Shown: positions 1 to 64,000 of the stretch, one piece after another | Layout of the letters: each line of letters opens with the position of its first letter | How positions within the stretch are numbered: the stretch's first letter is position 1 | Origin: Nitrospira sp. BO4 | Lineage (GTDB): Bacteria > Nitrospirota > Nitrospiria > Nitrospirales > Nitrospiraceae | Direction: 5' to 3' | DNA length: 64,000 nucleotides | NCBI GenBank assembly: GCA_030144965.1 | Contig: JAMPUU010000021.1 | Location: 1 to 64,000, forward strand | Position numbers and translations under genes: made by a program | The notes under the pieces: generated by a model | Database searches by the model: none | What the model saw: only the letters and a program-made list of their open reading frames with translations | Told to the model about the DNA's origin: nothing

Positions 1-104
1 CCGATCCCCAGGATCGCCAGCCAGCCCAACTTCACCGGCTTCGAGTCATACCACTCAGAAATGTCATACCCCCTATCACTGTTTGGTTGATTTGAGGACG
101 CCAT
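1..104 (-). CDS. Partial small membrane-type protein (N-terminus only)
   Basis: Only the first 34 codons are inside the window; the gene runs off the left edge. The ATG is fixed by an AAGGAGG ribosome binding site about 8 bases upstream (113-119). The translated start reads MASSNQPNSDRGYDISEWYD and then turns hydrophobic (VKLGWLAILGIG), as at the beginning of a membrane segment. It follows the 47-residue membrane ORF on the same strand, 54 bases away, so the two probably share the promoter at 368-396 and the MarR-type operator. I do not recognise the family; a small subunit of a respiratory or transport complex is possible but unproven. Confidence 0.6.
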   Translation of the reverse strand, partial: MASSNQPNSDRGYDISEWYDSKPVKLGWLAILGI

Positions 105-158
105 GATTCAGACCTCCTTGGTGAGATTAAGGAACACTCTTCTTCCCGCTCCGATTGT

Positions 159-302
159 TCAGCCTGCATAACGATAGGCGGCCGTTAAAGCTCCGAAGGC
201 TAACCCCATTAACCACACCCATTTGAATCGCATTGCATCTCCAGCTGTGTCTTCTAAAGGGCCAGATCGTCGCGCATTGGGTGATCGCATAGGTAGCGCC
301 AT
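159..302 (-). CDS. 47-residue putative single-span membrane protein
   Basis: A short reading frame with a very good ribosome binding site (CCAGGAGGTTGT just before the ATG). The N-terminal half is charged and polar; residues about 25-46 (MRFKWVWLMGLAFGALTAAY) form a plausible transmembrane helix. It lies directly downstream of a TTGACA-type promoter and a palindromic operator, and upstream of the partial gene at the left edge, so it looks like the first gene of a small operon controlled by the divergent MarR regulator. No family recognised. A longer frame on the same strand in another phase covers this stretch but has no ribosome binding site. Confidence 0.55.
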   Translation of the reverse strand: MALPMRSPNARRSGPLEDTAGDAMRFKWVWLMGLAFGALTAAYRYAG

Positions 303-334
303 ATACAACCTCCTGGGTTAAGGCATTAAAGTAA

Positions 335-367
335 GGGCATATGCCTGTATAATATGTGCATATGCCC
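335..367. promoter_or_regulatory. Palindromic operator, probably for the divergent MarR regulator
   Basis: GGGCATATGCC (335-345) and TGCATATGCCC (357-367) form an inverted repeat with 10 of 11 matching arm positions and an 11-base spacer. Each arm is itself palindromic around GCATATGC. The site lies just downstream of the -10 region of the leftward promoter, where a bound repressor would block transcription of the small membrane-protein operon. Assignment to the neighbouring MarR protein is inference from position and symmetry. Confidence 0.6.
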
Positions 368-396
368 ATATACTACGCGCTAATATCTGTTGTCAA
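368..396 (-). promoter_or_regulatory. Sigma-70-type promoter for the leftward small operon
   Basis: On the minus strand a perfect -35 TTGACA (396-391) is followed after 17-18 bases by GTATAT/TATATG (373-367). The predicted start point falls inside the palindrome at 335-367. Confidence 0.5.
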
Positions 397-400
397 GCCA

Positions 401-429
401 TTGGAAAATGCTTGAGAACGACATATAAT
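401..429 (+). promoter_or_regulatory. Sigma-70-type promoter for marR-like gene
   Basis: TTGGAA (401-406), a 17-base spacer and a perfect TATAAT (424-429) precede the regulator gene, giving a leader of about 40 bases. The -35 regions of this and the leftward promoter are nearly back to back. Confidence 0.5.
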
Positions 430-475
430 GGTTGTGGTCGGCGGCCTGTGCTACCTATGACAAAGGATGAGCTGT

Positions 476-919
476 ATGGTTAAGGAACAATCGTCACAAT
501 CTCCGTGCTACTGCACAGTCTTGCGAAAAGCCGTGCGCCGCGTGTCGGTTATCTATGATGCGCAACTCAGGAGTACCGGACTCAAGACGACTCAGTTCGC
601 ATTGCTTGGGGAACTCAGCAGACACTCCTCAACACCTCCGACCATAAATGAATTGGCGGAATACTTGGTGATGGACCGCTCAACGCTCGGGCATAACTTG
701 AGGCCACTTCTTCGCAAAGGTTTAGTGGCCCTAAAGCCCGATGCGATTGATGGAAGAACACGGCGTGTGGCGCTCACCGCAAAGGGTGCAGCCAAATATG
801 CCAATGGCAAAACTTTGTGGCGTAAGGCCCAGCAGGAATATGAGATCGTAATAGGGAAGACCGCAGCGGTCGCATTACGAAACGCCCTGCAGAAGCTGGC
901 TACATCGGACGCTCTCTAA
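476..919 (+). CDS. MarR-family transcriptional regulator
   Basis: A 147-residue winged-helix regulator of usual MarR length. Visible family features: the N-terminal dimerisation helix with YDAQLRSTGLKTTQFALLGEL, the recognition region MDRSTLGHNLRPLLRKGLV (about residues 64-82), and the wing with the D..DGRTRRVALTAKG pattern (about residues 88-103). I chose the second ATG because AAGGATGAG lies at correct spacing before it; the ATG nine bases upstream has almost no spacing. MarR proteins are usually repressors relieved by small aromatic ligands or oxidants and act on divergent genes. The divergent small membrane genes and the palindrome between them fit autoregulated local control. Confidence 0.85.
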   Translation: MVKEQSSQSPCYCTVLRKAVRRVSVIYDAQLRSTGLKTTQFALLGELSRHSSTPPTINELAEYLVMDRSTLGHNLRPLLRKGLVALKPDAIDGRTRRVALTAKGAAKYANGKTLWRKAQQEYEIVIGKTAAVALRNALQKLATSDAL

Positions 920-963
920 AGGAAAAAATCGATGACAGTCCTCAGCGACCCCAACCGCACCAC

Positions 964-1494
964 TTAGTCCTTCTCGGTTATTTTCATGGGGTCATTATCA
1001 CTTTCCCGGCTCACTGAGCTGTCCACGGCCCAACCGCCACCAAATGCCCTGGCAAGCGAGACCAGTGAGACACGCACCGCGGTTTCAGCTTTGACACGCT
1101 CGTCGTTGATTGAAAGTTTGGTGCGTTGGGCATCCAGCACGGATAAATAATCACTCGCTCCCCTCTGAAATAAGGCTTCGGAGGAGCGATACGTTTTCTC
1201 TGCTGCTGTTTCGGCCTTCACGAGTTGTTCGCGGCGCTCCTTCGAAGAGGTATGGGCGACAAAGGCATTTTCCACGTCTTCCAAGGCAAGGAGGAAGGTT
1301 TTTTCGTACTTCGATGCGACTTGATCCAGGCGTGCGTCCGCGGCAGCGATGTGAGCCCGAATGCGTCCCGCATTGAATATCGGAGCCGTGAGGCCCGCCC
1401 CCAGCGCATACACACTCTCCACCAGAGTCGGAAATCCGCCGATGGCCAGTGCGCCAATCCCACCGCTCGCCGACAGAGACAGAAAAGGAGACTG
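964..1494 (-). pseudogene. C-terminal remnant of an RND-efflux outer membrane factor (NodT/OprM type)
   Basis: The frame reads through from the RAYT element boundary to a stop at 964, giving about 176 residues of the C-terminal half of an outer-membrane efflux channel. Recognisable pieces are GAGLTAPIFNAGRIRAHI, the helical A.A......YEKTFLLALEDVENAF, and ALFQRGASDYLSVLDAQRT, the second-repeat signature of TolC-like factors. These proteins are normally about 450-500 residues. The N-terminal half, including the lipoprotein signal, is missing exactly where the 20-bp inverted repeat of the transposase unit starts at 1495. No start codon or ribosome binding site remains, so this is a truncated, non-functional copy. 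Confidence 0.75.
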
Positions 1495-1514
1495 AAAAGG
1501 GGTCGGGAGTCTTT
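1495..1514 (+). repeat. Left inverted repeat of the RAYT unit
   Basis: AAAAGGGGTCGGGAGTCTTT, perfectly complementary to 2227-2246. It abuts the truncated efflux gene. Confidence 0.85.
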
Positions 1515-1552
1515 TCTTGACGGAGCTGCCTCGACTTCGTTACGACTCCGGC

Positions 1553-2224
1553 ATGCCGCGTCGTCCCCGATTGGCCGCTGGAGCCCTCGCCTACCACGTC
1601 CTGAACCGTCGGGTTGGACGCCTCCCCTTGTTTGAGAAGGCCCCTGACTATCTCGCCTTTGAGAAGATTTTGGCTGAAGCGCATGCGCGTTCGTGCGTCC
1701 GGATTGCCGCTTACTGTCTCATGCCCAATCACTGGCACCTGCTGCTCTGGCCACGGCAGGATGGAGAACTCTCCGAAGTCCTGCGCTGGATCACCGTCAC
1801 GCATACCCAAGGCTGGCATGCCCACCATCACACGGCAGGGACCGGACCGCTGTATCAAGGCCGCTTCCGATCGTTTCCGGTCCAGACCGATGAGCATTTT
1901 CTCACTGTGGCCCGCTACGTGGAACGCAATGCGCTACGGGCCAAGTTGGTGCCGCGCGCGGAAGACTGGCAGTGGTCGAGTTTGTGGCGACGCACCCAGG
2001 GGAACTCCACACTGACGGCCTGGCTGAGTGACTGGCCGGTAGAGCGACCTCGCCAGTGGCTCGCGTTCGTCAATCACGCCCAGAGTGCGTCAGAACTGGA
2101 GACGCTCCGGCTCAGTGTGCAACGCGGCCGCCCGTTTGGCGACGACGCCTGGGTGAAACGCACGGCGACACGGTTTGGGATGGAATCCACATTACGACCG
2201 CGTGGACGACCGAAGGGCTCCTAA
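1553..2224 (+). CDS. REP-associated tyrosine transposase (RAYT, Y1_Tnp family)
   Basis: A 223-residue Y1 HUH-type DNA nickase. The start MPRRPRLAAGALAYHVLNRR is typical of RAYTs. The HUH motif is in CLMPNHWHLLLWP (about residues 56-68). The GPLYQGRFRSFPV segment and the catalytic-tyrosine helix ARYVERNALRA (about residues 120-130) follow, then W.WSSLWRR. The ATG at 1553 matches the family N-terminus; an upstream in-frame ATG at 1517 would add 12 unrelated residues. These enzymes cut single-stranded REP hairpins and spread them. The flanking 20-bp inverted repeats are its likely substrates. The gene appears intact. Confidence 0.9.
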   Translation: MPRRPRLAAGALAYHVLNRRVGRLPLFEKAPDYLAFEKILAEAHARSCVRIAAYCLMPNHWHLLLWPRQDGELSEVLRWITVTHTQGWHAHHHTAGTGPLYQGRFRSFPVQTDEHFLTVARYVERNALRAKLVPRAEDWQWSSLWRRTQGNSTLTAWLSDWPVERPRQWLAFVNHAQSASELETLRLSVQRGRPFGDDAWVKRTATRFGMESTLRPRGRPKGS

Positions 2225-2226
2225 AC

Positions 2227-2246
2227 AAAGACTCCCGACCCCTTTT
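2227..2246 (-). repeat. Right inverted repeat of the RAYT unit
   Basis: AAAGACTCCCGACCCCTTTT, the exact reverse complement of 1495-1514. It starts three bases after the transposase stop codon. Confidence 0.85.
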
Positions 2247-2693
2247 ACTCGGCCGCTGGAACGCAGTCGGTTGCTCCTTGATTACGGCATCGATGCGGTG
2301 GCGATGGCGCTCGATGTGTCGGCTTCAATAGAGGCTGCGAACAGCTTGGGGAAAAAGCTAGCGCATCAGCTGGCCGTCGCGCACAAAAACGCCATGGAAC
2401 AGATTGGGCGAGCCCATGGCGCGTGTGCGCCAGAGGCAGAAATCAAACGACTCAATGTGGCCACGCGCTTCATGTCTATTTTTCAACTGGGGCTCCTGAC
2501 CTTGAAGAAGTTCCGGCAGGGTGGGCAGCAACAGATCACCGTGCAGTACGTCAATGTGAGCCATAGAAGTCAGGCGGTCATCGGGAGCGTGGAGAATGGG
2601 AGAGGAGAGCAAAGAAGCAGTGGTGTAAGTAAGACTGGTACGGATGTCTCATCTCATTCGCCACTCCCACGGCGGCACTGGCTGCGGATATAA
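2247..2693 (+). pseudogene. N-terminally truncated conserved hypothetical protein
   Basis: The frame is open from within the RAYT unit and carries a C-terminal fragment of a conserved bacterial family of unknown function. It is recognisable from LLDYGIDAVAMALD, LAHQLAVAHKNAMEQIGRA, RLNVATRFMSIFQLGLLTL, FRQGGQQQITVQYVNV and the tail GQAV-like segment SQAVIGSV. The homologous part begins right after the right-hand inverted repeat, so the native start has been lost. The sequence after about codon 130 no longer looks family-like. Confidence 0.55.
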
Positions 2694-2736
2694 TTCTTTT
2701 GTACTGCCAGAACCGAGTCGGCGCGCACTGATGTCG

Positions 2737-4197
2737 TCAGTGCGTTCGATGAAACAGCTTCGCGCGGCCCCCAGTAGGATCGTGCTCGTAATGATCCCGA
2801 ATGTACGCCGCCAACGCCCCTCTGGTTTCCCAGCCAGAGAGCGTGTGGACAAATAGGATCTCTTCAGGCCTGTATTGTGCGATGCATTTGTACACTGTTG
2901 ACTCCGTAACACTGCCCGACCAGATACGCTTGTACGGAATCCCTGCCATTTCGGGTGGCACCAGCAGCCCTGCCCAGAAGGGATAGAGCGGACGATCGGC
3001 GAATACCCAGCTTGTGTTCGAGGCCCGCTTTCGCAACGCGACAACCAATTCATTCTCACTCGCGAGAGGAGCGGCCTGTAACCCCCGCAGGTGGCTCCAT
3101 ATGAGCCGAGGAGTGTCTGCCAGCGTCAGGAAAATCACAAGCACGTAGACGAGCCAAGCCAACCGGTTCAGAGACCTGCGCTCCCACCAAGCTCCGGCTC
3201 GATCTCGGAGCAACTCGAACCAGCCGACAATGCCTGCCGCTCCCAACCAGGCCATCGGGATGGCGAAATGCAGGCTGTAGTACCACCAGTACGGCCGGTG
3301 TACCCAATGAATCGCCAGCACGGTGGCAAACAACGTGGCCGGACACAACACGTCCCGTCGGCGTTTCGAGGCGAGCAACGCAATGCCCAATACGGTCGCA
3401 GCCGATAGCGACCGTGCACTCAAGAAAAATGCAGCGGGCTTGAATGTGTACCTGTCGGGCACAGCGGCGTTCGTCGATCCGGAGAAGTGAGACGCCCAGA
3501 ACTCCCACACAGTATCCGTTCCGTAGAACCTCAAGACGATGAGGCCGGACGTCACGAGGACCGCTCCGAACCAAACTGCAACGTCGCGGAGAAGGTCGGT
3601 GCGAAGATTCCGGCTATTCCTGTCCAGGTATGCCACACCCATCGCCGGCAGAAAGATCGCACTGGTAAGTTTCACTTGCAATGCGCAACCGAATAGCACG
3701 CCCGAAAGCGCCAGCCACCGCATTCTGCGCGTGGAGTCGTAGTGTGAGGCTGATAGTAATGACGCGAGAGCCAGCGTCGTTGCCGGCAGCTCGATCATGG
3801 GCGCGACGCTCTGTTCAAGAAATGATGAGGACGACGCCAGCAATGCTATCGCGATCAGACCGGCTGCTGATCCGAAGCTGTTGCTCACGACCTTCCATAA
3901 CATCCACACGAGGGTCATGGCAAAACAGAGGATCAGCAGCCGACCGACGAAAGCGGATGCTCCGAAAACGCGGAAAAGCAGGGCCAGGAGCTCGGTGAAG
4001 ACCGGAGGTTGATCGCTCCATACGGAGCGGTAGAGAGCGTGGCCGCGGCTCACAAGTAGTGCCTTCATCAGCTCGTATCCCTCATCCCAACTTAATTCCA
4101 GAGCCGTTTGCAAAGGCACCGCAAAGAACAGAATCATCCCGAATCCAAGCGGTACGACCCAGTCCAGCATACGCCGCCTAGCGTCCACCTTCGTCAT
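2737..4197 (-). CDS. GT39/ArnT-type polytopic glycosyltransferase
   Basis: A 486-residue multi-spanning inner-membrane protein of the polyprenyl-phosphate-dependent mannosyl/arabinosyltransferase (GT39/GT83, PMT_2) type. The first periplasmic loop holds the hallmark acidic motif ELSWDEGYELMKALLVSRGH followed by LYRSVWSDQPPVF (about residues 33-66), which matches the DE..Y...G...Y.....PP pattern of the family. About ten hydrophobic segments follow, then a soluble C-terminal domain of about 120 residues. The ATG at 4197 (MTKVDARRRMLDWVVPLG) fits the family; the open frame extends 51 codons upstream but that stretch is not membrane-like. Acceptor and sugar cannot be inferred. It lies outside the tRNA-Lys island. 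Confidence 0.8.
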   Translation of the reverse strand: MTKVDARRRMLDWVVPLGFGMILFFAVPLQTALELSWDEGYELMKALLVSRGHALYRSVWSDQPPVFTELLALLFRVFGASAFVGRLLILCFAMTLVWMLWKVVSNSFGSAAGLIAIALLASSSSFLEQSVAPMIELPATTLALASLLSASHYDSTRRMRWLALSGVLFGCALQVKLTSAIFLPAMGVAYLDRNSRNLRTDLLRDVAVWFGAVLVTSGLIVLRFYGTDTVWEFWASHFSGSTNAAVPDRYTFKPAAFFLSARSLSAATVLGIALLASKRRRDVLCPATLFATVLAIHWVHRPYWWYYSLHFAIPMAWLGAAGIVGWFELLRDRAGAWWERRSLNRLAWLVYVLVIFLTLADTPRLIWSHLRGLQAAPLASENELVVALRKRASNTSWVFADRPLYPFWAGLLVPPEMAGIPYKRIWSGSVTESTVYKCIAQYRPEEILFVHTLSGWETRGALAAYIRDHYEHDPTGGRAKLFHRTH

Positions 4198-4559
4198 ATC
4201 CGTACCGTTTTTCTTGGGGGTGAGAGAGAGATCCAACCAGAGATACGCAGCGGAGCGGAGGATAGCAGACGCCCGTGATAGGACGCAAACCATATGGTCT
4301 GACGCGGAAAAATCTACGTCAAAGGTGTCACGAACAAATGCTTTGCCCACAACGCCGGTGTCGGCTAATTATCGCCACCTTTCTGAGCGATCAGTTATGG
4401 CATGTCCACGGCTTCGATCCGCCACATTACAAGCGCCGCTCTTGGTGGCTGCGAGCCTGATTTTCTGGGCGATCGTGCGGTTGCTCCAGGTCTACTACGC
4501 CGGATGGGGGTATCGACCTCAATTTTTCACGCTTCAGAAACAAGCCAGTATTCGAAACT

Positions 4560-4838
4560 ATGGCGGAATGGTCCAACTGGGACAACCGCAGTTATACCAA
4601 GTTGGATGTTCCGGCAAGAGCTTTTGGGGTGGAAACAAAGTCAGGTACGGGAGAACAAGTAGCCGCGATGCGGGAAAGAGGCGAAGGGGATGCAATAGCC
4701 GATTATTGTCTTCAGAATGTCTACGTTACGTACGCTTGCTATTGTCGCATGACCTTCCAGCAACCTCGTGGGGCTCAGGAAATCCTATGCAATAAAGTAA
4801 GGATGAATCTGAACTTGGAAGAGACCTGTACGCGCTAG
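4560..4838 (+). pseudogene. Remnant of a PolB-like 3'-5' exonuclease (RNase H fold)
   Basis: The stretch YTKLDVPARAFGVETKSGTG followed by GDAIADYCLQNVYVTYACYC resembles the last exonuclease motif of the predicted 3'-5' exonucleases related to the PolB proofreading domain, where IADYC.QDV..TY carries the final catalytic Asp. Here the expected D in QDV is N. The N-terminal motifs (DIET and NG...FD) are absent, and the upstream frame codes for unrelated hydrophobic sequence. I read it as a decayed fragment just outside the left island repeat. Confidence 0.45.
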
Positions 4839-4958
4839 GCCGCCGCGAGTCGTTTCCGATCCATAGCTGCCCTGTTCGTCGCTTAATTAGCCCTGTATGG
4901 CGGAGGGCTGCCTCATGGATGAAGGATAAAGGTAGTTTTGAAAGTTCTATCTTTTGTC

Positions 4959-5013
4959 TGAAATGGTGAGCCGGCTGGGACTCGAACCCAGGGCCCTCGC
5001 CTTAAAAGGGCGA
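4959..5013 (-). repeat. attL: partial tRNA-Lys copy, 55-bp direct repeat
   Basis: The same 55 bases occur at 54333-54387. They include the T-arm, variable loop, the 3' side of the anticodon arm and the anticodon, but the D-arm and 5' acceptor strand are absent here, so this copy is not a functional tRNA. Identity stops abruptly after the GGGCGA of the anticodon stem. Confidence 0.9.
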
Positions 5014-5127
5014 CTCGCCGCATGGCGATCTAGTGCGACTGAGTACGACAGAGTGCGCTCAAGTCGTTGGAACTACAAGACTATCTCAGCTTCAATTGCG
5101 ATGGAGTGCGATCTTGTTCGATCTAGT

Positions 5128-5175
5128 ACCGGGAGCAAAACCGGGAGTGGAACCGGGAGTAAAACCGGGAGTAAA
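5128..5175 (+). repeat. Four tandem 12-bp repeats (ACCGGGAGYRRA)
   Basis: Four head-to-tail copies: ACCGGGAGCAAA, ACCGGGAGTGGA, ACCGGGAGTAAA, ACCGGGAGTAAA. Two further tandem copies occur at 54259-54282, just inside the other island end. The position about 115 bp from the att repeat at one end and 51 bp at the other suggests arm-type integrase or excisionase sites. An open frame across the repeats would give a PGVKPGVK peptide, which I regard as a by-product. Confidence 0.75.
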
Positions 5176-5321
5176 AAATCAGGCTTCCAGCATCATAGGC
5201 CCCCTGGCATCCTACCAACCTTCTATAGAAGACACACTCCGTCACATGGCATAACTGGCGTCGGGCAGTGACCTAACCTGTCACAGACCGGTGTTATTGT
5301 CCGCTAGGAGACGAGAACGAC

Positions 5322-5381
5322 ATGCTGAACCGACGAACATTTCTCCCCGGGCCTGCCCAGGCAGCCGCGTTCGGCTTTTGA
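5322..5381 (+). pseudogene. Tat-signal-peptide-like fragment
   Basis: After a TAGGAGACGAG ribosome binding site, an ATG opens a 19-codon frame, MLNRRTFLPGPAQAAAFGF, then stops. The N-RRTFL core resembles the twin-arginine motif (RR.FL). It looks like the beginning of an exported protein interrupted by a stop codon. The next 150 bases (to 5540) show no convincing continuation. Confidence 0.35.
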
Positions 5382-5543
5382 TCTTGCGCCGGCATGACTG
5401 GCTGTTCTAGCTCTTGCAGGAGGAAGGCGCTGACGGAGTCCGACGAGCGATGGCAAACGCTGTCACCCCGGTTGAATGGATGAGCTCATCCAAACGCTCA
5501 AGAGTGGTGCCTGACGCCCTGGTGGCTGCTAATCATACGGCTG

Positions 5544-5750
5544 GTGGAAGGAGGCGATGTCACAACTGAGGCCATTTTCAATCTCTCGCTGAAGCAGACT
5601 CTACAGGAATACGTCGTCTGCCGAGAGGAATTTGCCGCTCGGGCGGAAGATTTTCAGCGGGCAGAACAACTGACTGACGCTGCCTTGCGTGCCTTCGCCG
5701 TGAACCAACTCCGGCTGACGGCCCTGCAAGACTGCCGCGTAAGACCGTGA
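5544..5750 (+). CDS. Short hypothetical ORF before the helicase-nuclease pair
   Basis: A 68-residue acidic, helical-looking frame (VCREEFAARAEDFQRAEQL) with AAGGAGG overlapping its own start and no recognised family. It precedes the AddB-like gene by 70 bases. It could be a small genuine protein or the tail of a decayed gene; coding status is uncertain. Confidence 0.3.
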   Translation: MEGGDVTTEAIFNLSLKQTLQEYVVCREEFAARAEDFQRAEQLTDAALRAFAVNQLRLTALQDCRVRP

Positions 5751-5819
5751 GGGCGAATCTTCCTTGCATGAGCGTGACGCAGGCTTTACCATGAGGCGCT
5801 TTTCTGGAGACTCGCTTAG

Positions 5820-8800
5820 GTGAATCCCCTCTTTTCACAGCTTGCCGGCTTGTGTGCGAGTCGGCCGGCTCCGACCAAGTGGGTGATCGTCCCCTCGCTG
5901 CGCCTGGGTCATATGATGGGTGAGCGTCTCGCTCGCTCGGGCATCGCCTGGGCGAATCTTCGATGGATCACTCCAGACGATCTCGCGCGTGAGATAGCCG
6001 GTCCCACCCTGTGCTCCAACAACGTGACGCTTTTATCCGACGGCTCCGGTCCCTTGGTGGTCATGCGCTTGCTGCTTGGCTTGCCGGCAACGATTCCCGC
6101 GTACTTCCGCGACATGGCGCATCATTCTCCAATGACCGACGCCCTCTGGCAGGCACTTTCCCAAGTCCGGATGGCGGAACTCACGACAGCGGCATTCGAA
6201 ACGGCAGGCTGGTGTACGGCCACGAATAAACAGCCCGAGTTTGCGGCTCTGATTCGAGCCTATGAAGCGTACTTGCTTGATCATCGCCTGGCCGATCGTG
6301 CACGGCTATATCAGGAAGCTCTCGTTCGGGATCTATCAGGTGTGATCCAGCCGCATGATCTGGTCCTTGAGTGGCCGCATACGTTATGGGCGCCGCTCCA
6401 GCGGCGCCTACTCGACGGACTGAGAGGGATCCGGATCGAGCCAAACGAACTTGATATACCGGGTCTCACCCGGCCACGCCGGCTTGGGGCCTTAGGGGCG
6501 ACACACGCAGGGTCCGTCCCCGTGAGTCTTCAGCGGGACAGCGATCGCTTGGCCTTTCTGTTAAGGCCCGATGTAGCCCCGGCGCCTTTGCAGGACGGAT
6601 CCGTTGCCTTTTTCAGCGCAGGAAGCCGCGAGGCGGAGGTCGAAGAGGTGTTTCGACGTATCCTTGCCAAGCAGTTGCCGCTTGATGAAGTCGAAATTGC
6701 CTGTGCCTCAACGGAAGCCATCTTTTTGGTTTGGGAAAAGGCGATCCGTCATGGCTGGCCCGTGGCGGTAGGGCCCGGCTTACCGGTCACTCTCTCCCGA
6801 CCAGGCCGAGCATTGCTGGGCTTGTGCACCTGGATAGAAGACAACTTTCCCGCGGGTCAGCTCCGCAGGCTGCTTCAATCCGGTGATCTGACGGTGGATG
6901 AGGTCAATGGTCCCACGACCGGGCAAGCCGCACGACTCCTGGCGGGATCGAGTTGTACCTGGGGACGCCTGACCTATGAGGGCGGGCTTTCCGCACTCCT
7001 TCAATCTTATCACGCCCGTACTAGCGAGGACACGGACAAACAGGCGCTGTATGAACGCCGGATTCAGCATGTGGAACGTGTTCAAGCATGGATCCGCCGG
7101 TTGCTGGAGCGGATCCCGCGATCAGATAGACAGGATGCCTTGGTCCTTAGGCCATGGGTGGAACTGTTCAATCTCTTTCTCGATGAGTACGTTCAGAAAA
7201 CGACTGAACTCGACCACCAGGCGGGCGCCGCCCTCGGCGAAGTTTTATCTGATTTGCTCGTACTCGACACAGTGCCAGCCGATTGCGACGTGCTCACAAC
7301 GGTGCGAGAGCGCATTGTGGATCTCCGCATTCTCGCCGAACGCCCTCAACCTGGACACCTGTTCGTAACCCGGCTCCAGGATGTGGGCGAGACCGGGCGG
7401 CGGCACACCTTCTTGACCGGAGTCGAAGAAGGGAGCGTGCTTCCGGCGCTGAGGGAAGATGCCGTCCTGTTAGATCGAGAGCGATCGGCCTTACATCCTC
7501 TATTAGCTACATCCCAAGACCGGGTCAGCGAAAGTCTCTATCAATTGGTGGTTCGAATAGCTGCCCTTTCTGGCGAGGTCACGTTCAGCTATTCCTGCTA
7601 TGACACACGCGAGGGGCGTGAGACATTTCCGTCCTGGATCATCCTGCAAGCTTGGCGGGTACTGCATCCTGGACAGACGTGGACCTACAACCAGTTGAAG
7701 GCGTCGCTTGGGACTCCGGCGTCCCTTGTTCCTCAACCGCTGGATATCTCACCGAGTGAAGCTTGTTGGTGGCTGGCCGTCCTCCATGGACAAGGGCCAG
7801 CGGCCCGCGATGGTGTTCTGCGTGCCTTCCCACTCTTACAGGCCGGCAACACAGCGGCCGCAGCCCGCGCTTCGGATCAATATACGGCTTACGATGGCTG
7901 GGTGCCGGCCGCGCGTGTGATCAATCCCTCTCAGACGGGTAGCGTCGTGTCCGCCACCAGCCTCGAGACCTTGGGTAGCTGTCCGTTTCGATACTTCCTT
8001 GACCGTGGGCTGAACATTGAGCCGCCTGAGGCTCAGGAGCCGATGCCTGATGCCTGGCTCGATGCGGCGACGCGCGGTGAACTCCTCCATCGGTTGTACG
8101 CTGAGGTGTTGCGGGAGAAGAGACGACGGGGCGGATGGACGGATGATGAAGCAACTGCATGGCTAGAACGACGGGCCCAGGAGGAACTCGATCGCCTCCG
8201 GGCGACGATGCCGCCTCCCTCGGAGGACGTCTATGCCCGCGAGAGAGGGGCGCTCTTCAAAGACATTGCCATCTTCCTGCAACTCGAGCGCCGCCATGCA
8301 AACAGGCAGGCAGTCTGTTTCGAGGTCGGGTTCGGAATGGAAACAGAACAGGAACCGCTCAGCAGCCCCGAGCCAATCGAGATTCCGCTGGGCGCACAAG
8401 GGTCACTGAAGCTCCGGGGAAGAATCGATCGCATCGATCGGTTGCACGATGGTTCCTATGAGGTCATTGACTACAAAACCGGCCGCGTTCGACTGAATGG
8501 AGGTTTGAAAGGCCCGTTCGCCGGAGGGCGGCAACTGCAGCATGCTCTATACGCCATCGCCGCAACGGAGCTCTTCAGACGACGAAAAGTTGCTGGCCAA
8601 ATCGCCCGGAGCTCCTATTATTTTCCGACCCAGCGGGGAGGCGGCGCCCGCATCGAAAGAACGGTGGATCCTGCCACAACGCGAGCCGTGCTCTCTGATC
8701 TCGTCGGCCTACTGGCCACAGGTGTCTTTCCACAGACCAGCAACGAAGACGACTGTAAATTCTGTGACTATACTCGATCGTGCGGGTCGGAGCCTTCAGC

Positions 8801-8876
8801 CGCTTCTCATAGAAAGCTCGATAATCCGACGTTGATCACGCTCGATCCGTACCGAAGGCTCTCCGGCCATGCCTAA
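5820..8876 (+). CDS. AddB-like PD-(D/E)XK nuclease with Fe-S cysteines
   Basis: A 1018-residue protein starting at GTG with GGAG upstream. The N-terminus (VIVPSLRLGHMMGERLARSG) is typical of AddB-type inactivated-helicase subunits. The C-terminal nuclease carries GRIDRIDRLHDGSYEVIDYK (about residues 866-886), the GxxDRID...DYK motif. Four cysteines likely bind 4Fe-4S: one in LGSCPFRYFLDRG (about 722) and three in CKFCDYTRSC (about 978-987). No Walker A is obvious at the N-terminus, as in many AddB proteins. It overlaps the AddA-like gene by 8 bases, so the two are co-translated. The known role of AddAB is processing double-strand ends for recombination and destroying foreign linear DNA. Location inside an island leaves open a specialised role. 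Confidence 0.85.
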   Translation: MNPLFSQLAGLCASRPAPTKWVIVPSLRLGHMMGERLARSGIAWANLRWITPDDLAREIAGPTLCSNNVTLLSDGSGPLVVMRLLLGLPATIPAYFRDMAHHSPMTDALWQALSQVRMAELTTAAFETAGWCTATNKQPEFAALIRAYEAYLLDHRLADRARLYQEALVRDLSGVIQPHDLVLEWPHTLWAPLQRRLLDGLRGIRIEPNELDIPGLTRPRRLGALGATHAGSVPVSLQRDSDRLAFLLRPDVAPAPLQDGSVAFFSAGSREAEVEEVFRRILAKQLPLDEVEIACASTEAIFLVWEKAIRHGWPVAVGPGLPVTLSRPGRALLGLCTWIEDNFPAGQLRRLLQSGDLTVDEVNGPTTGQAARLLAGSSCTWGRLTYEGGLSALLQSYHARTSEDTDKQALYERRIQHVERVQAWIRRLLERIPRSDRQDALVLRPWVELFNLFLDEYVQKTTELDHQAGAALGEVLSDLLVLDTVPADCDVLTTVRERIVDLRILAERPQPGHLFVTRLQDVGETGRRHTFLTGVEEGSVLPALREDAVLLDRERSALHPLLATSQDRVSESLYQLVVRIAALSGEVTFSYSCYDTREGRETFPSWIILQAWRVLHPGQTWTYNQLKASLGTPASLVPQPLDISPSEACWWLAVLHGQGPAARDGVLRAFPLLQAGNTAAAARASDQYTAYDGWVPAARVINPSQTGSVVSATSLETLGSCPFRYFLDRGLNIEPPEAQEPMPDAWLDAATRGELLHRLYAEVLREKRRRGGWTDDEATAWLERRAQEELDRLRATMPPPSEDVYARERGALFKDIAIFLQLERRHANRQAVCFEVGFGMETEQEPLSSPEPIEIPLGAQGSLKLRGRIDRIDRLHDGSYEVIDYKTGRVRLNGGLKGPFAGGRQLQHALYAIAATELFRRRKVAGQIARSSYYFPTQRGGGARIERTVDPATTRAVLSDLVGLLATGVFPQTSNEDDCKFCDYTRSCGSEPSAASHRKLDNPTLITLDPYRRLSGHA

Positions 8877-11800
8877 GTCTCAACGGCTCAGGGATCAAGA
8901 CGCGCGAGATGCCATTGTTCAGCACCTCGATGTGAATATGTTGATCGAAGCCAGTGCCGGTTCAGGCAAGACGGAGAGCCTCGCGATGCGGATGGCCGCC
9001 GGCATCTCAGCGGGCATCTATACGGTCGAGCACATGGCCGCCGTCACATTCACTCGCAAGGCAGCCGCCGAGCTCCGCGGCCGCTTTCAGCTGCATCTTG
9101 AAAGGGCTCTCACCAAGGCAGCGGACCCTCAGACCCGGGCGCGGCTCGACGAGGCCCTCAGCCGACTGGAACATCTCTTTGCCGGAACCTTTCATGCCTT
9201 TTGTGCCCAGCTCATTCAAGAACGTCCAGTCGAGGCCGGTGTGTCGCCAGGGTTCAGCCAGTTGGAAGAGGGTGAGGATGCCCGCCTACGACAACAGCTG
9301 TGGCGCCAATTTATTGAAGAGGAGCGCTCTTCGCAGTCTCCGAACTACGAGGCCGTGCTCCACGCAGGATTGACGCCGACCGACTTGGATGACGCCTTAA
9401 GTCGTCTCTGTACGTTCCCGGATGTTACATTCCCCCCGGGTGAGGCGGTTGTCCCAGACGCTGCACCGCTGCGCCGGGCGTTTGAAGACTTTTGGGGTCG
9501 GCTATCCGTATTGGTGCCCGATGACATCCCTGATGCACCCGACTGCGCCCTGCTCGCTCTGATTCAATCGGTGCGTCAGAACCTCCTTGTCATGGATCTC
9601 CAGGACCCCCGTGAGGTGGCAACGCTCCTCAATCGGTGGGAGAAGCCGCCGACCATGACACAAAAATACTGGCCGGGAACGCCTGGCGAACGAAAGGCGC
9701 TCAAAAGCAGGCTGGAGGCCATGATTGAACCTTTCGTCACAGGCGTCGTCCACCCCTTTCTGCAAGCGTGGCGGCAGTATGTGTATCGTATTTCGCTCGA
9801 GCTCCTCCTGAAAGGCCGCGCCTATGTCGTTGAACGGCGCCGCCGGGCGCTGATGCTGAATTATGAAGATCTGCTCCAGGTCGTGGCGAAGCTCCTTCGG
9901 GCACGCTCAGACGTGCGGCAGGACCTTCAGGAAAAATATTGCTGGCTCTTCGTCGATGAATTTCAGGATACGGATCCTCTTCAGGCGGAAATCCTTCTGT
10001 TACTGGCCTGCGAACCCGCATCCGAGATAAACGACTGGACCTCCGTTACCTTGCGACCAGGAGGGCTATTCATCGTCGGCGATCCCAAGCAGTCGATTTA
10101 CCGGTTTCGCCGGGCGGACATCGACACGTATCAACGAGTCAGGCATCGGATCCGCACGACGGGCGGCGAGGTAGTGTCGTTAACCGCTTCGTTCCGCTCG
10201 ACTGGTAGCTTGTGCGACTGGACCAATGAGGTCTTTCAACGCGTTCTGCCCCATGAAGCAACCCCGCAACAACCGGCGTTCGAGGGCCTGTACCCCGCCT
10301 CATCCGAAGCCGCGAGCGGCCCCCACGTCGTCAAGCTCACCTCACCGGCAACGATGGGTGAGTCACAGATTGTTAGTTCAGAAGCGGCGACCATCGCCGC
10401 CTATATTCAGGCGGAAATCGATGCCGGACGTCGGCAACCAGGCGATTTCCTTGTGTTGACCCGAAAAAGGCGCGCGTTGGAACGCTACGCAGCTGCTTTA
10501 GAGGCCGTCAATCTTCCTGTCGAGGTGAGCGGCGGTTCCACTGTGTCAGAGTCCCCCTATGTGGGCGTGTTCTTGTTGCTCCTGCGCGTGTCGTCGGATC
10601 CCGACGACGGCCCGGCCGTCATCGGGGTGTTGCGGGGACCATTATTCGGCATCAGCGATGTAGAGCTGTTTTCACACCGACAGGCCGGCGGTTGCTTTCT
10701 GTTAACCGCGCCGCTTCCTGAGCAGGCACTTACGCCGGTGCAGACAGCCCTTGGAGTGCTGCGTCAAATGTACCACTGGACAAGAACGCTGCCGGCCGGC
10801 GCGGCTTTGGATTGCATTCTCGAAAGGACGGGCTTGCTGGCGCTTGCGATGACGCACAGTCCATGCGGAGCGGAGGCTGCTGCCCTGCTTCAGGCAGTGG
10901 ACGGTGTCCGGATGAGTACCGAACGGGGCGACAGTCTCGCCACCGCTACTGCGTTACTGGAAGACGCGGTCGGTGAACGCTCGATCGAGACGTTGCCCCT
11001 GGAGCCTGGACTGAGCAATGTCGTGCGGGTCATGAACCTCCATAAAGCAAAAGGTCTTGAGGCGCCGGTGGTGTTCTTGGCCGATCCACTGGGCGGCGTC
11101 AAGCCGACGGTCGATCTTCGCATCACACGAGATCAAGAATCGATCGGCTATCTGAAGCTTACTCGCCCCAAGGGCGAGTGGGCCCGCGAAGTCATCGGCC
11201 TTCCTCCAGGCTGGGATGCCCATGAGGCGGCAGAGCAGGCCTACGTCGAGGCGGAGGAAGACCGTCTCTTGTACGTCGCCTGTACTCGTGCCAAAGAGCG
11301 GCTGATCGTCAGTCGGTGGGCGAAAGACGGCGGCCGCGGCAGCCGGCCCTGGGGGAAACTGGAACCTTTCCTGCTACAAGCACCTGAGTTAGAGCTTCCA
11401 TCCAATAGAAGGACGGCAAACGGTCGCGCCTTTGAGCTTGACGTCAGCCTAGCGCGCGCGGCAACGCACCTTCGTGAAGAACGCCATGAAGCGGTAAAGA
11501 AGCCTTCCTATCAGGTCGCTTCAGTGACTGCCATCTCGTCACCCGGAGGAATGCGATCAGAATCCTTGGAGACGGGCCCCGCGACGGGAGTGGCTTGGGG
11601 AACGCTCATTCATGCGCTCCTCGAACAACTGGCGCGTCAACCCGGCCTAAGTACGCATGACCTTACGAACCGGGCTCGCTGGCACAGTAGAGACAATGAG
11701 GAGCTGTTAACTGTCGTCCCGCAGGCCATAGAGACGATTGAAAGAATCCGCAATTCCGACTTTTGGAGGGAAGTTCAAAGTGCAACCGTTCGACTAGCCG

Positions 11801-12069
11801 AGGTTCCGTTCTCTATCAAGCCGAATGACGGACCTACTCCTACCATCTTATCTGGTGTCATCGACCTCTTGTATCGAACGGAGCGCGGCTGGCATGTCGT
11901 GGATTACAAGACAGATCAACTCTCGCTCGATGAGCTTGCCGCGTCTTATCGAGAGCAATGTCAGGCGTATGCAACGCAATGGGCCTCCATTGTAGGCGAG
12001 CCCGTTGCTTATGCAGGTCTCTACAGTATTCGGCTAGTACAACTATCCCCGAATCTTGTGCAAATCTAG
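8869..12069 (+). CDS. AddA-like UvrD/RecB-family helicase-nuclease
   Basis: A 1066-residue SF1A helicase with all key motifs: Walker A EASAGSGKTE (about residue 27), TFTRKAAAELRGR, AGTFHAFC, Walker B LFVDEFQDTDPLQAE (about 360), GDPKQSIYRFRRAD (about 403), LTASFRS, VMNLHKAKGLEAPVVF (about 720) and YVACTRAKERLIVS (about 802). The C-terminal nuclease domain has GTLIHALLEQ, SGVIDLLYR and VVDYKTDQL (about 1010). This is the catalytic partner of the preceding AddB-like protein. The gene is about the normal AddA length and seems intact. After its stop there are 130 bases without a gene. Confidence 0.88.
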   Translation: MPKSQRLRDQDARDAIVQHLDVNMLIEASAGSGKTESLAMRMAAGISAGIYTVEHMAAVTFTRKAAAELRGRFQLHLERALTKAADPQTRARLDEALSRLEHLFAGTFHAFCAQLIQERPVEAGVSPGFSQLEEGEDARLRQQLWRQFIEEERSSQSPNYEAVLHAGLTPTDLDDALSRLCTFPDVTFPPGEAVVPDAAPLRRAFEDFWGRLSVLVPDDIPDAPDCALLALIQSVRQNLLVMDLQDPREVATLLNRWEKPPTMTQKYWPGTPGERKALKSRLEAMIEPFVTGVVHPFLQAWRQYVYRISLELLLKGRAYVVERRRRALMLNYEDLLQVVAKLLRARSDVRQDLQEKYCWLFVDEFQDTDPLQAEILLLLACEPASEINDWTSVTLRPGGLFIVGDPKQSIYRFRRADIDTYQRVRHRIRTTGGEVVSLTASFRSTGSLCDWTNEVFQRVLPHEATPQQPAFEGLYPASSEAASGPHVVKLTSPATMGESQIVSSEAATIAAYIQAEIDAGRRQPGDFLVLTRKRRALERYAAALEAVNLPVEVSGGSTVSESPYVGVFLLLLRVSSDPDDGPAVIGVLRGPLFGISDVELFSHRQAGGCFLLTAPLPEQALTPVQTALGVLRQMYHWTRTLPAGAALDCILERTGLLALAMTHSPCGAEAAALLQAVDGVRMSTERGDSLATATALLEDAVGERSIETLPLEPGLSNVVRVMNLHKAKGLEAPVVFLADPLGGVKPTVDLRITRDQESIGYLKLTRPKGEWAREVIGLPPGWDAHEAAEQAYVEAEEDRLLYVACTRAKERLIVSRWAKDGGRGSRPWGKLEPFLLQAPELELPSNRRTANGRAFELDVSLARAATHLREERHEAVKKPSYQVASVTAISSPGGMRSESLETGPATGVAWGTLIHALLEQLARQPGLSTHDLTNRARWHSRDNEELLTVVPQAIETIERIRNSDFWREVQSATVRLAEVPFSIKPNDGPTPTILSGVIDLLYRTERGWHVVDYKTDQLSLDELAASYREQCQAYATQWASIVGEPVAYAGLYSIRLVQLSPNLVQI

Positions 12070-12199
12070 GCTCTATCGATTCGCGCTGACCATGGTAGGA
12101 CTTATTTCGTCCTGCTTGCCTGGGCCCCATTCTTATGACGTGGTAGGGTGGAACAAGGCGTCTGAAGAATCGCGCGATCTTCAAGAATAAGGGGGCAAC

Positions 12200-12538
12200 A
12201 TGGGTGGGTTAGACGAAGCCTGGGATGAGGTGCTCCTCCGCGTAGCAAAGAGTGACCTACCACATTTCAGACCAGGAAACGTGACGGTGGGGTATATCTA
12301 CACGAACTGGCGGGGCAAGACATTCCTTGTAGATGAGGAACACGCACGTCGCTTTCAGGACGCTCTTCGAAAAGACGACTGCGACGAATCGTTCATTCGG
12401 GCGCAGACTCCTGAACGAATCATCCGAGACCTTCCCATGATGGAGGAAGAAAGGAGAATTGAGCAGTTGGAGGAAAATGTGGGAATGGCCAGCGGATCCG
12501 AACGACCATCGCGGATGACAATCTCTGCATTTACCTGA
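12200..12538 (+). CDS. Hypothetical protein, possibly frameshifted
   Basis: A 112-residue frame starting MGGLDEAWDEVLLRVAKSD after a GGGGG ribosome binding site. No family recognised. Around 12463-12480 the reading may have shifted: the +2 phase continues open to 12744 with sensible protein-like sequence (TTIADDNLCIYLNRRSN, then VKVELKRSEPEIPLVRI), whereas the annotated frame ends quickly in MTISAFT. If joined, the product would be about 180 residues. It sits between the AddAB-like pair and the PD-(D/E)XK-like gene on the same strand. Confidence 0.45.
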   Translation: MGGLDEAWDEVLLRVAKSDLPHFRPGNVTVGYIYTNWRGKTFLVDEEHARRFQDALRKDDCDESFIRAQTPERIIRDLPMMEEERRIEQLEENVGMASGSERPSRMTISAFT

Positions 12539-12793
12539 ATCGCAGAAGCAATTATTCGCCCTTGGTCAAGGTCGAGCTGAAAAGATCCGAGCCGGAGATC
12601 CCCTTAGTCCGCATAATACGGAGTCATCTTGCCGCGGAAAGAGATCCCAATCGGAGAATGAATTATTTCAGGCGATCGTCGCTTGTGCTTGCATTTAAGG
12701 TCTTAGCTCCGACGGTGCTTGTCCATGCCGTCAACCAAGAGTGACGGCTATTTATCAGGACTATTGAGGAGCTTTCTACAGGCCGGAGGGAAC

Positions 12794-14119
12794 ATGGATA
12801 ATCGCCACCTCAACTTATTTTACACTTACAATACCCATCACCTAGAAGATAACGTTACGAGAGCCCTAATAATTACCCTCAAACATCTCTCTCCTACCCA
12901 CCTACGCCTATTCTTCAGGGACGTTCTACTCGGGAAGGCACCACAATGCAGCCTTCGCGACCGTATAGCCATTTTAAGCGAGCCAGTATTCGACTTCGAT
13001 GTGCAGATACAGCCGCCGGAAGAAGATGACAAGCTCACTGAGATCAATGGTGTTCTGATCGGGATCAATTATTCGGCTCAACAGAGTCTGCGGTTCGATG
13101 CAACCACCAACAAGGACAAGGCTAGACCAGATGCATTACTTTCTGACATTTCCAATCAGGTGACAGCAATAATTGAAACGAAGCTGGACGATGGCTTGTA
13201 CCAAGAACAACTACATCGCCATTTCGCTAACTGGTTCAAGAGTGGCACCGCGACCTTGGATAAGGTATTTACCGAGGTATCATGGACGCGGATCGCTGAA
13301 TTTTTAAACCTGGTTGCAAGGCAAAGTTCGAGTGAGAAGGAGAAGTACTTCGCAACGGAGTTTGTGCAGTACCTGGATCTGCTGGGCGTAGTGGACTTTT
13401 GGGGGTTCCAAACCACGGACTTTGTTCACGAGCAGCTAAACGAAAATAAATTAAACAAGTTCATGTCGAAGCTGACTAATGTCGTCGGAGTCCGCTTGGG
13501 GCTTAAACCCTATGAAGGGGACTGGAAACTGTATTTTCCAGATGTGCCCAACGAAAACGTGTGGTTTGAGTTATCTGCCGATGGGATAAACTTCGGAATT
13601 GTTCTGGGAAGCGGAAAGTTTTGGCGGGCTCAAGCTCTCCGCAACTATATTCTCCGTCATCCTGCGGAGTTTCGCCAGATCTTGGAGCAGCTGCGTTGCA
13701 ACATTAACCGAACATATCAAATATGGTTACGGATACATGCCAATTTCCGGCATAGTCGGTTTCGCACCGGATGGCTTGGCGATATTCGTGGCATCAAAAC
13801 GTTTCCAGATGAGTTCGATCAATTTATAGAGGTGTTATCGGACGAGAGCATCAACGCTTTCCGCCAGATGCCAAAAGTAGAGATTCAGGAACGGTTTAAA
13901 GAAGAAATTCGCAGCAGTCCACAAACCCGGCTCGATGAACAGGGGCGTTTCCCCCACTGGCCGGACATCGACAGCTTTCTTCAGTACACTTACTTTCACA
14001 TTGATGTCCACATCCCATCCTCTGCTCTGATCGGAGAATCGTTCGATACTCTGTGCCAGCTTTTCGAGCCGATTCTCTCCGCTCAACACCAACTCATGCG
14101 TAACCTTTCGAAGCACTGA
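12794..14119 (+). CDS. Putative PD-(D/E)XK-superfamily protein
   Basis: A 441-residue protein. The start at 12794 (MDNRHLNLFYTYNTHHLEDN) is chosen because GGAGGG lies four bases before it; the open frame extends 25 codons upstream without a binding site. Residues about 108-135 read RPDALLSDISNQVTAIIETK followed by YQEQLHRHF, matching the D-(X)n-ExK pattern of PD-(D/E)XK nucleases with a conserved Q/H helix. The N-terminal ENHLT-like theme (HHLEDNVTRALIITLKHL) also occurs in such proteins from defence islands. The rest is alpha/beta without motifs I recognise. This gene is visibly richer in A+T than its neighbours, consistent with separate acquisition. Confidence 0.5.
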   Translation: MDNRHLNLFYTYNTHHLEDNVTRALIITLKHLSPTHLRLFFRDVLLGKAPQCSLRDRIAILSEPVFDFDVQIQPPEEDDKLTEINGVLIGINYSAQQSLRFDATTNKDKARPDALLSDISNQVTAIIETKLDDGLYQEQLHRHFANWFKSGTATLDKVFTEVSWTRIAEFLNLVARQSSSEKEKYFATEFVQYLDLLGVVDFWGFQTTDFVHEQLNENKLNKFMSKLTNVVGVRLGLKPYEGDWKLYFPDVPNENVWFELSADGINFGIVLGSGKFWRAQALRNYILRHPAEFRQILEQLRCNINRTYQIWLRIHANFRHSRFRTGWLGDIRGIKTFPDEFDQFIEVLSDESINAFRQMPKVEIQERFKEEIRSSPQTRLDEQGRFPHWPDIDSFLQYTYFHIDVHIPSSALIGESFDTLCQLFEPILSAQHQLMRNLSKH

Positions 14120-14294
14120 TTGCGTTGACGAGCCGGCCCCATTGCTTCAGTGTCGATGTCGTGGAGGGCCATTGTTTCCAATGATAAGACAAGAGCTCCC
14201 TTGCCGATGTCGGTGGCTCGCGATAATGGTACAATCGCCGGCCGGAATGGGGCATCACACTCGGCATTGTCTCTGGCCCCGGTGCCATCTGTAG

Positions 14295-15455
14295 ATGATC
14301 AATGTTATGCCGACGCATAGCGCACCGTTCATCATCGAACCGTACATGAAGCCCAACACGATTCGTTCGCCGCTTGGGTTCATGTCGCAGGCGACGTATT
14401 GGGCGCAGTTACTTTTCCCAGGCGTAACGGTTCTGACACGGCATTTTCTGCATGTGCAGCTGCTTCTACGTGAGCTGCGACGGAAGAGCAGGACCACCGA
14501 GTCGCGGCAGGAGATTGAAAAGGTATTGCGTTCGCAGACCGTGCATCGACGTCTTGAGCGGGAATACAAAGCAGCTGTCGGAATCGAGAACGATCTCGTC
14601 ATCACGAAGATGACCTATTGGCAGCGCTATGCCTCGATGTTTGAATACTTCGGGCTGTGGAAGGCGCCTCGTACCCTGAGACCAAGAGAATTGTGGCAGA
14701 TCGTGTTCTATAGCCGGGTGCCCAGGCAATTTCGGAAATGGGTCAAGCCAGAAGCGCCCGAGAAACGTCGCCGGCGAATTGCCCATACGCTTTGGTACTT
14801 GCGATTCAAGCCGGACCTAGAGGATGCACACGGACAGCCCCAGCGAATCCCATGGTGGGTTACTGGTGAAGGTTGTCCTCGGGATGTAAGTGTGGAGATT
14901 CGGCTTAGCCGTCGGGTCTCATACGCGTTTCTCATCTGGCAAACCCTCTTTGAAGTTGGCATAAAGCTTAGGTGCCGTGGCACCGCTTTACCTAAGGCCT
15001 CGAATCGGATGTTCAATGCGTGGGAGACGGTGGAATTGCTCGAGCTCGCCACGCAAGATCCAGAGCCAAGCACTGATACCTTGAAGCGAGTCTTCAGCGG
15101 TCTGCTTTCTGCGCATGCTCACCAGCTCCAGCCTTCGATGCCGACTTGGCAGACTGTGGTTGAGCGTCAGCCTTGGCATGAGTCCTCCCTGACAAGACTC
15201 TACGACGGGAGCTCCGTAAGAGACCTAGCGGCGGTACAGGCGGCATCGCTGTTCGCAAGACTAGTCCATCTGCACCAATATTACTGCGAAAGACAGGGTA
15301 AGACGGATGCAGAGTTTATCCGTGCGAACGCCAACGGTTTCACTGCACTCAAATCGCCGAAGATCAGTGCTCAGTTTCAAGGAACGCCCTGGGGCCTGTT
15401 CGGATACAGGCTTGACCAAGCCGTGGCGCTCTACCGCTCCGGTGCACCGCCATGA
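14295..15455 (+). CDS. Unknown protein, first gene of a coupled PLD/helicase cassette
   Basis: A 386-residue basic, Trp-rich protein with no family I recognise. The first start is ATG at 14295; an in-frame ATG at 14307 (MPTHSAPFIIEP) is equally plausible, and neither has a strong ribosome binding site. The 3' end overlaps the PLD gene by four bases (ATGA), and that gene overlaps the helicase gene in the same way, so the three products are probably made in fixed ratio and work together. In cassettes of this kind the leading gene is often the sensor or specificity subunit, but that is inference. The 175 bases before it hold a weak promoter-like GATAAT and nothing else. Confidence 0.6.
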   Translation: MINVMPTHSAPFIIEPYMKPNTIRSPLGFMSQATYWAQLLFPGVTVLTRHFLHVQLLLRELRRKSRTTESRQEIEKVLRSQTVHRRLEREYKAAVGIENDLVITKMTYWQRYASMFEYFGLWKAPRTLRPRELWQIVFYSRVPRQFRKWVKPEAPEKRRRRIAHTLWYLRFKPDLEDAHGQPQRIPWWVTGEGCPRDVSVEIRLSRRVSYAFLIWQTLFEVGIKLRCRGTALPKASNRMFNAWETVELLELATQDPEPSTDTLKRVFSGLLSAHAHQLQPSMPTWQTVVERQPWHESSLTRLYDGSSVRDLAAVQAASLFARLVHLHQYYCERQGKTDAEFIRANANGFTALKSPKISAQFQGTPWGLFGYRLDQAVALYRSGAPP

Positions 15456-17185
15456 GCGCCAATACCCTCGCCAGGCTGTGGCTCTCCCGTGGCTTTGCGC
15501 CTGACCGGCTTCTATTTGTGACGTTCGAGTTCAATTTCCGAGATTTCCACGATCAGGTCCTGCGCAGGCTTCTGGAGAATGCGGGTGGCCGCATACCGTA
15601 TGTGGATGTAATTGCATCTCGCGTAGACCTCGAGGAGGAGTCGGATTGCTTTGACTTCCGATATCTCGCTCCCTTCGGGAATCATTTTCGCCTCTTTCGT
15701 TGCAATTCTTTCCCGGTTGCTCATGCCAAGGGAATTATCGCGCGTGACAGCCGAACTGGCAGGACACTCTCGGGTATCGGCTCGGCAAATCTAACGCCGA
15801 GCGGCTGGCGGAGAAATATCGAGATGTGGTCATGGGATACCGGCCAGTCGACCTCCAGCATCATACAGATGTGTGAGGCACTGGGGCACACAAATGGAAT
15901 CGCCGTCGGCTTAGTGGCAGAGTGGCGAAAATCTTTCAGTGTCAAAAAGGTAGCCTCTTCCGTTTTTGTCCTTGGCGGATCCCACGCTCCAAGCTTCGAA
16001 AACGTGGTTGATCGCTTGACTACAATTGTCCCGCGACCGCGAGTGGTGCGCGTCGCATCGCCGTACTTTGATCCTCATTCAAATGAACTATTCTCGCGCA
16101 TATTCCTAAAGACCGGACGATGCAGACTGGAGATTTGGACCGACAGATCAGGTAGGCTGGCAGAGCCGACGCACTGGCGCGTACTTTCAAAAACGCTACC
16201 CAAGCTCGCCAAAAAGTTCGGTGATGTACAGGTATTAGCGCCGCCGCGCGAGATACCGTGGCATGCCAAAGTCATTGAACTTGATGATGGCCATGGCAAT
16301 ATAGCGCGCGCGTATGGATCGGCTAACTTCACCGGCGCCGGTTGGGGTGTAAGGCATCGCGGGAATCTCGAACTTGTCGCCATAGTCGCTTCGAGGGCTG
16401 GACTACCTGATCTTCTTGATGCCAGAAAGATCAAAATGACGGCCGTGGGGAAGGCCGAGCGGAAGCGTCTAACCCGGCAAGAAGATCACGAGCAGATTCG
16501 CCGAGCGAAAGGCCCAGAGCTGCTTTGGGCTTGCTTGGTCGAGAAGCCGAATGCACAAGTACTAGCGCGCCTGGCACGACCTGAAAAGTTAACCTGGTGG
16601 CGCCTCCATGCCGAGTTCGACGAGAGCCGACCGGATGACGAGCGAGAAAGGCTCAAGAAAGTTCGACAGTTTGTATCGGAACGTGCAAGGTGGCAACTTC
16701 GACAATCTGGATGCCACATCGTTCTCGACTGGATGGGAGACGAGTTCACAGCTTGTGAACGCATGACGCTCAAGATAAAAACGGCTTCGGGGTCGTGTTC
16801 TGCGCCTGTCTGGGTTCCCGAGCCCGACTGGTCAAAGCGAGATAGGGCAACAGGTATCCCGATCGCACCGCAATCCGATGAATGGTCAATTGATGCGTTC
16901 CTGCGCGGGCAGCGCCCTATCGTGGGCTTGCGCCGCAAAGACCGGGATTTGGAGCAAGATGAGGAGATATCCGCGGAGCTGAACACGGCCCCCGAGCCAC
17001 CGATGTGGATAGAACATCCTGACTATGATCACGAGCCTGAACTAGTGCTCATCGCCAGGCGTTTCCGCGACTCACCCGCGGCGGTGAAGGATATGAAGCA
17101 GCGGCTTGAGATTATCGCGCGCAAGGGGCGACCCAAAGACCGGTTGCTGGCGAATGTCATCTTAACTACTTCAGAAAACAAATGA
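15452..17185 (+). CDS. Phospholipase-D-like nuclease with two HKD motifs
   Basis: A 577-residue protein with two PLD catalytic half-sites. The first is VAHAKGIIARD...GIGSANLTPSGW (about residues 89-115), an H.K...GS.N motif. The second is WHAKVIEL...AYGSANFTGAGWG (about 269-297). Two half-sites normally form one active site for phosphodiester cleavage, and PLD proteins next to helicases are recurrent in bacterial antiphage modules such as DISARM (DrmC). The C-terminal third (from about residue 330) is basic and unassigned. It overlaps both neighbours by 4 bases. No signal peptide is visible, so a cytoplasmic nuclease role is more likely than lipid hydrolysis. Confidence 0.8.
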   Translation: MSANTLARLWLSRGFAPDRLLFVTFEFNFRDFHDQVLRRLLENAGGRIPYVDVIASRVDLEEESDCFDFRYLAPFGNHFRLFRCNSFPVAHAKGIIARDSRTGRTLSGIGSANLTPSGWRRNIEMWSWDTGQSTSSIIQMCEALGHTNGIAVGLVAEWRKSFSVKKVASSVFVLGGSHAPSFENVVDRLTTIVPRPRVVRVASPYFDPHSNELFSRIFLKTGRCRLEIWTDRSGRLAEPTHWRVLSKTLPKLAKKFGDVQVLAPPREIPWHAKVIELDDGHGNIARAYGSANFTGAGWGVRHRGNLELVAIVASRAGLPDLLDARKIKMTAVGKAERKRLTRQEDHEQIRRAKGPELLWACLVEKPNAQVLARLARPEKLTWWRLHAEFDESRPDDERERLKKVRQFVSERARWQLRQSGCHIVLDWMGDEFTACERMTLKIKTASGSCSAPVWVPEPDWSKRDRATGIPIAPQSDEWSIDAFLRGQRPIVGLRRKDRDLEQDEEISAELNTAPEPPMWIEHPDYDHEPELVLIARRFRDSPAAVKDMKQRLEIIARKGRPKDRLLANVILTTSENK

Positions 17186-19650
17186 GCAGAGGCCCGGCAT
17201 ACGTCGCAGGCGGCAAATTGATTCGCAACCGGCAGCTGATCCGCTGTCAGGACCGTACCATCAAGCATGCTTGGGAGCGCATCAGAAGCAATGGCAATCG
17301 TTCATTCTTAATAGCGGATGCTGTCGGGCGCGGAAAATCGTACATGGCGCTAGGCGTCGCCATGGGCTTTTGGCGACTGGCCGGTAAAACAACTTTCCGC
17401 ATCGTGATAATCGCTCCTACACAGGAACTTTCAAGCGCCTGGATGAAGAAGCTTGCCGACGGACACGAAACCAGCCCCTTCTCAGATGTCGTTAGGATAG
17501 TTGAAGGACGCAGTCGTGGACACCAGGACTACTTCGCTGCTTACGTGAAGGAGTTTCGCAAGCAGCGCGCGTTGGCTGCCATTTTCTCCGTTCGTACGCG
17601 GCGTGAAGCGCGACGCCTCCAGCATGCGCTTAAGTCCCAGGAGCTGAGCAGCCGCTTCAAACAAACCCGTGGTGCAAGACGTATCGAGGTGCTGATAACG
17701 AGCCCTCGATTCCTCACCAAGACCACCGAGTCGCTTCAGTGGCGACGATGGGCCGGCAGCGCAGATCTCGTGATCGCAGACGAGGCTTATGGTATGCGAA
17801 ACGATTTGACTGCCTATGGCCGGCTTATGCGCCCTATGCGAAAAAAAAGGGGGGTCTTTCGGCGCTGCCCCTGGTTGATCGCATTGTCTGCGACGCTGCT
17901 TTCCAAGGATATGCGTGACACGCTGGGCGTTCTTTCGGCTCTGCTGGAATGGGGCTCAAGGCGAAACGTCCTGACGCGCTTGGAGAAGGTACGCGCTGCG
18001 TGTTCCAGGTACAATCAAGCCCTCAATAAGGCACTCGCATCTTCGAATCGCAGGTCTGTCGGCTACACAGCGGCATCGAATACGCTCGCTAGACTGCTTC
18101 GGCGCTATATGAGCAGGATGCCGGCGGTAAAGAACCGGTCCTATGAGACGTGGCTTACGCATCAAAATTCCTACGATGCTCCGGCGGGCCGATCAGTACG
18201 TAATTTCCCGTTTCCTAAAGCCGATATCGACTATGACGGCGTGTCCAGGTCACTCGATAACGAAACGCTACAGGCAGACTTGGCGCATTTTCTGAGGGCA
18301 ATATCTCGCAACGGTCATCTAGCCAATACGAAAACGAGACAGTCCTACCTTCGACTCACGGAGATAGATGCTTCTAATCCCGGGGCATGGCCAAAGCCCG
18401 ATGCACTCAAGAAATGGATGTCCGAACACATCCAAGCTCTCTGGAAGTACAACCGTGACGAGCCTAGCTTCAAGGTCGTTGTCTACTGCCACCATGTCAG
18501 TACTGCGAGAACGTTGGCACTGCAGGGAAAAGACTCTCTGTCGGATTCGGTAAAAAAGGCTGTGCGCAAAGCTTGGCAAAATCTCGCTTCACGCGAAAGT
18601 GCCTTATTCTCAGGTTTCTACACGAAGCGTAAACCCGTTCTAGAAGAGGCGCTGCGCAAAGCTGGTCTCGGGGCGGCATTCCTAGACAAGCTACCTCGAA
18701 GGAATGCAACGCTCTTGGTTTCCGCCCTCTTGAATGCACGTCGAGAGACATCGGCACGGCGAAAAGCAGCAGCACTTGTACGCACTCTCAAGGCCGCGCG
18801 ACAACCAGAGAAGGATTCGCCGGTCCTCGGCCTCCTGCAAAGAAATATTGAAGTACGAGTAGCCATCTTGGAGGCGCTTGCCTGCAAGAGACTGGCTCGT
18901 TGGAGTTCCTCCTTGTCGGTTGCCGATAAGAAAGAGCGTGCTCTAGCATGGTTCGTCTTCAATAATTTGCGGGTTCGAGGAATACTTGAAAGCGTGCAAG
19001 TCAATGCTGATGTCGAAGAGATGGCCAGAAAGATCGGTCCGCTCAAAGCGGTCGATGCTAAGACACTTGCTGAACTGGTAGTGAACGCACTTTCCGAAGA
19101 CCGACGTGTGCGAGCGCTCCTGCGTCGCTGGAACCGCAAAATGAGTGTCCTCAGACAGGCAAAGGACCACGAAGACTTAGATCGCAGTGTGGGACACCGA
19201 ACCAAGCTCGTCGAAGTTCTCACTGGTGACAACCCAGACCGACGAGTGGCTGTATCTCAGGATTTCCTGACAGCTGGGAACCCATTCCTACTAATCCTCA
19301 CGAACGTATGCGCAATGGGTGTCGATCTGCATCATTATTGTTGGGATGTCATTCACTACTCCCCCAGTTGGACACCGAGCGAGTTTGAACAAAAGTCAGG
19401 TCGAATTGATCGCCCGAGACCACGAGTTCTTAGGCGTGCGTTAAATATCGGAGAGGAGCGGCGCTCCAGCGCCATCCGCATACACCATCTCATTTGGCCA
19501 TTCACGTATGATGAGCGCGTTCTGCGACGAATGAACATCCGAGGCCATCTCTCTGAACGTCTCCTTAGTTCAAGGAGAATGAGCGATCCGGATGATAAGA
19601 CCGCAGAACTTTTTAAGCGGCTTCCGCCATTGTCCCTGTCGCCAAAGTGA
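17182..19650 (+). CDS. SF2 (SNF2/DEAD-like) helicase
   Basis: An 822-residue superfamily 2 helicase. Motifs: I in ADAVGRGKSYMALG (about residue 44-57), Ia IVIIAPTQELSSAW, II VIADEAYGMRND (about 197-208, DEAY instead of DEAD/DEAH), III ALSATLLS (about 235), V TNVCAMGVDLHHYCWDVIHY (about 714) and VI FEQKSGRIDRPRPR (about 736-749). The QxxGRxxR arginine finger appears as QKSGRIDRP. A long helical insertion of about 250 residues lies between the two RecA lobes (residues about 430-680). It is the last gene of the three-gene coupled cassette. I infer ATP-driven DNA translocation that feeds or controls the PLD nuclease. Confidence 0.8.
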   Translation: MSRGPAYVAGGKLIRNRQLIRCQDRTIKHAWERIRSNGNRSFLIADAVGRGKSYMALGVAMGFWRLAGKTTFRIVIIAPTQELSSAWMKKLADGHETSPFSDVVRIVEGRSRGHQDYFAAYVKEFRKQRALAAIFSVRTRREARRLQHALKSQELSSRFKQTRGARRIEVLITSPRFLTKTTESLQWRRWAGSADLVIADEAYGMRNDLTAYGRLMRPMRKKRGVFRRCPWLIALSATLLSKDMRDTLGVLSALLEWGSRRNVLTRLEKVRAACSRYNQALNKALASSNRRSVGYTAASNTLARLLRRYMSRMPAVKNRSYETWLTHQNSYDAPAGRSVRNFPFPKADIDYDGVSRSLDNETLQADLAHFLRAISRNGHLANTKTRQSYLRLTEIDASNPGAWPKPDALKKWMSEHIQALWKYNRDEPSFKVVVYCHHVSTARTLALQGKDSLSDSVKKAVRKAWQNLASRESALFSGFYTKRKPVLEEALRKAGLGAAFLDKLPRRNATLLVSALLNARRETSARRKAAALVRTLKAARQPEKDSPVLGLLQRNIEVRVAILEALACKRLARWSSSLSVADKKERALAWFVFNNLRVRGILESVQVNADVEEMARKIGPLKAVDAKTLAELVVNALSEDRRVRALLRRWNRKMSVLRQAKDHEDLDRSVGHRTKLVEVLTGDNPDRRVAVSQDFLTAGNPFLLILTNVCAMGVDLHHYCWDVIHYSPSWTPSEFEQKSGRIDRPRPRVLRRALNIGEERRSSAIRIHHLIWPFTYDERVLRRMNIRGHLSERLLSSRRMSDPDDKTAELFKRLPPLSLSPK

Positions 19651-19727
19651 ATAGACAAAGTAGTGCTAGTTCAGACCTGGCTCATCGACGACCGTTCACT
19701 ACATCCATTTGGCATTTCTGACCACTG

Positions 19728-19844
19728 ATGTTCTACTTCGCATACGGTTCAAACCTTGATCAGGAACAGAGGAGGAAACGCTACCCAGATTCCGCTCTCA
19801 TCGGAGTGGGTCATCTCAAGGACTTCAAAATGGGATTCACATAG
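19728..19844 (+). pseudogene. N-terminal fragment of a gamma-glutamylcyclotransferase-like (GGCT/AIG2) protein
   Basis: MFYFAYGSNLDQEQRRKRYP with LIGVGHLKDFKMGFT is the unmistakable GGCT start (YFAYGSNL glycine loop, then the L..F.. strand), but a stop follows after 38 codons where the family needs about 110-150. Sequence after the stop belongs to the opposite-strand HEPN-like remnant, so the two fragments were fused by a deletion near 19840. Confidence 0.65.
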
Positions 19845-20321
19845 GTGACGCAGCCATGCACAATCTGGTTGCGAAGTACAGCGAGTCTTCTAAGGACGAG
19901 ATCTAGTAAATATTGCGGTTTGCCCTTTTTAAATTGATCTTCCACTTGATGACGTTGGCCCAAGAACTCAGCCTTTAGTTCACGAGACGTTCTTTCCCTT
20001 CTCCAATAAGTATCCGTAGAAAGTAGTTCAGTATGAGCTGCCCGCATTCTGGCTGACACAACTCTAGAGCGCGTCGGAGCCTGCGGTCGCCAGCGCTGAT
20101 CGCACGTTTATTTATCTTTAGAAGACGGTCCCTGATTTCTGTCGGTCGCTGGTCTGGTCATCTCGTGTGCCTTCATACTGGCGGAGGCCATAAAGTGGGT
20201 TAAACGCTATGTAAAGGAAGATGCATTTGGCGTGCTGTTGATCAGGGCTGAGATCTTTAGCAGCAAAAAGCCAAGTGCTTGCGCGATGTAGCCGTCCTTG
20301 CAGTGCATGCGGACGTGCCAT
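19811..20321 (-). pseudogene. Frameshifted HEPN-like (ApeA-type C-terminal) protein remnant
   Basis: Three pieces in three phases form one decayed gene read leftward. The N-terminal piece has KCIFLYIAFNPLYGLRQYEG (20118-20321). The middle piece, around 20040-20115, has IRDRLLKINKRAI. The C-terminal piece has YLLDLVLRRLAVLRNQIVHG (19811-20059). RNQIVH is the Rx4-6H RNase signature of HEPN domains, and the order of pieces matches the Apea-like HEPN family found in antiphage proteins. The C-terminus after CVTY is also missing. Not functional. Confidence 0.6.
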
Positions 20322-20433
20322 GACACGGGAGTGTAGCCGCAGTCTGTGCGATTACAAGGCCTGACCCTATCTGTGGTCACATTTGGGTGAATGGTTAGTC
20401 GCCATGACTGCTACAGATGGACCAGCGGATCTT

Positions 20434-20631
20434 TCACTGTCTTTCGATTCTCAAGCCACCGCCATAGGGATTGGCGGGGCTATCAGAGAGCGAAAGGGAC
20501 TGCCGCACCGTAAGGATTGCTGATGGAGTCCGGCGAAAACGGAGAGCCATTCCGGCCGTGCTGAGGGGTTGACGCTCAACTTGCCCGAGAGGAGAGACAG
20601 GAGCATCGGACCCTCCTGCAAAAAGGATCAT
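20434..20631 (-). pseudogene. Decayed copy of the NPFG-repeat secreted protein C-terminus
   Basis: Read leftward, SDSPANPYGGGLRIERQ matches the C-terminus of the intact protein at 35349-35780 (SDSPINPYGQGWRIEGK), and the DNA upstream in this stretch also parallels that gene (TGGAGTCCGGCGAAAACGGA against TGGAGTCCGGAGAAAAGGGA). The remaining translation is out of phase. It is a broken paralogue. The 160 bases from here to the end of the RecB-like gene hold nothing I can assign. Confidence 0.55.
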
Positions 20632-20795
20632 GCCAGAGATAGGTTACTGTTCCACAAGAGCACCGTGCAAACACGCCGATAGGACTGGAATAGTTTCACC
20701 TCTCTCAGGCTCTGCTCGTGCGGCCCCATATACTTGCCTTTCCTGCCGCGGAGGTGGGGGCGGTCATCTTGAGCTAGTGACGATTGCTTTACGAT

Positions 20796-21965
20796 TCAAG
20801 AAATGGAGAATGTCCCCCCTTTTTCTGTTTCGCTCGCAGGCACAATGGCGGGCAACCCGTCGACGCGTGCCAACACCGTCAGGGGCGTCGGCACAAGGCT
20901 CCCATCTGGGCGCCTTCGGAGCCCGACGAGCCGAACGCGGTCGCCCCTAGAAACTGCCGTCACCTCTGGGTGGATGTTGGGATTCAGCGGCGCGAGCTGC
21001 ACACGTTTCCTTTCCTCGCTTCCGTTTTGAACATTGACAGTCAACGACGTGGCAGCTCCCCCGTGAATAGCGCGCGGTGGTTCATCGAGCACTCCATCGA
21101 CAACTGCCCCATCAAGCTTGCCAGACCAATCGGGGCTCACTGCGGACCAAAGTGGCGTACACACTAGCTTGAACGAGCACCACTTGCACGTCGTCGCCGA
21201 TGGATCAGCCAGTTGCTCCGGCAATGCGCGGGCAGTAATATTGGAGTTGTAGTCGTCGAGAACCGCGACCGCTTCAACGGCTTCGCGCATGCACTCTTTC
21301 GGCTCCAGTGGCACTTCGACACCGGCACCCGCAAAGGGTAACAGCACCCCGCGCGTAGGCCACCATCCAAGCACCTCTTTCACGAGGAAACCGTAGATCC
21401 GGAGCTGCCGGACATAGGCAGCCTTCACAACATCAGACTGGGAGCTTTCGTCATATTCAAAGATCGCGCCGCTCTTATAGTCGACGACCTCCCTGTGTCG
21501 GATGAGATCCGGCCTCCCGACGAGCTTTCCACCAACAGCCACGAACTGACGTTCTCGAATGGTGCCAGCGTCACCTGACCCGGTTGCACCCAATGCTGTT
21601 CCACCCGCCGAGACTTCGCGTGCCCGCAGGAGAGCACTCGCTCGAACGAGATGATAGCCTGGCCACGTTTCCGGCGAACCGAATCGTCGATTAAGCTGAT
21701 GGGCGGCGGCGCGCTGGTGTTGCGCGTCGACCGCTCTGTCCCAGAATTGCACCGCGGCTGCTTCGACATCGACTATCGACTCCAGGCAGGCGAACTTCTC
21801 GAGCACCTCGTGATACGCGGTGCCTAGCCACGCTTTTGGATTCCCAAGCACGTAGCCTGCGCTCCCGGTAGCACGCAAGAGCCCGGCGCGGAGTCGGCAC
21901 GCCCGCATCGTCTCCGCCAGAGTTGGACTCGTCGACGGGATGACGGGAAGTACCAGCTGGCTCAC
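20796..21965 (-). CDS. RecB/Cas4-like PD-(D/E)XK nuclease with Fe-S cysteines
   Basis: A 389-residue protein, last gene of the five-gene operon. The start is a GTG two bases after the stop of the DUF1998 helicase, with CGGAGG upstream; longer open frame to the right is shadow of the helicase gene. Motifs: GTAYHEVLEKF (about residues 60-70, the RecB H), KLVGRPDLIRHREVVDYKSG (about 148-167, D...DYK) and CKWCSFKLVC (about 258-267), which with another cysteine would ligate 4Fe-4S as in Cas4/AddB nucleases. The C-terminal about 100 residues look beta-rich (SRGDRVRLVGLRR), perhaps an OB-type nucleic-acid-binding domain. It likely supplies DNA cleavage to the complex. I know of no such gene in the defined Druantia gene sets. 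Confidence 0.75.
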   Translation of the reverse strand: MSQLVLPVIPSTSPTLAETMRACRLRAGLLRATGSAGYVLGNPKAWLGTAYHEVLEKFACLESIVDVEAAAVQFWDRAVDAQHQRAAAHQLNRRFGSPETWPGYHLVRASALLRAREVSAGGTALGATGSGDAGTIRERQFVAVGGKLVGRPDLIRHREVVDYKSGAIFEYDESSQSDVVKAAYVRQLRIYGFLVKEVLGWWPTRGVLLPFAGAGVEVPLEPKECMREAVEAVAVLDDYNSNITARALPEQLADPSATTCKWCSFKLVCTPLWSAVSPDWSGKLDGAVVDGVLDEPPRAIHGGAATSLTVNVQNGSEERKRVQLAPLNPNIHPEVTAVSRGDRVRLVGLRRRPDGSLVPTPLTVLARVDGLPAIVPASETEKGGTFSIS

Positions 21966-21967
21966 GA

Positions 21968-24900
21968 CTAAAATGGCCTCCGGAGCACCTCGAAGATAGA
22001 CTTCATGGTGACCTGGCAACCCGCCGCCACCGCTTGCGCGTAAGCGGCTGCGAGCTGTGGGCCGACGAAGTTGGGATCCGTGTTCCAGAGCGGATGAGTG
22101 ACGATCTCGACCTGGTTTCCACGCCGTCCCGCCTGGAGGCCACCGAACAGGACCGGCTGCCAGCCAGGCATCGCGGCGAAGTAAGGGCCTGCGGCCGCCG
22201 CGTCGAGGCCCTGCCAGTAGGGGACGGAGAAATCGATCGGCGCCGCTGGATCGAGCGCCAAGCGCGCGAGATCCAGACCCAGCCGCCAATCGAGAATGTT
22301 GTGGTACGCGAGGTTGCTGAAGTCGCGGAGGCAGTCCGGGCAGGATGTCCTGCACAGCGATCCGTGCAACGGGTTCCCCTGCGGATCCTGTTGAGCGACG
22401 AGTGGGCCATAGAATGTGTTGCTGGTCTGTCCCACAATGAAGCGCAGCAGGCTCTCGGCCTCGGCGGGCGTCCCGAAGTACGAGCTGTACCCGGCGCCGT
22501 TCTCCAGGCTGTCCGAGATGAAGATCTGGCCGATGACCTGCCCGTTCGGATCCTGCATCACCCGCAGGCCGACCTTCAGCTCGCGTTCATGAATGTCGAG
22601 TCGAACAGCAGCGGCTCGACGGAGCAGGAACCCGAGCGAGTAGAGTCCAGCCCGACCCTCAACCCGAAGCGGTACGGCGTTGACGCCTACTGGCCAGGTC
22701 TGGATTCCAAGGACAAGAACGTCCGTCGGCTTTACGGAAGCGAGCGCGCGTCGGTCTGGGGCACCTCCCGGAGCAAGAGGTGGATTGTTCACGTCGACCT
22801 TCGCGAGCGCGTCACGCGTCACCCAAGTCTCGCCCTGCGCGAGCTTCTCGAAGTCGAACAGCTGGCCCTCATTGTCGTTGATCACGTAGACGGTGTCTTG
22901 ACCACTCCAGATCTCCAAGTTCGCGACGGGCGTCATCCCGATCGGCATTACGCCCACCTTTGGGCGCGACGCGCGAGCGGTCCACTCGAACACGCCGTCG
23001 AAGTCGCGACTTGCGCCGAACCAGGTGCGGAACCCCCGCGGCTGCGAGAGCACCACCTGTTCGTAGTCCGGCGGTGCCGCTCCGCAGACCGGACACGTCT
23101 GAGCGGGGTTCTGAGATCCGTCTACCGCCTGGCATCGCCGGCAGAGTCCGATCGGCAGCGGTGGGCCGAGCGGGTTTGGTTGCTCCACAACCGCGTTTCC
23201 CTGCGGCTGATAGTCGACGACGCCGACCGCCGTGTGGATGACGCCGTCCTTCACCGTCTCCGATGACGGAGCAAACTGGCTGATCGCGATGTCGAGTTCG
23301 CGATCGACGACCCCATCGGGTGGCCACTCGTAGGCTCCTCCCGGCCTCTCATGGAAAAGGTAGCGAACTCGCGTCGGGAATCCGAACATCGGCAGCACTC
23401 CGACGTTCGCGAGGCGCTCGCTCAACGACCTCTGTGGCAAGCGGGGATCGACGGAGGCCGCGGTCACTCGCGGAACGAGTTGCGTTTGGACGTAGGTGAT
23501 CAGCGCCGCCCTTTGGGCCTGCAGTTGCGGCGTCGTGAACGAAAGCAGCACGTCGCACGTGTGCGCGATGGCAGCTTGATTGTTTTGGATCCAGTCATCG
23601 ACCAGCTGCGCGACCGTCAGGCCCGGCGGTGTGCCGGGTGGCGGCTGAGCAGGCGCAGTGCCCCAGTCAGCTGCGTCTCCGAATTCGCCGTGCACGCTGT
23701 CGCCGCCCTGCGCTGCGAATAGACCCAGCGCCGCGAAGGCTTGCCGCAGGACCTCCTTCGCGAGCACGCGCTGGAGAATCGCCTCCCGGCGCATGTCCAC
23801 GTATGGCTGCGGCGGAGGATCCGACGTGATCCGATCTGGCCGCTGGAAGTAGTAGTCATCATGGCTTCGCCCGCGGCACAGCGTGAGCGCGACCGACAGA
23901 CCGGCTCCTCGCCGTCCCGCGCGACCAACGCGCTGCTGGTAGTTGAAGCGCATCGGCGGCATGTTCGCCATCATGACGGCGAGCAAGGAGCCGATATCCA
24001 CACCGGCCTCCATCGTCGTTGTAACGCTGAGGAGATCAATCGGATCGGTGACCTGAATCTCGTCAGGGGGAGGGAGGCAGATGTCCTGGAAGAGTCGCTG
24101 GCGCTTGCGGCCGTCGTTCTTGTTCGTCTGCCCGGTAAGCTCCTCGCAGTTGAGCCGAAACAGAGGCCCTGCGTGTGTCGCCAAGTAGCTGTAGTAGTCG
24201 CGCGTGGCTTGGGCAGCCGCCAGGGGCTGCGGCGGGCCAAGGGGAATGTGGCAATCCGTGCAGACGCCTCCCGCCGCGTGCAGGTGGACCCGGCGGCATT
24301 GACCGCATTCGAAGTATGCTGTTCCCGGCCGCGCGAGGCACAAATTCTGGGCGACAAGGACGTGCTGTGTAAGCACACTCGCGCTGTTGAGATAGTTCAG
24401 CACGTCGGCGGCGAAAGTTGACGGTGTGAAGCCATGCAGCTGCGCGACCGCGGCCAGGTACTGAGCGACGTAGGCGGGAGGATTCGGTTGGCTGGCGGCT
24501 CCGTGTGTCGAGAGCCGGCGCCGCGCACCGAGCAACCGAATAGTTCCATCGGCGGCCTCTTGAACAAGGGCGCTTAGCGCTGGCATGGCGATGCGATCGG
24601 TAGTTGCGAATGCGAGCCGCAGTGACTCGAGGCTGCGGCGGCCTGAAGCGAAGACGACATCCATCACTTCCTGCAGCGATTGGTCCTGAATCCTCCGGAG
24701 GTGATCGCGCTGCTGCTGGCTGAGCTGCGCAGCCGGTCTCGCTTGCGGAATGGTTCCGGCCACGCCCCAGGTGTAGAGATCTCGCCAGCTGCCTTCCCTT
24801 GTTCGCGGAGCAGTCCAGAGAACATCCTGGGTGAAGCCGCCGGGATTCACTCCGTTGGCGAGTAGCTGCGCTGAGGCGTCGGCCGAGAGCTGGCCGATGT

Positions 24901-27529
24901 GAAACGGCCCCTGGGCAGCCCGAGCCAGAATCTGTTGTGCTGCTGCCTGGGAGGTGATGCCTGGGTGCGAGGGCGACGGCAGCTGCGCGGTTGCTGCGTT
25001 GGCTGCCATCGAGAGGGAAGCTGCCTCGGCCGGGTGTGTTACGCTAAAGGCGGTGGCGAGCGCCTGTTGCTGTGGGGACACTGGCTGTCCGCCAATTTGA
25101 GACGCGAAGGCTTGCGCGCCCGCTCCCTGGACGGCGATCGCACCGGTGATCGCTTGGCGGAGCGCATCTCGATAGTGTGAGAAACGCATGCCTGCCGAGA
25201 GTTTCGCGGCATCTTGTCGGCTATCGGAGAACACCACGAGCTTTCGCGACTGGCTGGCGGTGGCGGGCGCGATGTTTCGGAGAAGGGCATCCGAAAGCAC
25301 CTGCGCGATCTTCTGGAAGCCGGTGCGAAGAGTGCGAACGGGTGACCCGATCTGGCGCCGAGACCAGTCAGCGTCACATCGAGGGCAGCGCGCTGGATAC
25401 GCCTGCCGCGCGATGTCCCCCGCGGGTGGAGCCGGCGAGTGCATCGCCGGCACGTAGTAAAGGTACCCGGGCCCGCCGAGCGCGACCTTGCCGTCCGCCG
25501 ACGTGAAACGCGCGGCTCGCCACGCTCTGGGAACTCCATCTTGAGTCCACTGGGGTGACGCTGGCGTCACTCCAGGTGCTCCGGGCCAATACACGGCATA
25601 TCGGAGGTAGTCGCGATCCATCGAGGCCATGTCTGGGGACGCCTCAAGATCCGGATGGTCGGGGCTGAGGTACCACTCATTGGGATTCAACCCCGTGTCT
25701 CGCCGGTAGCCGCCGAAGAAGATATCGCCGCAGGCTTCGCAGTAGAGCAGCTCAAGCACGCGCGAGCCGCAACCGCAGGTGAGCGTCGGGACGTAGTGCA
25801 GCGCCCCGGCGGGAGGTGCGCCGTTGCGAGGCGGGACCTGCGTACACCCCGGGTTCGTGCATGCCCACAGCCCCTGCAGGTTGCGGTAGATGATGTGCGC
25901 GCGAACAGGGAGAGGGGCTGTGCCGCTCGCGCCTCTGGCTGCAGACAGGCCGGCGAGAAGACCTTCCACCGCTTCGATGCCGTCGGGAAGCGGAAGACCG
26001 GGGTACATCACGGACGCGATCTGCTCGGGGAATCTCGGCTCCAACTGGGGAGCGCTCGCGGGCCCCGCTGCACATGCCAAGCGTAGTGCGTCATCCGCCA
26101 TCACGTGGGCGAGGGCGGAGTCGAGTGTCAACTCCGGGCTCGCTCCGGCTGGCGCCGCAGGCGCGCCGGTTGCGTTCTGAAATGCCGTCGCAGCAGTCGC
26201 AGTCAGCGACGGCGACGCACGCAGATCATTACGCAGCTGGCGCAGCGCTGCCACGCTCGCGCGTACGGGGCCGAACGCACCAGGGTTGACCGGCTGTGTC
26301 GCTGCACCGACGATCCGAAACCGATTGCGATCGCGCCCGAAGAACGACTCGAGGTACTGAAGGCCCGCCGCGCCACTGGCTATTGACGCGCTCGAAGCGA
26401 TGATGCGCAGCTGATTCGAGTCCGGCGCTAGACCGATGCGGTCGAGGAGCACGCGAACGAGATACGCGACCTCGGTGCCGGGGGTTCCGCGATAGGTGTG
26501 CAGCTCATCGACGACGAGATGGAAGATGTGCGAAGGATCTTGCTGGAGCCACTGCCTCGTCTGATCGAAAACCTGCGCCTCGACGCTGCGCATCAGCATG
26601 ATGTTCAGCATCGAGTAGTTCGTGATCATGACGTCCGGGGGGTGGTCCTGCATATCCCAGCGCGACCACATCTCACCGCCGTCCATGGCCGCGAAGAACC
26701 GTGCCGCAGGGGTTCCTGCAACGAGCTGGGAGTCTCGATGCGCATCAGCCAGCTCGGCGCGCAACCTGCCGGTCGCTGCCGACGTACGGCTCCCCGACAC
26801 CGGCGTTCGCCCTGTGTAGCGCCCAAAGTAGATCCGATTCGCTGCACGGTGCGCTTGGAGCCACGCTCGGGCACCCGCGCCATCAAGGGCGTCACGCAGA
26901 CGCGCGAGCTGGTCCTCGACGAGCGCGTTGAGCGGGTAGAGGATGAGCGCCCTGACCGCGGGCGTCCGGTTCTCATGCGCTCGCTGCGGAAGGCGGGGAT
27001 CCCAGCGCCGCCGGCTTCCTTGCATGGACCAGTGATTCCACCAGTCCCACTGCGCGGGTCGCAGCCCGGGCGCCGGCCAGGTCACCGACTCCCGAGCGAG
27101 TTCGGCGGCAATCGGAAGCAGAAAGCACTCGGTCTTGCCCGACCCGGTTCCCGTTGTCACCACGACATCGTGGCCGTGGACGACCGACTCCTCGAACACG
27201 GCACGCTGGTGCGTGTACAGTTCGCGCGGCTGCCCGTTCGGAAGGGTCGGAGGAAAGAGCCCCTGCGAAACGAACGCGGACAAGTCCGTGACGACGGGCT
27301 GAGGCCAGACCGGCCCGAGGAGAGCCTGCGCCGCTTGTGAGAACGTTTGGCCAGAGAGCTGATATGCCGGGACGGGCTCGATGAGTGGGCGCCGGTATAG
27401 CCTCCCATCCGCGTCGAGCAGCGCACGCCGTTCGGCGACGAGGTCCGGGTATCTGAGATCAAACGGACTGTCGAGATACCGGAAGTAGGTGTCTCGGAGA
27501 TCTTCGAAGATGGCGAGCGGGTTACTCAT
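21968..27529 (-). CDS. Giant DUF1998 helicase, DruE-like
   Basis: An 1853-residue protein. The ATG at 27529 overlaps the previous stop (ATGA) and has AGGAG upstream; the open frame upstream is shadow. Motifs: Walker A VTTGTGSGKTECFLLP (about residue 126), Walker B VVDELHTYRG (about 340), LVVFSDSRQDAAKLSAG (about 765), TTTMEAGVDIGSL, and motif VI QQRVGRAGRRGAG (about 1203). Zinc-type cysteine clusters occur near 560-600 (CTNPGC, CGCG, CEACGD) and 1130-1150. The C-terminal DUF1998/MZB signature is CRTSCPDCLRDFSN (about 1725). Size, architecture and linkage to a cytosine methylase match DruE, the hallmark of Druantia antiphage systems; DrmA/DrmB of DISARM are the alternative relatives. Very rich in G+C at third positions, hence many long antisense frames. 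Confidence 0.8.
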   Translation of the reverse strand: MSNPLAIFEDLRDTYFRYLDSPFDLRYPDLVAERRALLDADGRLYRRPLIEPVPAYQLSGQTFSQAAQALLGPVWPQPVVTDLSAFVSQGLFPPTLPNGQPRELYTHQRAVFEESVVHGHDVVVTTGTGSGKTECFLLPIAAELARESVTWPAPGLRPAQWDWWNHWSMQGSRRRWDPRLPQRAHENRTPAVRALILYPLNALVEDQLARLRDALDGAGARAWLQAHRAANRIYFGRYTGRTPVSGSRTSAATGRLRAELADAHRDSQLVAGTPAARFFAAMDGGEMWSRWDMQDHPPDVMITNYSMLNIMLMRSVEAQVFDQTRQWLQQDPSHIFHLVVDELHTYRGTPGTEVAYLVRVLLDRIGLAPDSNQLRIIASSASIASGAAGLQYLESFFGRDRNRFRIVGAATQPVNPGAFGPVRASVAALRQLRNDLRASPSLTATAATAFQNATGAPAAPAGASPELTLDSALAHVMADDALRLACAAGPASAPQLEPRFPEQIASVMYPGLPLPDGIEAVEGLLAGLSAARGASGTAPLPVRAHIIYRNLQGLWACTNPGCTQVPPRNGAPPAGALHYVPTLTCGCGSRVLELLYCEACGDIFFGGYRRDTGLNPNEWYLSPDHPDLEASPDMASMDRDYLRYAVYWPGAPGVTPASPQWTQDGVPRAWRAARFTSADGKVALGGPGYLYYVPAMHSPAPPAGDIARQAYPARCPRCDADWSRRQIGSPVRTLRTGFQKIAQVLSDALLRNIAPATASQSRKLVVFSDSRQDAAKLSAGMRFSHYRDALRQAITGAIAVQGAGAQAFASQIGGQPVSPQQQALATAFSVTHPAEAASLSMAANAATAQLPSPSHPGITSQAAAQQILARAAQGPFHIGQLSADASAQLLANGVNPGGFTQDVLWTAPRTREGSWRDLYTWGVAGTIPQARPAAQLSQQQRDHLRRIQDQSLQEVMDVVFASGRRSLESLRLAFATTDRIAMPALSALVQEAADGTIRLLGARRRLSTHGAASQPNPPAYVAQYLAAVAQLHGFTPSTFAADVLNYLNSASVLTQHVLVAQNLCLARPGTAYFECGQCRRVHLHAAGGVCTDCHIPLGPPQPLAAAQATRDYYSYLATHAGPLFRLNCEELTGQTNKNDGRKRQRLFQDICLPPPDEIQVTDPIDLLSVTTTMEAGVDIGSLLAVMMANMPPMRFNYQQRVGRAGRRGAGLSVALTLCRGRSHDDYYFQRPDRITSDPPPQPYVDMRREAILQRVLAKEVLRQAFAALGLFAAQGGDSVHGEFGDAADWGTAPAQPPPGTPPGLTVAQLVDDWIQNNQAAIAHTCDVLLSFTTPQLQAQRAALITYVQTQLVPRVTAASVDPRLPQRSLSERLANVGVLPMFGFPTRVRYLFHERPGGAYEWPPDGVVDRELDIAISQFAPSSETVKDGVIHTAVGVVDYQPQGNAVVEQPNPLGPPLPIGLCRRCQAVDGSQNPAQTCPVCGAAPPDYEQVVLSQPRGFRTWFGASRDFDGVFEWTARASRPKVGVMPIGMTPVANLEIWSGQDTVYVINDNEGQLFDFEKLAQGETWVTRDALAKVDVNNPPLAPGGAPDRRALASVKPTDVLVLGIQTWPVGVNAVPLRVEGRAGLYSLGFLLRRAAAVRLDIHERELKVGLRVMQDPNGQVIGQIFISDSLENGAGYSSYFGTPAEAESLLRFIVGQTSNTFYGPLVAQQDPQGNPLHGSLCRTSCPDCLRDFSNLAYHNILDWRLGLDLARLALDPAAPIDFSVPYWQGLDAAAAGPYFAAMPGWQPVLFGGLQAGRRGNQVEIVTHPLWNTDPNFVGPQLAAAYAQAVAAGCQVTMKSIFEVLRRPF

Positions 27530-28485
27530 CGGAGCTCCTGGCGGAGAAGTGCCGCCGCAATCGCGGCGATGTCCTGCGGAATCTCGGGGTACTGGAGAGA
27601 GCCGCCTCGTAGGCCGCTGCCCTCGTACGAAGGTGGCGATCCCGAGCACAAGATCAGGGCTCGCTCTACCAAGAATGGCGGGCGGCAGCTTGCCGGCATT
27701 GAGAGCGTTCGGTCTTGGGCATCGTACCGGAGCACCTGGCGCCGGCGCTGGCGCAGAACGAGGTACTTGCCAACCTGTGCGGGGATTCGTGCTGCAGCGC
27801 CCCTGCAGCAGAAGAGCACATGGCGCTGGTGCCGGAGAGCGAAGCGAAATAGACCGGCCGGGGCAGTGCGAGCATCGTCCAGCGTTGCCGAGCGCCAGAC
27901 GAGGTCGTCGGCGGAGAACCGATCGATTCTCCAGTCTGAACCGAAGGGCAGCTCGGTTTGGTAGCGCACCCTTGGGTCGTCCACCGGTGGGAGGCTCGCA
28001 AGAAGTGCTGCTGGCGCGTCATCTTGCAAGAGAAATCCGGCCCCCTCTGCGACGGCGGTTAGCGTGTCCCGTGTGTTGGCGGCAATCAGGATCTGGTCGG
28101 GATACGAAGCGAACTCGACGACCCGGAGTTCTGCTCCATGAGTAGCGGCGGCTGAACGCAGGCGATCGGTGAGCGTGACCGATCTCGCTCCGGCTACGAC
28201 GCCGAGCCAGCCACGCGCATGTCGCGTGACCGCCAGGGACGGAGGCGTGACTCGCCACTCCGCTCCCTCGCCGGCACCGGCAAGGAACTCGGCGTGCCCA
28301 ACCCGTTGCAGGTTGAACCTAAGCGTCTGGTAGAGAGGCAGGGCAAACTGATCAGGCGCGTCGTCGCCTTCTCCCTCGATTTCGGTGTCCGCTGTTAGGT
28401 GAAGCTCCTCGACGGCAGCGCGGAACTGAGCCCATGAACCGTAGCGCCGTGCGGACATCCAGAGGAGAAGAGCGTTCGCGCTCAT
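27526..28485 (-). CDS. Unknown component of the DruE-like operon
   Basis: A 319-residue protein with no recognised domain. The start MSANALLLWMSARRYGSWAQ at 28485 overlaps the preceding stop (CGATGA), and its own stop overlaps the helicase start the same way, so it is translationally coupled on both sides. The frame could open 16 codons earlier but that lies inside the preceding gene. The start (helix with RRYGSW..FR.AVEEL) and a C-terminal proline-rich stretch are the only features. By position it corresponds to one of the two small unknown subunits (DruF/DruG) in Druantia type II; I cannot confirm homology. Confidence 0.65.
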   Translation of the reverse strand: MSANALLLWMSARRYGSWAQFRAAVEELHLTADTEIEGEGDDAPDQFALPLYQTLRFNLQRVGHAEFLAGAGEGAEWRVTPPSLAVTRHARGWLGVVAGARSVTLTDRLRSAAATHGAELRVVEFASYPDQILIAANTRDTLTAVAEGAGFLLQDDAPAALLASLPPVDDPRVRYQTELPFGSDWRIDRFSADDLVWRSATLDDARTAPAGLFRFALRHQRHVLFCCRGAAARIPAQVGKYLVLRQRRRQVLRYDAQDRTLSMPASCRPPFLVERALILCSGSPPSYEGSGLRGGSLQYPEIPQDIAAIAAALLRQELR

Positions 28486-30659
28486 CGCCAGCTTCTCCGG
28501 AGTGTCTTTGCGTAGCGCTTGTAGCTCTTCCACAGGGCTGCAATCTCCACCCGCGAGGGCACGGCCTGCAGTCCCTTCCTACTTGCCTCGAGGATGGCCT
28601 CGCACCACGCGTGAGTCGCCCGGGTCAGATCACGGCGCCTAACGGCGCACCCGCTGCGGTGCGTAGCGGACGTCTGGTCGGCTCGATTGACCGCCGCCGG
28701 TGGTCCGATCAGAAGTACGCGCGCCGCGCGCTTGTCGCAGTGAAGAGCGTCAGCCGGGACAGCCCAGATGGGGTGGAACCAGGGAAAGCCAACACAGAAT
28801 CCCGCGCGGACGTCCTTGCGAGGCGTGCAGACCTCAATCTCGCCTGGTCTCGCTCCAAGCAAGATTGGATTCGTAGCCACAACCACTATCGGGCAGCTGT
28901 CGGCTCGTGCGTCACGCGGCGGGCGAACAAGCACACCACAGATCGCGGGTCGCGACTGTGTACCACTGGCCGTTGGTTCGCCGAGTGACCAAGAGTAGGC
29001 ATCCCACGGATCCCATGCCTCGGCCCCGCTGCGAATCGCGTATGCGCGCGTGGCGCTCGTGCACCAAACGGTGTGCTCACCAGCAGAGTCCCAACCAGGG
29101 GCAACATATCCCCCTTCGGGGGATCGCGTGGCCTTCTGTCCGTCGATGGTGACAACCCCGAGCATGCTCGTTTCGCCGAGAAGCTCAATGGTGGGCGGAA
29201 AACTGCTTAGCCACGTCTGGCGGTCAATCCGGATTCCTCCAGTTAACGCGATCTCAATATCTGGAAGCGGCCTGAGCGCGTCCATGATGTCGCCGTCTGG
29301 GCTTGGCGCAACCGGGTGCTGGGGACGCACGCCGCGCAGGCCAACCCAACCAGCCGGAATACCGCTGTCAGCGTGCAGCTCTGTCGGTTCGGGACTTTTG
29401 GTGAGCGCGATCGCCGCACGTACATCTGGCAGACGCTCAGCGACACAGAAGACGACATGCTCCTCGCCAATGACCAGGCGCGGTCTACTGACGAAGCCAT
29501 TTAGTTCGCCATGGCGAGCCAACACGAAAATGCCTCGACCGCTAAGGGACAGCCGAGCAGCGCCGCCATCGGGAAGTGCACCAACCCACTCGATCCCCTC
29601 CCTGAGCAGGCGCCCCATGTCGGGCCGCATCACGTCCTGGTACCACTCATCCTGGAGCGCCTCAAGCTCGAGAGGAGAGCCTGAGCCTCCCACTACGAAC
29701 TCGGTCGGCATCCCGACAGCGCGGCGTGGCAGGAGCGAAACCCGGCAGAAGCCCGCCTTCTCAAACACAAGACGTAGCTCGATCGGCGTCGCGCGATTGC
29801 GCGCATCTCGCCCCGGACTCGGCGATCCAAGTGGACGGTGCGGCGCGGGCTTACGTGCCGTCGCACGGTATTGTCTCGGAGCTCTTGGTGCAGGCAGAGG
29901 CGGCGCCACTCGTGCAGCCACCACGGCCCCGTCCCGAGCTTGTGTCACTTCAAGAAGGACATCCGGCTGGGCCGTAGTGCGTGTCTGCTCCTCAACTCGC
30001 CTGCGTAGGTTTTGCTCCTGAAGCTGCGTTTCTTGCGCCACCGCCGTGCGTGATTCCTCTTCAGCGAGGCGGCGCGTCTCTTCGAACTCACGCCGTAGAG
30101 CCTCCCGCTGCGCCGCAGCACGTGTTACTTCATCGAATTGCCGACGTGCCTCTTCAGCTTCGCGCTCGGCCGCCGCGCGCGATTCTTCTGCGGATAGTTG
30201 GCGTGCTTCCTCTGCCTGACGCTGTGCCTCGTGCTTCGCCGTGGCGCTCGCTTTATCTTTGCGATGCGACTCCACTTGTGACCCGCTTAGGAAATCTGGT
30301 TCTATAGCATTTGAGGCATTTTCCTCACTCCGGCCTCCCTCCTCCTCATCCGTGGCCTGCGATGGGGTTGTGATTGATATCTGCTTCCGCAGACCTTGCT
30401 CGGGGTGGGTCGTTATTTCTTTAATGGGCGCTGCTGCCTCTTCTGGCCCCGTCTGCGTTAGGTGTGGCTCCAATCCTATATCGCCATTGACAATCGGTGC
30501 TTTACCAGATAATGGCCCCCTCTCTGCTGACCCCTTCTCTGGTCGATGGGAGTTATTCTCCTGACGAGAAGCTGGACGTTTTTTGAAGAGCCAAGTAGCA
30601 GCCGCAGCGACAAATATTATCGTGAGAGCTGCGAGTAGATTATTGAAGCCACCGCCCAT
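28482..30659 (-). CDS. Membrane-anchored coiled-coil protein of the DruE-like operon
   Basis: A 725-residue protein. Residues about 5-25 (NNLLAALTIIFVAAAATWLF) form one transmembrane segment followed by basic KKR, so the bulk is cytoplasmic. Residues about 130-235 are a long heptad-like, Glu/Arg/Ala-rich coiled coil (repeats of EEARR...EESR.AAEREA). A proline- and arginine-rich hinge follows to about 290, then a folded C-terminal domain of about 430 residues with no family I recognise. It lies 39 bases after the methylase gene and overlaps the next gene by 4 bases. By size and order it could match DruG or DruF. It suggests that the system is tethered to the membrane, which is inference. Confidence 0.7.
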   Translation of the reverse strand: MGGGFNNLLAALTIIFVAAAATWLFKKRPASRQENNSHRPEKGSAERGPLSGKAPIVNGDIGLEPHLTQTGPEEAAAPIKEITTHPEQGLRKQISITTPSQATDEEEGGRSEENASNAIEPDFLSGSQVESHRKDKASATAKHEAQRQAEEARQLSAEESRAAAEREAEEARRQFDEVTRAAAQREALRREFEETRRLAEEESRTAVAQETQLQEQNLRRRVEEQTRTTAQPDVLLEVTQARDGAVVAARVAPPLPAPRAPRQYRATARKPAPHRPLGSPSPGRDARNRATPIELRLVFEKAGFCRVSLLPRRAVGMPTEFVVGGSGSPLELEALQDEWYQDVMRPDMGRLLREGIEWVGALPDGGAARLSLSGRGIFVLARHGELNGFVSRPRLVIGEEHVVFCVAERLPDVRAAIALTKSPEPTELHADSGIPAGWVGLRGVRPQHPVAPSPDGDIMDALRPLPDIEIALTGGIRIDRQTWLSSFPPTIELLGETSMLGVVTIDGQKATRSPEGGYVAPGWDSAGEHTVWCTSATRAYAIRSGAEAWDPWDAYSWSLGEPTASGTQSRPAICGVLVRPPRDARADSCPIVVVATNPILLGARPGEIEVCTPRKDVRAGFCVGFPWFHPIWAVPADALHCDKRAARVLLIGPPAAVNRADQTSATHRSGCAVRRRDLTRATHAWCEAILEASRKGLQAVPSRVEIAALWKSYKRYAKTLRRSWR

Positions 30660-30698
30660 AGGTGTGATCTTTTATTCAAGCCAGTATTGCTTCTTTGC

Positions 30699-32357
30699 TC
30701 ACAAGTGCAGCTTACTCTCCGACTTTGATTGCCACAGAGCGCATCCTGTCCGGATCGGACAACTGGCGCATTCTGGTTGTCGGGCCTTGCAGTTCGCTGC
30801 ACACACATCGAGTATGGCCAGATTAAATTCTCGTGACCGCTTTGCCGGAATAAGCGCATCAGCGATTTGTTGGAGACGGCGATCACGGGCGGGATTATTG
30901 GACGGGCGGTACTTCAGGCCGAAATATCGAACGAGAAATCGGGCAACATTGGTGTCTATGACTGCAAATGGCTGGTCAAAAGCGAAGCTTAGTGTGGCCC
31001 GAGCTGCATAGTGGCCTACCCCAGGTAATGCCAGCAAGGCCTGAAAACATTGGGGAACATTGCCTTTGTGATACCGAACGATGGCACGTGCGAGTTTGAT
31101 AAGTTCGCCTGCGCGATACGTTAAGCCCAGCGGAGTTACGATTTGCTTAAGTTCGCGCCGCGATGCGGTCGCGAGCGCATTCCAGTTCGGATAGCGGCTC
31201 ATGATCTGCCGGAATGCGTCAACCACGACGCCCGTTGCAGCAGTTTGTTGGAGAAGCTTTTCTGCAACCAAGATCCGGAAGGGATCTCGAGTCTGGCGCC
31301 AGGGGAACGGCCGCTGGTTATTTTCGAACCAGCAGAGGAGGAAACGCTGCAGTTCTTCTACCGGAGCGTAAACCGATTGTCTGATGGCATTAGCCACGGC
31401 GGCAGCTAAAGGAGGTGGTACTGCGTTGGAAATTTGAGTTACTTGATCACTCAATGACCCATGAAGGACGTAGCGTTTAGGAAACCCTTGAAGAAGCATC
31501 GCCTCTAGTATGGTGAGGCGACGTCTACCAGCCGGATGAATGTGAATTTCCCGATTCCCGTAAGCAACTGTAAAGCTCGGCTTGTTCCAGCGAAGCCTCT
31601 TGAATGAACGTCCGTTTCCGTGCATTCCGTTCTTGAACTTTGGCGAGCGGGGGACCATGGTCCAGTGGTTTGGATGATACGGAATATCCTCCGGCTTTAG
31701 ATTCCTGTGATAGAAAGCGGCCGGAGGCAAATCACGAATTACGTCCCCTACTGTTGGTGGCTCCGTTCCCCCTTTCGGAAACTGGAACTGCACCCAAGGA
31801 TACTTGTACCGATTCACTCCAACTATTAGTATTCTGCGGCGTCTTTGCGGGACCCCAAATTCCCCAGCATCAAGATTAGCGACAAAAAGATTGAACCCTG
31901 CTCGCTTCAGTTCTCTCTGGATACTTTGAAACCAGTGTGTATGACGCTCGGTGAGCAGCCCCAGGACATTTTCAAATACAACAAAGTCGAGGTCGAATTC
32001 CCTGTTAAGTTCATTAATTTGTCTGGCAAAGATTACCCCAAGACGTGATCGCGGGTCACGACGCTTTAATGATCTATTGCTGGATGAAAAACTTTGGCAC
32101 GGTGGCCCTCCAATGATACCTCGTGGTACTAGTTCAGCAGAAGCCTTTCGTACCATCTCGACCAACTCAGAACCTGATAACTTGCTCAAATCGCATTGCA
32201 CAGCGACTTTGGCTGGATCGTTCTGGTTATAGGTCTCAACGGCCGCTCTGTTGTCGTCTAGTGCCAGCATAGGCAAAAACCCACACTGACGAAAACCAAG
32301 ATCCATCCCCCCAGGTCCGGAGAACATACTGATTATTGGAAGTCTATTTTCGATCAT
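30699..32357 (-). CDS. C5-cytosine DNA methyltransferase fused to a MIG/MutY-type DNA glycosylase
   Basis: A 552-residue fusion. Residues 1 to about 330 are a C5-MTase: motif I MFSGPGGMDLGF, IV GGPPCQSFS (catalytic Cys about 85), VI FVVFENVLGLL (about 128), VIII VPQRRRRILIVG (about 170), IX RRRLTILEAMLLQGFP (about 285) and X QISNAVPPPLAAAVANAI (about 310). Residues about 345-552 are an HhH-GPD glycosylase: FPWRQTRDPF, AEKLLQQTAAT, LPGVGHYAARATLSFA (about 442), VIDTNVARFLVRYFG with the catalytic Asp, and the 4Fe-4S loop C-X6-C-X2-C-X5-C (about 522-540). The residue after VGH is Tyr, as in thymine-DNA mismatch glycosylase MIG, not Ser (MutY) or Lys (EndoIII). First gene of the operon; the methylase corresponds to DruM of Druantia II. 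Confidence 0.88.
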   Translation of the reverse strand: MIENRLPIISMFSGPGGMDLGFRQCGFLPMLALDDNRAAVETYNQNDPAKVAVQCDLSKLSGSELVEMVRKASAELVPRGIIGGPPCQSFSSSNRSLKRRDPRSRLGVIFARQINELNREFDLDFVVFENVLGLLTERHTHWFQSIQRELKRAGFNLFVANLDAGEFGVPQRRRRILIVGVNRYKYPWVQFQFPKGGTEPPTVGDVIRDLPPAAFYHRNLKPEDIPYHPNHWTMVPRSPKFKNGMHGNGRSFKRLRWNKPSFTVAYGNREIHIHPAGRRRLTILEAMLLQGFPKRYVLHGSLSDQVTQISNAVPPPLAAAVANAIRQSVYAPVEELQRFLLCWFENNQRPFPWRQTRDPFRILVAEKLLQQTAATGVVVDAFRQIMSRYPNWNALATASRRELKQIVTPLGLTYRAGELIKLARAIVRYHKGNVPQCFQALLALPGVGHYAARATLSFAFDQPFAVIDTNVARFLVRYFGLKYRPSNNPARDRRLQQIADALIPAKRSREFNLAILDVCAANCKARQPECASCPIRTGCALWQSKSESKLHL

Positions 32358-32412
32358 ATGTACTTAGCTCAAGATTGGCACTTCCCCATTTGGACATTCA
32401 CAATGAAAAGGA

Positions 32413-33030
32413 ATGAAAATAATGTCCCGCAAAGCTAACCCCTTCCCCAAAGGAAATCACGCTCCCGCTGGGACCCTTATCTGGACGGCCTCAGGAACAT
32501 TTCGTCTACTGATTTATATCGCCCCGCAGAATACCACTATTCATAAACGAATTCACTTCTCATTTGCTTACCGGAGCTTACCGGTTGGACTTCGACGTAT
32601 AGGCGCAATTGCATCTCTTTCCTTGTGGATGGAGTACCTGGGACTCAGCACATCGCTCGCCATCGCCACCCGAACTGCTCCTGCTACGACTACCAGCACA
32701 AGCCAGGTTTTTTGGGCGAGCGACTGGTCGCACGAACCAACGGATCGACGTACCGAGATATTGTCCACTGTGTTTGGAAGCTACATCGTTCCACTTTGTA
32801 TCTGAAGCCGATTGGCCTTATGGTCTAGCACCACCAGCCTTCCGGTACCTCCAGCAACCGATCGATCCGCCCCTGCATCGTTTGGCCGTTGAGAAGAACT
32901 GATTCGTTCGGGATCTCCTCATGGAGACAGTTAGGCCGCCTTATGAGAATCCACTGTTCTAGGGCGCCGATCTGGACCTACGAGTTCGGTCGGATCAATT
33001 GCGCCATTTAGTCTAAAACGGCGATTCTCT
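32413..33030 (+). other. Gene-poor stretch with unassigned ORF remnants
   Basis: No convincing gene. A 67-codon frame at 32625-32828 (VPGTQHIARHRHPN... YQHKPGFLGERLVAR) looks protein-like and conserved in style, but has no start signal and I do not recognise it. A second frame in another phase covers 32413-32805. I read this as the remains of one or two decayed genes upstream of the methylase operon. The operon promoter should lie around 32360-32420 but I see no clear hexamers. Confidence 0.35.
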
Positions 33031-33167
33031 TTAAATGCCACATGTTTCACGGGGCAGACTACGTCCATCCTCAAATCCAGTCCCTTCAGCTTTCATTTTC
33101 CGCGCAGCAGACTTCTTCACAATCGCCCATTGGATCTCTGTCACTTTTGGAGACCGCACCCACACAG

Positions 33168-33647
33168 CTAGAACCTTATCTTCCCGACAAACCGTCGTTG
33201 CTCTGACGTCTCCACCGCGTGCGGGATATATTGCCTCACCCATTCAATGGCCAATTCACCGGACAGATTGAGGAGCTTCTTGGCTAGACAGGCTGCAAAC
33301 AATCCAGTTCTTCCTCTCCCCGCCGAGCAGTGTATGGCAATGTGGCGCTCCGATTGCGTTTCTCGCACCGTGGTATTGAGTGCCATGCGAAGGTCCTCCG
33401 CTTCAGGAATGCCGAAGTCCACAATTGGCAGATGCACAACCCTGAAACCGTCCTGAGCATAGAGTGCTTTCAAATCCCTCCCCGACTTCGCCTCGCACTC
33501 GTGGTCTTCGGCCAGGAGCACGATCATAGAGATGTTGTGATTCCGGTAGGCTGGATAGATGAGTCCTTCCGGATCGTACTTTCCGAAAGGCATGGGGCTT
33601 CTGAAGATGCGTCCCGGCTGTCCGAAGGGGAGTTCGGTGATCATCAT
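33168..33647 (-). CDS. Dual-specificity / tyrosine phosphatase-like protein
   Basis: A 159-residue cysteine phosphatase. The P-loop AIHCSAGRGRTGLFAACLA (about residues 106-124) is an HCX5RTG motif with the nucleophilic Cys and the Arg in place. An upstream Asp (VHLPIVDFGIPEAEDL, about 70-85) can serve as the general acid. It starts with two adjacent ATG codons behind GAGGAGCAGG. Length and the IRS..G..Y.P entry resemble the CDKN3-like or bacterial DSP families. The substrate could be protein, phosphoinositide or RNA 5' end; I cannot decide. It follows the HD and amidohydrolase genes on the same strand after a 49-base gap. Confidence 0.8.
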   Translation of the reverse strand: MMITELPFGQPGRIFRSPMPFGKYDPEGLIYPAYRNHNISMIVLLAEDHECEAKSGRDLKALYAQDGFRVVHLPIVDFGIPEAEDLRMALNTTVRETQSERHIAIHCSAGRGRTGLFAACLAKKLLNLSGELAIEWVRQYIPHAVETSEQRRFVGKIRF

Positions 33648-33696
33648 CCTGCTCCTCGCCTCCTTATATTATTTCTCACCGCGATGAATCGAGTCG

Positions 33697-34491
33697 TCAC
33701 CATTGCGCCATCCATCCCACCATGCCGGTGATGAGTTCCTGTATTCGCTTGAGACCAGCCGTCTCAGCACCGGTTTGCTCATCCATGTAGAGATCGCGTT
33801 GGATTTCGATCATGATTGAACTGACGCGTGAGTCTGTATGCCAATACCTCTGCGGCACATAGGTTCCAGCGAATGGTGTGTTTCGTGCCACATGGAGCCC
33901 TTGGGCGAAACAACGCACTTCCATCTCACGCACGAGAGACTCGGGGGTGTGCCATTCATCTGTGCCGAGACAGATCTGTGGGCGCAGAGTCTCCTGGTTC
34001 AGTTCATACGGCAGCGGTTTCGAAGGAAAGGAGTGTCCGTCGAGGATGACGCAGCGCCCATGCTGGCTCAGTAGCTGCGACACGACATCCGCAAGAGCTT
34101 GGGCATAGGGATGGAAATATGTATCGAGCAATGTACTTCGCTCCACAGACGCAAGTTCAGTGCGGAGTGGCCGCCCGTCCGCAGTCTTCATATAGACTGC
34201 TCCCATTCCTCGCGCTGCCATGATTTCCTGACCGTCGTCCGGAAACCGCTCGGGATCGACCACCAGCCGACTGAGCCGATTCACGAAGAGGGTCCCTCCA
34301 AGGCCGAGCACTCCTTCGAAAAGCCGATCCGTATACCAATCCGTCATGCACAGCACCTCTCGTCGCAGTTCATCGTCCGTGAGGCAGAGTGTCCTCCGGA
34401 TCACGTTCGGGATGTTGGTGGAGCTATGCGGAACATGGACGAGGAGTGGAATGGACTCGGCACGGGCACTTCGGATGATTTCAAAGTGCAT
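33697..34491 (-). CDS. N-formylglutamate amidohydrolase family protein
   Basis: A 264-residue protein of the FGase/HutG family. Characteristic pieces: LLVHVPHSSTNIP (about 16-28), LCMTDWYTDRLFEG, FVNRLSRLVVDPERFPDDG (about 73-91), CVILDGHSF (about 147) and the tail VSSIMIEIQRDLYMDE (about 228). Conserved His, Asp, Glu and Arg residues of this Zn-peptidase-like fold are present. In histidine catabolism the enzyme releases formate from N-formyl-glutamate, but no hut genes are here, so the true substrate is unknown. The ATG overlaps the stop of the HD gene by one base (TGATG), giving coupling; a TTG one codon upstream is less likely. Confidence 0.82.
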   Translation of the reverse strand: MHFEIIRSARAESIPLLVHVPHSSTNIPNVIRRTLCLTDDELRREVLCMTDWYTDRLFEGVLGLGGTLFVNRLSRLVVDPERFPDDGQEIMAARGMGAVYMKTADGRPLRTELASVERSTLLDTYFHPYAQALADVVSQLLSQHGRCVILDGHSFPSKPLPYELNQETLRPQICLGTDEWHTPESLVREMEVRCFAQGLHVARNTPFAGTYVPQRYWHTDSRVSSIMIEIQRDLYMDEQTGAETAGLKRIQELITGMVGWMAQW

Positions 34492-35078
34492 CAACGATCC
34501 GGTGGTAAGGGGCTTGTCAGTTCTTCAAACTCTCGGACAGCCAAATCGAGATCCCGAACGATGGCCATCGGATCACGCTGCAGCGCCGTGACACAGCTCC
34601 GGTAAAACCAGCGCTGCTCGTCCACTCCTGCATTAAACCTGCTCCAGAGCGCAGGACCATGCGTCCGGTAGTCGGCGATGATGGCTCGGATATTATCCAG
34701 TTTGTCCGCGGCTGCCACCAGCCTGACGGAACGGGTGGCGGACGCGAGATGCTTCAAGTAACGCGCTTTCCGTTCCCTCCAGGGCGGTTTCGGCATGATG
34801 TCAGTATCGGTACAGCCTTCCACAATGGAGGCCACCTCGTTCCCGAATCGCTTACGAATTGTCTGGAGCGTTGGCCGCCCACCCTGGTCTTCCACGGCAT
34901 CGTGCAGCAATGCCGCAATGGCCTCGTCTTCATTTCCGCCATGGGTGATGACCAAGCTCGCCACCGCCATGAGATGCGCGATGTAGGCAATGTCTGTTCC
35001 TTTTCTCGTTTGGCCGCCGTGGAGCCGGGCCGCGAAAACCAGTGCTTTTCTAAAACGGAGTGTGAACTCTACCGACAT
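34491..35078 (-). CDS. HD-domain phosphohydrolase
   Basis: A 195-residue RelA/SpoT-type HD domain. Metal-ligand motif residues: YIAHLMAVASLVI (H about 28), AIAALLHDAVEDQGG (HD and ED, about 50-60) and a late D in LVAAADKLDNIRAI (about 115-128). This single-domain form resembles small (p)ppGpp hydrolase or nucleotide phosphohydrolase proteins; no synthetase domain is present. The start MSVEFTLRFRKALVFAARLH at 35078 fits the family; the open frame upstream runs through the neighbouring gene region. First gene of a coupled pair with the amidohydrolase. Confidence 0.75.
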   Translation of the reverse strand: MSVEFTLRFRKALVFAARLHGGQTRKGTDIAYIAHLMAVASLVITHGGNEDEAIAALLHDAVEDQGGRPTLQTIRKRFGNEVASIVEGCTDTDIMPKPPWRERKARYLKHLASATRSVRLVAAADKLDNIRAIIADYRTHGPALWSRFNAGVDEQRWFYRSCVTALQRDPMAIVRDLDLAVREFEELTSPLPPDR

Positions 35079-35100
35079 GGAGGTTAGGTTCCTCGAGGGT

Positions 35101-35325
35101 TCAGCAGGGATACTTTCCGAGTTTACGATCCAGCTCTTGTTTGTCCAATTGATTACGCATGTGTTGCAGATCCAACCATTGCTGCCGTTGCCGGAAGTAG
35201 TCGAACTGTTGAGTGCTCCCACGTGGCGCTTGCATATTACCTTTTGAGTCGTACAAGCTCCCTCCCCCTACTGCCGTACCTGTCATCACGCTTCCGATGA
35301 GGATGCCAAAGATAAAGTGTTTCAT
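35101..35325 (-). CDS. Small putative secreted protein
   Basis: A 74-residue protein starting at MKHFIFGILIGSVMTGTAVG after GGAGGTCCA, with an N-terminal hydrophobic signal or anchor and a Gln-rich C-terminal half (DYFRQRQQWLDLQHMRNQLD). The mid-part SLYDSKGNMQ resembles the LYDQQGNYRG segment of the neighbouring NPFG-repeat protein, so the two are probably related or functionally linked. No known function. Confidence 0.6.
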   Translation of the reverse strand: MKHFIFGILIGSVMTGTAVGGGSLYDSKGNMQAPRGSTQQFDYFRQRQQWLDLQHMRNQLDKQELDRKLGKYPC

Positions 35326-35348
35326 TGGACCTCCGATGTGATGTGTTT

Positions 35349-35780
35349 TCATTTGCCTTCGATTCTCCATCCTTGCCCATAGGGGTTGATCGGTGAATCG
35401 GATCGGAACGGGCTCCCTGCGCCGAATTGATTGTTCATGGAGTCCGGAGAAAAGGGAGACCCGTACCGGCCAAATGGATTACTGGTTGAATCCTGATCGA
35501 ATGGGTTGGCGCTCAGCTTGCCGCGGTAATTGCCTTGCTGGTCGTAGAGTCTGGGTGCGTCGGTGGCGAAAGGATTCGTTGCCGACTTGTTGCTGAAGGG
35601 GCTGCCATAGGGACTGAAGGAATTGTTGATGCCGTTCGGTGCGAAGGGACTCCCGGCACCAAACGGGTTCGCCGTGGACTCATGCAGAAACGGATTCGCG
35701 CTCAGATTGCCGAGATCCTCGGCGCAAGCCAGGTTTGCCGCCAATACCAGTGCCTGAAACAGAATCACCGCGAGTGTCAT
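35349..35780 (-). CDS. Secreted protein with NPF/NPFG repeats
   Basis: A 143-residue protein. It begins with a signal peptide (MTLAVILFQALVLAANLACA) behind GGAGGTGGCT, which places the start at 35780 rather than the GTG two codons upstream. The mature part is a chain of degenerate repeats such as SANPF, STANPFGAGSPF, YGSPFSPDSMNNQFG and SPINPYGQGW, with one LYDQQGNYRGKL insert. I recall similar short proteins in Nitrospira and Proteobacteria, without a function. A decayed copy lies at 20434-20631. Confidence 0.7.
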   Translation of the reverse strand: MTLAVILFQALVLAANLACAEDLGNLSANPFLHESTANPFGAGSPFAPNGINNSFSPYGSPFSNKSATNPFATDAPRLYDQQGNYRGKLSANPFDQDSTSNPFGRYGSPFSPDSMNNQFGAGSPFRSDSPINPYGQGWRIEGK

Positions 35781-35940
35781 AGCCACCTCCGGTTGAGAAC
35801 GTAGCCCTCATTTTAATGGTGGAGCGTGACAAGCAAGGTCCCGAGACAACCGGGAGCGGATTTAGCAATAATCCTTGGAGGAACCGCCAGCTAGAAGGAC
35901 TTGCGGGCCGGAGCCCTCATGGAAGTCGTGACATCCGAGG

Positions 35941-36924
35941 TCACTGCGTCAGGAGCTTTCTCGCTTCCTCTTTGACGGCGTGCTTGAGATGTTCTGGCTT
36001 CAGGACTTGAACGCCACTGCCGAAGCTCAAAATCCAGCCCAGGAGTTCACGCGTGTCGGCCACCTGGAGCGTCATCAGGAGTTGCCCGCTCTTGAGCTTC
36101 GTCGTTTGCTGGCTCGGATGCCAGACGCGGTCCTTTGCCCAAGCCGCCGTGGCTTTGTCGAACTTCAATTCGACCGTGATTCGCTCCCCGCGCATGACGA
36201 CGAGCGCGTCTTCCACATAGGCGTCGATGTCGAAGTGTAGTGGCATTTGATAGGGATGGTCCGTGGGCGTCAGTGACTTGATCCGTTCCACCGCAAACAT
36301 CCGCACGTCCTTGCGCAGATGGCAGTAGGCGATCAGATAGAGCCCTCCGTCCACATAACGCAAGCGATAAGGATCAACCTCCCGTCGAGTGCTTGCATTC
36401 CTACCAGCCGAGAAATACCGCATTTGGACGGTATGGCGGTGAGCAATGGCCTGAGACAGCCTATCGATCGTCTCCCGATGGTGACGGTAGTGCTTATGCG
36501 GCCCCAGGCCGACTGAGAACCATTGGTCTAATCGCTGGACATAATCAGACGCTTCGGACGGAATGGCCGCATTGATCTTCGTGAGTGCGGAGTTGAGGGA
36601 GGCCGCGATCAGTGTGCCCTCCAGTGGGGTGAGCAACTGGCGGCTAAAGGCGAGCGCCATCAATTCGGTGGGAGACAGACGCAGACCTGGGACATTCCGA
36701 AATCCATCCAGCAAGCGCCAGCGGACCTCGCCATGGACGCGCTCGGTGAGCAGAGGGAAATGGGAAGCTTCCAAGGCGGCGAGATCGCGCCGGACGGTGC
36801 GGGGATGCCGGCTCAATTCTTCGGGGATGGCCTCCACGAGCTGCGTCAGCGTCAGCCCGTTCCGAGCCGCACCGAGCCGCTGCAACAGATGCCATTGACG
36901 GGTAACTTGATCGTTGCGCGGCAT
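35941..36924 (-). CDS. WYL-domain transcriptional regulator (YafY/DeoR type)
   Basis: A 327-residue regulator with an N-terminal DeoR-like HTH (RQWHLLQRLGAARNGLTLTQ, then SRHPRTVRRDLAALE, residues about 8-55), a central WYL domain (HRHTVQMRYFSAGRN, REVDPYRLRYVDGGLYLIAY, about 155-205) and a C-terminal WCX region (VADTRELLGWILSFGSGVQV). WYL proteins bind ligands such as nucleic acids and are often encoded beside defence genes. Its target is unknown; a position between the secreted proteins and the integrase module gives no clear partner. Confidence 0.85.
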   Translation of the reverse strand: MPRNDQVTRQWHLLQRLGAARNGLTLTQLVEAIPEELSRHPRTVRRDLAALEASHFPLLTERVHGEVRWRLLDGFRNVPGLRLSPTELMALAFSRQLLTPLEGTLIAASLNSALTKINAAIPSEASDYVQRLDQWFSVGLGPHKHYRHHRETIDRLSQAIAHRHTVQMRYFSAGRNASTRREVDPYRLRYVDGGLYLIAYCHLRKDVRMFAVERIKSLTPTDHPYQMPLHFDIDAYVEDALVVMRGERITVELKFDKATAAWAKDRVWHPSQQTTKLKSGQLLMTLQVADTRELLGWILSFGSGVQVLKPEHLKHAVKEEARKLLTQ

Positions 36925-37085
36925 GGAGTGCCTCCAGCTCGAGACCTCTCAATCAATATCTCGCTGTGGGCGTTACGATGCCATAAAAACGCCTAATCGG
37001 GACACCCTGCTTTGGGATGGCTCAACGGGAAGTGATTGGATCAAGTGATTCGGCTTGATGGCAGGAATGGCCTGAGAATCAGACC

Positions 37086-37733
37086 TTAATGTGCCGCTAC
37101 CAACATCTTTTTGAGGCTGGTCATGAGACCGTTCCACATATGTTCTTCCACATCCCATGCGGAGGTTTCGTTCGTATTCATCTCGTTACAGAGAGATACG
37201 GTGTTCTGGTTAAAATCGGTAGCGAGGTAATTTAACCAGTCGTACTTTGCCGACAACATCTTCTGATAGATGCGGAAAAGGATAGTGCGATCGAGGCGGA
37301 GTCGCAAGACCATTTGTTCGAAGTCCCGTTCGCATTCATCAATTATCCAGTAGAGCGCCACCCATTGTTCAGCGGTGGTCATCCACGGTCTCACATTGGC
37401 GAGCATCCGAGCAATGGCAGCGTAGTCCAAGGACTTGCGTTTCAGCTCTGGAAGAACTTCTGAAACATCCAGCAACAACAGTAAATGCTCCTGAGAATCA
37501 CGACCGTGACCCTGACGGCCTCCTGCTGTGCTCGTATGTTCGTGAGTGGGCTTTGACGCATTCTGTTTAGGGCGTTGTTCAGGAGGCTTGTTCTGAGCCT
37601 CAGCCTTAGCCTCTCTCTTGAGCCTGTGCCACCAACATTGGCGGAGATGGCCAAAGAGTTCCTGCCAGCTCTTGTACCGCCGATAGCAGGAAGCACACTC
37701 GAAAGGTTTTCTTTGCATTATCATCGACTCCAT
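37086..37733 (-). CDS. Hypothetical protein with a C2H2-like zinc motif
   Basis: A 215-residue protein. The N-terminus has FECASCYRRYKSWQELFGHL followed by RQCWWHRL, a C-X2-C ... H-X3-C type pattern (about residues 12-36) that may bind zinc and DNA. A charged, disordered linker follows (PPEQRPKQNASKPTHEHTS), then a helical C-terminal half. Start uncertain: ATG at 37733, 37724 or 37718, with GGAG best placed for the last. It accompanies the excisionase-like gene and integrase, so it may be part of that mobile module. Confidence 0.5.
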   Translation of the reverse strand: MESMIMQRKPFECASCYRRYKSWQELFGHLRQCWWHRLKREAKAEAQNKPPEQRPKQNASKPTHEHTSTAGGRQGHGRDSQEHLLLLLDVSEVLPELKRKSLDYAAIARMLANVRPWMTTAEQWVALYWIIDECERDFEQMVLRLRLDRTILFRIYQKMLSAKYDWLNYLATDFNQNTVSLCNEMNTNETSAWDVEEHMWNGLMTSLKKMLVAAH

Positions 37734-37830
37734 TATTATTGACGGGACAGAATTCTGTGAAAGACATGTCGGTGTAGGAAGATTGTCTCTACTCTGCTGT
37801 CGAGCACCGAGTCACCCATATGCTTTTGCC

Positions 37831-38034
37831 TCAATCGCCAACCACTAGCGCAGGCCTAAATCCCTCCATGATTAAGCGCTGAACTTCAGACTCAGGAATT
37901 CGCACACTGCGCCCGAGTTTGACGTACGCAATTTCGCGTCGAAGGATTTTCTTGCGAACGGTGCACGGCCTCCAGCCTATGCGCGCGGCGACTTCATTTA
38001 CGCTGAGAAGGGGGCCGGTCGGTGTAGTGCTCAT
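37831..38034 (-). CDS. Excisionase-family HTH protein
   Basis: A 67-residue MerR-like/helix-turn-helix 17 domain: LLSVNEVAARIGWRPCTVRK, then the wing AYVKLGRSVRIPESEVQRLI. GGAGACACGGT precedes the ATG. This is the standard form of recombination directionality factors (AlpA/Xis type) and lies divergent from the integrase operon 100 bases away, so a role in excision or in regulating the module is likely. Confidence 0.75.
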   Translation of the reverse strand: MSTTPTGPLLSVNEVAARIGWRPCTVRKKILRREIAYVKLGRSVRIPESEVQRLIMEGFRPALVVGD

Positions 38035-38134
38035 ACCGTGTCTCCATGAGTTGACAATCGTATAGGCCGTATTTTATAGTAACCTTCGATTGCTTAACTA
38101 GTGGGTACACGCCGGTTACAGGAAGCGACACTCA

Positions 38135-38986
38135 ATGGACATGCAGGCGGTCTGGTGGAAGCCTCGAGATGTGTTTATTAGCGACACAACTTTTCATCCC
38201 CGTCCTCCGTTCGAACCATACAATCCCTTCGTGCATTACCACCCGCACACCCTCAAGCAGACGACACGGTCTACAAAATCGCTCTACTACCAGTTCCTTC
38301 AAGTAGACCCTGAAGATCAAAAGGCCATTGCTAAATTCTGCTGTGACTATGGAATGCTGGGTCGTCTCGATAATGCTGGTTGGATCATGTGGGGGATGGA
38401 GAAACCCGGATTCGCTGACTCTCTCCATATTATGGGCTTGAACGAGCCATCACCGTTTGGACTCCTTTATGAACAAGATATGAGAGGAACAATGCTCCGC
38501 CAGATTGCGGGAATTCCCCCGGACCCATCACTCTGTATACCCATGGAATGGGACGATTTCAGGAAGGTACAAGGTCAGCTTCGCGAGGCTACAGAGTGGG
38601 CATCGACCATGGCGAGCAAGCGAAAACCTAAGGAGAAGGGAAAAGCTCAAACAGCCCTCCACCAGAGATTGCGCTGGAAACTATCAATGGTACGCCCCAA
38701 TGTCTCGAGGGATAACAAGAAGGCAAAATGGCGCTTTACCTGGGACATTGGTTCACTCGAGGCAGCCTTCTACCTGATGCTGCTCTCGGACGTATGTGGT
38801 GGCGGTCAGATACGTAACTGCGAGTTATGCGGAACGTTTTTTCTAGGCATTACCAGTCGCGGGCGGTTCTGCTCAAATCGCTGCCTCAATACATTTAAAG
38901 TTCGGCGTTTCAGAGCCAAGCGTAAACAACGCATGTCAAAACAACCTGCCAGTAAGGAGGTGCTCGATGGCTCGTCAGGACGGTAG
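38135..38986 (+). CDS. Zinc-finger hypothetical protein coupled to integrase
   Basis: A 283-residue protein whose C-terminus has a CGNR-like zinc motif: NCELCGTFFLGITSRGRFCS followed by NRCLNTFKVRRFRAKRK (about residues 227-263), i.e. two CxxC/CxxxC pairs and a basic tail. This is typical of DUF/CGNR proteins that bind nucleic acid. The N-terminal 200 residues are unassigned. It overlaps the integrase gene by 20 bases, so the two are co-expressed. Confidence 0.65.
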   Translation: MDMQAVWWKPRDVFISDTTFHPRPPFEPYNPFVHYHPHTLKQTTRSTKSLYYQFLQVDPEDQKAIAKFCCDYGMLGRLDNAGWIMWGMEKPGFADSLHIMGLNEPSPFGLLYEQDMRGTMLRQIAGIPPDPSLCIPMEWDDFRKVQGQLREATEWASTMASKRKPKEKGKAQTALHQRLRWKLSMVRPNVSRDNKKAKWRFTWDIGSLEAAFYLMLLSDVCGGGQIRNCELCGTFFLGITSRGRFCSNRCLNTFKVRRFRAKRKQRMSKQPASKEVLDGSSGR

Positions 38987-40088
38987 AGATCGTGGCGTGG
39001 TTTTCAAGAATGGGACTTGGTGGGTCCGTTTCTATAACGAAGGCAAGGAAGTCTGGCGGAAATGCGACAACAAGTCTCAGGCGCGCAGCCTCTACGGCAA
39101 ATTCAAAGCGCAAATCCGGGAAGAGAAATACTTTCCGAAGGCTAAGAAACGCGAGCCGCTGTTATTCAAGGCTGTCGGGAAAGACTATGAGGCATCACTA
39201 AACAGGGATGGGCGTCGTCCTGGTGATAACCACGCCAGGATTGAGTTTTGGGTCGATCGATTCGGCAAACTGGATATCGAGGCCATTACGACATCCCAGA
39301 TTGAGCAAGCCTTGTCGCATCTGCGGGCTCCGCTCATCGAGCGATCCGGCCGGCTGGCAAAGGGGACTAAACGGTCGATCGAGACGGCTCGTCGATATTA
39401 TGTCGTGCTCCATGCCATTCTGGAGAGAGCCAGGAAGCGATTGAAGGAAGAGAAAGTCCTCATGATCAACCCCGCCTCAGACATTATGTTGAAAAAGGCG
39501 GATAACACATTGGTCCGGTATCTGACACCAGACCAGAAACAAGCCCTGTTCGATGCTCTGCCCGCCCGATATCATCCCATCGTACTGACCGCCCTCAATA
39601 CAGGTATGCGCCGTGGAGAGCTTTTACGTTTGACCTGGGCTGATGTGGATTGGTTCGCCGGGACGATCAAGATCCGCCAAACGAAAACCGATGAACCGCG
39701 CCACGCCCCCATGAACAGCGTGGTGCAACGAGAATTGCTGGCGCTCAAGAATAAGACAAACCCCTCCCTATCCGACCCGGTGTTTCCCTTTTACCCTCGG
39801 TATCTTAGTCGGGCCTTTCAACGCGCCGTTATCAAAGCACAGCTTGCGCCGTTCAGATTCCATGACTTGAGGCACTGTTTTGCCAGCAGTCTCGCGAGGC
39901 TAGGTGCCAACGATAGGACTCTTATGGAAGCCGGTGGATGGGCATCCCCTGCCATGCTGAAACGCTACGTCCACCTTGGACCCTCTACTGTTTGGCAGGC
40001 AGTGGAGAAGCTGGCTGAATTATCACCCTTGAATAAGAACGATAATAAGCTGTTTCTCAAGGAAGAAGAGGTAAAGTTAAACCAATGA
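38967..40088 (+). CDS. Tyrosine recombinase / integrase
   Basis: A 373-residue phage-type integrase. It has an N-terminal arm-binding-like region (VFKNGTWWVRFYNEGKEVWR), a core-binding SAM-like domain (about 60-170) and a catalytic domain with R in TALNTGMRRGELLRLTW (about 215), K in IKIRQTKTDEPR (about 238), HxLRH as FHDLRHCFASSL (about 295-306), H/W in MEAGGWAS and the nucleophile in LKRYVHL (about 332). GGAGG is well placed before the ATG. It is the only intact integrase in the island, but lies about 34 kb from the left att and 14 kb from the right, with no visible att repeat beside it. Confidence 0.9.
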   Translation: MARQDGRDRGVVFKNGTWWVRFYNEGKEVWRKCDNKSQARSLYGKFKAQIREEKYFPKAKKREPLLFKAVGKDYEASLNRDGRRPGDNHARIEFWVDRFGKLDIEAITTSQIEQALSHLRAPLIERSGRLAKGTKRSIETARRYYVVLHAILERARKRLKEEKVLMINPASDIMLKKADNTLVRYLTPDQKQALFDALPARYHPIVLTALNTGMRRGELLRLTWADVDWFAGTIKIRQTKTDEPRHAPMNSVVQRELLALKNKTNPSLSDPVFPFYPRYLSRAFQRAVIKAQLAPFRFHDLRHCFASSLARLGANDRTLMEAGGWASPAMLKRYVHLGPSTVWQAVEKLAELSPLNKNDNKLFLKEEEVKLNQ

Positions 40089-40500
40089 ATTCGCAGGAGC
40101 TGGTCTAAGCAAAGTTGGTGATTGTTGGAGGGGTACCCGCTAGCCACCTGGATCGAACGGGTAAGTGAGTTACGAATTGTCCCTACCTCTCTTCAGACAC
40201 GTAACCCACTGCGGGCTGCTCCGAACCTTCCTGGCTTTGTAAGCTGCCATTTCGGCTGAGCTCACTCACATGCAGGCCAGAGTCTGATCTGACCGTTCGT
40301 ACAAGTTCTGCTGAGCAGAACTTTACTGACGTATGGACAGTCGCAGATTATGACGTTGAATACTTTTACTAAGCCAGCGAGGTAAAAATAGAGAGAATCT
40401 GTAGTTGGACAATTAAGCGTTTCGCAGTCATGACCTCCCCTTTGAAATATCCCTGGGAAATCCTGAAACTACAATACCATCCGTTAAGCACGACACATGT
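40089..40500. other. Intergenic stretch after the integrase
   Basis: No credible gene. I looked for a tRNA, an att-like repeat of other window sequence and a terminator and found none that I can support. Confidence 0.5.
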
Positions 40501-43500
40501 TCAGGTGAACTCAATATGTTCGACGAATACTAGACGGTGGCCTTTGCGAGTCGGTGTCTTGTCGTACGGGTGATCGTCATCGATCAAATACTCTTCGTAT
40601 TCGGCGATGACTAGACGATGACGATCGCCTGTTGGAAATTCAGGGAAAACAATGTCACCCTCCCAAAGGGTCTGCCACATATGGATGAGGTCTACCAGTC
40701 GACTCGGGGTCAGCCGGGCGACATCCCTTGCGGAGAATAGGTCGCGCGTCTGTAATCGTTCCTCCGAAGAGACCACTCGACCAAAGATCGACTCAAGGGC
40801 CACGGGTAATTCTGAGGTCGAAGTAGCCGGAACTGGGATACGCTGTGAGATGATCACCTCCGAAACCTTATACCATCCGAAGTCCTCACCCCACCGTGTA
40901 TCAAGCCGTTCGACCCATACTTGGACGATGCTACGCTCAGAGACAGTGGCTGGCGTCAGGTACTCGACTCGACCTGTCAAGCGGTTAATCAGAGGCGTGG
41001 AATCTGCGTCTGTCGCCTCGCGATGGGCGCTGGACTCGCTATAGCTTACGCCGAAGACAGCCACACGGATTTTCCGTGCATCCGATGCTGGCGTGACATT
41101 TACCCACCGATCAGCTGTCAAGGCCATGATATCGGAGAGGACGACGTTCGAGAGATGCACGTCAGGACTCGATGTCGGCTGATATCGAGCGAGCGCCAGA
41201 CGAATGAAGGGGAAATAGGCAGCGGTGCTCGCTATCTCGACGTCGCAGTACCACAACTGTCGCGCTTCGTCATAGAAAACATCGTGGGGTGCCACATCGA
41301 CGCGACTGCCGCGGCCTTGCAATCCCGAGATCGGAAGGGAGCTGACAAGAAATGGACCGGGGCGTTGGTCCTTCTCGTCGACCGGTGCGTTCGGAGGCAG
41401 CCAGGCGCCTGTCGGATCGGGTGCTGTCCGCGCAAGCGGGAAGTGCGCGAGCGTTGGCGCCAGTCCTGGCACGAACCCGGAAGCCCAGATGGGATCGTTG
41501 CCCCACAACGTCACATAATTCTTATACGGTGCGCCAGCAGGAGCGGTGTTGGGATCGTCGACGAATTCCTTTGGGGGAAGCACAACACCGAGCATCTCAC
41601 CATAGCCCGATGCGTTCCAGTCACGATCGAGATAGATGCGCAATCCCCCGCCGCGCCGCCAACTCAAGAAATTGCCTTGTTCGTCGACTTCACGGCGCCA
41701 CGCAAAGGTCGGCACGACGTACAGAACCTTCGGCGCCGGTGGTGGTGCAGAGCTGGGAACCCACGTAACCTGACGAGTTCCTGTGATCTTGATGTTCACA
41801 TCGGTGGGCACACGCTTACCGTCCTGGAGTGTCGTCAACAGCGAGCCGGGTAAGAACTCGCGGAAACGCGATGTCGCGTCGAACCAATACTCGATCCGGC
41901 GATAGCGGGTGTCGTGAAATTCGTGTGCCTTCGCCGCGATGCGCTGATGCACGGCGCCGTTGATGCCGATCATGTCGGATGAGGAAATAGTATGCTCAGG
42001 TGTTCCGGGCGAAATGCCGTTGTTGAGCGCGTAGTGTTGAGGTCCGGTGATCTTCACCTGGAACGCGACATCTCGCCGGTGGCGATCGACAGGACCTTGG
42101 CTGTCTTTCAACGGATCGTCACTGGGTTCGTGCCACTCACCGTATAGGTCGAGTCGATCGGTACTGTCTATGTTGCACCGTACCTGGGCAAGCGGCAAGG
42201 CCGAGGTCTCTCCAAACGAGCGGTCGAGTATCGACAATGCTACGAAGTCGGGATTGAGTAGGGGGCGCTGCACTGCATGCACCACCTCCACGAGAGTCCA
42301 TGGCGTGAGCATCCAGTGTTGGCCTGAAAGCGCACGATCGCGTTGCGCATTCTGGTCGGCCGCCGCAAGCCATTGGAACACACCCATCAATGAAAGTGCC
42401 TCGGGCGCGAGTGCCATCGATAGGCGCAGCTTCGCCCAGACGGCTTTGGGTAACGGCACGCGAAGCCTATGCGCCGTCGCATCATAGTAGGGTGATTCGT
42501 TCGGGTGATCATACACCTCTATCACAAAAGGTCGTGCCTCCGGCCAACTGGTGCTTGAATACAGGGGAATGCGAATGATCTTCGTATCAGCGATATTCGG
42601 GTGATCGAAAACACGCACAGCAACTTCGGTTGCCAATGGATCCGGCAGATAGGTAAGGGCACGCCCGTTCTCGTACACCGCGAACGAGGTTTGTGCGCCG
42701 GCTGTATCCAGTGGTCCCTGAGTCAGTAACTTCTCCTCACGGATCGCGGCTAACGGATTGCGTGGATCGACATCCATTTGATGCGCGAGCAAATTAAACA
42801 AGTCGGCGTTGACCTTACCTTCCGCATCGAGCATGCCGTGTTGCTCTGCATCGCGCACACTCACCTGTGGCGGTGCCGCAGCGCGATGTGCAACTTGAGC
42901 GGTGGTTACGAGGTTTCCGGCTGCGGTGTCATTGAAACTGCGAATGGCGATGCGATTCATCGACTCGCCTTCGAGCGGTCGCTCAACCGTTCCCGACTCG
43001 GAAAGCAACGCCACCACCGGAGCTGCCACCGGCTCGTAGCGCAAATAGGGACGGGCATGGATCAGAGGCTGCTCATTACCATAGTCCTGCGCCAGCGGAG
43101 CAAGCGAATTGCCCGCGAGGTCGACTGCCCGCGCACGAATCCAATACGAGCGTCCGAAGCGCAGTCGAGGCAGCGATCCCTTGACCGGGACAAAGGACGA
43201 CTTGAAGTTCAGGCCTGGTGGAACCTTAGCGTCGCTGTCGTCGCGCGTTTTGTCAACTGTGTCGTCGACACTGATAGCGCGTCCGGGCGGACGCGCGGCT
43301 AGGCTCCAGCCGCTCCACGACACCAGTATTTCGTGCAGGTAAAGAATGTCGGTATTGGAAGTCTCGTCGCTGGAGCGCGTCGCTGCGAGCCGTACGGTGC
43401 TCTCCTCTTCCGGCACAACGACAGGAGGAACGTCGCCCAATTCATAGCGCGCAGTGCGCTGGCACAACGAATGCCACCGAGCAGTCACCGAGTCCCAAAT

Positions 43501-44841
43501 GTCGATACGATAACCGCGAACGAGATCCTGTGCGTGCAGCTTCACAGTAGCCGCCCCACCCGACAACTGTGACTCGAGTTGTGCGTTGCGTATCTTGTTT
43601 TCGTCGAAGCGTTTCTTCAAGGTTCCGGCACGTTCTTTCTGCACAAGCATCAGACCGGCCGTTCTGAGCGATGGTGTGCCGATCTCGTCTTCATATCGCG
43701 TCGTTGGGTCGACACGCGATTCTATATCATCGACACGGCGGCCCAGCGAGCGTGCCAGGTTCATTGCTTTGAGGCCGGCCCCGTCGACATCAACTTGCAA
43801 CAGACCATAGCGGGTCGGCTGAAGGTCAAGCAATCCATCCGCGAGGAGATTATCGGCCGAAGGATCGGGCACCGCATCAAAGCGAGTCGCGGACAGCCGT
43901 GCTCGTGTCACTGGAGCACCATCCACAGTACTTTGGATCTGCAGCGCACCGGCTGGAAACACGACTCTAACGGAAAGGTCTGCGGCGGCGGACGCAGCGA
44001 AACTTCCGGGATCCAACACGAGATCCACGACGAACCCAAGGCGCCGTAGGAGCGTTGGATACGACCCCATTGCAGCAACGATCTGGTGAAAGTCAATCAT
44101 CTCCCCTATATCTTCAGGTTTGGGCAGATCCGTACGAAGGTGCTCGCGCGAGCGACCTTTGATGCGCAAGTCGTCGAGGCGCTGGTTCTGCTTCACGACA
44201 CTTGCCGCAGGAGGCGTATGAAAGAGTTGGAAGCGGGTGAGCATGTTAAAGAGCTGAGAGACCATGAGTGTGGGGTTGTCTATTTCCAGGAGGCCTCGGC
44301 GAAGCGCATTGAACTGCCGGCCAGGATCGCGCAGCCCCGTGTGGGGATCGATTGATGATCGGTCGAGCTCCCGGACATTGCTTATGAACCCTTTCCAGCG
44401 CCTGTTGTCCAGCAGCTCGCTCACCCGCAGCATTTGATCAGTCGCGGAGCCCGCAAGATCTTTGTAAAGCTCCTCGATGGTCTGTGCCATCAGCCCAGCG
44501 TCGTAAGAGAGCAGTACCGACGGTGAACGGTCGATGTACTGAAAGCCCTTAACATTGGTCGTCGCGTCGAATACAGCCTTCCACACTACCGAATCGGCAC
44601 GATTCGGCCCTACCAACGTGGTTCCCGATATAGACACGGTACTGCCATTGTAAGTGACGTCGAATCGGGCGGAGGAGAGGGTCTGCGGCCAATCCTCCCA
44701 ATCGGGAAAGAACATGCCGAGTTTGCCGATTGGAGCCTCTGGATCAAGCCGCGGCGACAACATCACAGACAAGCGGAGCCCACTACGGTCCGGCGTGAAA
44801 CCGTTGGGCAGTGCGGTCCAGATGAGCGATTGCTGGGCCAT
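40501..44841 (-). CDS. Very large unknown protein, linker-block partner
   Basis: A 1446-residue protein of unknown function. It starts MAQQSLIWTALPNGFTPDRS and lacks a signal peptide or membrane span. It is beta-rich; one segment, FGRSYWIRARAVDLAGNS (about residues 565-582), has the look of a fibronectin-III-like strand, and helical regions lie near 370-440. Its ATG overlaps the stop of the upstream 1228-residue gene by one base (TGATG), so the two giants are translated together and probably interact. A structural role in a surface assembly or contractile-type particle is possible but not supported by any motif I can name. Confidence 0.65.
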   Translation of the reverse strand: MAQQSLIWTALPNGFTPDRSGLRLSVMLSPRLDPEAPIGKLGMFFPDWEDWPQTLSSARFDVTYNGSTVSISGTTLVGPNRADSVVWKAVFDATTNVKGFQYIDRSPSVLLSYDAGLMAQTIEELYKDLAGSATDQMLRVSELLDNRRWKGFISNVRELDRSSIDPHTGLRDPGRQFNALRRGLLEIDNPTLMVSQLFNMLTRFQLFHTPPAASVVKQNQRLDDLRIKGRSREHLRTDLPKPEDIGEMIDFHQIVAAMGSYPTLLRRLGFVVDLVLDPGSFAASAAADLSVRVVFPAGALQIQSTVDGAPVTRARLSATRFDAVPDPSADNLLADGLLDLQPTRYGLLQVDVDGAGLKAMNLARSLGRRVDDIESRVDPTTRYEDEIGTPSLRTAGLMLVQKERAGTLKKRFDENKIRNAQLESQLSGGAATVKLHAQDLVRGYRIDIWDSVTARWHSLCQRTARYELGDVPPVVVPEEESTVRLAATRSSDETSNTDILYLHEILVSWSGWSLAARPPGRAISVDDTVDKTRDDSDAKVPPGLNFKSSFVPVKGSLPRLRFGRSYWIRARAVDLAGNSLAPLAQDYGNEQPLIHARPYLRYEPVAAPVVALLSESGTVERPLEGESMNRIAIRSFNDTAAGNLVTTAQVAHRAAAPPQVSVRDAEQHGMLDAEGKVNADLFNLLAHQMDVDPRNPLAAIREEKLLTQGPLDTAGAQTSFAVYENGRALTYLPDPLATEVAVRVFDHPNIADTKIIRIPLYSSTSWPEARPFVIEVYDHPNESPYYDATAHRLRVPLPKAVWAKLRLSMALAPEALSLMGVFQWLAAADQNAQRDRALSGQHWMLTPWTLVEVVHAVQRPLLNPDFVALSILDRSFGETSALPLAQVRCNIDSTDRLDLYGEWHEPSDDPLKDSQGPVDRHRRDVAFQVKITGPQHYALNNGISPGTPEHTISSSDMIGINGAVHQRIAAKAHEFHDTRYRRIEYWFDATSRFREFLPGSLLTTLQDGKRVPTDVNIKITGTRQVTWVPSSAPPPAPKVLYVVPTFAWRREVDEQGNFLSWRRGGGLRIYLDRDWNASGYGEMLGVVLPPKEFVDDPNTAPAGAPYKNYVTLWGNDPIWASGFVPGLAPTLAHFPLARTAPDPTGAWLPPNAPVDEKDQRPGPFLVSSLPISGLQGRGSRVDVAPHDVFYDEARQLWYCDVEIASTAAYFPFIRLALARYQPTSSPDVHLSNVVLSDIMALTADRWVNVTPASDARKIRVAVFGVSYSESSAHREATDADSTPLINRLTGRVEYLTPATVSERSIVQVWVERLDTRWGEDFGWYKVSEVIISQRIPVPATSTSELPVALESIFGRVVSSEERLQTRDLFSARDVARLTPSRLVDLIHMWQTLWEGDIVFPEFPTGDRHRLVIAEYEEYLIDDDHPYDKTPTRKGHRLVFVEHIEFT

Positions 44842-47800
44842 CAGGGCACCTCATCCGCAAAGGCGCCGCAATACGCGGCCCAAAGCTCAGGCGTGGGAAT
44901 GAGATCGATGAAACGGGGATCGGCTTCACCGCCGCCGAACTCGCGCCGACACTTGACTGATACCTCAGCGCTGAACATTAGGATTTCGATCTCGACGGTC
45001 AAGGTCGCCTCGCCGTAGGCGACGGCATGTTTCCCTTCCTTCAGGTATCCGAGCTGAAGATTGAATGTCAACGATACAGACACGATCGCAAGCACCGTCA
45101 ACTCCCCGTGGATTCGCACATAGCCGGCAAGCTCAACCGCACCCTGATCGGGCACTACTTCGAGCCAGTGAAAGTAGATGCCGGCCTTGATTTCAACACC
45201 ACCTGAGGCGACGCCGAGATCGATGACCACTGCGGCACCGAACTCGAGTGCTGCTTCGATTTCGTTGACGCCGCGCGCGGATACGCCGATGGCAAAGAAA
45301 CCTCCGCCGCCGAGCAGTGAGACTGTTAGAGAAAACGGATGCTCCCGTGTCGAGAAGTTGAACTTGACCGACACCGGACGCCCATCGAACGGCAGATTGA
45401 ACGCGGCCCCGAGAGCAGCGTTGCTGAGCGCGAAGACACCTATGCCGATCGAGGGCAGATTGAGCGAGTAGGTTGCAGAAAGCCCGCTCGGCGTCACCGC
45501 GAGTCCCGGGGGATCGGAGAACCCATTGTCGGGAATGTACTTCCGCAGCTCGTTGACAAACTCAAGATGCCCGCCGAAACGCACCGCTTCGTCGCCGGAG
45601 CGCAGGCGCACGGTGACGTCGGGTTTCCTGCCATTCTTCGTATCGAACGCGATCTCTTCGAACCAGAGGATGATAGCTCCGAACAGATTCAACTTGAAGT
45701 TGGTCAGCGTCGCGGTCGCTTCCTGTGTCACCGGCAGCGCAGGATCCCGCGGAGTACGCACGACACCGTTCATCTTCAAACGTGTCGGCGGCTTGCTCTC
45801 GTCCGCCCGTGGAATTAGTAGATTAAGAGTGTCGCTTTTGGTTACGTCGCTCGACCATTCGAATCGGGCCTCAACTCGATCAGGGAAATCGCGGGCCACC
45901 ATCTTCGGGGCATCGGCGCCAGTGAGATTGTTCGTGCCGGGCAGGATCTCGGCGAGCTTGATACCGCCGAGCAGCGTTGCGTCTTTGAAGAAGCTTACGG
46001 GATCGAATGTCCCGTTTTTCACCATTTGCAAGCCGTCTTCGACAAGATTCGGATTGGCGGCCTCCCCGGACACGGGCCCCAGGATCTTGGATAATCCGAG
46101 CAGAGTCATCTTGGGCGTCGCCAACGCTCCCAGCGTGTCGCTCTTGGCTTGCTGCGTGGAGCCGCCGAAGTCCAGCTTCTGCCCCGACGTGAACTTCAGA
46201 AAGATCTGGCCCGCATTCTTCGAAGGGTCGAATCCACTTATTTTATAGAACTCCGGATAGGCAACCTCATGAATGAAGTTGTGCTGTCCGAGCAGTTTCT
46301 GGATCGGTTTGATTCCGACCTTGGCGAACTCCACTTCCGGATACACCGCCGGGTTGACCGGCGCGGGCAGATCCGCGGCGCGGAATGTAATGGTGCTCGT
46401 GGGGAGCTTGGGGTCGCCCTTGTCTGAGACCTCCGAAGGGGCATAGGTGACGACTGCACCCCCGAGAGAGGCGCGTCGGCGGAGCTTGGTTGACGCTGCG
46501 TTGTACGACTTACAGACATCTGGTGACTTCGCCTCAGCGAGCTTGCCGACGAACAGCAGCGGCATCGAGAAGTTTATTGATTGTCCGGCGATGTCCGTCG
46601 CCGCAATCTCAAAGGGCACGTCGGCGAGCTTGTTCGGGCCCGCCGGCACCATCGGCCAGAACAGCATGCGTCTCAAAAGGGGGTCCGGTAGAGTGGGGTC
46701 GTAAAAATCCTTCACGCCTGGTCCGGCTTGCAGAGCGCTCTCCCCGCTCCCCGGATCGCTGAGATCAGGGGTTACGCGGGTCAGTAATTCGACGCGCACG
46801 AAGGGGAAATTGCGGCCCTGAAACTCGTGGCGTGCACCGCTGTAGTTTCGGACGGGCTCGCGGACGGCGACAAAAAATCGTTGACGGAGCAGCCCAACCC
46901 GATGGGAGCGGTTTCCATCGAGCGAGTCAAACTTTCGTTCCGTCACCTTAATGAGTGATGCCGCGTGTCCAAAGGGCCAGAGATAGCCCGCGTACATTAC
47001 CCTCACGTAGTGGTCGCGTCCCAGTGTCGCCACGTGTCGCCACTGTTGCAGATCAATGTGCTCGGGAGTTCGCGGCCACGTACCCTCAGCGTCGAGCAAT
47101 GCGCCGAGCGACGACAGATGGAGTCGTTTCGCTTCGCTCGAGCGCGGGTGATAGCGCGCGCCGTCCAACGATTCATCAAAGCCTGTCATTGCCGTAACCA
47201 GCATGGAGCGATCGAGCGGATCAAGGCTCATCCGAATGAGATTTGGGTTTGGCGTAGGCGGGTTGGTCAACGCAGGGTTCAGGATTTGGATGAGCTCGTT
47301 CTGCTGGTCTTTTGGGCGATAGTCGGGAGACCACAACGCCCGGATGCGGCTCGCGATATCGGGGCCGAAGTCGGAGGGATTCGTCGTAAGACGCGTATGC
47401 CAGAGCTCGGTATGTGCGCGACGCGTGATCGGGACGATCGCGTGGCGCCACCGCGCGGGCGCGAGCGGCGAGGTCACGACGCGATAGGGCAGTTCCAGTG
47501 CGGTCACTGTCGCCACTGGCGCGTGGGGACTACGCTGGAAAAGCAGTTCCGCGAGATCTGTAGTGAGGGCGACATCCGCTGTCCACGATGCAACGCCGGT
47601 GCTGGGTCTTGACGTTGTCAACACGCTCAGCTCAGCACGTGTAGGCATGAAATTGGGAGAGAGCGACAAGTTTTCCTGAGCGCCTTCGACGAGCGTGGCG
47701 AAATCGACGAGCTGGTCCGATACCGCATTGGCGTCCAGACGCATCGGCCAGTCGCGGAGCGCCGCCAACATGCTTGCCAAGTCATATCCGATCGTCGTCT

Positions 47801-48527
47801 GCTCTGCGGGCATCGTGACCGCGACACGACTTGGCCGCGACATGCGCACCCGCGCAGCAGGCAACTCCTTCAATGGCTGCTCGTTTCCCCCAGGAACGTT
47901 CTTCTTGGGGTAACGCGAGTCCTTCGAGACCTCGGTTGTTTCGACTTCGGGCTTCGCTTCGAAATTCTGCCCGGGCCCGGCGGACTCGAGAAACGCCTCC
48001 TCGCCGAAGCTTTGTGGTGGAAATTCGAAGATGATGAACGCGTCGGTGGTGACACGCTCTAAGCGTGGAGGGCCCCCTTTGAAGACCAACCCACTAAAGA
48101 CGAGATCCAAGATGACCAGATCGTCAGGACGTCGCACTGATACCCGCGGCGGATAAATCAGCGCACCGCCCAGACCCGGGTCACCGCCTCCTCCAGAAGG
48201 GCTGCTACTCGAGCTAGAGAATCCGGACAAGCTGCTGCTTGAACCAGAAGGACTGCTGCTCAAACTCGAGGACGACGACGAGCTACTCGAGCTTGAGGAA
48301 CTGCTGCTAACCGTCGGCGGACTGGGGCCGCATGGTGATGCACATGGCGGCGTGCAATTGGGCAGATACGGTGGATAGGGCGGGAACGGCGGATACGGAG
48401 GAAATGGCGGAAAAGGCGGAAATGGGGGTTTGGGTGGACAGCCGGAGTTGGATGGAGCTGGCGGATCAGTGTTCTCGCTGTGATCCGGATTGGAATTCGA
48501 ATCGCCTCGGTCATTCCGCTCCGTCAC
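44841..48527 (-). CDS. Large unknown protein with Pro/Tyr/Phe and poly-Ser linkers
   Basis: A 1228-residue protein starting at GTG with GGAGGG upstream. Residues about 29-65 are (P-P-[FY])n repeats (PPFPPFPPFPPYPPFPP), followed by CTPPCASPCGPSPPTV and a Ser tract (about 75-115, interrupted by Pro, Gly, Leu). The body is beta-rich. The C-terminal 250 residues alternate hydrophobic strands with Gly (FGAAVVIDLGVASGGVEIKAG, one residue shortened here as VVIDLGVASGGVEIKAG), like an amphipathic barrel or solenoid. The same linker elements occur in the two divergent genes at 48692 and 49384, pointing to a common structure. No signal peptide seen. Function unknown. Confidence 0.65.
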   Translation of the reverse strand: MTERNDRGDSNSNPDHSENTDPPAPSNSGCPPKPPFPPFPPFPPYPPFPPYPPYLPNCTPPCASPCGPSPPTVSSSSSSSSSSSSSSSLSSSPSGSSSSLSGFSSSSSSPSGGGGDPGLGGALIYPPRVSVRRPDDLVILDLVFSGLVFKGGPPRLERVTTDAFIIFEFPPQSFGEEAFLESAGPGQNFEAKPEVETTEVSKDSRYPKKNVPGGNEQPLKELPAARVRMSRPSRVAVTMPAEQTTIGYDLASMLAALRDWPMRLDANAVSDQLVDFATLVEGAQENLSLSPNFMPTRAELSVLTTSRPSTGVASWTADVALTTDLAELLFQRSPHAPVATVTALELPYRVVTSPLAPARWRHAIVPITRRAHTELWHTRLTTNPSDFGPDIASRIRALWSPDYRPKDQQNELIQILNPALTNPPTPNPNLIRMSLDPLDRSMLVTAMTGFDESLDGARYHPRSSEAKRLHLSSLGALLDAEGTWPRTPEHIDLQQWRHVATLGRDHYVRVMYAGYLWPFGHAASLIKVTERKFDSLDGNRSHRVGLLRQRFFVAVREPVRNYSGARHEFQGRNFPFVRVELLTRVTPDLSDPGSGESALQAGPGVKDFYDPTLPDPLLRRMLFWPMVPAGPNKLADVPFEIAATDIAGQSINFSMPLLFVGKLAEAKSPDVCKSYNAASTKLRRRASLGGAVVTYAPSEVSDKGDPKLPTSTITFRAADLPAPVNPAVYPEVEFAKVGIKPIQKLLGQHNFIHEVAYPEFYKISGFDPSKNAGQIFLKFTSGQKLDFGGSTQQAKSDTLGALATPKMTLLGLSKILGPVSGEAANPNLVEDGLQMVKNGTFDPVSFFKDATLLGGIKLAEILPGTNNLTGADAPKMVARDFPDRVEARFEWSSDVTKSDTLNLLIPRADESKPPTRLKMNGVVRTPRDPALPVTQEATATLTNFKLNLFGAIILWFEEIAFDTKNGRKPDVTVRLRSGDEAVRFGGHLEFVNELRKYIPDNGFSDPPGLAVTPSGLSATYSLNLPSIGIGVFALSNAALGAAFNLPFDGRPVSVKFNFSTREHPFSLTVSLLGGGGFFAIGVSARGVNEIEAALEFGAAVVIDLGVASGGVEIKAGIYFHWLEVVPDQGAVELAGYVRIHGELTVLAIVSVSLTFNLQLGYLKEGKHAVAYGEATLTVEIEILMFSAEVSVKCRREFGGGEADPRFIDLIPTPELWAAYCGAFADEVP

Positions 48528-48691
48528 CGAGTTTCCCTCCAGACTATTACATAAGAATCATCAATGTATCGTACCTCGACGTGGCCCAACAGGCATTAAC
48601 TTAGGCGGCTTACATATCATCTTTTAAATTTACAAACAACGGTCTATACTGAGTGCCTCGCTAGGCGACCTTCTAGTCAAGTAGGGTGGTC

Positions 48692-49327
48692 ATGCCCAAG
48701 AGAGAGCCTACACCCCACTCTGCAGACACACGACAACAGGACATCGAGCCGGGTAACGGAGGATCGAACGCTGGTCAATCAGAGCAGGGCAACCTGCAGG
48801 CGCTCATCCAGCAATTGCAGTCGGTCGTCGACGAGTTGAGGCAAGACCTGCGCGAGTGCTGGGATCATGACCACGGCTCCGCCACAGACTCAAAAGGGTG
48901 CGAGGACGAATTGCTACGCGAGTTGAGAGAATTGCGCCGCGACCTATATCAATCACGCGAGCGTGAGGCGTGGGAGCGGTGCCGAGCCGAACTGCATGCT
49001 GAGATCGAACGGCTGCGATGCGAAGTGGCTAGTTGCAAGGAGAAAGTCTGTCGGTCAGAAAGCTGTAGCACCGCTGCACCGCCCTATCCGCCGTTTCCTC
49101 CCTATCCGCCGTTCCCGCCCTATCCCCCCTATCCGCCGTTCCCGCCCAACAGTGGATGTTGTGCACCAGCGCCTTGCGGATGTGCTAAGTGTGGTGGGGA
49201 AGCTGCGCACTCACACCACCAGCTACAACGACCACAGACTCCTATGCCGCTAGAGGGGAGCTCGTCTTCATCGAGTCGTACGCCTAATAAGATTAGCTTT
49301 CCCTTTGTATCAGACTTGAGGAAGTAG
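48692..49327 (+). CDS. Coiled-coil protein with Pro/Tyr/Phe linker
   Basis: A 211-residue protein. Residues about 27-125 form a highly charged coiled coil (LIQQLQSVVDELRQDLRECW, LRELRELRRDLYQSRE) ending in Cys-containing CEVASCKEKVCRSESC. A (PPYPPFPP)n linker follows (about 132-155), a Cys-rich patch (CCAPAPCGCAKCGG), and a short tail with SSSSSS and FPFVSDLRK. The start is the ATG after TAGGGTGGTC rather than the GTG two codons earlier. It looks like a short form or adaptor of the next gene, with which it shares about 180 bp of almost identical DNA. Divergent from the 1228-residue gene across 164 bases that must hold both promoters. Confidence 0.65.
   Translation: MPKREPTPHSADTRQQDIEPGNGGSNAGQSEQGNLQALIQQLQSVVDELRQDLRECWDHDHGSATDSKGCEDELLRELRELRRDLYQSREREAWERCRAELHAEIERLRCEVASCKEKVCRSESCSTAAPPYPPFPPYPPFPPYPPYPPFPPNSGCCAPAPCGCAKCGGEAAHSHHQLQRPQTPMPLEGSSSSSSRTPNKISFPFVSDLRK
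48912..49091 (+). repeat. First copy of a near-identical 180-bp coding duplication
   Basis: Matches 49601-49780 with only about two or three differences by eye (for example GAGCGTGAGG against GAGCATGAGG). It covers the second half of the coiled coil and the start of the proline linker. Flanking parts of the same genes are clearly diverged. Confidence 0.8.
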
Positions 49328-49383
49328 TAGTTCTACATTCGGCCATACTCTTTGATAGTTCATTGACCGGGAGAGAAGAGTTC

Positions 49384-51273
49384 ATGTCCAAGAAAGAGCC
49401 GGCCTCCCGCTCCCAGGACTCACGACAGGGCAGCGAGCCGTGTGACGGACAGGCGAACGCCGGTCAATCAGAGCAGGGCAATCTGCAGGGGCTCATCCAG
49501 CAATTGCAGTCCGTTGTCGACGAGCTAAAGCAAGGCTTGCGCGAGTGCTGGGATCATGATCGCGACTCCACATCACGCTCAAGAAGTCGTGAGAACGATC
49601 TGCTACGCGAGTTGAGAGAATTGCGCCGCGACCTATATCAATCACGCGAGCATGAGGCGTGGGAGCGGTGCCGAGCCGAACTGCATGCTGAGATCGAACG
49701 GCTGCGATGCGAAGTGGCTAGTTGCAAGGAGAAAGTCTGTCGGTCAGAAAGCTGTAGCACCGCTGCACCCCCCTATCCGCCATTTCCTCCGTATCCACCG
49801 TTCCCGCCATTTCCTCCGTATCCGCCATTCCCGCCAAGCTGTACACCGCCGTGTGCGCTACCCTGCGGCCCAAGTCCGCCAACGGTCCGGCCGCCCAGTA
49901 GCAGCAGCTCGAGTTCGTCCATGACGCCGAGCCAAAGCTCCAGTAGCCAATACATTCCAGCGTCCAGCAGCTCCTCATCGCTAGGATCGAGTAGCTCATC
50001 GAGGTCGTCCAGCTCTATCAGCAGCGGCAGTTCACTCAGCAGCACGTCGTTGCCACCGCCGAGTAGCAGTTCGTCAAGTCCTTCCAGCTCGAGCAGCAGC
50101 TCGTCCAGCTCCAGTGGTTCATCCAGCTCGAGCGGCAGCTCGTCCAGCTCAAGCAGTTCCTCAAGCTCTAGCAGTTCGTCGAGGCCGCCCGAACTTCAGC
50201 GGGTCGTGATCGCTGGAATCAGCAACGCCGGCATCTACTCGAACAAGTTTAGGCAAGAAGATGCCACTGGCCTACTCGACACGTTTCTCGCCGAGACGTG
50301 GGATTTCGACAGCGGCTACGTGAAAAATGCTGCACACCGGATGAAGGCACTGGGCAAGCCGATCAAGCGGTATTGGCAAAGCCTCTCTGGGGGCGACGAG
50401 GCCGGCGATGAGACGGTTTTCAGACTGCCGTTCAGCAGATGGCAACTATACAGTCCTGCGCTCGCTGACCCCGGCTCTGAGATTCCGCCGTTGCCACCGG
50501 CTGCACCCAACAGTACGCTTTTACCTGACACCGCAGATCCGGAGAAGACGCATCATCTGATCCGCGATTTCATGTTTCTTCATGCGGCGTTACACAACGC
50601 CACAACGGCGACGCCACCCGGTGTATCGACCGTCAGCCGGCCGACGGGGCCAGGTGCATTTCAAATAGTCCGCATACCGCTGGCCTCGCCGAGCGCGGAC
50701 GACGCGCAACTGCCGAAGTTCACCCGTGGTACTGGACGTCACCAGGTGGACCAGAAACTGCTCGTCCAGCCGGCCAGCGTTGGTCCTCCAGGAGCTACAG
50801 GCGATCTAACTTTTAAAAAACGTTCGTTGAAATTTGTGTCGCTCTTGTACAAGCTGATACAGAACGGCGACGATGTAACCGATGTAACCAAGGGTCCGAA
50901 CTGGTTTGGCGTAGCGATTCCGGACACTGGCTTCACGCAATTCACGAACGTCGTCATCTATTTCCACCCGACGCCTGGGCAGGCTAAGTACGACAATGCT
51001 GACTATCAGGCGAAGACCGGGACCCGAATTCCCCCTCTCCCTCGCCGTGGCGACGCTCGCACGAATTGGAAGGAACTGAATGGATACGTCGATCGTCTTG
51101 GATGCCAGTTGGCAGGTGCCATCCAGGAGGGAGGGTCGACTGACCAGATTGTCATTCTTCCGTTTATGCGTGAACCCGATAACAGAAACATCGTCGAGAC
51201 ACTCATCAACGACCAGTGGTACTTCATCGTGCGCGACATACTAATCGATATCGCTGCCAATGGGATCCCGTAG
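49384..51273 (+). CDS. Coiled-coil / Pro linker / poly-Ser / globular-domain protein
   Basis: A 629-residue modular protein. Order: charged coiled coil (about 25-125, nearly identical to the previous gene), (PPYPPFPP)n linker (about 132-158), CTPPCALPCGPSPPTV, a Ser tract of about 110 residues broken by Gly, Pro and Thr (about 175-285), then a globular C-terminal domain of about 340 residues beginning ELQRVVIAGISNAGIYSNK. That domain has strand-rich segments such as FTNVVIYFHPTPG and DQIVILPFMREP, suggesting an alpha/beta hydrolase-like fold, but no catalytic triad is certain. The ATG at 49384 follows GAGAGAAGAG; a TTG seven codons earlier is less likely. Confidence 0.65.
   Translation: MSKKEPASRSQDSRQGSEPCDGQANAGQSEQGNLQGLIQQLQSVVDELKQGLRECWDHDRDSTSRSRSRENDLLRELRELRRDLYQSREHEAWERCRAELHAEIERLRCEVASCKEKVCRSESCSTAAPPYPPFPPYPPFPPFPPYPPFPPSCTPPCALPCGPSPPTVRPPSSSSSSSSMTPSQSSSSQYIPASSSSSSLGSSSSSRSSSSISSGSSLSSTSLPPPSSSSSSPSSSSSSSSSSSGSSSSSGSSSSSSSSSSSSSSSRPPELQRVVIAGISNAGIYSNKFRQEDATGLLDTFLAETWDFDSGYVKNAAHRMKALGKPIKRYWQSLSGGDEAGDETVFRLPFSRWQLYSPALADPGSEIPPLPPAAPNSTLLPDTADPEKTHHLIRDFMFLHAALHNATTATPPGVSTVSRPTGPGAFQIVRIPLASPSADDAQLPKFTRGTGRHQVDQKLLVQPASVGPPGATGDLTFKKRSLKFVSLLYKLIQNGDDVTDVTKGPNWFGVAIPDTGFTQFTNVVIYFHPTPGQAKYDNADYQAKTGTRIPPLPRRGDARTNWKELNGYVDRLGCQLAGAIQEGGSTDQIVILPFMREPDNRNIVETLINDQWYFIVRDILIDIAANGIP
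49601..49780 (+). repeat. Second copy of the near-identical 180-bp coding duplication
   Basis: See 48912-49091; offset 689 bases, same orientation and reading phase. Confidence 0.8.
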
Positions 51274-51298
51274 GAAGAGCCGAGCCGGTAAGGAAGCT

Positions 51299-53518
51299 CT
51301 AGTGGGCTTCCTCGACGTGTAGTTCAGCAATGTTGCGCACTTCGTCGGGCGTTAGGTAGTCGATCGCTCCACCTGCGAAGTAGACCTCAATCGCACGAAT
51401 CACGTCTTCGGCGGTGATCAGGTCCATGCAGCGGGGCAGCGTTTCCACCACATCGACGCAGCAGTGTTCGGGCGCATCCTTCTCATCGCCATCGCCCAGC
51501 GGCACCACCCGTGATTTCCAGCACCCGCCATGGTCGCAGCATCGCAACGCACCGGCGCGATGGAGAAACTGATGGTGAGAATACGCCTCCCAGTGCGGCG
51601 GCTCCCGGCCGCCGGCGATTACCACGCAGGGGCGGTTCTTCGGCATTTCAGGTCGCGTCTCGACGGCTGCCGCGAGATGCATCATTAGTGTCACTGGGCA
51701 CAGCACGCCTTGCGCGTGGTACACCAGGCGCACCAGTTGACGCAGGTCGGTCTTACCACGAAGATCGATGACATTCCGCAGCGGTGGATGCTCATGGCCA
51801 CTCTCGCCAACCTGCACGAACAAAATACGGTTCCGGAAGTGATCGATAACCTGTTGAAAGCGCCTGTGATCCCACCATTTGATGGTGAAATCGGACTTTC
51901 CGCCAGCGACAACGATCCAGAACGGCAGCGGTCGGCCGAAGATTTCCTCGACCTGTGAGTACCAGCTTTTTTCTAGATCAGAAATATGGATGTCGCCGTG
52001 AAAGGTGGTGGGTCGGATCGCCAGCCCCAGCTTTTGGTTCAAGTATTCGATGAATCCGTGAATGAAGTGATAGGGCGCGTCGTTGCTGCGATGAATTAGC
52101 GGATACTCGCAATTAATAATCTGCACTGACGGATCGTCGTCCGGAAGCGGAGTAGTGTACGGGTTGTTCTCCCAAATCTCGGGACAAGGCGTACGCACAT
52201 CGGTTTCAAACTCGCCGGGATAAGTTTGATGCAGATCGCGCACGGCGGCCGTCAGCATGACAATGTCGCCGGGTGACTGAAAGTTGCGAAGGATCAGCTT
52301 TCGTGGGCTGCGTACCGTACCGAAAGCGGTTGAACCTGACGAGCCCGATACGGGGAGAAGCATTATAGGCATTTTCTCATACTTGAGCCATTGCCCGTGA
52401 AACATTCCGCCGCCATAAGATAACTCGCAAAGCAATTCGTCATCGTCCCAAATCCGTAATTTTGGAGCATCGATGAGGCCACTGATTGTCCACTTCTTCT
52501 CCACTGCGCCGCTACCAGCGAGGATGGCACCGCCATCAAGAAGAGAGATTTGCCGAAAATCGTAACCGACGCGACAATAAGTGTACGTCTGCTGTTGGAC
52601 GATAGTGTTGTTCAACATGCTGGATTTGGTTTCCGCGATTGCCTTGTTAGCCACGGACCAACGACTGCGAAGTTCATCCAGGAACTGCAGACAAAGGTCT
52701 TCCATCCAGAAACCGGGAACCCGCTCGTTGTACTCGTTCAACTTCCACTTGAGCATATTCCGATGCTGAAACAGTCGGTTCCCTTCAAAGTCGTGCTGAC
52801 ACATCGTACCGGCCAAAGAATAGATACTAAACCCGGGCATTGCATAGTTCTGCCCTAACTTGCGCCATGACAAGTGAAATGTCTCCTTGTCGCCATGAAT
52901 GTGCGAGTAGTAAAAATCGCTCCACTCGTTTAGATGCATCGTTACCTGAAGCGCGCTCCAACAACGTCGCTTGTCGATCACGATCTGCCCGGATTCCACT
53001 TCGGGTTCGTCACAGTAGTTGAGATCCAAGATGTCCCAGATCGTCCGTGTCGGTGCGATCCTCTGGTAGTCAGGCCAGAAAATTGCCCCTGTATCTGTGT
53101 ATGGTTTGGCGGTGAACAGATACTCTGGATTACGAACGGCTACATTGTCCGCGTCCAACGCCAGGACTTCTTCAAACGGGCTGTGAATAATCGCGTACGG
53201 TTTCAGTTCCCATCCATTCAGAATCCGGGCCGGGTACATTGCGCGCACCTGATAAGCGTCAATGAATGTGATATCCAGGTGCCTGACTAGCTTGCGCATC
53301 TCGTGAGTTATTTCCCCTGGACCGAGATGCCAGAACTGAATTGGCAGCGTGCACCCGTACATTCGCAATACTGATGCACAGACGTAGCCGTTTGTGAAAT
53401 AGCGCTCGCCACCGGCGCAGATTACGATTCCTCGCCCACCAAAACGTTCGGCTGGATACTCGTGTTTTTGCGAAACGACAACTGCTAAACGCTCTTGATG
53501 TGCTCGAACATCTTCCAT
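51299..53518 (-). CDS. Two-domain glycosyltransferase (MNN1-like plus GT9-like)
   Basis: A 739-residue fusion. The N-terminal domain (about 25-260) resembles the putative mannosyltransferase/glycogenin-like group: GIVICAGGERYFTNGYVCAS, FEEVLALDADNVAVRNPEYL with the DxD metal motif (DADN, about 123), and GAIFWPDY. The C-terminal domain (about 405-739) resembles heptosyltransferase GT9: LILRNFQSPGDIVMLTAAVR, WIVVAGGKSDFTIKWW, DLRGKTDLRQLVRLVYHAQG and VLCPVTLMMHLAAA. The ATG at 53518 follows ACAGGGTGGTT, a binding site similar to the one at 48692. It converges on the poly-Ser gene with 25 bases between stops. I infer that it glycosylates the Ser-rich linkers of its neighbours. Confidence 0.75.
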   Translation of the reverse strand: MEDVRAHQERLAVVVSQKHEYPAERFGGRGIVICAGGERYFTNGYVCASVLRMYGCTLPIQFWHLGPGEITHEMRKLVRHLDITFIDAYQVRAMYPARILNGWELKPYAIIHSPFEEVLALDADNVAVRNPEYLFTAKPYTDTGAIFWPDYQRIAPTRTIWDILDLNYCDEPEVESGQIVIDKRRCWSALQVTMHLNEWSDFYYSHIHGDKETFHLSWRKLGQNYAMPGFSIYSLAGTMCQHDFEGNRLFQHRNMLKWKLNEYNERVPGFWMEDLCLQFLDELRSRWSVANKAIAETKSSMLNNTIVQQQTYTYCRVGYDFRQISLLDGGAILAGSGAVEKKWTISGLIDAPKLRIWDDDELLCELSYGGGMFHGQWLKYEKMPIMLLPVSGSSGSTAFGTVRSPRKLILRNFQSPGDIVMLTAAVRDLHQTYPGEFETDVRTPCPEIWENNPYTTPLPDDDPSVQIINCEYPLIHRSNDAPYHFIHGFIEYLNQKLGLAIRPTTFHGDIHISDLEKSWYSQVEEIFGRPLPFWIVVAGGKSDFTIKWWDHRRFQQVIDHFRNRILFVQVGESGHEHPPLRNVIDLRGKTDLRQLVRLVYHAQGVLCPVTLMMHLAAAVETRPEMPKNRPCVVIAGGREPPHWEAYSHHQFLHRAGALRCCDHGGCWKSRVVPLGDGDEKDAPEHCCVDVVETLPRCMDLITAEDVIRAIEVYFAGGAIDYLTPDEVRNIAELHVEEAH

Positions 53519-53581
53519 AACCACCCTGTAGAGAATGAGAGCGTGTCCTAGACCATTAACCCAGCGGTGTGTCGTATATAG

Positions 53582-53770
53582 CTACAGATTATCGAGGAGG
53601 TTAATACAAAACAAGGGCTCATTGAAGGTGTGCGGATCGAAATACTTGCTGAAGGAGACCGGCTGCCGATACTCCCCGTACTTGCTCTTGGCGGTTCCGG
53701 TGGCCGGATCCAGGTACCGCTTGAGCAGCACTTCATACAACTCCTTCGGCGAGGTCGAGTGCTGATCTTC
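53582..53770 (-). pseudogene. Unrecognised C-terminal gene remnant
   Basis: Read leftward, ELYEVLLKRYLDPATGTAKS followed by KYGEYRQPVSFSKYFDPHTF and ending NLLDNL looks like the genuine C-terminus of some protein. The frame to its right is antisense to the IS remnant, so the rest of the gene has been replaced. I cannot name the family. Confidence 0.35.
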
Positions 53771-53772
53771 AG

Positions 53773-54240
53773 CGCTTCGCAAGTCTCCTTCGGCACAGTA
53801 ATCGGCTGGGCGATGGACCCGCGATTGACAGTGGATTTGGCTGAACAGGCATTCCGCATGGCGCTCACCACTCGGCTGCCCGAAGCTGGACTCCTGCATC
53901 ACTCCGATCGCGGGAGTCAGTATGCTGCATGGCAGAACCAGCAAATGCTCACCACGCACGGCATCACCCCAAGCATGAGCCGCATAGGCAACTCCTGGGA
54001 CAACGCCTGCGTTGAGAGCTTCTTTGGGACACTGAAGCGCAACTCGTGTACCATCGACACTATGCCACACGAGCCGAAGACACGCAGGACATCTTTCGAA
54101 TACATCGAGGTGTCCATGATCGGAACCCGGCACTCGGCCCTCGGCTATCACTCCCCGGTCGAGTACGGATCGAGGGCGGCAGTCGCGTAACCTGGTGTCA
54201 ACAGAATTGGTGGAAAGTCAATCGTGTCTTTACAACCGTC
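53773..54240 (+). mobile_element. Decayed IS3-family transposase end (rve domain)
   Basis: C-terminal half of an OrfB integrase: VIGWAMDPRLTVDLAEQAFR, GLLHHSDRGSQYAAWQNQQM with the second catalytic Asp, and MSRIGNSWDNACVESFFGTL with the catalytic Glu. After TLKR the coding shifts phase twice (the piece YHRHYATRAEDTQDIF is in another frame, then HSALGYHSPVEY returns). The first catalytic Asp and OrfA are missing. The sequence up to about 54240 corresponds to the usual IS tail. It separates the glycosyltransferase from the right island end. Confidence 0.75.
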
Positions 54241-54258
54241 CACTAGAAGAAGTTCCTA

Positions 54259-54282
54259 ACCGGGAGTAAAACCGGGAGTAGG
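54259..54282 (+). repeat. Two tandem 12-bp repeats (ACCGGGAGTARR)
   Basis: ACCGGGAGTAAA and ACCGGGAGTAGG, the same unit as the four copies at 5128-5175. They end 50 bases inside the right 55-bp att repeat. Confidence 0.75.
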
Positions 54283-54295
54283 TACCTCAGGAAAG

Positions 54296-54326
54296 AAAAA
54301 GGGGTTGCCTCCAGTGAGGCAACCCC
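54296..54326 (-). terminator. Intrinsic terminator downstream of tRNA-Lys
   Basis: An 11-bp perfect stem (GGGGTTGCCTC / GAGGCAACCCC) with a CAGT loop, followed on the minus strand by TTTTT. It lies 12 bases after the tRNA 3' end, on the island side of the att repeat, so the present terminator may have arrived with the island. Confidence 0.85.
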
Positions 54327-54332
54327 TTGATT

Positions 54333-54387
54333 TGAAATGGTGAGCCGGCTGGGACTCGAACCCAGGGCCCTCGCCTTAAAAGGGCGA
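54333..54387 (-). repeat. attR: 55-bp direct repeat within tRNA-Lys
   Basis: Identical to 4959-5013. It runs from five bases beyond the encoded CCA to the anticodon stem of the intact tRNA gene. Confidence 0.9.
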
Positions 54388-54413
54388 TGCTCTACCGACT
54401 GAGCTACCGGCTC
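54338..54413 (-). tRNA. tRNA-Lys (anticodon TTT)
   Basis: A complete cloverleaf, 76 nt with encoded CCA. Acceptor GAGCCGG/CCGGCTC, D-arm GCTC..GAGC, anticodon arm TCGCC-CTTTTAA-GGCGA with anticodon TTT, T-arm CTGGG-TTCGAGT-CCCAG, discriminator A. It is the integration target of the island, whose insertion leaves this copy intact. Confidence 0.95.
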
Positions 54414-54492
54414 ACTACAGGATGTTGAAAACGGCCGAGAACGCAAGCCGCATCATATCATTGACCAATCACCGATGACCATTGACTAATTG

Positions 54493-55809
54493 TCAGGGGC
54501 GTTTGGGACGGCGGCGGGAACAGTCCAAGGGGTTACGCAGTATGATCGTCTCGGCGCGCTTGGACCCGGTCGAGATCATATCGATTCGGCACTGCGCCAA
54601 CTCTTCGATGCGCGCCACGTAGCGTTTCGCTTCCACGGGGAGTCGCGTATAGCGGGTCGTCCCTGTCGTCGCGCTGGTCCACCCCTTCATCCGTTGATAG
54701 ACCGGCACGCAGTTGGTCAAGACATCGAGATCGGCCGGCATGGTCTTATACACGGTGCCCCCATGTCTGTAGCCGATGCAGAGCTTCAACTCTTTGCAGC
54801 CGTCGAGCACATCGAGTTTGGTGACGGCCAGCGAGGTGAGTCCGTTCACCTGTGTCGCATGACGCACCACGACCGCGTCATACCAGCCGCAGCGTCTCGC
54901 CCGTCCCGTCGTCGATCCGAACTCTCGCCCTCGCTCTTGGAGCCCCCGTCCAACCTCGTCGGTCAGTTCGGTCGGAAACGGCCCACTCCCGACCCGGGTG
55001 GAATAGGCCTTGGCAATGCCCATGACCGCGTCGATCATCGTTGGACCGACACCGGTCCCGGTGCACGCTCCACCGGCCGCAGCACTCGACGAAGTAACGT
55101 AGGGATAGGTGCCGAAGTCCACATCCAGATTCGTGCCCTGAGCGCCTTCAAACAAGACCGTCTTATTCTTCTCGATCGCGCGGTTCAGCAACGTGGTCGT
55201 GTCGACAATGTGGCTCTTGAGCCGGTCGGCATAACCCATATAGTGATGGAAGACTTTGTCGACTTGAAACGTTTCGACCTTATGGAGTTTCTCTAGGAAC
55301 CAGTTCATTTCGACAAGATTCTCCGCAAGTTTTTTCTTGAACAAGGGGGGATTCAGCAAATCGCCCATCAGAATCCCGATCCGTGCCATCTTGTCGGCAT
55401 AGGACGGCCCAATCCCCCGGCCGGTCGTCCCGATCTTCCGTGATCCTTTGGACTGTTCCGATGCCCGGTCGATCGCCTTATGATAGGGAAGGATCAAGTG
55501 TGCCCGCTGGCTGATGACGAAGTTCTTACGGATCGCGATGCCCTTGGTCTGGAGCTGATCCATCTCTTCGATGAGAGACCCGGGATCCACGACGACACCG
55601 TTTCCAATGACACAAGTCGTCCCCCGGTACAAAATTCCCGACGGGATGAGATGAAAAATGTAGGTCCCACGTTCATTGATGACGGTGTGCCCGGCATTCG
55701 ACCCGCCTTGATAGCGCACGACAAAATCGGCACCGCGAGCCAAGATATCGACGATCTTGCCCTTGCCTTCATCGCCCCATTGCGCGCCGATGATGACGAG
55801 ATTCCCCAT
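54493..55809 (-). CDS. purA: Adenylosuccinate synthetase
   Basis: A 438-residue GTP-dependent enzyme that joins IMP and aspartate in AMP synthesis. The start MGNLVIIGAQWGDEGKGKIV carries the GDEGKGK P-loop and the catalytic Asp. Further signatures are VVRYQGGSNAGHTV with the catalytic His, IGTTGRGIGPSYADKMAR, LFEGAQGTNLDVDFGTYPYV, and the IMP loop TRVGSGPFPTEL. The ATG at 55809 is the family start; the open frame to 55920 runs through the promoter. The C-terminal RRRPKRP tail is an added basic tip. The leader contains a terminator-like hairpin. Confidence 0.97.
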   Translation of the reverse strand: MGNLVIIGAQWGDEGKGKIVDILARGADFVVRYQGGSNAGHTVINERGTYIFHLIPSGILYRGTTCVIGNGVVVDPGSLIEEMDQLQTKGIAIRKNFVISQRAHLILPYHKAIDRASEQSKGSRKIGTTGRGIGPSYADKMARIGILMGDLLNPPLFKKKLAENLVEMNWFLEKLHKVETFQVDKVFHHYMGYADRLKSHIVDTTTLLNRAIEKNKTVLFEGAQGTNLDVDFGTYPYVTSSSAAAGGACTGTGVGPTMIDAVMGIAKAYSTRVGSGPFPTELTDEVGRGLQERGREFGSTTGRARRCGWYDAVVVRHATQVNGLTSLAVTKLDVLDGCKELKLCIGYRHGGTVYKTMPADLDVLTNCVPVYQRMKGWTSATTGTTRYTRLPVEAKRYVARIEELAQCRIDMISTGSKRAETIILRNPLDCSRRRPKRP

Positions 55810-55845
55810 AGTGGAAGTTCCCAGTTCCCAGCCTGTTTCCGCACG

Positions 55846-55881
55846 AAAAAATGGCTCTGACCGGATTCGGAGATCAGAGCC
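55846..55881 (-). terminator. Terminator-like hairpin in the purA leader
   Basis: On the minus strand GGCTCTGA, a 13-base loop region and TCAGAGCC form an 8-bp perfect stem, followed by A and TTTTTT. It lies 36 bases before the purA start codon and only a few bases after the predicted transcription start. Confidence 0.55.
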
Positions 55882-55891
55882 AAGGCGGCTC

Positions 55892-55920
55892 ATGGTAGGT
55901 GTCGCCCTGTCGTTTGTCAA
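55892..55920 (-). promoter_or_regulatory. Sigma-70-type promoter of purA
   Basis: Perfect TTGACA (55920-55915), a 17-base spacer and TACCAT (55897-55892). Predicted start near 55885. Confidence 0.6.
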
Positions 55921-55979
55921 GCCACTCTCGCATGACCCCTCTATTGGATCAACTGAGGGGGAAAACCGCCGGGGCTTTC

Positions 55980-56008
55980 TTGACTGGCCTGTATCTGCGT
56001 GTTAGCAT
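55980..56008 (+). promoter_or_regulatory. Sigma-70-type promoter of tRNA-Ala
   Basis: TTGACT (55980-55985), a 17-base spacer and TAGCAT (56003-56008), giving a leader of about 58 bases before the mature tRNA. Confidence 0.5.
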
Positions 56009-56072
56009 GGCCGGAATCGTTCTCAACGCCTCGATTTTTCGATTCATTTTCGATTCTCGGGACTAATCGGGT

Positions 56073-56148
56073 GGGGCTGTAGCGCAGTTGGGAGCGCGCG
56101 TGAATGGCATTCACGAGGTCGCCGGTTCAATCCCGGCCAGCTCCACCA
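56073..56148 (+). tRNA. tRNA-Ala (anticodon GGC)
   Basis: A 76-nt cloverleaf with encoded CCA: acceptor GGGGCTG/CAGCTCC, anticodon arm CGTGA-ATGGCAT-TCACG with anticodon GGC, T-arm CCGG-TTCAATC-CCGG, discriminator A. Confidence 0.93.
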
Positions 56149-56501
56149 AACCGCACTTCGTGTGTACCGTCGGCTATTTTTTGGTTTTTGGTCATTGAGC
56201 CGACGGATAGAACCCACAAGTGCTTTGCAGTTTGCCGATGTATCGGTTGAGCCGATCGCTAAGTTTCGTCTTATCGTAATTGACGCGATCGGAAAGAGTC
56301 TTCAACCCACGTTGGTATTTTTAAGATTCACCGCTTGCGCGGCCGGATAGACACCTTAGGTGTTGTACTATTTGGGTTCTTGAATATTTGCCATGTTTAA
56401 TTTCCTTACTTTGCCTCGCCTGCCGACCTGCTAGCTGTCACGTCATTTGAGTTCGTCTCGGTTGATCCAGTCAGTCCATTTCACACGGAAGGTTTGCGCC
56501 G
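56149..56501. other. Intergenic stretch between tRNA-Ala and the ABC-F gene
   Basis: About 350 bases with no convincing gene. A 62-codon frame at 56162-56350 lacks a ribosome binding site and protein-like composition. The promoter of the ABC-F gene should lie in the second half. Confidence 0.5.
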
Positions 56502-58343
56502 ATGCTCCAAGTCGAATCCATCAGCAAGCAATACTCTACGAAGGTGCTGCTCACCGAGGCGTCAGCGCATCTTCGCCCAAATTCACGCGTCGGCCTGGTC
56601 GGTCCTAACGGCGCGGGCAAGACCACGCTCTTCCGCATGATCCTGGGGGAAGAATCACCGGATGAAGGCTCGATCCGTAAACGGCCACGCCTTCGGGTCG
56701 GCTACCTCCCGCAGGAACTCGAAACTATTACGGGGAAGACCGTCCTGGATGCCGCGCATCGCGATGAATACCCTGAGCACGAAGCCAAGCGCATCCTGAT
56801 GGGGCTCGGGTTTACGGAGGTCGATTTCGATCGTCTCGTCGAGAAACTGTCCGGAGGCTACCGGATGCGCGTTGCGCTGGCGCACCTGCTCTTGTCGAAC
56901 CCGGACGTGCTGATGCTCGACGAGCCGACCAACCATTTGGATAAGCCGACCCAGCGCTGGTTCGAACAGTTTCTGCTCGATTCGGGCATGACCCTCTTGA
57001 TCATCAGCCACGACACCGCCTTTCTGGACCGCGTGGTCACGCACATCTGGGAACTTCGGCATCATAAGATCGAAGAGTACCGCGGCAACTATTCGCTCTT
57101 CCGCAAATTGAAAGCCGAAAGGGATGCCCAATTACATGCCTCAGCAGCACGGCAAACCAAAGAGATCGCGCGGGTGCAGAAGTTCGTCGACCGCTTCCGG
57201 TACCAGGCCAACAAGGCCAGTCAGGTTCAATCGCGCCTCAAACAGCTCGAAAAGGTCAAGCGGATTGAAATCCAGCGAGATCCGAAGCGGGTCAAGTTCC
57301 GATTTCCCCTCCCGTCGACCAGCGGCCGTCAGGTGTTGGACCTAGCCGGAGCCAGTAAGCGCTACGGTGAAAAGGTGGTCTACAAGACGCTCGATTTTTC
57401 GGTGGAGCGCGGCCAACGGATCGCGCTGGTGGGAGAAAACGGCGCGGGAAAGAGTACCCTCTTGAAGATGCTCGCCGGCGTGCTTCCTCCCGATACGGGC
57501 ACGCGGACCGTAGGACATGGCGTGACCCTGCACTACTTCGCCCAGCATCAGGCGGAAACCCTGAACCCCGAGCACTCGATTCTCGAATCGCTCGAAGAAG
57601 TCACCAAACATGCGGAGATGAATTTCCTGCGGGGCATCGCCGGCGCATTCTTGTTTTCAGGCCAGGACCAGAAAAAGCCGATCAAGGCCCTGAGCGGCGG
57701 CGAACGCAATCGAGTGGCTTTAGCCCGCATGCTGGTCGAGCCGGCCAATACTCTGCTGCTCGACGAGCCCACGAATCATCTCGATCCCGCATCGGTTGAT
57801 GTGCTGACAGACTCGCTGGCCGAATTCCCCGGCACCATCGTGTTCATTTCCCATGACCCGACGTTTCTGGCACGCATCGCGACCCGGGTCGTCGAAATCG
57901 AAGAGGGACAGGCCCGCAACTTCATCGGTGACTACGAGTATTATCTGTGGAAGAAAGCTCAAGAGTTCGAATCGATCAAGGAAACGAGCGAGGAACTCCA
58001 GCCGACGCCGCAACACGGCGCTTCCGGCCCCACCCGTGCGATGGCTCAACAGATTCAGCCCAAAGGGCGAGGAGGCGAACGACGCGATCTGACCAAGACA
58101 CAGGCACGCTTGGAAAAGCAGGTGTCTCGGGCGGAGACAGAGATTACCGAGGCCGAGGCAAAGCTCAAAACGCGCGAAGCGGAGCTGGCTGATCCGAAGC
58201 TCTACGCTGAGTTCGACCGTTGGAATCTCCTGCATCAGGAGCAGGATGACTGGAAGCGCGATCTCGAACGGCTGACCGCGCGCTGGGAATCGTTGTCGGC
58301 AGAACTAGAAGAAGTAAAACAAAAACTGGGAGCCTTGTGTTGA
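56502..58343 (+). CDS. ABC-F family ATPase (Uup/YheS-like)
   Basis: A 613-residue soluble protein with two ABC domains and no membrane spans. Domain 1: Walker A GLVGPNGAGKTTLFRM (about 33-48), signature EKLSGGYRMRVALAHLL, Walker B VLMLDEPTNHLD (about 142). Linker helices (about 215-270) rich in Arg/Lys/Gln. Domain 2: Walker A ALVGENGAGKSTLLKM (about 308-323), signature ALSGGERNRVALARML, Walker B LLLDEPTNHLD (about 420). The C-terminal 90 residues form a coiled coil (TKTQARLEKQVSRAETEITE), as in Uup and YheS. ABC-F proteins act on ribosomes; this one is likely a translation factor rather than an antibiotic-resistance protein, which is inference. Confidence 0.92.
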   Translation: MLQVESISKQYSTKVLLTEASAHLRPNSRVGLVGPNGAGKTTLFRMILGEESPDEGSIRKRPRLRVGYLPQELETITGKTVLDAAHRDEYPEHEAKRILMGLGFTEVDFDRLVEKLSGGYRMRVALAHLLLSNPDVLMLDEPTNHLDKPTQRWFEQFLLDSGMTLLIISHDTAFLDRVVTHIWELRHHKIEEYRGNYSLFRKLKAERDAQLHASAARQTKEIARVQKFVDRFRYQANKASQVQSRLKQLEKVKRIEIQRDPKRVKFRFPLPSTSGRQVLDLAGASKRYGEKVVYKTLDFSVERGQRIALVGENGAGKSTLLKMLAGVLPPDTGTRTVGHGVTLHYFAQHQAETLNPEHSILESLEEVTKHAEMNFLRGIAGAFLFSGQDQKKPIKALSGGERNRVALARMLVEPANTLLLDEPTNHLDPASVDVLTDSLAEFPGTIVFISHDPTFLARIATRVVEIEEGQARNFIGDYEYYLWKKAQEFESIKETSEELQPTPQHGASGPTRAMAQQIQPKGRGGERRDLTKTQARLEKQVSRAETEITEAEAKLKTREAELADPKLYAEFDRWNLLHQEQDDWKRDLERLTARWESLSAELEEVKQKLGALC

Positions 58344-58473
58344 TTCTTGTAGAGCGTTCTGACATCTGAACCGCAAGGCCGCAGTAAGCAAGGAGACGAG
58401 GCCTACTGTTTTGGGGACGTCGAGGAATGTGAACGAAACGAGAACGAAGCTGATGGGGGGGTTCAACGCCCTA

Positions 58474-58866
58474 TTAGACGGAGGCTTTGAGCGTTTCTTC
58501 GAGATAGTAATAGAGCCAGCGGTTTTTCTCTTTGGTCACCAATTCATCCCAGACCACCCCGATCAGGTAGCCTTTCTTTTCCCACGGCCTCACCCAGGCG
58601 ACGGTTCCATCGAGCTTTTCCTGTTGTTCGACTCGATCGGAATCCAGGAACGCGAGTGACACGGTGACTTTCTCGTTCGGAGGGAATCGATCTTTCGTGT
58701 GAAGCCCGGCCCCGATCTTGTTCACATTGTCCAACACCGCCGTACAGGCCCGCCCGCCGCTCTTCGGCGACACCAACGCGGATCCGACCAATGTCGCACG
58801 GACAAATTTTCTCCGCTCGCTCAGCGCCACCATACCGGCCGATGGTTTTCCTTCTGTTCGCTTCAC
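58474..58866 (-). CDS. PilZ-domain protein
   Basis: A protein of up to 130 residues with the PilZ c-di-GMP-binding pattern: ERRKFVRATLVGSALV (the RxxxR-type arginines, about 17-32) and AVLDNVNKIGAGLHT (the D/N-x-S-x-x-G position, with Asn-Lys in place of Ser so binding may be weak). TVAWVRPWEKKGYLIGVVW completes the barrel. The GTG at 58866 sits almost at the predicted transcription start (promoter TTTACA-16-TATACT at 58901-58874), so either the mRNA is leaderless or translation starts at the ATG at 58833. Confidence 0.75.
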   Translation of the reverse strand: MKRTEGKPSAGMVALSERRKFVRATLVGSALVSPKSGGRACTAVLDNVNKIGAGLHTKDRFPPNEKVTVSLAFLDSDRVEQQEKLDGTVAWVRPWEKKGYLIGVVWDELVTKEKNRWLYYYLEETLKASV

Positions 58867-58873
58867 AAATGTA

Positions 58874-58901
58874 AGTATAACCGATTAGACGGGAATGTAA
58901 A
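58874..58901 (-). promoter_or_regulatory. Promoter of the PilZ gene
   Basis: TTTACA (58901-58896), a 16-base spacer and TATACT (58879-58874) on the minus strand. The predicted start point, about 58867, is adjacent to the GTG codon. Confidence 0.45.
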
Positions 58902-58915
58902 CTGGCTAATTGGCC

Positions 58916-60211
58916 CTATTTTTGCGACTTAGGGCGGTAATACCGTCGATCCTTCAGTGCCGGCGGCAGGTGGGTTTGTTCCGTTCGTGCCGGTGGGTCG
59001 TCATGGACGTAGCGGTAGTCGGTTCCATAACCCAGTTCCTTCATCAGCGAGGTCACGGCATTCCGGAGATGGAGCGGAACCGCCAGGTTACCGTGAGCTT
59101 TCGCATCCTTCAGGGCTTCCAGCAGACCCACGTAGGAGGCGTTGTCCTTGGGGCATGATGCAAGGTAGGTAGTGCCATGAGCCAGGTTGATCTGCGCCTC
59201 AGGGAGTCCGATGAATTGGACGGCATGTGCCACCGATGTGGCGACGACCAAGGCCATCGGATCTGCATTGCCGATATCCTCGGAAGCAAAGATCACCATC
59301 CGCCGGGCAACAAATTTGGGATCTTCGCCGGCGTCCAGCATCCGAGCCAACCAGTAGAGCGCCCCGTCGGGATCTGAATCGCGAAGGCTTTTAATGTAAG
59401 CCGAGATCAGGTTGTAGTGCTCTTCCCCTGACTTGTCGTAGCGCAACGCTTTTGTCCGCAATCCTACATCGACGGCCTGTGCATCGATCTCTCTTATCCC
59501 ATCCGGTCCCGCTTCGCACTGCTCGACAATGAATTCCAACGCGGTCAGGAGAACTCGGGCATCTCCGTTGCCGAACGCTATCAATCGCTGTCCAGCCTCG
59601 TGGGAGCAGCGAACATGCTTTGCCCCCAATCCAACGGTCCGGTCCTCCAACGCGCGATTCATGATCTGCTCCAATGCCGCGCCGTCCAGAGGCTTGAGCA
59701 CCACGACCAGGGAGCGCGACAACAGAGGACTGATGACCTCAAAGGAAGGATTCTCTGTGGTGGCGCCGACCAAAACCACCGTGCCACGCTCCACATGCGG
59801 AAGAAACGCATCTTGTTGCGCCTTATTGAAACGATGGATTTCATCGACGAACAGGACAGTTTTTTGTTGCTGTATGGCCAGCCGATGTTCAGCGGTCTTG
59901 ATGATTTCGCGCAGCTCAGGAATGCCCCCGGTCACCGCTGAAAATGCGACGAAGTGAGACTTGGTGTGTCGGGCGATCAGGTGTGCGAGGGTGGTTTTCC
60001 CAGATCCCGGCGGACCCCAGAAAATCACGGAAGACAAGCGGTCGGACTCAATCGCCTTTCGTAAGGGACGATCCCGCCCGGCGATGTCGTCCTGCCCGAC
60101 AAAGTCGTTAAAGGTTTGGGGGCGCATCCGTTCCGCCAGCGGAGCCGCCATTTGGCTCCGCGGCACGGACGCGGTGAACAGATCAGGCCCTGGATCATGT
60201 GACAGAGGCAT
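58916..60211 (-). CDS. rarA: Replication-associated recombination protein A (RarA/MgsA)
   Basis: A 431-residue AAA+ ATPase of the clamp-loader group acting at stalled replication forks. The N-terminal part has PLAERMRPQTFNDFVGQDDI, Walker A FWGPPGSGKTTLAHLIA (about 65), Walker B TVLFVDEIHRFNKAQQDAFL (about 120), sensor 1 LVGATTENPSFEV and the Arg finger SRSLVVVLKPL. The C-terminal tetramerisation part has YWLARMLDAGEDPKFVARRM, ASEDIGNADP and LRNAVTSLMKELGYG. The ATG at 60211 (MPLSHDPGPDLF) is preferred over upstream frame extension. Confidence 0.95.
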   Translation of the reverse strand: MPLSHDPGPDLFTASVPRSQMAAPLAERMRPQTFNDFVGQDDIAGRDRPLRKAIESDRLSSVIFWGPPGSGKTTLAHLIARHTKSHFVAFSAVTGGIPELREIIKTAEHRLAIQQQKTVLFVDEIHRFNKAQQDAFLPHVERGTVVLVGATTENPSFEVISPLLSRSLVVVLKPLDGAALEQIMNRALEDRTVGLGAKHVRCSHEAGQRLIAFGNGDARVLLTALEFIVEQCEAGPDGIREIDAQAVDVGLRTKALRYDKSGEEHYNLISAYIKSLRDSDPDGALYWLARMLDAGEDPKFVARRMVIFASEDIGNADPMALVVATSVAHAVQFIGLPEAQINLAHGTTYLASCPKDNASYVGLLEALKDAKAHGNLAVPLHLRNAVTSLMKELGYGTDYRYVHDDPPARTEQTHLPPALKDRRYYRPKSQK

Positions 60212-60323
60212 CACAGACTCCCTGCAACCAATGGATTGTATACACCGGTGGCCTGTGGCGCAAACAGGCTCTTGACCCTCGATCGCCGTCGATGCTACGA
60301 ACAGCCCGGTCACGGAGCAGCTT

Positions 60324-61118
60324 GTGCAGGCCACGATCAACGGCATGTCGATCGCGTATCAGGAGCAGGGGCGTGGAGTCCCGATCGTATTCCTCCATGC
60401 TTTTCCCCTCAACCGCATGATGTGGGCTCCGCAAGAAACCGCGCTCGCTCCGCAGTTTCGGATCATCACCATCGACCTGCGCGGGCATGGCGAATCCGAT
60501 GCCCCACTGTGGCACTACACCCTCGACCAAGCCGCCGATGATGTGCGAGGTGTGCTTGACCACCTGTCCATCCAGCAGGCGGTCTTCGTCGGACTGTCCA
60601 TGGGAGGCTACATTCTCTTCGCGTTCTATCGCAAATATGCCGACCGTGTGAAAGCAATGGTGTTGGCCGACACGAAGGCCCAGGCAGATACCGATGAAGG
60701 GAAGCACGCGCGGTTTGAGATGGCTCAGGTTGCGTATACGCAGGGGCCACGTGCTGTTGCCGACATCATGGTTCCAAAACTGCTGAGCCCGGCCACGATC
60801 CGGACGAGACCGGAGCTTGTTCAGCAGGTGCGCACAATGATCGAAGGCAATCAAGTCAGCGGCATTGCCGGGGATTTGATGGCCATGGCTGCGCGAGCCG
60901 ATTCGCTACCGCTTCTAAACCACATCGCCTGTCCGGCTCATATTATCGTCGGTGAACTGGACCTTCCTACTCCGCCATCCGACGCTCAACTTATGGCAGA
61001 CAAGATTTCCAATGCCCGCCTGACCGTCATTCCACAAGCCGCCCATCTCTCGAACCTGGAACAGCCAGGCGCATTCAATGAAGCGGTCCGCTCTTTTGTG
61101 TTGAATGCAACCAGATAA
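60324..61118 (+). CDS. Alpha/beta hydrolase
   Basis: A 264-residue serine hydrolase fold. It has VFLHAFPLNRMMWAPQ (oxyanion HG-like as HAF), the nucleophile elbow VGLSMGGYILFAFY (Ser about 93), the acid in IIVGELDLPTPPSDAQ (Asp about 216) and the His in IPQAAHLSNLEQPGAF (about 241). Similar to 3-oxoadipate enol-lactonase-type or general esterases; the substrate is unknown. GTG start with GGAGCAG upstream. It is divergent from rarA with 112 bases between. Confidence 0.88.
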   Translation: MQATINGMSIAYQEQGRGVPIVFLHAFPLNRMMWAPQETALAPQFRIITIDLRGHGESDAPLWHYTLDQAADDVRGVLDHLSIQQAVFVGLSMGGYILFAFYRKYADRVKAMVLADTKAQADTDEGKHARFEMAQVAYTQGPRAVADIMVPKLLSPATIRTRPELVQQVRTMIEGNQVSGIAGDLMAMAARADSLPLLNHIACPAHIIVGELDLPTPPSDAQLMADKISNARLTVIPQAAHLSNLEQPGAFNEAVRSFVLNATR

Positions 61119-61148
61119 ACGGGACAGGGGCAGGCGACCGCCGAGCAA

Positions 61149-61796
61149 TCAGTCTGGATCGCCGACGCTGCCGTGGCGAATCAACTTGAGAAACTCTTCA
61201 CGCGTCTGTGATTGACTGCGGAAGGCTCCCAACATGGAGCTGGTGACGGCGATCGTGTTTTGTTTTTCCACTCCGCGCATCATCATGCAGAGATGGCGCG
61301 CTTCGACGACGACACCGACACCATTCGCATTCAGCTTGGTATTTAAGGTTTCGGCGATCTGGACCGTCAGCCGTTCCTGCACTTGTAATCGCCTCGAAAA
61401 GGTATCGACAATTCTAGGGATCTTACTAAGGCCGACGACTTTCTTGTTGGGTAAATAGCCGACATGGACTCTGCCAAAAAACGGGAGCAGGTGATGCTCA
61501 CACATACTGAAGAAATCGATGTCTTTGACGATGACCATCTCGTCGTATTCGATCGGGAACAGGGCTCCGTTCAGCAGCTGGTCGATATTGCGCTGATAGC
61601 CCTGTGTCATAAAGGCCAGCGCCTTGGCTACACGCTCCGGCGTTTTGAGCAGACCGTTACGACTCGGTTTTTCCCCCAAGGCGAGCAGCATTTCCGTGAC
61701 CAGGGATTGAAGCACCGGCAGATCTGCGGGCTTTCCACTCCCACTGGTGTCTTCCAGCGATTCCCGTCCTGTCTCTTTCTTCCGTGGCTTACGCAC
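61149..61796 (-). CDS. folE: GTP cyclohydrolase I
   Basis: A 215-residue enzyme making 7,8-dihydroneopterin triphosphate from GTP, entering folate, biopterin or queuosine pathways. Zn ligands are in [20 protein letters not shown] (Cys and His, about 100-115) and [16 protein letters not shown] (Cys about 173). [20 protein letters not shown] and [12 protein letters not shown] are also diagnostic. About 30 N-terminal residues are variable. GTG start with GGGGGAG. It follows the PTPS/QueD-like gene by 17 bases, so the two form an operon. Confidence 0.96.
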
Positions 61797-61813
61797 TGCA
61801 CTCCCCCGTCGAT

Positions 61814-62218
61814 TTAGGTGACGCCAGCATATTCAAAGTAGTTGTCCCTTGTCTCGATGACACCGACCTTCTGGAGACAGCCGGGAGGCAAGAGCGGATT
61901 CAGGATGTCCCAAATGAGTTTGACGATGTTCTCCCCGGTTGTGGTGAGTTCGGCAAACGCGGGGTCACGATTGAGGTCCAAATGATCGAAGCGGTTGACG
62001 ACTCTCTCGTTGACTACCCGGTCGAGCCGGTCAAGGTCGCAGGCTTCATCCGCCGCTCCGCTCTTAATCGTGACCAGCACCACGTAGTTATGCCCATGAC
62101 CGTTCGGATTATTACATTTTCCGAAGGCGGCCCAATTCTCTTCGGCCGAAAGGAGGTCAGTGTGAAGTCTATGGGCGGCGCAAAACCGATAACGCCTTGT
62201 CACATCTATCTGTGACAT
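61814..62218 (-). CDS. 6-pyruvoyl-tetrahydropterin synthase / QueD family
   Basis: A 134-residue T-fold enzyme that acts on the folE product. Zn-binding His residues are in [20 protein letters not shown] (first) and [20 protein letters not shown] (HGH pair and catalytic Cys). The Glu of [11 protein letters not shown] ends the active site. The sequence [10 protein letters not shown] with the [11 protein letters not shown] lead-in resembles PTPS of the eukaryotic type more than short QueD. Role could be 6-carboxy-tetrahydropterin (queuosine), PTPS-III-type folate bypass, or tetrahydrobiopterin. Operon with folE. Confidence 0.9.
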
Positions 62219-62250
62219 TGGATCGTCTGTCTCTTGGGGTGGAGTAAACA

Positions 62251-62283
62251 GTTGGGACCGCTCATAAGATGAGCGGTCCCAAC
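62251..62283 (-). terminator. Perfect hairpin downstream of erpA
   Basis: GTTGGGACCGCTCAT (62251-62265) and ATGAGCGGTCCCAAC (62269-62283) form a perfect 15-bp stem with a 3-base loop. On the minus strand it is followed by TGTTTA, a weak U-tract. It ends the nuoF-like/ferredoxin/erpA transcript and could also protect its 3' end. Confidence 0.7.
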
Positions 62284-62328
62284 CTGGAGGTTCATTGCCG
62301 ACTTCCTACAGCGATCCCGTGGCGATGT

Positions 62329-62649
62329 TTACGCGCTAAACGAGCTGCCGCAGCCGCACGTCGTTTTGGCCTGAGGATTCTTGATCGAGAAGCCCGAACC
62401 CTGCACGCTGTCCACGTAGTCGACTTCCGCGCCTTGCAGCAGGGGAGCGCTCTGAGAGTCCATGATGACCTTCACATCGCCCATCTCTATAACCGTATCG
62501 TCTTCGGCCATCTTGGACTCAAACGCCATCCCGTACTGGTAGCCATGGCACCCGCCACCACGAACGTACACCCGTAGCCCCACCACGTCCTTTTCCTCGG
62601 CCATCAACTCTCGGATCTTCTGTTCCGCAACCTGTGTAATCGTAACCAT
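62329..62649 (-). CDS. erpA: Iron-sulfur cluster insertion protein (A-type, HesB/IscA/ErpA)
   Basis: A 106-residue A-type carrier that delivers Fe-S clusters to apoproteins. The three ligand cysteines are present: VRGGGCHGYQYGMAF (about 40) and KTTCGCGSSFSA (C-G-C at the C-terminus, about 98-100). GGG CHG is found where many relatives have GGCSG. It lies behind a ferredoxin and a nuoF-like gene, consistent with cluster supply. Symbol by family resemblance; iscA is an alternative. Confidence 0.88.
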   Translation of the reverse strand: MVTITQVAEQKIRELMAEEKDVVGLRVYVRGGGCHGYQYGMAFESKMAEDDTVIEMGDVKVIMDSQSAPLLQGAEVDYVDSVQGSGFSIKNPQAKTTCGCGSSFSA

Positions 62650-62699
62650 CGTTTTCCTCCTCTATGGATCGGTCCAGCCCGCATCAACAGGCTAGATTG

Positions 62700-63065
62700 T
62701 TAGTCTAACACCTCTTTATCGAATATCAACCCCACCGCCTCTGTCGTCGCTGTCGTTGGATTTTCCCATTTGGCTTCGGGTACGCGCACGACGACATCCC
62801 CCAAGACACGTGCCTGGCATGCCAGGCGGTGCCATGGTTCAGTCAACGCTTCCCGATCCAGCAGGTCTTGCTCGTCGAAATCGATCTCCGAAAGATGCTC
62901 GTGCCCCATCTGAACCTCCACACGGCAGGTGGTGCAGGACGCATTCCCCCCGCAGTCGTGATTCAACCGAAAACCTACCTCTTTCGCCGCATCAAGGAGC
63001 GAAATGTTCGCGTCCACTTCGCCGCTTCGCCCGTCTGAATGAAGGAACGTCACTCGCGGCATCAC
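62700..63065 (-). CDS. 2Fe-2S ferredoxin (adrenodoxin-like)
   Basis: A 121-residue ferredoxin. Cluster cysteines are in LNHDCGGNASCTTCRVEVQM (C-X5-C-X2-C, about 38-46) and HRLACQARVLGD (fourth, about 84). The acidic run SEIDFDEQDLLD is a typical partner-binding patch. It starts five bases after the stop of the nuoF-like gene, so it is probably co-translated and serves the same electron-transfer complex. Confidence 0.9.
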   Translation of the reverse strand: MMPRVTFLHSDGRSGEVDANISLLDAAKEVGFRLNHDCGGNASCTTCRVEVQMGHEHLSEIDFDEQDLLDREALTEPWHRLACQARVLGDVVVRVPEAKWENPTTATTEAVGLIFDKEVLD

Positions 63066-63070
63066 TTCTC

Positions 63071-64000
63071 CTAGGAATGAGCACCAATCGCGGCCGGTGC
63101 TTGCTGATACGGACAGCGCTGCAGGCGAATATGCTCTTCATATTCGCGACGGAATAATTTCAGACTGCTTTGCACCAAGACCGATGCACCGGTCACGAGG
63201 GTACAGTACCCTGTCCCTTTGACGAAACCACAGAGCTGGAGAAGGCTGTCCAGGTCTTTTTCAGTGCCCTGCCCCTCTTCAATTTTCTTCATCAGTGCAG
63301 CCAAGTTGATCGTCCCCATGCGGCAGGGGGGACACTGGCCGCAACTCTCGTCCTTGAAAAAATCGGAAAAGTGCAGCGTCTTAGCCACCATGCACGTCGC
63401 ATCGTCGACAACGATCACGCCGGCCGATCCTAAACCCGTACCCGCTTTCTTCAACGAATCGAAGTCCATGGGAAGGTCGAGCTGGTCCGCCGTTACCATT
63501 GAGAACGCCGGGCCACCGGGAAAGACCGCCTTGATCTTGCGGCCATCGGGAACACCCCCGCCACATTGTTCGATCAGATCTCGAATCGTCACGCCCATCG
63601 GCATCTCGTACACACCCGGCCGATTGATCGCTCCGCTCAGCGAAAACATCATGGTGCCCGGACATTTTTCCGTTCCAACTTGGGTGAACCACCCGGCGCC
63701 TTTGTAGAGAATCCGGGGAATATTGCATAACGTCTCAACGTTATTGACGAGGGTCGGCTTGCCATAGAGGCCGAAATCCGTCGGATAGAACGGCGGTTTC
63801 TGCCGTGGCATCGCCGGACGGCCTTGCATCGACTCTAACATGGCAGTCTCTTCACCGGCCACGTAGCTTCCATGGCCCTCAAAGACTTCCAGCTCGATAT
63901 CGACCCCGCTGCCAAACACGTTCTTTCCGAGGAGTCCCTGATCTTTCGCCTGAGCCAAGGCTTGCTTCAAATTTTTCCGCTCTTCATGGTACTCATGATT
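63071..64000 (-). CDS. NADH-quinone oxidoreductase subunit F-like (NuoF), C-terminal part
   Basis: The gene enters from the right edge; 309 residues are visible. Features: HEYHEERKNLKQALAQA, GSGVDIELEVFEGHGSYVAG followed by EETAMLES (NAD/FMN site), LVNNVETLCNIP, and the N3 4Fe-4S ligands SCGQCPPCRMGTINLAALM with the fourth Cys in LQLCGFVKGTGYC. Family proteins transfer electrons from NAD(P)H via FMN to Fe-S centres in complex I, formate dehydrogenases or hydrogenases. The adjacent ferredoxin in place of nuoG suggests a soluble NAD-linked module rather than a full complex I operon; the upstream neighbour is not visible. Confidence 0.92.
   Translation of the reverse strand, partial: NHEYHEERKNLKQALAQAKDQGLLGKNVFGSGVDIELEVFEGHGSYVAGEETAMLESMQGRPAMPRQKPPFYPTDFGLYGKPTLVNNVETLCNIPRILYKGAGWFTQVGTEKCPGTMMFSLSGAINRPGVYEMPMGVTIRDLIEQCGGGVPDGRKIKAVFPGGPAFSMVTADQLDLPMDFDSLKKAGTGLGSAGVIVVDDATCMVAKTLHFSDFFKDESCGQCPPCRMGTINLAALMKKIEEGQGTEKDLDSLLQLCGFVKGTGYCTLVTGASVLVQSSLKLFRREYEEHIRLQRCPYQQAPAAIGAHS

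What the first reader, a model, noticed from the sequence alone, without database searches (positions are those of the whole stretch)
14295..19650. Coupled three-gene cassette: unknown protein, PLD nuclease, SF2 helicase
All three genes overlap by exactly four bases (ATGA), so they are one translational unit. PLD-helicase pairs occur in DISARM and Mokosh, but the helicase here is SF2 with a DEAY box and a long inter-lobe insertion, no DUF1998 or methylase belongs to this unit, and the leading 386-residue protein is unrecognised. It faces the DruE-like operon across a graveyard of broken genes. It could be a separate, undescribed defence module.
Basis: partly seen in the sequence, partly recalled or inferred. 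Interest (0 to 1): 0.7.

Follow-up and report, generated by a model that had tools for sequence, protein, structure and literature searches.

The report
Divergent three-gene helicase–nuclease defence cassette
Three tightly coupled bacterial genes in a mobile island look like a very divergent relative of two catalogued but apparently untested anti-phage gene sets, in which a helical protein of unknown function, a PLD-type nuclease and a DNA helicase are encoded in that order.

Summary
The trio is real: 386-, 577- and 822-aa genes with two ATGA overlaps, PLD nuclease and SF2 helicase confirmed. It is not without relatives. The PLD protein and the helicase find PADLOC's ZacB/ZacC and PDC-M27B/PDC-M27C best. 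Both of those systems have the same order: unknown protein, PLD, helicase. ZacA is Pfam DUF6361. The leading protein matches no library, but its residues 21-86 carry the DUF6361 N-terminal block (D/S-x-LG … LFPG): rank 1 of 10,001 (itself plus 10,000 shuffles; 18.4 vs 9.8 bits). The rest of it is unrecognisable; three other tests of it failed. Helicase trees place it beside PDC-M27C (support 99 and 86). The same family of genomes holds PDC-M27-like cassettes in two genomes, one next to Zorya, and unnamed linking cassettes in three more. The trio lies in a 49-kb island between a 55-bp tRNA-Lys repeat; the same-species genome has different DNA at that site. Most likely it is a new divergent variant of the Zac/PDC-M27 kind, acting by helicase-guided PLD cleavage of invading DNA. 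Function and mechanism are inferred.

The parts
14295..15455 (+). gene 1 (386 aa): leading protein, divergent relative of ZacA/DUF6361 by its N-terminal block only
   Evidence: ORF; no Pfam, PADLOC or NCBIfam match; rank 1 of 10,001 against ZacA N-terminal block profile
14355..14552 (+). N-terminal block of gene 1 (residues 21-86): IRSPLG...LLFPG motif shared with ZacA, PDC-M27A-like and two unnamed first proteins
15452..17185 (+). gene 2 (577 aa): PLD-family nuclease with two HxK...GSxN motifs in one chain
   Evidence: PLDc_2 6.3e-9; ZacB 3.5e-12, PDC-M27B 5.4e-11; hhalign to PDC-M27B-type alignment prob 95.7, E 1e-8, 287 columns
15722..15790 (+). first PLD motif of gene 2: H91-x-K93 ... GSAN113
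   Evidence: conserved columns H91, K93, S111, N113 in A9
16262..16327 (+). second PLD motif of gene 2: H271-x-K273-x4-D278 ... GSAN292
17182..19650 (+). gene 3 (822 aa): SF2/SNF2-like helicase, relative of ZacC and PDC-M27C
   Evidence: rank 1 of 3,156 against a PDC-M27C-type profile, E 8.4e-27, above all 52 ZacC; trees
17326..17340 (+). Walker A of gene 3 (GRGKS, residues 49-53)
   Evidence: alignments
17779..17790 (+). Walker B/DEAY box of gene 3 (residues 200-203)
   Evidence: alignments
19390..19413 (+). helicase motif VI of gene 3 (QKSGRIDR, residues 737-744)
   Evidence: alignments
4959..5013 (.). left att-like repeat: fragment of tRNA-Lys, island boundary
   Evidence: 55 bp identical to 54333-54387; sequence read
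54333..54387 (.). right att-like repeat inside tRNA-Lys (tRNA 54338-54413, - strand): other island boundary
38967..40088 (+). phage-type integrase inside the island
   Evidence: Phage_integrase 1.2e-27

Best explanation
The trio is a highly divergent variant of the three-gene 'DUF6361-type protein / PLD nuclease / SF2 helicase' kind that PADLOC lists as Zac and PDC-M27. Its helicase is closest to PDC-M27C. It is a cargo module of a tRNA-Lys integrative island and probably acts against incoming DNA. Proposed mechanism (inferred): gene 1, by analogy with the all-helical ZacA model, is the recognition or adaptor subunit and keeps a conserved N-terminal block that may dock to the other two. Gene 3 translocates on or opens DNA with ATP. 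Gene 2, whose two HxK motifs in one chain can make one PLD active site, cuts that DNA. No methylase belongs to the unit, so self/non-self choice would come from DNA structure, ends or infection state rather than a methyl mark. Shown here: gene order, coupling, domain identity, kinship of genes 2 and 3, kinship of the gene 1 N-terminal block, island context. Inferred: complex formation, substrate, cleavage, defence.
For: PADLOC best hits: gene 2 ZacB 3.5e-12 and PDC-M27B 5.4e-11; gene 3 ZacC 5.8e-19 and PDC-M27C 9.6e-18. Full ZacABC in the same phylum. Gene order A-B-C on one strand in 36 of 47 fetched genome loci; 5 more hold B and C, 1 holds C only, and 5 are unrelated helicases. Each window protein ranks first of 3,104 decoys for its Zac counterpart: E 0.086, 7.4e-8 and 3.6e-18. 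Gene 1 block: rank 1 of 10,001 and rank 1 of 4,104, E 3.7e-4. Five of five phmmer hits of gene 1 with E<=1 among 2,051 ORFs are ZacA proteins. Helicase trees: gene 3 with PDC-M27C, support 99 and 86. PDC-M27-like cassettes in same-genus genomes G186 and G057, the latter beside a ZorD gene. Linking cassettes in G373 and G223/G387. Island boundaries and absence from the same-species genome G332.
Against: Gene 1 is recognised only over about 65 residues. Its best end-free PSSM alignment to ZacA scored below most decoys. A full-length PDC-M27A+G223 profile ranks it 240 of 10,001, and the C-terminal part of ZacA does not find it. hhalign to three ZacA or three M27A proteins is insignificant. The AlphaFold model of gene 1 is poor, pLDDT 46.8. 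The window branch in the helicase trees is very long, so its placement may be an artefact. No close homologue of the trio was found in any collection searched. No functional test exists for this trio, and I found no paper on Zac or PDC-M27.
Confidence: 0.62

Rival explanations
1. A separate defence module that converged on the PLD + SF2 helicase pairing; gene 1 is unrelated to ZacA and the short block is coincidence.
For: Gene 1 matches no family; similarity limited to residues 21-86; negative full-length and C-terminal tests; poor model.
Against: Block score 18.4 against 9.8 bits for the best of 10,000 shuffles, in the protein that sits in the expected place; gene 2 and gene 3 independently find the same two systems; linking cassettes in the same family of genomes.
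Confidence: 0.2
2. A restriction-type or DISARM-like unit whose methylase is supplied by a neighbouring gene, such as the 5-methylcytosine methylase of the facing Druantia-like operon.
For: Gene 2 has weak DrmC hits (7e-7) and gene 3 weak DrmD hits (1e-8); a C5 methylase lies at 30699-32357.
Against: No methylase, DrmA or DrmB in the unit; the methylase belongs to the Druantia-like operon on the other strand; gene 3 does not group with the DrmD sequences in either tree.
Confidence: 0.06
3. An abortive system: the PLD protein attacks host nucleic acid or membrane when the helicase and gene 1 sense infection.
For: Same anatomy would allow it; nothing computed here excludes it.
Against: Both PLD motifs resemble nuclease-type HxK...GSxN motifs and a Pfam neighbour is a restriction enzyme domain (RE_NgoFVII, E 0.26, below its cut-off); no toxin-like or membrane part was recognised.
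Confidence: 0.1
4. A non-defence DNA-repair unit, or a decayed relic.
For: It lies near an AddAB-like helicase-nuclease pair; extreme divergence.
Against: Catalytic motifs intact in three intact coupled ORFs; patchy occurrence (1 of 98 relatives for gene 1, 1 of 395 phylum genomes for gene 2, the own genome included); inside an island absent from a same-species genome.
Confidence: 0.08

Closest known systems
PDC-M27 (PADLOC candidate system, models PDLC04551-PDLC04556)
   Same: Gene order unknown protein / PLD / SF2 helicase; gene 3 groups with PDC-M27C; gene 2 aligns to PDC-M27B-type proteins over 287 columns.
   Different: Scores are far below genuine members: gene 3 61.9 bits and gene 2 39.8 bits against 1287 and 805 bits for the Rhodoferax cassette; gene 1 does not match PDC-M27A models or a three-sequence profile.
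Zac (PADLOC ZacA/ZacB/ZacC, PDLC03828-PDLC03830; ZacA = Pfam DUF6361)
   Same: Same order and coupling; DUF6361 N-terminal block in gene 1; two PLD motifs; helicase motifs I-VI.
   Different: No ZacA or DUF6361 model hit; DEAY instead of the DEFQ seen in most Zac helicases aligned; helicase shorter (822 aa, against 985-1,194 aa for most Zac helicases in the loci).
Unnamed cassettes of G373 (L121) and G223/G387 (L139, L140)
   Same: Same architecture and the first-protein block; gene 3 finds their helicases at 3.6e-16 and 2.3e-15, gene 2 finds the L139 PLD protein at 8.7e-6.
   Different: First proteins are 650 and 458 aa; helicases lie on other branches.
DISARM (DrmC PLD, DrmD helicase)
   Same: Contains a PLD protein and an SNF2-like helicase; weak hits.
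   Different: No DrmA, DrmB or methylase in the unit; gene 3 not with the DrmD sequences in the trees.
Mokosh
   Same: Helicase and PLD-type nuclease.
   Different: No Mokosh model among the PADLOC hits of genes 2 and 3 at E<=1.

Membership tests
Zac | ZacA gene recognised by PDLC03828 / Pfam DUF6361 | tested here: not met
   No hit at E<=1; only the N-terminal block is recognised by my own profile
Zac | ZacB-type PLD protein | tested here: inconclusive
   ZacB is the best PADLOC hit, 44 bits, against 588 and 241 bits for two genuine ones
Zac | ZacC-type helicase | tested here: inconclusive
   ZacC best PADLOC hit, 66 bits; both trees put gene 3 with PDC-M27C instead
Zac | Order A-B-C on one strand, coupled | tested here: met
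   relatives
PDC-M27 | PDC-M27A first protein | tested here: not met
   No hit to PDLC04551/04552; three-sequence M27A profile does not list gene 1
PDC-M27 | PDC-M27B PLD protein | tested here: inconclusive
   39.8 bits; hhalign E 1e-8 over the double PLD region; own 3-sequence profile E 0.01
PDC-M27 | PDC-M27C helicase | tested here: inconclusive
   61.9 bits to PDLC04556; rank 1 of 3,156, above all 52 ZacC; tree support 99 and 86; but far below genuine members
DISARM | DrmA/DUF1998, DrmB and a methylase with the PLD and helicase genes | tested here: not met
   None in the three genes
Mokosh | PADLOC Mokosh models | tested here: not met
   Not among hits at E<=1
Anti-phage function (any) | Protection in a phage challenge | not testable with these tools
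   needs experiment

The most novel reading that the evidence does not exclude
Zac, PDC-M27, the G373 and G223 cassettes and this trio are branches of one ancient immune superfamily with a fixed three-part plan. Its PLD and helicase are conserved, while the first protein diversifies so fast that only a short N-terminal LG...PG block survives, as expected of a docking segment on a trigger-recognition subunit. The window trio is a further, unmodelled branch.
Probability: 0.5. Interest if true: 0.58.

Novelty: new variant of a known kind. Interest (0 to 1): 0.46.

Why it matters
It shows that two candidate systems listed apart (Zac and PDC-M27) and several unlisted cassettes share one plan, and that current models miss divergent members because the first protein evolves fast. 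It gives a concrete handle: test whether the short N-terminal block of the first protein is what joins it to the PLD-helicase pair, and whether the rest of that protein sets the trigger. It would also help annotation: DUF6361 proteins would be filed as parts of a helicase-nuclease defence set.

Tried and rejected
Close homologues of the trio: none for gene 1 in 97 relatives besides the own genome, none for gene 2 in 394 other phylum genomes, none in plasmids at E 0.01, 1e-5 and 1e-3, none in viral contigs.

Permissive plasmid searches: the gene 3 hits that I could see are mostly motif pieces of Zac, DISARM and other helicases (30 of 687 records were listed); the gene 1 hits (two Neisseria gonorrhoeae records, E 0.1) fall in an unrelated gene and were dropped. 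The two Vibrio nigripulchritudo hits of the M27A search were listed but not fetched.

ZacB family search: 24 of 295 genomes, but only 3 genomes (4 of 26 rows) have a long match; the other rows match short stretches around one PLD motif and were not used.

Negative tests of gene 1 against ZacA/M27A: end-free PSSM alignment, full-length M27A+G223 profile and ZacA C-terminal part, hhalign. AlphaFold of gene 1 with ZacA rows was uninformative. The ZacA model itself is good (pLDDT 88.1), but neither Foldseek (no match at E<=0.001) nor VIA-align (best Z 3.6) gave a clear PDB relative; absence there proves nothing.

PDB sequence searches with genes 2 and 3: no match. PDC-M27B family search in 198 genomes: nothing at 1e-15, and no control rang.

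Literature: searches found no paper that describes Zac, PDC-M27 or DUF6361 (one search returned unrelated words beginning with 'zac').

Five of the 47 loci (L081, L086, L089, L090, L091) proved to be unrelated SNF2 helicases; they served as outgroups.
Full report
OBSERVATION. Shuffled sequence of the same stretch gives no frame longer than 295 aa in 200 trials. Gene 2 has PLD domains and gene 3 helicase domains; gene 1 has no Pfam, PADLOC or NCBIfam match at E<=1.

CONTEXT. A 55-bp fragment of tRNA-Lys at 4959-5013 repeats exactly at 54333-54387, inside the intact tRNA-Lys gene 54338-54413. A genome of the same species (G332) matches the window at 98-99% on both sides: up to position 4509, and from 54338 on. 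Between those points it carries about 55 kb of other DNA and none of the trio. So the trio is cargo of a roughly 49-kb island at a hotspot. The island also holds a Druantia-like operon, a phage-type integrase (38967-40088), a WYL regulator and an AddAB-like pair (5820-12069). G+C is 0.50-0.57 across the trio and 0.64-0.66 across most of the Druantia helicase, which suggests separate acquisitions.

RELATIVES OF GENES 2 AND 3. PADLOC's best hits are ZacB (3.5e-12) and PDC-M27B (5.4e-11) for gene 2, and ZacC (5.8e-19) and PDC-M27C (9.6e-18) for gene 3. Searching the phylum with ZacB gave full Zac cassettes in G175 and G111 and a contig-edge copy in G137. Their first protein is ZacA, which is Pfam DUF6361. 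Zac cassettes also occur on plasmids of Alphaproteobacteria, Bacteroidota and Archaea among others. The one genome-contig scan gave 47 loci. In 36 of 47, A, B and C lie in order on one strand; 5 have B and C without a full A, 1 has C only, and 5 are unrelated SNF2 helicases.

In the same family as the window genome, gene 3 finds 12 of 175 genomes at E<=1e-7, the own genome included. I fetched the surroundings of 7 of the other 11: G186, G373, G057, G050, G018, G223 and G387; G175 was already held; G404, G449 and G419 were not looked at. Two cassettes (G186, G057) are PDC-M27-like: their first proteins match PDC-M27A at 3.2e-21 and 2.2e-18, and the G186 helicase matches PDC-M27C at 5.6e-83. The G057 one follows a ZorD gene (1415 bits to a ZorD model). 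G373 holds a cassette whose first protein (650 aa) is hit by the ZacA profile (9.1e-5) and by gene 1 (0.013). G223 and G387 hold another, whose first protein (458 aa) is hit by the M27A profile (2e-6) and the ZacA profile (0.012), whose PLD protein is hit by gene 2 (8.7e-6) and whose helicase is hit by gene 3 (2.3e-15). G050 and G018 have other helicase loci, no cassette. A Rhodoferax plasmid carries a genuine PDC-M27 (605, 805 and 1287 bits) after a WYL gene.

A profile from three PDC-M27C-type helicases ranks gene 3 first of 3,156 sequences, above all 52 ZacC (8.4e-27). Trees of helicases place gene 3 with PDC-M27C, with support 99 on 448 columns and 33 sequences and 86 on 380 columns and 24 sequences with G223 added. 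The window branch is very long in both, so this is a lead rather than proof. Gene 2 aligns to a three-sequence PDC-M27B-type alignment over 287 columns (E 1e-8), but not significantly to three ZacB. With the larger ZacB set it is first of 3,104 at 7.4e-8.

GENE 1. All five phmmer hits of gene 1 with E<=1 among 2,051 ORFs of the 47 loci are ZacA proteins, though each is individually weak, E 0.19-0.98 (ZacA identity, ORF count). It ranks first of 3,104 decoys for a 45-sequence ZacA profile, E 0.086, aligned at residues 21-70. Limited to the N-terminal block, the profile ranks it first of 10,001 (itself plus 10,000 shuffles), 18.4 against 9.8 bits. A block profile with ZacA, G373 and two M27A-like rows gives E 3.7e-4, first of 4,104, the next being 0.31. 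The shared motif reads roughly D/S-x-LG, about 13 residues, then hydrophobic-hydrophobic-x-(P)G. Against this, an end-free PSSM alignment to ZacA was no better than decoys, the ZacA C-terminal part and full-length M27A+G223 profiles do not find gene 1, a three-sequence M27A profile does not list it, and its AlphaFold model is poor (pLDDT 46.8). So I claim kinship for the block and for the place in the cassette, not for the whole protein.

MECHANISM. Established knowledge of the families: PLD enzymes form one active site from two HxK motifs; SF2 helicases move on nucleic acid with ATP. Gene 2 carries both HxK...GSxN motifs (H91/K93/N113; H271/K273/D278/N292) and gene 3 motifs I, II, III and VI. 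The ZacA model is confident and almost wholly helical with no clear PDB relative. The inferred picture is a helicase-guided PLD nuclease acting on invading DNA, with the first protein as recognition or adaptor subunit. For the facing Druantia operon, recent work on Druantia III (PMC13192584; abstract and passages seen) describes a helicase-nuclease that engages ssDNA-containing intermediates; the window's operon matches models of other types, and I use this only as analogy. Nothing here shows complex formation, substrate or defence.

KNOWN OR NEW. PDCs are unpublished or mostly unvalidated candidates found by 'guilt by embedding' (PMC12988326, passages seen; PMC11811056, passages seen). I found no paper on Zac, PDC-M27 or DUF6361 in the held library, so I cannot say what evidence lies behind the Zac name. 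The trio fails the first-gene model of both systems and scores far below genuine members on the others. I therefore do not file it as Zac or PDC-M27; it is a new variant of that kind.

Noticed in passing
window 4959-54387; G332:C1 about 2537103-2592643 (L103-L105): tRNA-Lys island hotspot: the window has a 49-kb island, while a same-species genome has about 55 kb of different DNA at the same site with further tRNA-Lys fragments.
   Followed up: partly
window 40501-48527: Two very large adjacent genes on the - strand (1446 and 1228 aa, sharing one base) with no Pfam or PADLOC match at the thresholds used.
   Followed up: partly
window 12719-14119: 466-aa gene just upstream of the trio, no Pfam or PADLOC match; by eye it has a D...ExK pattern like PD-(D/E)XK nucleases.
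   Followed up: partly
window 5820-12069; L129 478-6314; L124 10107-15884; L042 and L095 upstream of ZacA: UvrD-type helicase genes, some paired with an AddB-like nuclease, recur beside these cassettes or related helicases: window AddAB-like pair, similar-sized pairs in G057 and G018, annotated UvrD genes directly upstream of ZacA on two plasmids.
   Followed up: no
window 20796-32357: Druantia-like operon with mixed subtype matches: DruE4/DruE2, DruK-, DruL4/DruF2- and DruM2-like genes, plus a 725-aa gene without Pfam or PADLOC match.
   Followed up: partly
L129 6909-9605 to L122 222-3974 (G057): Genes of ZorA/ZorB-like size (by recall) lead into a ZorD gene (1415 bits) directly before the PDC-M27-like cassette.
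   Followed up: partly
window 33168-36924: Cluster of a PTP-like phosphatase, N-formylglutamate amidohydrolase, HD-domain protein and WYL regulator inside the island.
   Followed up: no
window 48765-49146 and 49454-49835: 382-bp direct repeat at 90.6% identity.
   Followed up: no
L121 2916-4868: The G373 first protein has about 150 extra N-terminal residues before the shared block; function unknown.
   Followed up: no

What the first reader, a model, noticed from the sequence alone, without database searches (positions are those of the whole stretch)
20796..32357. Five-gene Druantia-II-like operon with an added RecB-like nuclease
Gene order is cytosine methylase-glycosylase, membrane coiled-coil protein, 319-residue unknown, 1853-residue DUF1998 helicase, RecB/Cas4-like nuclease. 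Spacings are 39 bp, then 4-bp overlap, 4-bp overlap and 2 bp. Druantia type II is known as druM (cytosine methylase), druF, druG and druE; a giant DUF1998 helicase is its hallmark. The extra Fe-S nuclease and the glycosylase fusion are not part of the defined set, as far as I know. This may be a new subtype with an explicit effector nuclease and self-DNA marking by methylation.
Basis: partly seen in the sequence, partly recalled or inferred. Interest (0 to 1): 0.85.

Follow-up and report, generated by a model that had tools for sequence, protein, structure and literature searches.

The report
Druantia-IV operon with methylase-repair fusion
A five-gene bacterial anti-virus operon of the Druantia family marks its own DNA with a methylase fused to an enzyme that probably repairs the mutations this marking causes, and comparison with near-identical relatives shows that the marking and cutting genes at both ends have been exchanged around a constant motor, as in restriction-modification systems.

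Summary
The five genes, coordinates and spacings are real. PADLOC profiles assign them as DruM, DruF, DruL4, DruE4 and DruK. This is therefore closest to Druantia type IV (DruE+DruF+DruL; PMC8565338), not type II. The nuclease is DruK, which is already in PADLOC-DB. What departs from the published type IV description is the DruM gene, and DruM is fused to a glycosylase. That glycosylase carries the diagnostic residues of the T:G mismatch glycosylase Mig.MthI (PMC2714593).

Unreported as far as I could find: methylase plus HhH-GPD glycosylase recurs beside this core in many phyla. They are fused twice independently, in opposite domain orders. The operon is a mosaic. DruL-DruE are 94-97% identical to a Steroidobacteraceae system, yet methylase (28%), glycosylase (30%), DruF N-terminus (37%) and DruK (57%) belong elsewhere. 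Identity breaks within about 10 bp of the druE stop codon.

The best reading is modification-guided restriction with exchangeable specificity/effector modules and built-in repair of deaminated 5-methylcytosine. Function is inferred, not shown. The operon lies in a 49-kb tRNA-Lys integrative island.

The parts
30699..32357 (-). druM-mig fusion (P0004, 552 aa): residues 1-330 C5 cytosine methyltransferase (motifs FSGPGG, GGPPCQ with Cys87, ENV, QRR, SNAV); residues 335-552 HhH-GPD glycosylase with C523-X6-C530-X2-C533-X5-C539 Fe-S motif
28482..30659 (-). druF (P0003, 725 aa): N-terminal transmembrane segment, variable charged/coiled-coil-like region, conserved beta-rich C-terminal half (residues 290-725)
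27526..28485 (-). druL (P0002, 319 aa): DruL4, related to the C-terminal part of type II DruF; AlphaFold model pLDDT 92
21968..27529 (-). druE (P0001, 1853 aa): YprA-family SF2 helicase, DruE4; Walker A GTGSGKT, DELH, RVGRAGRRG, several conserved CxxC pairs; C-terminal 90 residues show no conserved nuclease motif
20796..21965 (-). druK (P0005, 389 aa, GTG start): RecB/Cas4-type PD-(D/E)XK nuclease with conserved H52, D153, DYK164, Q187xxxY191 and C23/C260/C263/C269
21968..28400 (-). druL-druE block that is about 93-95% identical in DNA to a Steroidobacteraceae system (L047); identity falls sharply at its druE end
4959..5013 (.). att-like 55-bp direct repeat (distal copy) of the tRNA-Lys 3' end: outer border of the integrative island that carries the operon
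54333..54387 (.). att-like 55-bp direct repeat (proximal copy) inside tRNA-Lys(ttt) 54338-54413
38967..40088 (+). tyrosine recombinase (Phage_integrase PF00589, E 1.2e-27), presumed integrase of the island

Best explanation
This is a DNA-targeting anti-phage system with a Druantia type IV core (DruF-DruL-DruE) that works as modification-guided restriction. Step 1 (inferred): DruM methylates a cytosine in a specific sequence and so marks host DNA; its fused Mig-type glycosylase removes the thymine from T:G mismatches that arise when the 5-methylcytosine deaminates, so the system repairs the mutational damage of its own marking. Step 2 (inferred): membrane-anchored DruF and DruL hold and regulate DruE, which loads on incoming unmodified or replicating DNA and translocates using ATP. 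Step 3 (inferred): DruE shows no conserved nuclease motif of its own, so DruK (RecB/Cas4-like, Fe-S) cuts the DNA that DruE unwinds. Shown here: gene content; intact catalytic motifs in methylase, glycosylase, helicase and nuclease; recurrence of the core across phyla; recurrent pairing of methylase with HhH-GPD glycosylase; and phylogenetic exchange of the methylase-glycosylase and DruK modules around the DruL-DruE core. Such exchange is expected if those ends carry the specificity/effector functions of a restriction-modification-like system.
For: Identity: PADLOC DruE4 1731 bits, DruL4 5e-25, DruF4 5e-4 (its C-terminal half alone hits DruF2 at 5e-7; 28 of 35 members of that alignment hit DruF2), DruK 5e-29, DruM2 9e-78. 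Glycosylase: the best solved relative is 1kea, Mig.MthI (5e-37); residues F351, R354, A374, Y450 and L513 align with the Mig residues, where E. coli MutY has L22, Q25, V45, S120 and Q182 (PMC2714593); the genome has separate MutY- and EndoIII-like genes elsewhere. Functional link of methylase and glycosylase: a glycosylase lies near DruE in 18 of 62 scorable loci, 15 of them also scored with a methylase, by at least 5 changes on the DruE tree; fusion is methylase-glycosylase here but glycosylase-methylase in L064 and L085. Rough background: 6 of 757 plasmid and 0 of 523 phage records with a methylase match cover both domains. Mosaic: DruE 97% and DruL 94% to L047, but M 28%, G 30%, K 57%; among L047, L011, L032 and L026 themselves M is 71-91%, G 70-89%, K 59-87%. 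The DruE tree puts window+L047 at 100 SH-aLRT; the AU test rejects that pair for M (p 4e-96) and K (p 0.002). DNA identity drops from 92-100% to 56-60% within about 10 bp of the druE stop. Nuclease: RecB/Cas4 motifs and four Cys are conserved in 27 DruK rows.
Against: No methylation, repair, nuclease or phage-protection assay exists for this operon, and I found no experiment on any type IV system. DruK is detected in only 32 of 75 scorable loci and a methylase near 46 of 68, so neither is obligatory for the core. Presence of methylase and glycosylase could not be shown to co-vary beyond phylogeny (7 independent pairs, sign test p about 1). The DruF match is weak by profile. Defence islands recombine freely, so exchange alone does not prove that DruM and DruK are specificity partners. 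Mig diagnostic residues are not sufficient: MutY mutants given some of them do not excise thymine (PMC2714593).
Confidence: 0.6

Rival explanations
1. The glycosylase is not a repair partner but part of the attack: a base-excision effector that removes bases from invading DNA, leaving abasic sites that DruE/DruK turn into breaks.
For: Base-excision restriction enzymes are known (PMC10273834). Close relatives carry glycosylases with the lysine of bifunctional glycosylase/AP-lyases (L047, L011, L040, L064, L085). PADLOC groups the domain with 'Type II nicking endonuclease' (PDLC03398, 1e-37).
Against: The window domain has the Mig-type Tyr450/Ala374/Leu513 set typical of a mismatch glycosylase. 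It follows the methylase (fused or adjacent) and is exchanged together with it rather than staying with DruE or DruK. Many loci with a methylase lack it, which fits an auxiliary repair role better than an essential effector.
Confidence: 0.15
2. The mosaic carries no functional message: homologous recombination in the conserved druL-druE block simply joined two unrelated flanks, and DruM and DruK are passengers or independently acquired accessory genes.
For: Defence genes in integrative islands recombine often. DruK and the methylase are each absent from many related loci, and DruK state changes at least 15 times on the DruE tree.
Against: The exchanged ends are again a methylase-glycosylase at one end and a DruK at the other, with tight operon spacing kept. 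In the closest sister clade (L011, L026, L032, L047) M, G and K all stay together. Methylase and glycosylase are fused twice in opposite orders.
Confidence: 0.2
3. It is a DNA-repair rather than defence operon: a YprA/MrfA-like helicase with a RecB-like nuclease and a mismatch glycosylase.
For: YprA-family helicases include repair members (MrfAB), and glycosylase plus nuclease plus helicase would also suit repair. P0001 matches YprA itself at 2e-12.
Against: The helicase is in the DruE4 family (1731 bits); Druantia helicases fall in the defence branch of the family in PMC12458937. The operon lies in an integrative island with another defence-like cluster, is found in 1 of 79 genomes of the genus by DruL and is spread horizontally between phyla at 88-97% identity.
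Confidence: 0.05

Closest known systems
Druantia type IV (PADLOC; PMC8565338)
   Same: DruE4, DruL4 and DruF in the same order; wide patchy distribution over phyla; DruK profiles exist in PADLOC-DB v2
   Different: Type IV was described as lacking DruM; here DruM is present and fused to a Mig-type glycosylase. DruK is not mentioned in the 2021 paper and I found no paper on it.
Druantia type II (DruM-DruF-DruG-DruE)
   Same: Cytosine methylase, DruF, giant helicase; the methylase domain hits DruM2, DruE hits DruE2 at 1581 bits
   Different: DruE fits type IV better. DruF here is split into DruF + DruL (DruL aligns to DruF2 residues 751-1010 of 1011). No DruG match; a DruK nuclease instead.
Mig.MthI T:G mismatch glycosylase (PDB 1kea)
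   Same: HhH-GPD family by sequence, Fe-S cysteines, catalytic Asp, Tyr126/Ala50/Leu187 counterparts; works on products of 5mC deamination
   Different: Fused to the methylase in one polypeptide and placed in a Druantia operon; Arg47 is Gln here
Druantia type III DruE (PMC13192584; probably PDB 9tu7) and a solved 1970-aa helicase, PDB 9wae
   Same: YprA-family SF2 helicase core; 9wae is the closest solved sequence (2e-178)
   Different: Type III DruE carries its own C-terminal PLD nuclease and works with DruH; here no nuclease motif is conserved in DruE and DruK is encoded separately
Cas4/AddB-type RecB-family Fe-S nucleases
   Same: GxxxH, GxxD, DYK, QxxxY and C...CxxCx5C pattern
   Different: Best family match is DruK, not Cas4; no CRISPR or AddA partner in the operon

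Membership tests
Druantia type IV (PADLOC) | DruE of the type IV family | tested here: met
   PDLC00051 DruE4 E=0, 1731 bits, residues 2-1852; next DruE2 1581 bits
Druantia type IV (PADLOC) | DruL | tested here: met
   PDLC00057 DruL4 5.4e-25 over residues 1-318
Druantia type IV (PADLOC) | DruF | tested here: met
   Weak: DruF4 5e-4 full length, 1e-4 C-terminal half; DruF2 5e-7; relatives at the same position reach 1.7e-13 for DruF4
Druantia type IV (PADLOC) | No DruM and no DruG (as described in PMC8565338) | tested here: not met
   A DruM-like methylase is the first gene (DruM2 8.7e-78); no DruG match among the five proteins. 46 of 68 scorable relatives also have a methylase nearby, so this feature may not be a sound definition
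Druantia type II | Single long DruF (~1000 aa) plus DruG | tested here: not met
   DruF and DruL are separate genes; no DruG match in the five proteins
Druantia type II | DruM cytosine methylase | tested here: met
   DruM2 8.7e-78, though generic type II methylases score nearly as well (7.5e-73)
Mig-type T:G mismatch glycosylase | HhH-GPD with catalytic Asp, Fe-S cluster and Mig residues Tyr126, Ala50, Leu187 | tested here: met
   D468, Y450, A374, L513, C523/C530/C533/C539 (PMC2714593)
Mig-type T:G mismatch glycosylase | T:G glycosylase activity | not testable with these tools
   needs purified protein
DruK / RecB-Cas4 Fe-S nuclease | PD-(D/E)XK catalytic set and four cysteines | tested here: met
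   H52, D153, K164, Q187, Y191, C23, C260, C263, C269 invariant in 27 rows; position 162 is mostly D or E; all 27 match the DruK profile
DISARM | DrmA/DrmB with DUF1998 as a separate protein, DrmC PLD nuclease | tested here: not met
   DrmA only 35 bits; no PLD nuclease in the operon
Anti-phage defence system | Protection from phage | not testable with these tools
   no experiment on type IV found in the library searched

The most novel reading that the evidence does not exclude
Druantia type IV systems with DruM are genuine modification-restriction systems built like exchangeable cassettes. A fixed DruL-DruE motor accepts different methylase-glycosylase heads and DruK (or other nuclease) tails, which change specificity by recombination at gene borders. 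They also carry their own dedicated 5-methylcytosine deamination repair enzyme, a combination I found reported for no Druantia system.
Probability: 0.4. Interest if true: 0.7.

Novelty: new variant of a known kind. Interest (0 to 1): 0.5.

Why it matters
Druantia types with a methylase are uncharacterised mechanistically: what tells self from foreign and what cuts is open. The mosaic gives natural chimeras that make this testable, because near-identical DruL-DruE cores come with different methylases and nucleases. A methylase fused to a mismatch glycosylase would also be a compact solution to a known cost of 5mC-based immunity, mutagenic deamination.

Tried and rejected
(1) DISARM/BREX/Dpd membership: only weak helicase matches. 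(2) DruL fold: Foldseek and VIA-align gave only weak hits (an N-terminal winged-helix-like match, PerR Z 7.1; ACT-like matches at residues 79-155), within the noise stated by the tool. (3) DruF C-terminal fold: confident model (pLDDT 88), no PDB match at E 1e-3. (4) Rate variation as the cause of the low DruK identity: L047 and L011 share 87% DruK at 89% DruE, whereas window and L047 share 57% DruK at 97% DruE, and the AU test rejects the pairing. (5) The glycosylase as a displaced housekeeping MutY: the genome has its own MutY- and EndoIII-like genes and the domain lacks the MutY C-terminal domain. (6) A co-variation test of methylase and glycosylase presence on the tree lacked power. (7) A single replacement nuclease in loci without DruK: no common family; one HNH (L022), one GHKL ATPase (L024), several unrelated genes. 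(8) DruK or type IV mechanism in the literature: nothing found.
Full report
Observation. No frame is broken. The nuclease starts at a GTG two bases after the druE stop; conservation among relatives begins within its first several codons, which supports that start.

Identity of the genes. PADLOC profiles give DruE4 (E=0, 1731 bits, ahead of DruE2 at 1581), DruL4 (5e-25), DruF4 (5e-4), DruK (5e-29) and DruM2/type II cytosine methylase (9e-78). DruF is the weakest. Its conserved half alone hits DruF2 at 5e-7, and of 35 proteins from the same operon position 28 hit one DruF2 profile and 20 hit one DruF4 profile. DruL also aligns with residues 751-1010 of the 1011-residue type II DruF profile, so type IV DruF+DruL looks like type II DruF in two genes. 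Druantia type IV was defined as DruE+DruF+DruL without DruM and DruG (PMC8565338). The operon therefore has the type IV core but breaks the 'no DruM' statement. DruK is not in that paper's text, but profiles of that name sit beside the type IV profiles in PADLOC-DB v2; I could not read the PADLOC system file, so whether DruK counts as a type IV component there is an inference from numbering.

Catalytic motifs. The methylase has FSGPGG (12), GGPPCQ (83, Cys87), ENV (129), QRR (171) and SNAV (310). DruE keeps Walker A GTGSGKT (127-133), DELH (341-344) and the 1200-1207 arginine motif, nearly invariant in 79 sequences; its last 90 residues keep little beyond HPxW and RRP, no nuclease motif. This fits the statement that type I and II DruE end in an inactivated Vsr-like domain (PMC12458937). 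DruK has the RecB-family set H52, D153, D162-x-K164, Q187xxxY191 and cysteines 23, 260, 263, 269; all are invariant in 27 sequences except position 162, which is mostly D or E.

The glycosylase. The closest solved structure is 1kea, the T:G mismatch glycosylase Mig.MthI (5e-37), ahead of MutY (2e-34). In PMC2714593 the residues separating Mig from MutY are A50/V45, L187/Q182 and Y126/S120, with F27/L22 and an Arg at MutY Q25 lining the thymine methyl pocket. The window domain has A374, L513, Y450, F351 and R354 at these places; only Mig R47 is Gln. It ends at the Fe-S motif and lacks the MutY C-terminal domain. The genome carries MutY-like and EndoIII-like genes elsewhere. T:G mismatch repair after deamination of 5mC is therefore the most likely role. 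This is inferred, since these residues are not sufficient in MutY.

Recurrence. A scan of 84,980 species genomes with the helicase kept 80 loci from Pseudomonadota, Planctomycetota, Acidobacteriota, Gemmatimonadota, Cyanobacteriota, Bacillota, Chloroflexota, Poribacteria, archaea and others. F-L-E is nearly universal; DruK was found in 32 of 75 scorable loci, a C5 methylase near 46 of 68, an HhH-GPD glycosylase near 18 of 62. Glycosylases are of two active-site kinds: tyrosine (window, L071, L087, L090, L060) and lysine (L026, L032, L047, L040, L064, L085 and others). L064 and L085 are also fused, with the glycosylase in front of the methylase, the reverse of the window. Two independent fusions in opposite order are classical evidence of a functional link. 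As a rough background, only 6 of 757 plasmid records and 0 of 523 phage records with a methylase match cover most of both domains; on a Thermus and a haloarchaeal plasmid the two are neighbours, not fused.

The mosaic. The DruE tree joins the window with L047 (Steroidobacteraceae MAG, 97%) at 100 SH-aLRT inside a clade with L032, L026 and L011, hosts from different phyla. These four have methylases 71-91%, glycosylases 70-89% and DruK 59-87% identical to each other. The window has 27-29%, 27-30% and 54-58%. Its methylase is instead nearest to those in L023, L090, L087, L071 and L013, three of which sit beside Tyr-type glycosylase genes. The AU test rejects window+L047 for the methylase (p 4e-96) and for DruK (p 0.002). 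At DNA level: about 46% (random-like) over the methylase-side end of druF, 81% over the rest of druF, 93% over druL, 95% over druE, 55% over druK, with the drop within about 10 bp of the druE stop codon. Direction is open: either the ends were replaced, or a druL-druE block moved into another system. Either way the ends and the core have separate histories.

Mechanism. The best reading is modification-guided restriction: DruM marks self, the Mig domain repairs the mark's deamination, DruF anchors at the membrane (hydrophobic N-terminus also in many relatives of this branch), DruE is the DNA motor and DruK the nuclease. A recent review also lists Druantia among systems governed by DNA methylation (PMC12904381). 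Type III DruE prefers 3'-tailed DNA and carries its own PLD nuclease (PMC13192584), a helicase-nuclease logic that DruK may restore in trans here. None of these steps is shown for type IV. DruL and DruF folds gave no safe match.

Setting. The operon is in a 49.4-kb island bounded by a perfect 55-bp repeat of the tRNA-Lys 3' end (4959-5013 and 54333-54387) with a tyrosine recombinase at 38967-40088. A same-species genome lacks DruE4 and DruL4; it has the outer flanks at 98-99% identity with about 55 kb of other DNA between them, and further copies of the tRNA-Lys end nearby, so this is an integration hot spot. Within 79 genomes of the genus only this one has DruL.

Verdict. A real Druantia-family operon, best described as a type IV-core variant with a DruM-Mig fusion and DruK. 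The claim that the nuclease makes it a new subtype fails; the fusion and the modular exchange are the new parts.

Noticed in passing
window 4959-54387: 49.4-kb integrative island at tRNA-Lys(ttt) with a 55-bp perfect direct repeat at both ends and a tyrosine recombinase at 38967-40088; a same-species genome (G123) carries other DNA and further tRNA-Lys-end copies at the same hot spot.
   Followed up: partly
window 12719-19650: Four co-directional genes: two unknown proteins (466 and 386 aa), a PLD-domain protein (577 aa) and a helicase (822 aa), the last two weakly like ZacB/ZacC and PDC-M27B/C: a second, divergent candidate defence system in the island.
   Followed up: partly
window 5820-12069: Overlapping pair of a 1018-aa protein with C-terminal PD-(D/E)XK nuclease and a 1066-aa UvrD/AddA-like helicase, near one end of the island.
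   Followed up: partly
window 40501-51273: Very large proteins (1446, 1228, 636 aa), two of them with PPFPPFPPYPP and poly-serine stretches, and an 87% direct duplication (48690-49146 and 49382-49835); function not looked into.
   Followed up: no
window 20432-20557 and 35347-35471: A 72% identical direct repeat flanks the stretch holding the Druantia operon and its upstream genes; similar sequence occurs once near druE in G093 and on contig C2 of G123.
   Followed up: partly
window 35941-36924: WYL/WCX-domain regulator on the same strand as the operon, about 3.6 kb upstream; such regulators often accompany defence genes.
   Followed up: no
L064 15790-17565 and L085 11480-13399: Glycosylase-methylase fusions in the opposite domain order to the window, with a lysine-type active site, next to DruL-DruE.
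   Followed up: partly
L022 15519-16613; L024 15572-17479: After druE, an HNH_2 endonuclease (L022) or a GHKL-type ATPase (L024) stands where DruK would be: possible alternative 3' modules.
   Followed up: partly
L047 15580-16902; L013 15460-16504; L008 6316-12202: Decayed copies: DruK appears cut short in L047 and broken in L013; druE is split into two frames in a same-genus genome (G093).
   Followed up: partly

What the first reader, a model, noticed from the sequence alone, without database searches (positions are those of the whole stretch)
30699..32357. C5-cytosine methyltransferase fused to a MIG-type mismatch glycosylase
The sequence shows all main C5-MTase motifs and then a complete HhH-GPD domain with the 4Fe-4S cysteine spacing C-X6-C-X2-C-X5-C. 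The residue after LPGVGH is Tyr, as in the thymine-DNA glycosylase MIG, not Ser (MutY) or Lys (EndoIII). Known context: 5-methylcytosine deaminates to T, and MIG in an archaeal plasmid is encoded beside a cytosine methylase to repair the resulting T:G pairs. A fusion would let one protein write the mark and repair its mutagenic by-product. Inference: the host pays for constant methylation of the defence site and this domain limits the damage.
Basis: partly seen in the sequence, partly recalled or inferred. Interest (0 to 1): 0.8.

Follow-up and report, generated by a model that had tools for sequence, protein, structure and literature searches.

The report
DNA-marking enzyme fused to mismatch-repair enzyme
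A bacterial anti-virus gene cluster carries one protein that joins a DNA-marking enzyme (which adds methyl groups to cytosine) to an enzyme of the kind that removes the mutations such marks cause, and the same two enzymes sit side by side as separate genes in related defence clusters of other bacteria.

Summary
Confirmed: window 30699-32357, minus strand, encodes one 552-aa protein with an intact C5-cytosine methyltransferase (1-329), a 7-residue linker and a complete HhH-GPD/4Fe-4S glycosylase (337-545). The conclusion survives on better evidence. The substrate-pocket residues that separate MIG from MutY are Phe351, Ala374 and Leu513 here (MutY: Leu, Val, Gln). The domain falls outside the MutY clade with methyltransferase-linked MIG-type glycosylases. 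The best solved relative is MIG (1kea). The gene heads a Druantia type IV-like operon (fusion-DruF-DruL-DruE-DruK). The same pair, unfused, occurs in DruE-bearing loci of two Chloroflexota genomes, beside a Druantia II-like plasmid locus (interrupted there), and in a DISARM locus. The fusion in this order was found nowhere else; a Bacteroidota MAG has the reverse order in one frame, broken by a stop. Most likely the protein writes the self mark and removes T (or U) opposite G left by deamination of the marked cytosine. Catalysis, specificity and the benefit of fusing are inferred, not shown. I rate it a new variant of a known kind (MIG beside a C5-methyltransferase).

The parts
30699..32357 (-). 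whole fused gene, 552 aa: C5-cytosine methyltransferase + MIG-type HhH-GPD glycosylase
31371..32357 (-). methyltransferase domain, residues 1-329; Cys87 at 32097-32099, ENV 31965-31973, QRRRR 31833-31847, motif X 31404-31430
   Evidence: PF00145 1.5e-51; DruM2 profile 8.7e-78; catalytic residues invariant in 14 homologues; coordinates
31350..31370 (-). linker YAPVEEL, residues 330-336; no own start codon for the glycosylase
   Evidence: low-confidence model shows one continuous helix 315-346
30723..31349 (-). MIG-type glycosylase domain, residues 337-545
   Evidence: PDB 1kea best by sequence (4.7e-37) and by fold Z 27.3, rmsd 1.8, 215 aligned, tied with MutY
31236..31238 (-). Ala374 = MIG A50 (MutY Val45)
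   Evidence: PMC2714593
30819..30821 (-). Leu513 = MIG L187 (MutY Gln182)
   Evidence: PMC2714593
31008..31010 (-). Tyr450 = MIG Y126 (shared with most MutY, not diagnostic)
30954..30956 (-). Asp468 = catalytic Asp, MIG D144
30741..30791 (-). 4Fe-4S ligands C523, C530, C533, C539
28482..30659 (-). DruF-like protein, 725 aa; 39 bases after the fusion gene
   Evidence: PDLC00054 DruF4 5e-4; 42% identical to the DruF-like protein of L047 over residues 259-725
27526..28533 (-). DruL
   Evidence: PDLC00057 DruL4 6.5e-25
21968..27529 (-). DruE, YprA/DUF1998-type helicase; likely start is Met41 of the listed ORF 21968-27649
   Evidence: PDLC00051 DruE4 E=0, profile match starts at residue 41
20796..22355 (-). 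DruK-like PD-(D/E)XK protein, overlapping the end of DruE as listed
   Evidence: PDLC00060 1.2e-28; PF12705 3.8e-14

Best explanation
The protein is a bifunctional self-marking and repair enzyme of a Druantia type IV-like defence operon. The N-terminal domain methylates cytosine at C5 in a recognition site, marking host DNA as self for the DruE-containing system. 5-methylcytosine deaminates to thymine, leaving a T:G pair that ordinary uracil glycosylase cannot mend. The C-terminal MIG-type domain flips out and removes T (or U) opposite G, leaving an abasic site for base-excision repair, so the mark is kept without C-to-T mutation at the marked sites. Shown here: the fusion, intact catalytic residues of both domains, MIG-type pocket residues, and recurrence of the pair in DruE and DISARM loci. 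Inferred: both activities, the T:G specificity, that the mark protects from the Dru proteins, and that fusion helps by matching dose or location.
For: Both domains complete. Residues equivalent to MIG F27/A50/Y126/D144/L187 are F/A/Y/D/L. The 20 MutY-type sequences of the own genome and its relatives have L27, V50, Q187, while 13 of the 14 methyltransferase-linked glycosylases compared have A or G at 50 (the exception, L117, has Y) and none has Q at 187. MIG A50V+L187Q turns T/G into A/G preference (PMC2714593). In the tree MutY lies on one side of a branch (100/99) and all MTase-linked glycosylases on the other; the window pairs with the DISARM-linked one, L152 (95/90). The pair recurs unfused: L037 Chloroflexota in the same operon order, MTase (48%)-glycosylase-DruF-DruL-DruE, with one in-frame TAG between the pair; L161 Chloroflexota, DruE end-DruK-glycosylase/MTase; L144 Alisedimentitalea, beside a Druantia II-like locus; L152 Caldilineaceae, DISARM DrmA/DrmB + MTase + glycosylase, 46%. 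Among DruE loci whose surroundings could be read, the glycosylase occurs in 4 of 7 with a C5-MTase and in 0 of 9 without (one-sided hypergeometric p = 0.019; loci). The own genome has separate MutY and Nth genes, so the domain is not a displaced housekeeping enzyme, and no Vsr was found.
Against: No activity data. R47 of MIG is Gln371 here, as in MutY. Fold comparison cannot tell MIG from MutY (Z 27.3 against 27.0). Most DruE loci examined lack the glycosylase and many lack a C5-MTase, so neither is essential to the helicase system. PADLOC defines Druantia IV as lacking DruM (PMC8565338). The gene is 51% GC against 62-65% for druF/L/E, so it may be a later, loosely coupled addition. The co-occurrence count is small, and some loci were found through the MTase search.
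Confidence: 0.7

Rival explanations
1. The glycosylase domain is a MutY-like A:G/A:oxoG glycosylase that happens to be fused to the methyltransferase and does general oxidative repair.
For: Same fold class with near-equal scores; NCBIfam's best hit is the mutY model, below cut-off; Gln371 as in MutY.
Against: V45 and Q182 of MutY are Ala and Leu here; outside the 100/99 MutY clade; no MutY C-terminal oxoG-recognition domain, as the protein ends about 13 residues after the last Fe-S cysteine; the genome has its own MutY.
Confidence: 0.1
2. The glycosylase is an effector: it removes bases from incoming phage DNA (uracil, modified pyrimidines or unmarked sites), making abasic sites, in the manner of Brig or R.PabI-type restriction glycosylases.
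For: It sits in a defence operon; base excision as defence has precedents (Brig1 PMC11078745; Brig3 PMC13160076; restriction glycosylases PMC10273834).
Against: Brig3 has another fold (AAG-like); the nearest kin here are MIG-type enzymes beside ordinary C5-MTases, among them pFV1 MIG; the domain is absent from most DruE loci.
Confidence: 0.12
3. The glycosylase domain is non-catalytic, used only as a DNA-binding or dimerising tail of the methyltransferase, or the fusion is a chance or assembly joining without function.
For: The fusion in this order is unique among 98 relatives, 395 genomes of the phylum, 400 Chloroflexota genomes, 72,556 plasmids and 50,697 phage records.
Against: Catalytic Asp, Glu366, Tyr and all four Fe-S cysteines are kept; no start codon that would serve a separate glycosylase; the same two genes are neighbours in related operons.
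Confidence: 0.08

Closest known systems
Mig.MthI (MIG), thymine/uracil-DNA glycosylase of plasmid pFV1, PDB 1kea, beside an NgoPII-type R-M system
   Same: Same fold and pocket residues F/A/Y/D/L; encoded near a C5-cytosine methyltransferase
   Different: Separate gene in pFV1; about 33% identical; MIG has Arg47 where the window has Gln371; R-M rather than Druantia setting
Druantia type IV (PADLOC: DruE, DruF, DruL)
   Same: DruE4 and DruL4 models match strongly; DruF4 weakly; DruK-like nuclease present
   Different: Type IV is defined as lacking DruM/DruG (PMC8565338); here a DruM-like methyltransferase is present and fused to a glycosylase; DruF has an unusual N-terminal part
Druantia type II (DruM, DruF, DruG, DruE)
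   Same: The methyltransferase's best PADLOC profile is DruM2 (8.7e-78)
   Different: No DruG found; DruL present; glycosylase fusion
DISARM with MIG-type glycosylase (Caldilineaceae, L152/L052)
   Same: Its glycosylase is the nearest relative of the window's (46%, 95/90 sister, shared one-residue insertion) and it follows a C5-MTase
   Different: Separate genes; DrmA/DrmB instead of DruE; methyltransferase only 32% identical
Vsr with Dcm (very short patch repair)
   Same: Same job proposed: repair of T:G from deaminated 5mC next to the writing enzyme
   Different: Vsr is a nicking endonuclease of another fold (general knowledge); none found in this genome

Membership tests
C5-cytosine DNA methyltransferase (PF00145) | Motifs I, IV (Cys), VI (ENV), VIII (QxRxR), X in order | tested here: met
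   Pfam 1.5e-51; residues; invariant in 14 homologues
C5-cytosine DNA methyltransferase (PF00145) | Methylates cytosine C5 in a defined site | not testable with these tools
   needs protein or methylome
MIG-type thymine-DNA glycosylase | HhH-GPD fold with 4Fe-4S cysteines and catalytic Asp | tested here: met
MIG-type thymine-DNA glycosylase | Pocket residues A50 and L187 (MutY V45/Q182) | tested here: met
   Ala374, Leu513; PMC2714593
MIG-type thymine-DNA glycosylase | Separates from MutY in a tree | tested here: met
   MutY on one side of a 100/99 branch; order among MIG-types unresolved
MIG-type thymine-DNA glycosylase | T:G and U:G excision | not testable with these tools
   no assay
MutY | V45 and Q182, own MutY clade, C-terminal oxoG-recognition domain | tested here: not met
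   Ala and Leu; outside the clade; protein ends after the Fe-S loop
Druantia type IV | DruE4 and DruL4 present in one operon | tested here: met
Druantia type IV | DruF4 present | tested here: inconclusive
   weak profile hit 5e-4 over part of the protein
Druantia type IV | Lacks DruM and DruG | tested here: not met
   a DruM-like methyltransferase lies 39 bases upstream in the same direction; hence 'type IV-like'

The most novel reading that the evidence does not exclude
A self-proofreading methyltransferase. The methyltransferase's target-recognition region brings both activities to the same sites, so the fusion is a sequence-directed T:G repair enzyme that stands in for Vsr; and MIG-type repair is a recurrent built-in part of helicase-based defence systems (Druantia, DISARM) that mark self with 5-methylcytosine.
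Probability: 0.35. Interest if true: 0.72.

Novelty: new variant of a known kind. Interest (0 to 1): 0.57.

Why it matters
Defence by 5-methylcytosine marking carries a mutation cost to the host. If the reading is right, some Druantia and DISARM systems carry their own remedy, and here it is welded to the writer. That would make the cost of a defence mark directly measurable by knocking out one active site in one protein, and it would give a single-chain bacterial parallel to the physical link between a DNA methyltransferase and thymine-DNA glycosylase reported in mammals (Dnmt3b-TDG, cited in PMC9266487).

Tried and rejected
Tyr after LPGVGH as a marker of MIG: rejected, since all MutY here carry it. 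Fold search to tell MIG from MutY: tied. Full-length AlphaFold model: good for the methyltransferase but poor for the glycosylase, because the alignment held only one row there; solved by folding that domain alone (pLDDT 88.6). An alignment of mixed single-domain rows misaligned the glycosylases and was not used. Thermus plasmid hit H1 looked like a fusion by tblastn but is two overlapping genes in different frames. Empty-site test against the same-species genome failed: the right flank gave no match there. Two DruE searches gave no answer from the machine; a shorter query worked. Viral scans with glycosylase alignments gave one unfused MTase+MIG pair, L117, and nothing. No paper found on a C5-MTase-HhH-GPD fusion (open-access library only). 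An idea that the fusion is the host's only C5-MTase was refuted: a second lies on contig C7.

Full report
What is there. The ORF lies on the minus strand, 30699-32357. It codes for 552 residues without interruption. Residues 8-326 match DNA_methylase (1.5e-51) and 369-488 HhH-GPD (1.2e-11). All main C5-MTase motifs and all four Fe-S cysteines are in place. The methyltransferase ends where stand-alone homologues end, and after the seven residues YAPVEEL the glycosylase begins where stand-alone glycosylases begin. Between them there is no stop and no usable start: GTG321 lies in the methyltransferase and has no visible ribosome-binding site, and TTG363 lies within the glycosylase. An assembly error cannot be excluded without reads, but a simple lost stop would have left a glycosylase with no start codon.

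Which glycosylase. In the own genome's MutY and in those of 19 relatives the same position is Tyr, and Chang et al. note that Tyr is present in B. stearothermophilus MutY (PMC2714593), so Tyr excludes Nth (Lys) but not MutY. The same paper names better markers: V45 and Q182 of E. coli MutY against A50 and L187 of MIG, with the double change A50V/L187Q turning MIG towards A/G. The window has Ala374 and Leu513 there, and Phe351 at MIG F27. Across the sequences gathered, 13 of 14 glycosylases that lie beside a C5-MTase have Ala or Gly at 50 and none has Gln at 187; the MutY-type sequences of this lineage have Val and Gln. MIG R47 is Gln371 here, a MutY-like feature. In a maximum-likelihood tree MutY lies on one side of a branch (100/99) with all MTase-linked proteins, the window's included, on the other; its nearest kin is the DISARM-linked glycosylase of L152 (95/90), with which it also shares a one-residue insertion. 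Branching among the MIG-type proteins is otherwise unresolved and several branches are long. The best PDB match by sequence is MIG 1kea (4.7e-37). A model of the domain (pLDDT 88.6) matches 1kea with Z 27.3, rmsd 1.8 A over 215 residues, tied with MutY structures, so fold alone does not decide.

Setting. Thirty-nine bases downstream on the same strand follow DruF-like, DruL, DruE and DruK-like genes. PADLOC's Druantia type IV is DruE+DruF+DruL without DruM (PMC8565338); here the methyltransferase's best PADLOC profile is DruM2, so I call the operon type IV-like. The fusion gene has 51% GC against 62-65% for druF, L and E, which suggests a separate origin. A tyrosine integrase lies at 38967-40088. 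A genome of the same species lacks both the fusion and DruE, as expected of a mobile locus, but I could not show an empty site.

How often. No fusion in this order was found in 98 relatives, 395 genomes of the phylum, 400 Chloroflexota genomes, 72,556 plasmids or 50,697 phage records; a partial scan of 84,980 species gave none. The same pair of genes unfused is another matter. In the Chloroflexota MAG L037 the order is methyltransferase (48% identical), glycosylase, a DruF split in two, DruL, DruE; the two genes share a frame with one TAG between them. In a second Chloroflexota genome (L161) they lie divergently behind DruE and DruK. On the plasmid of Alisedimentitalea (L144) a methyltransferase, an MvaI/BcnI-type endonuclease and an interrupted glycosylase follow a Druantia II-like DruE. 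In the Caldilineaceae MAG L152 a DISARM pair DrmA/DrmB is followed by a C5-methyltransferase and a glycosylase 46% identical to the window's. A Bacteroidota MAG (L069) has a glycosylase and a C5-methyltransferase in one frame in the reverse order, with one stop inside the methyltransferase. Ordinary neighbours occur on Thermus, Caldicellulosiruptor, haloarchaeal and pFV1 plasmids.

Does it track with DruE? Of 16 DruE loci with readable surroundings, 7 have a C5-methyltransferase (window, L037, L161, L144, L145, L149, L150) and 4 of these have the glycosylase; of 9 without one (L143, L146-L148, L167-L170, L173) none has it (p = 0.019). L047 has DruF, DruL, DruE (66%) and a methyltransferase, but its contig ends 41 bases later, so it was not counted. 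The glycosylase thus follows the cytosine methyltransferase rather than DruE itself. The sample is small, and L161 came in through the methyltransferase search.

Mechanism. Given two intact active sites and the association of MIG-type enzymes with C5-methyltransferases, the best reading is that one protein writes 5-methylcytosine as a self mark and removes T (or U) left opposite G by deamination. That the mark protects the host from the Dru proteins, that the enzyme is T:G-specific, and that joining the domains gives an advantage are inferences. Whether the fusion brings repair to the methylated sites is open; the full-length model draws one continuous helix (315-346) across the junction, but with low confidence there.

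Novelty. MIG beside a methyltransferase is known (pFV1). I found no report of a C5-MTase-HhH-GPD fusion or of MIG-type enzymes in Druantia or DISARM, in an open-access library only. I therefore rate it a new variant of a known kind.

Noticed in passing
window 28482-30659 (-): The DruF-like protein starts with a hydrophobic, membrane-type stretch and a long charged, repetitive stretch outside the DruF4 profile match; only its C-terminal part resembles DruF.
   Followed up: partly
window 14295-19650 (+): A PLD-nuclease gene (ZacB-like) and a helicase gene (ZacC/DISARM-like) form a second defence-like cluster just beyond the Druantia-like operon.
   Followed up: no
window 5820-12069 (+): Adjacent PD-(D/E)XK and UvrD-helicase/nuclease genes, AddAB-like.
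   Followed up: no
L069:6197-8134: Bacteroidota MAG: MIG-type glycosylase and C5-methyltransferase in one reading frame in the reverse order, broken by one stop inside the methyltransferase.
   Followed up: partly
L152:4358-12045: DISARM locus with a C5-methyltransferase and a MIG-type glycosylase; the MTase resembles DruM2 more than DrmMII.
   Followed up: partly
L144:19184-21038: Druantia II-like plasmid locus followed by an MvaI/BcnI-type restriction enzyme and an interrupted MIG-type glycosylase.
   Followed up: no
G000 contig C7:10194-11582: A second C5-cytosine methyltransferase (544-aa frame) in the window's genome; no Vsr found.
   Followed up: no
window 40501-48527 (-): Two very large adjacent proteins (1446 and 1228 aa) without any Pfam match.
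   Followed up: no
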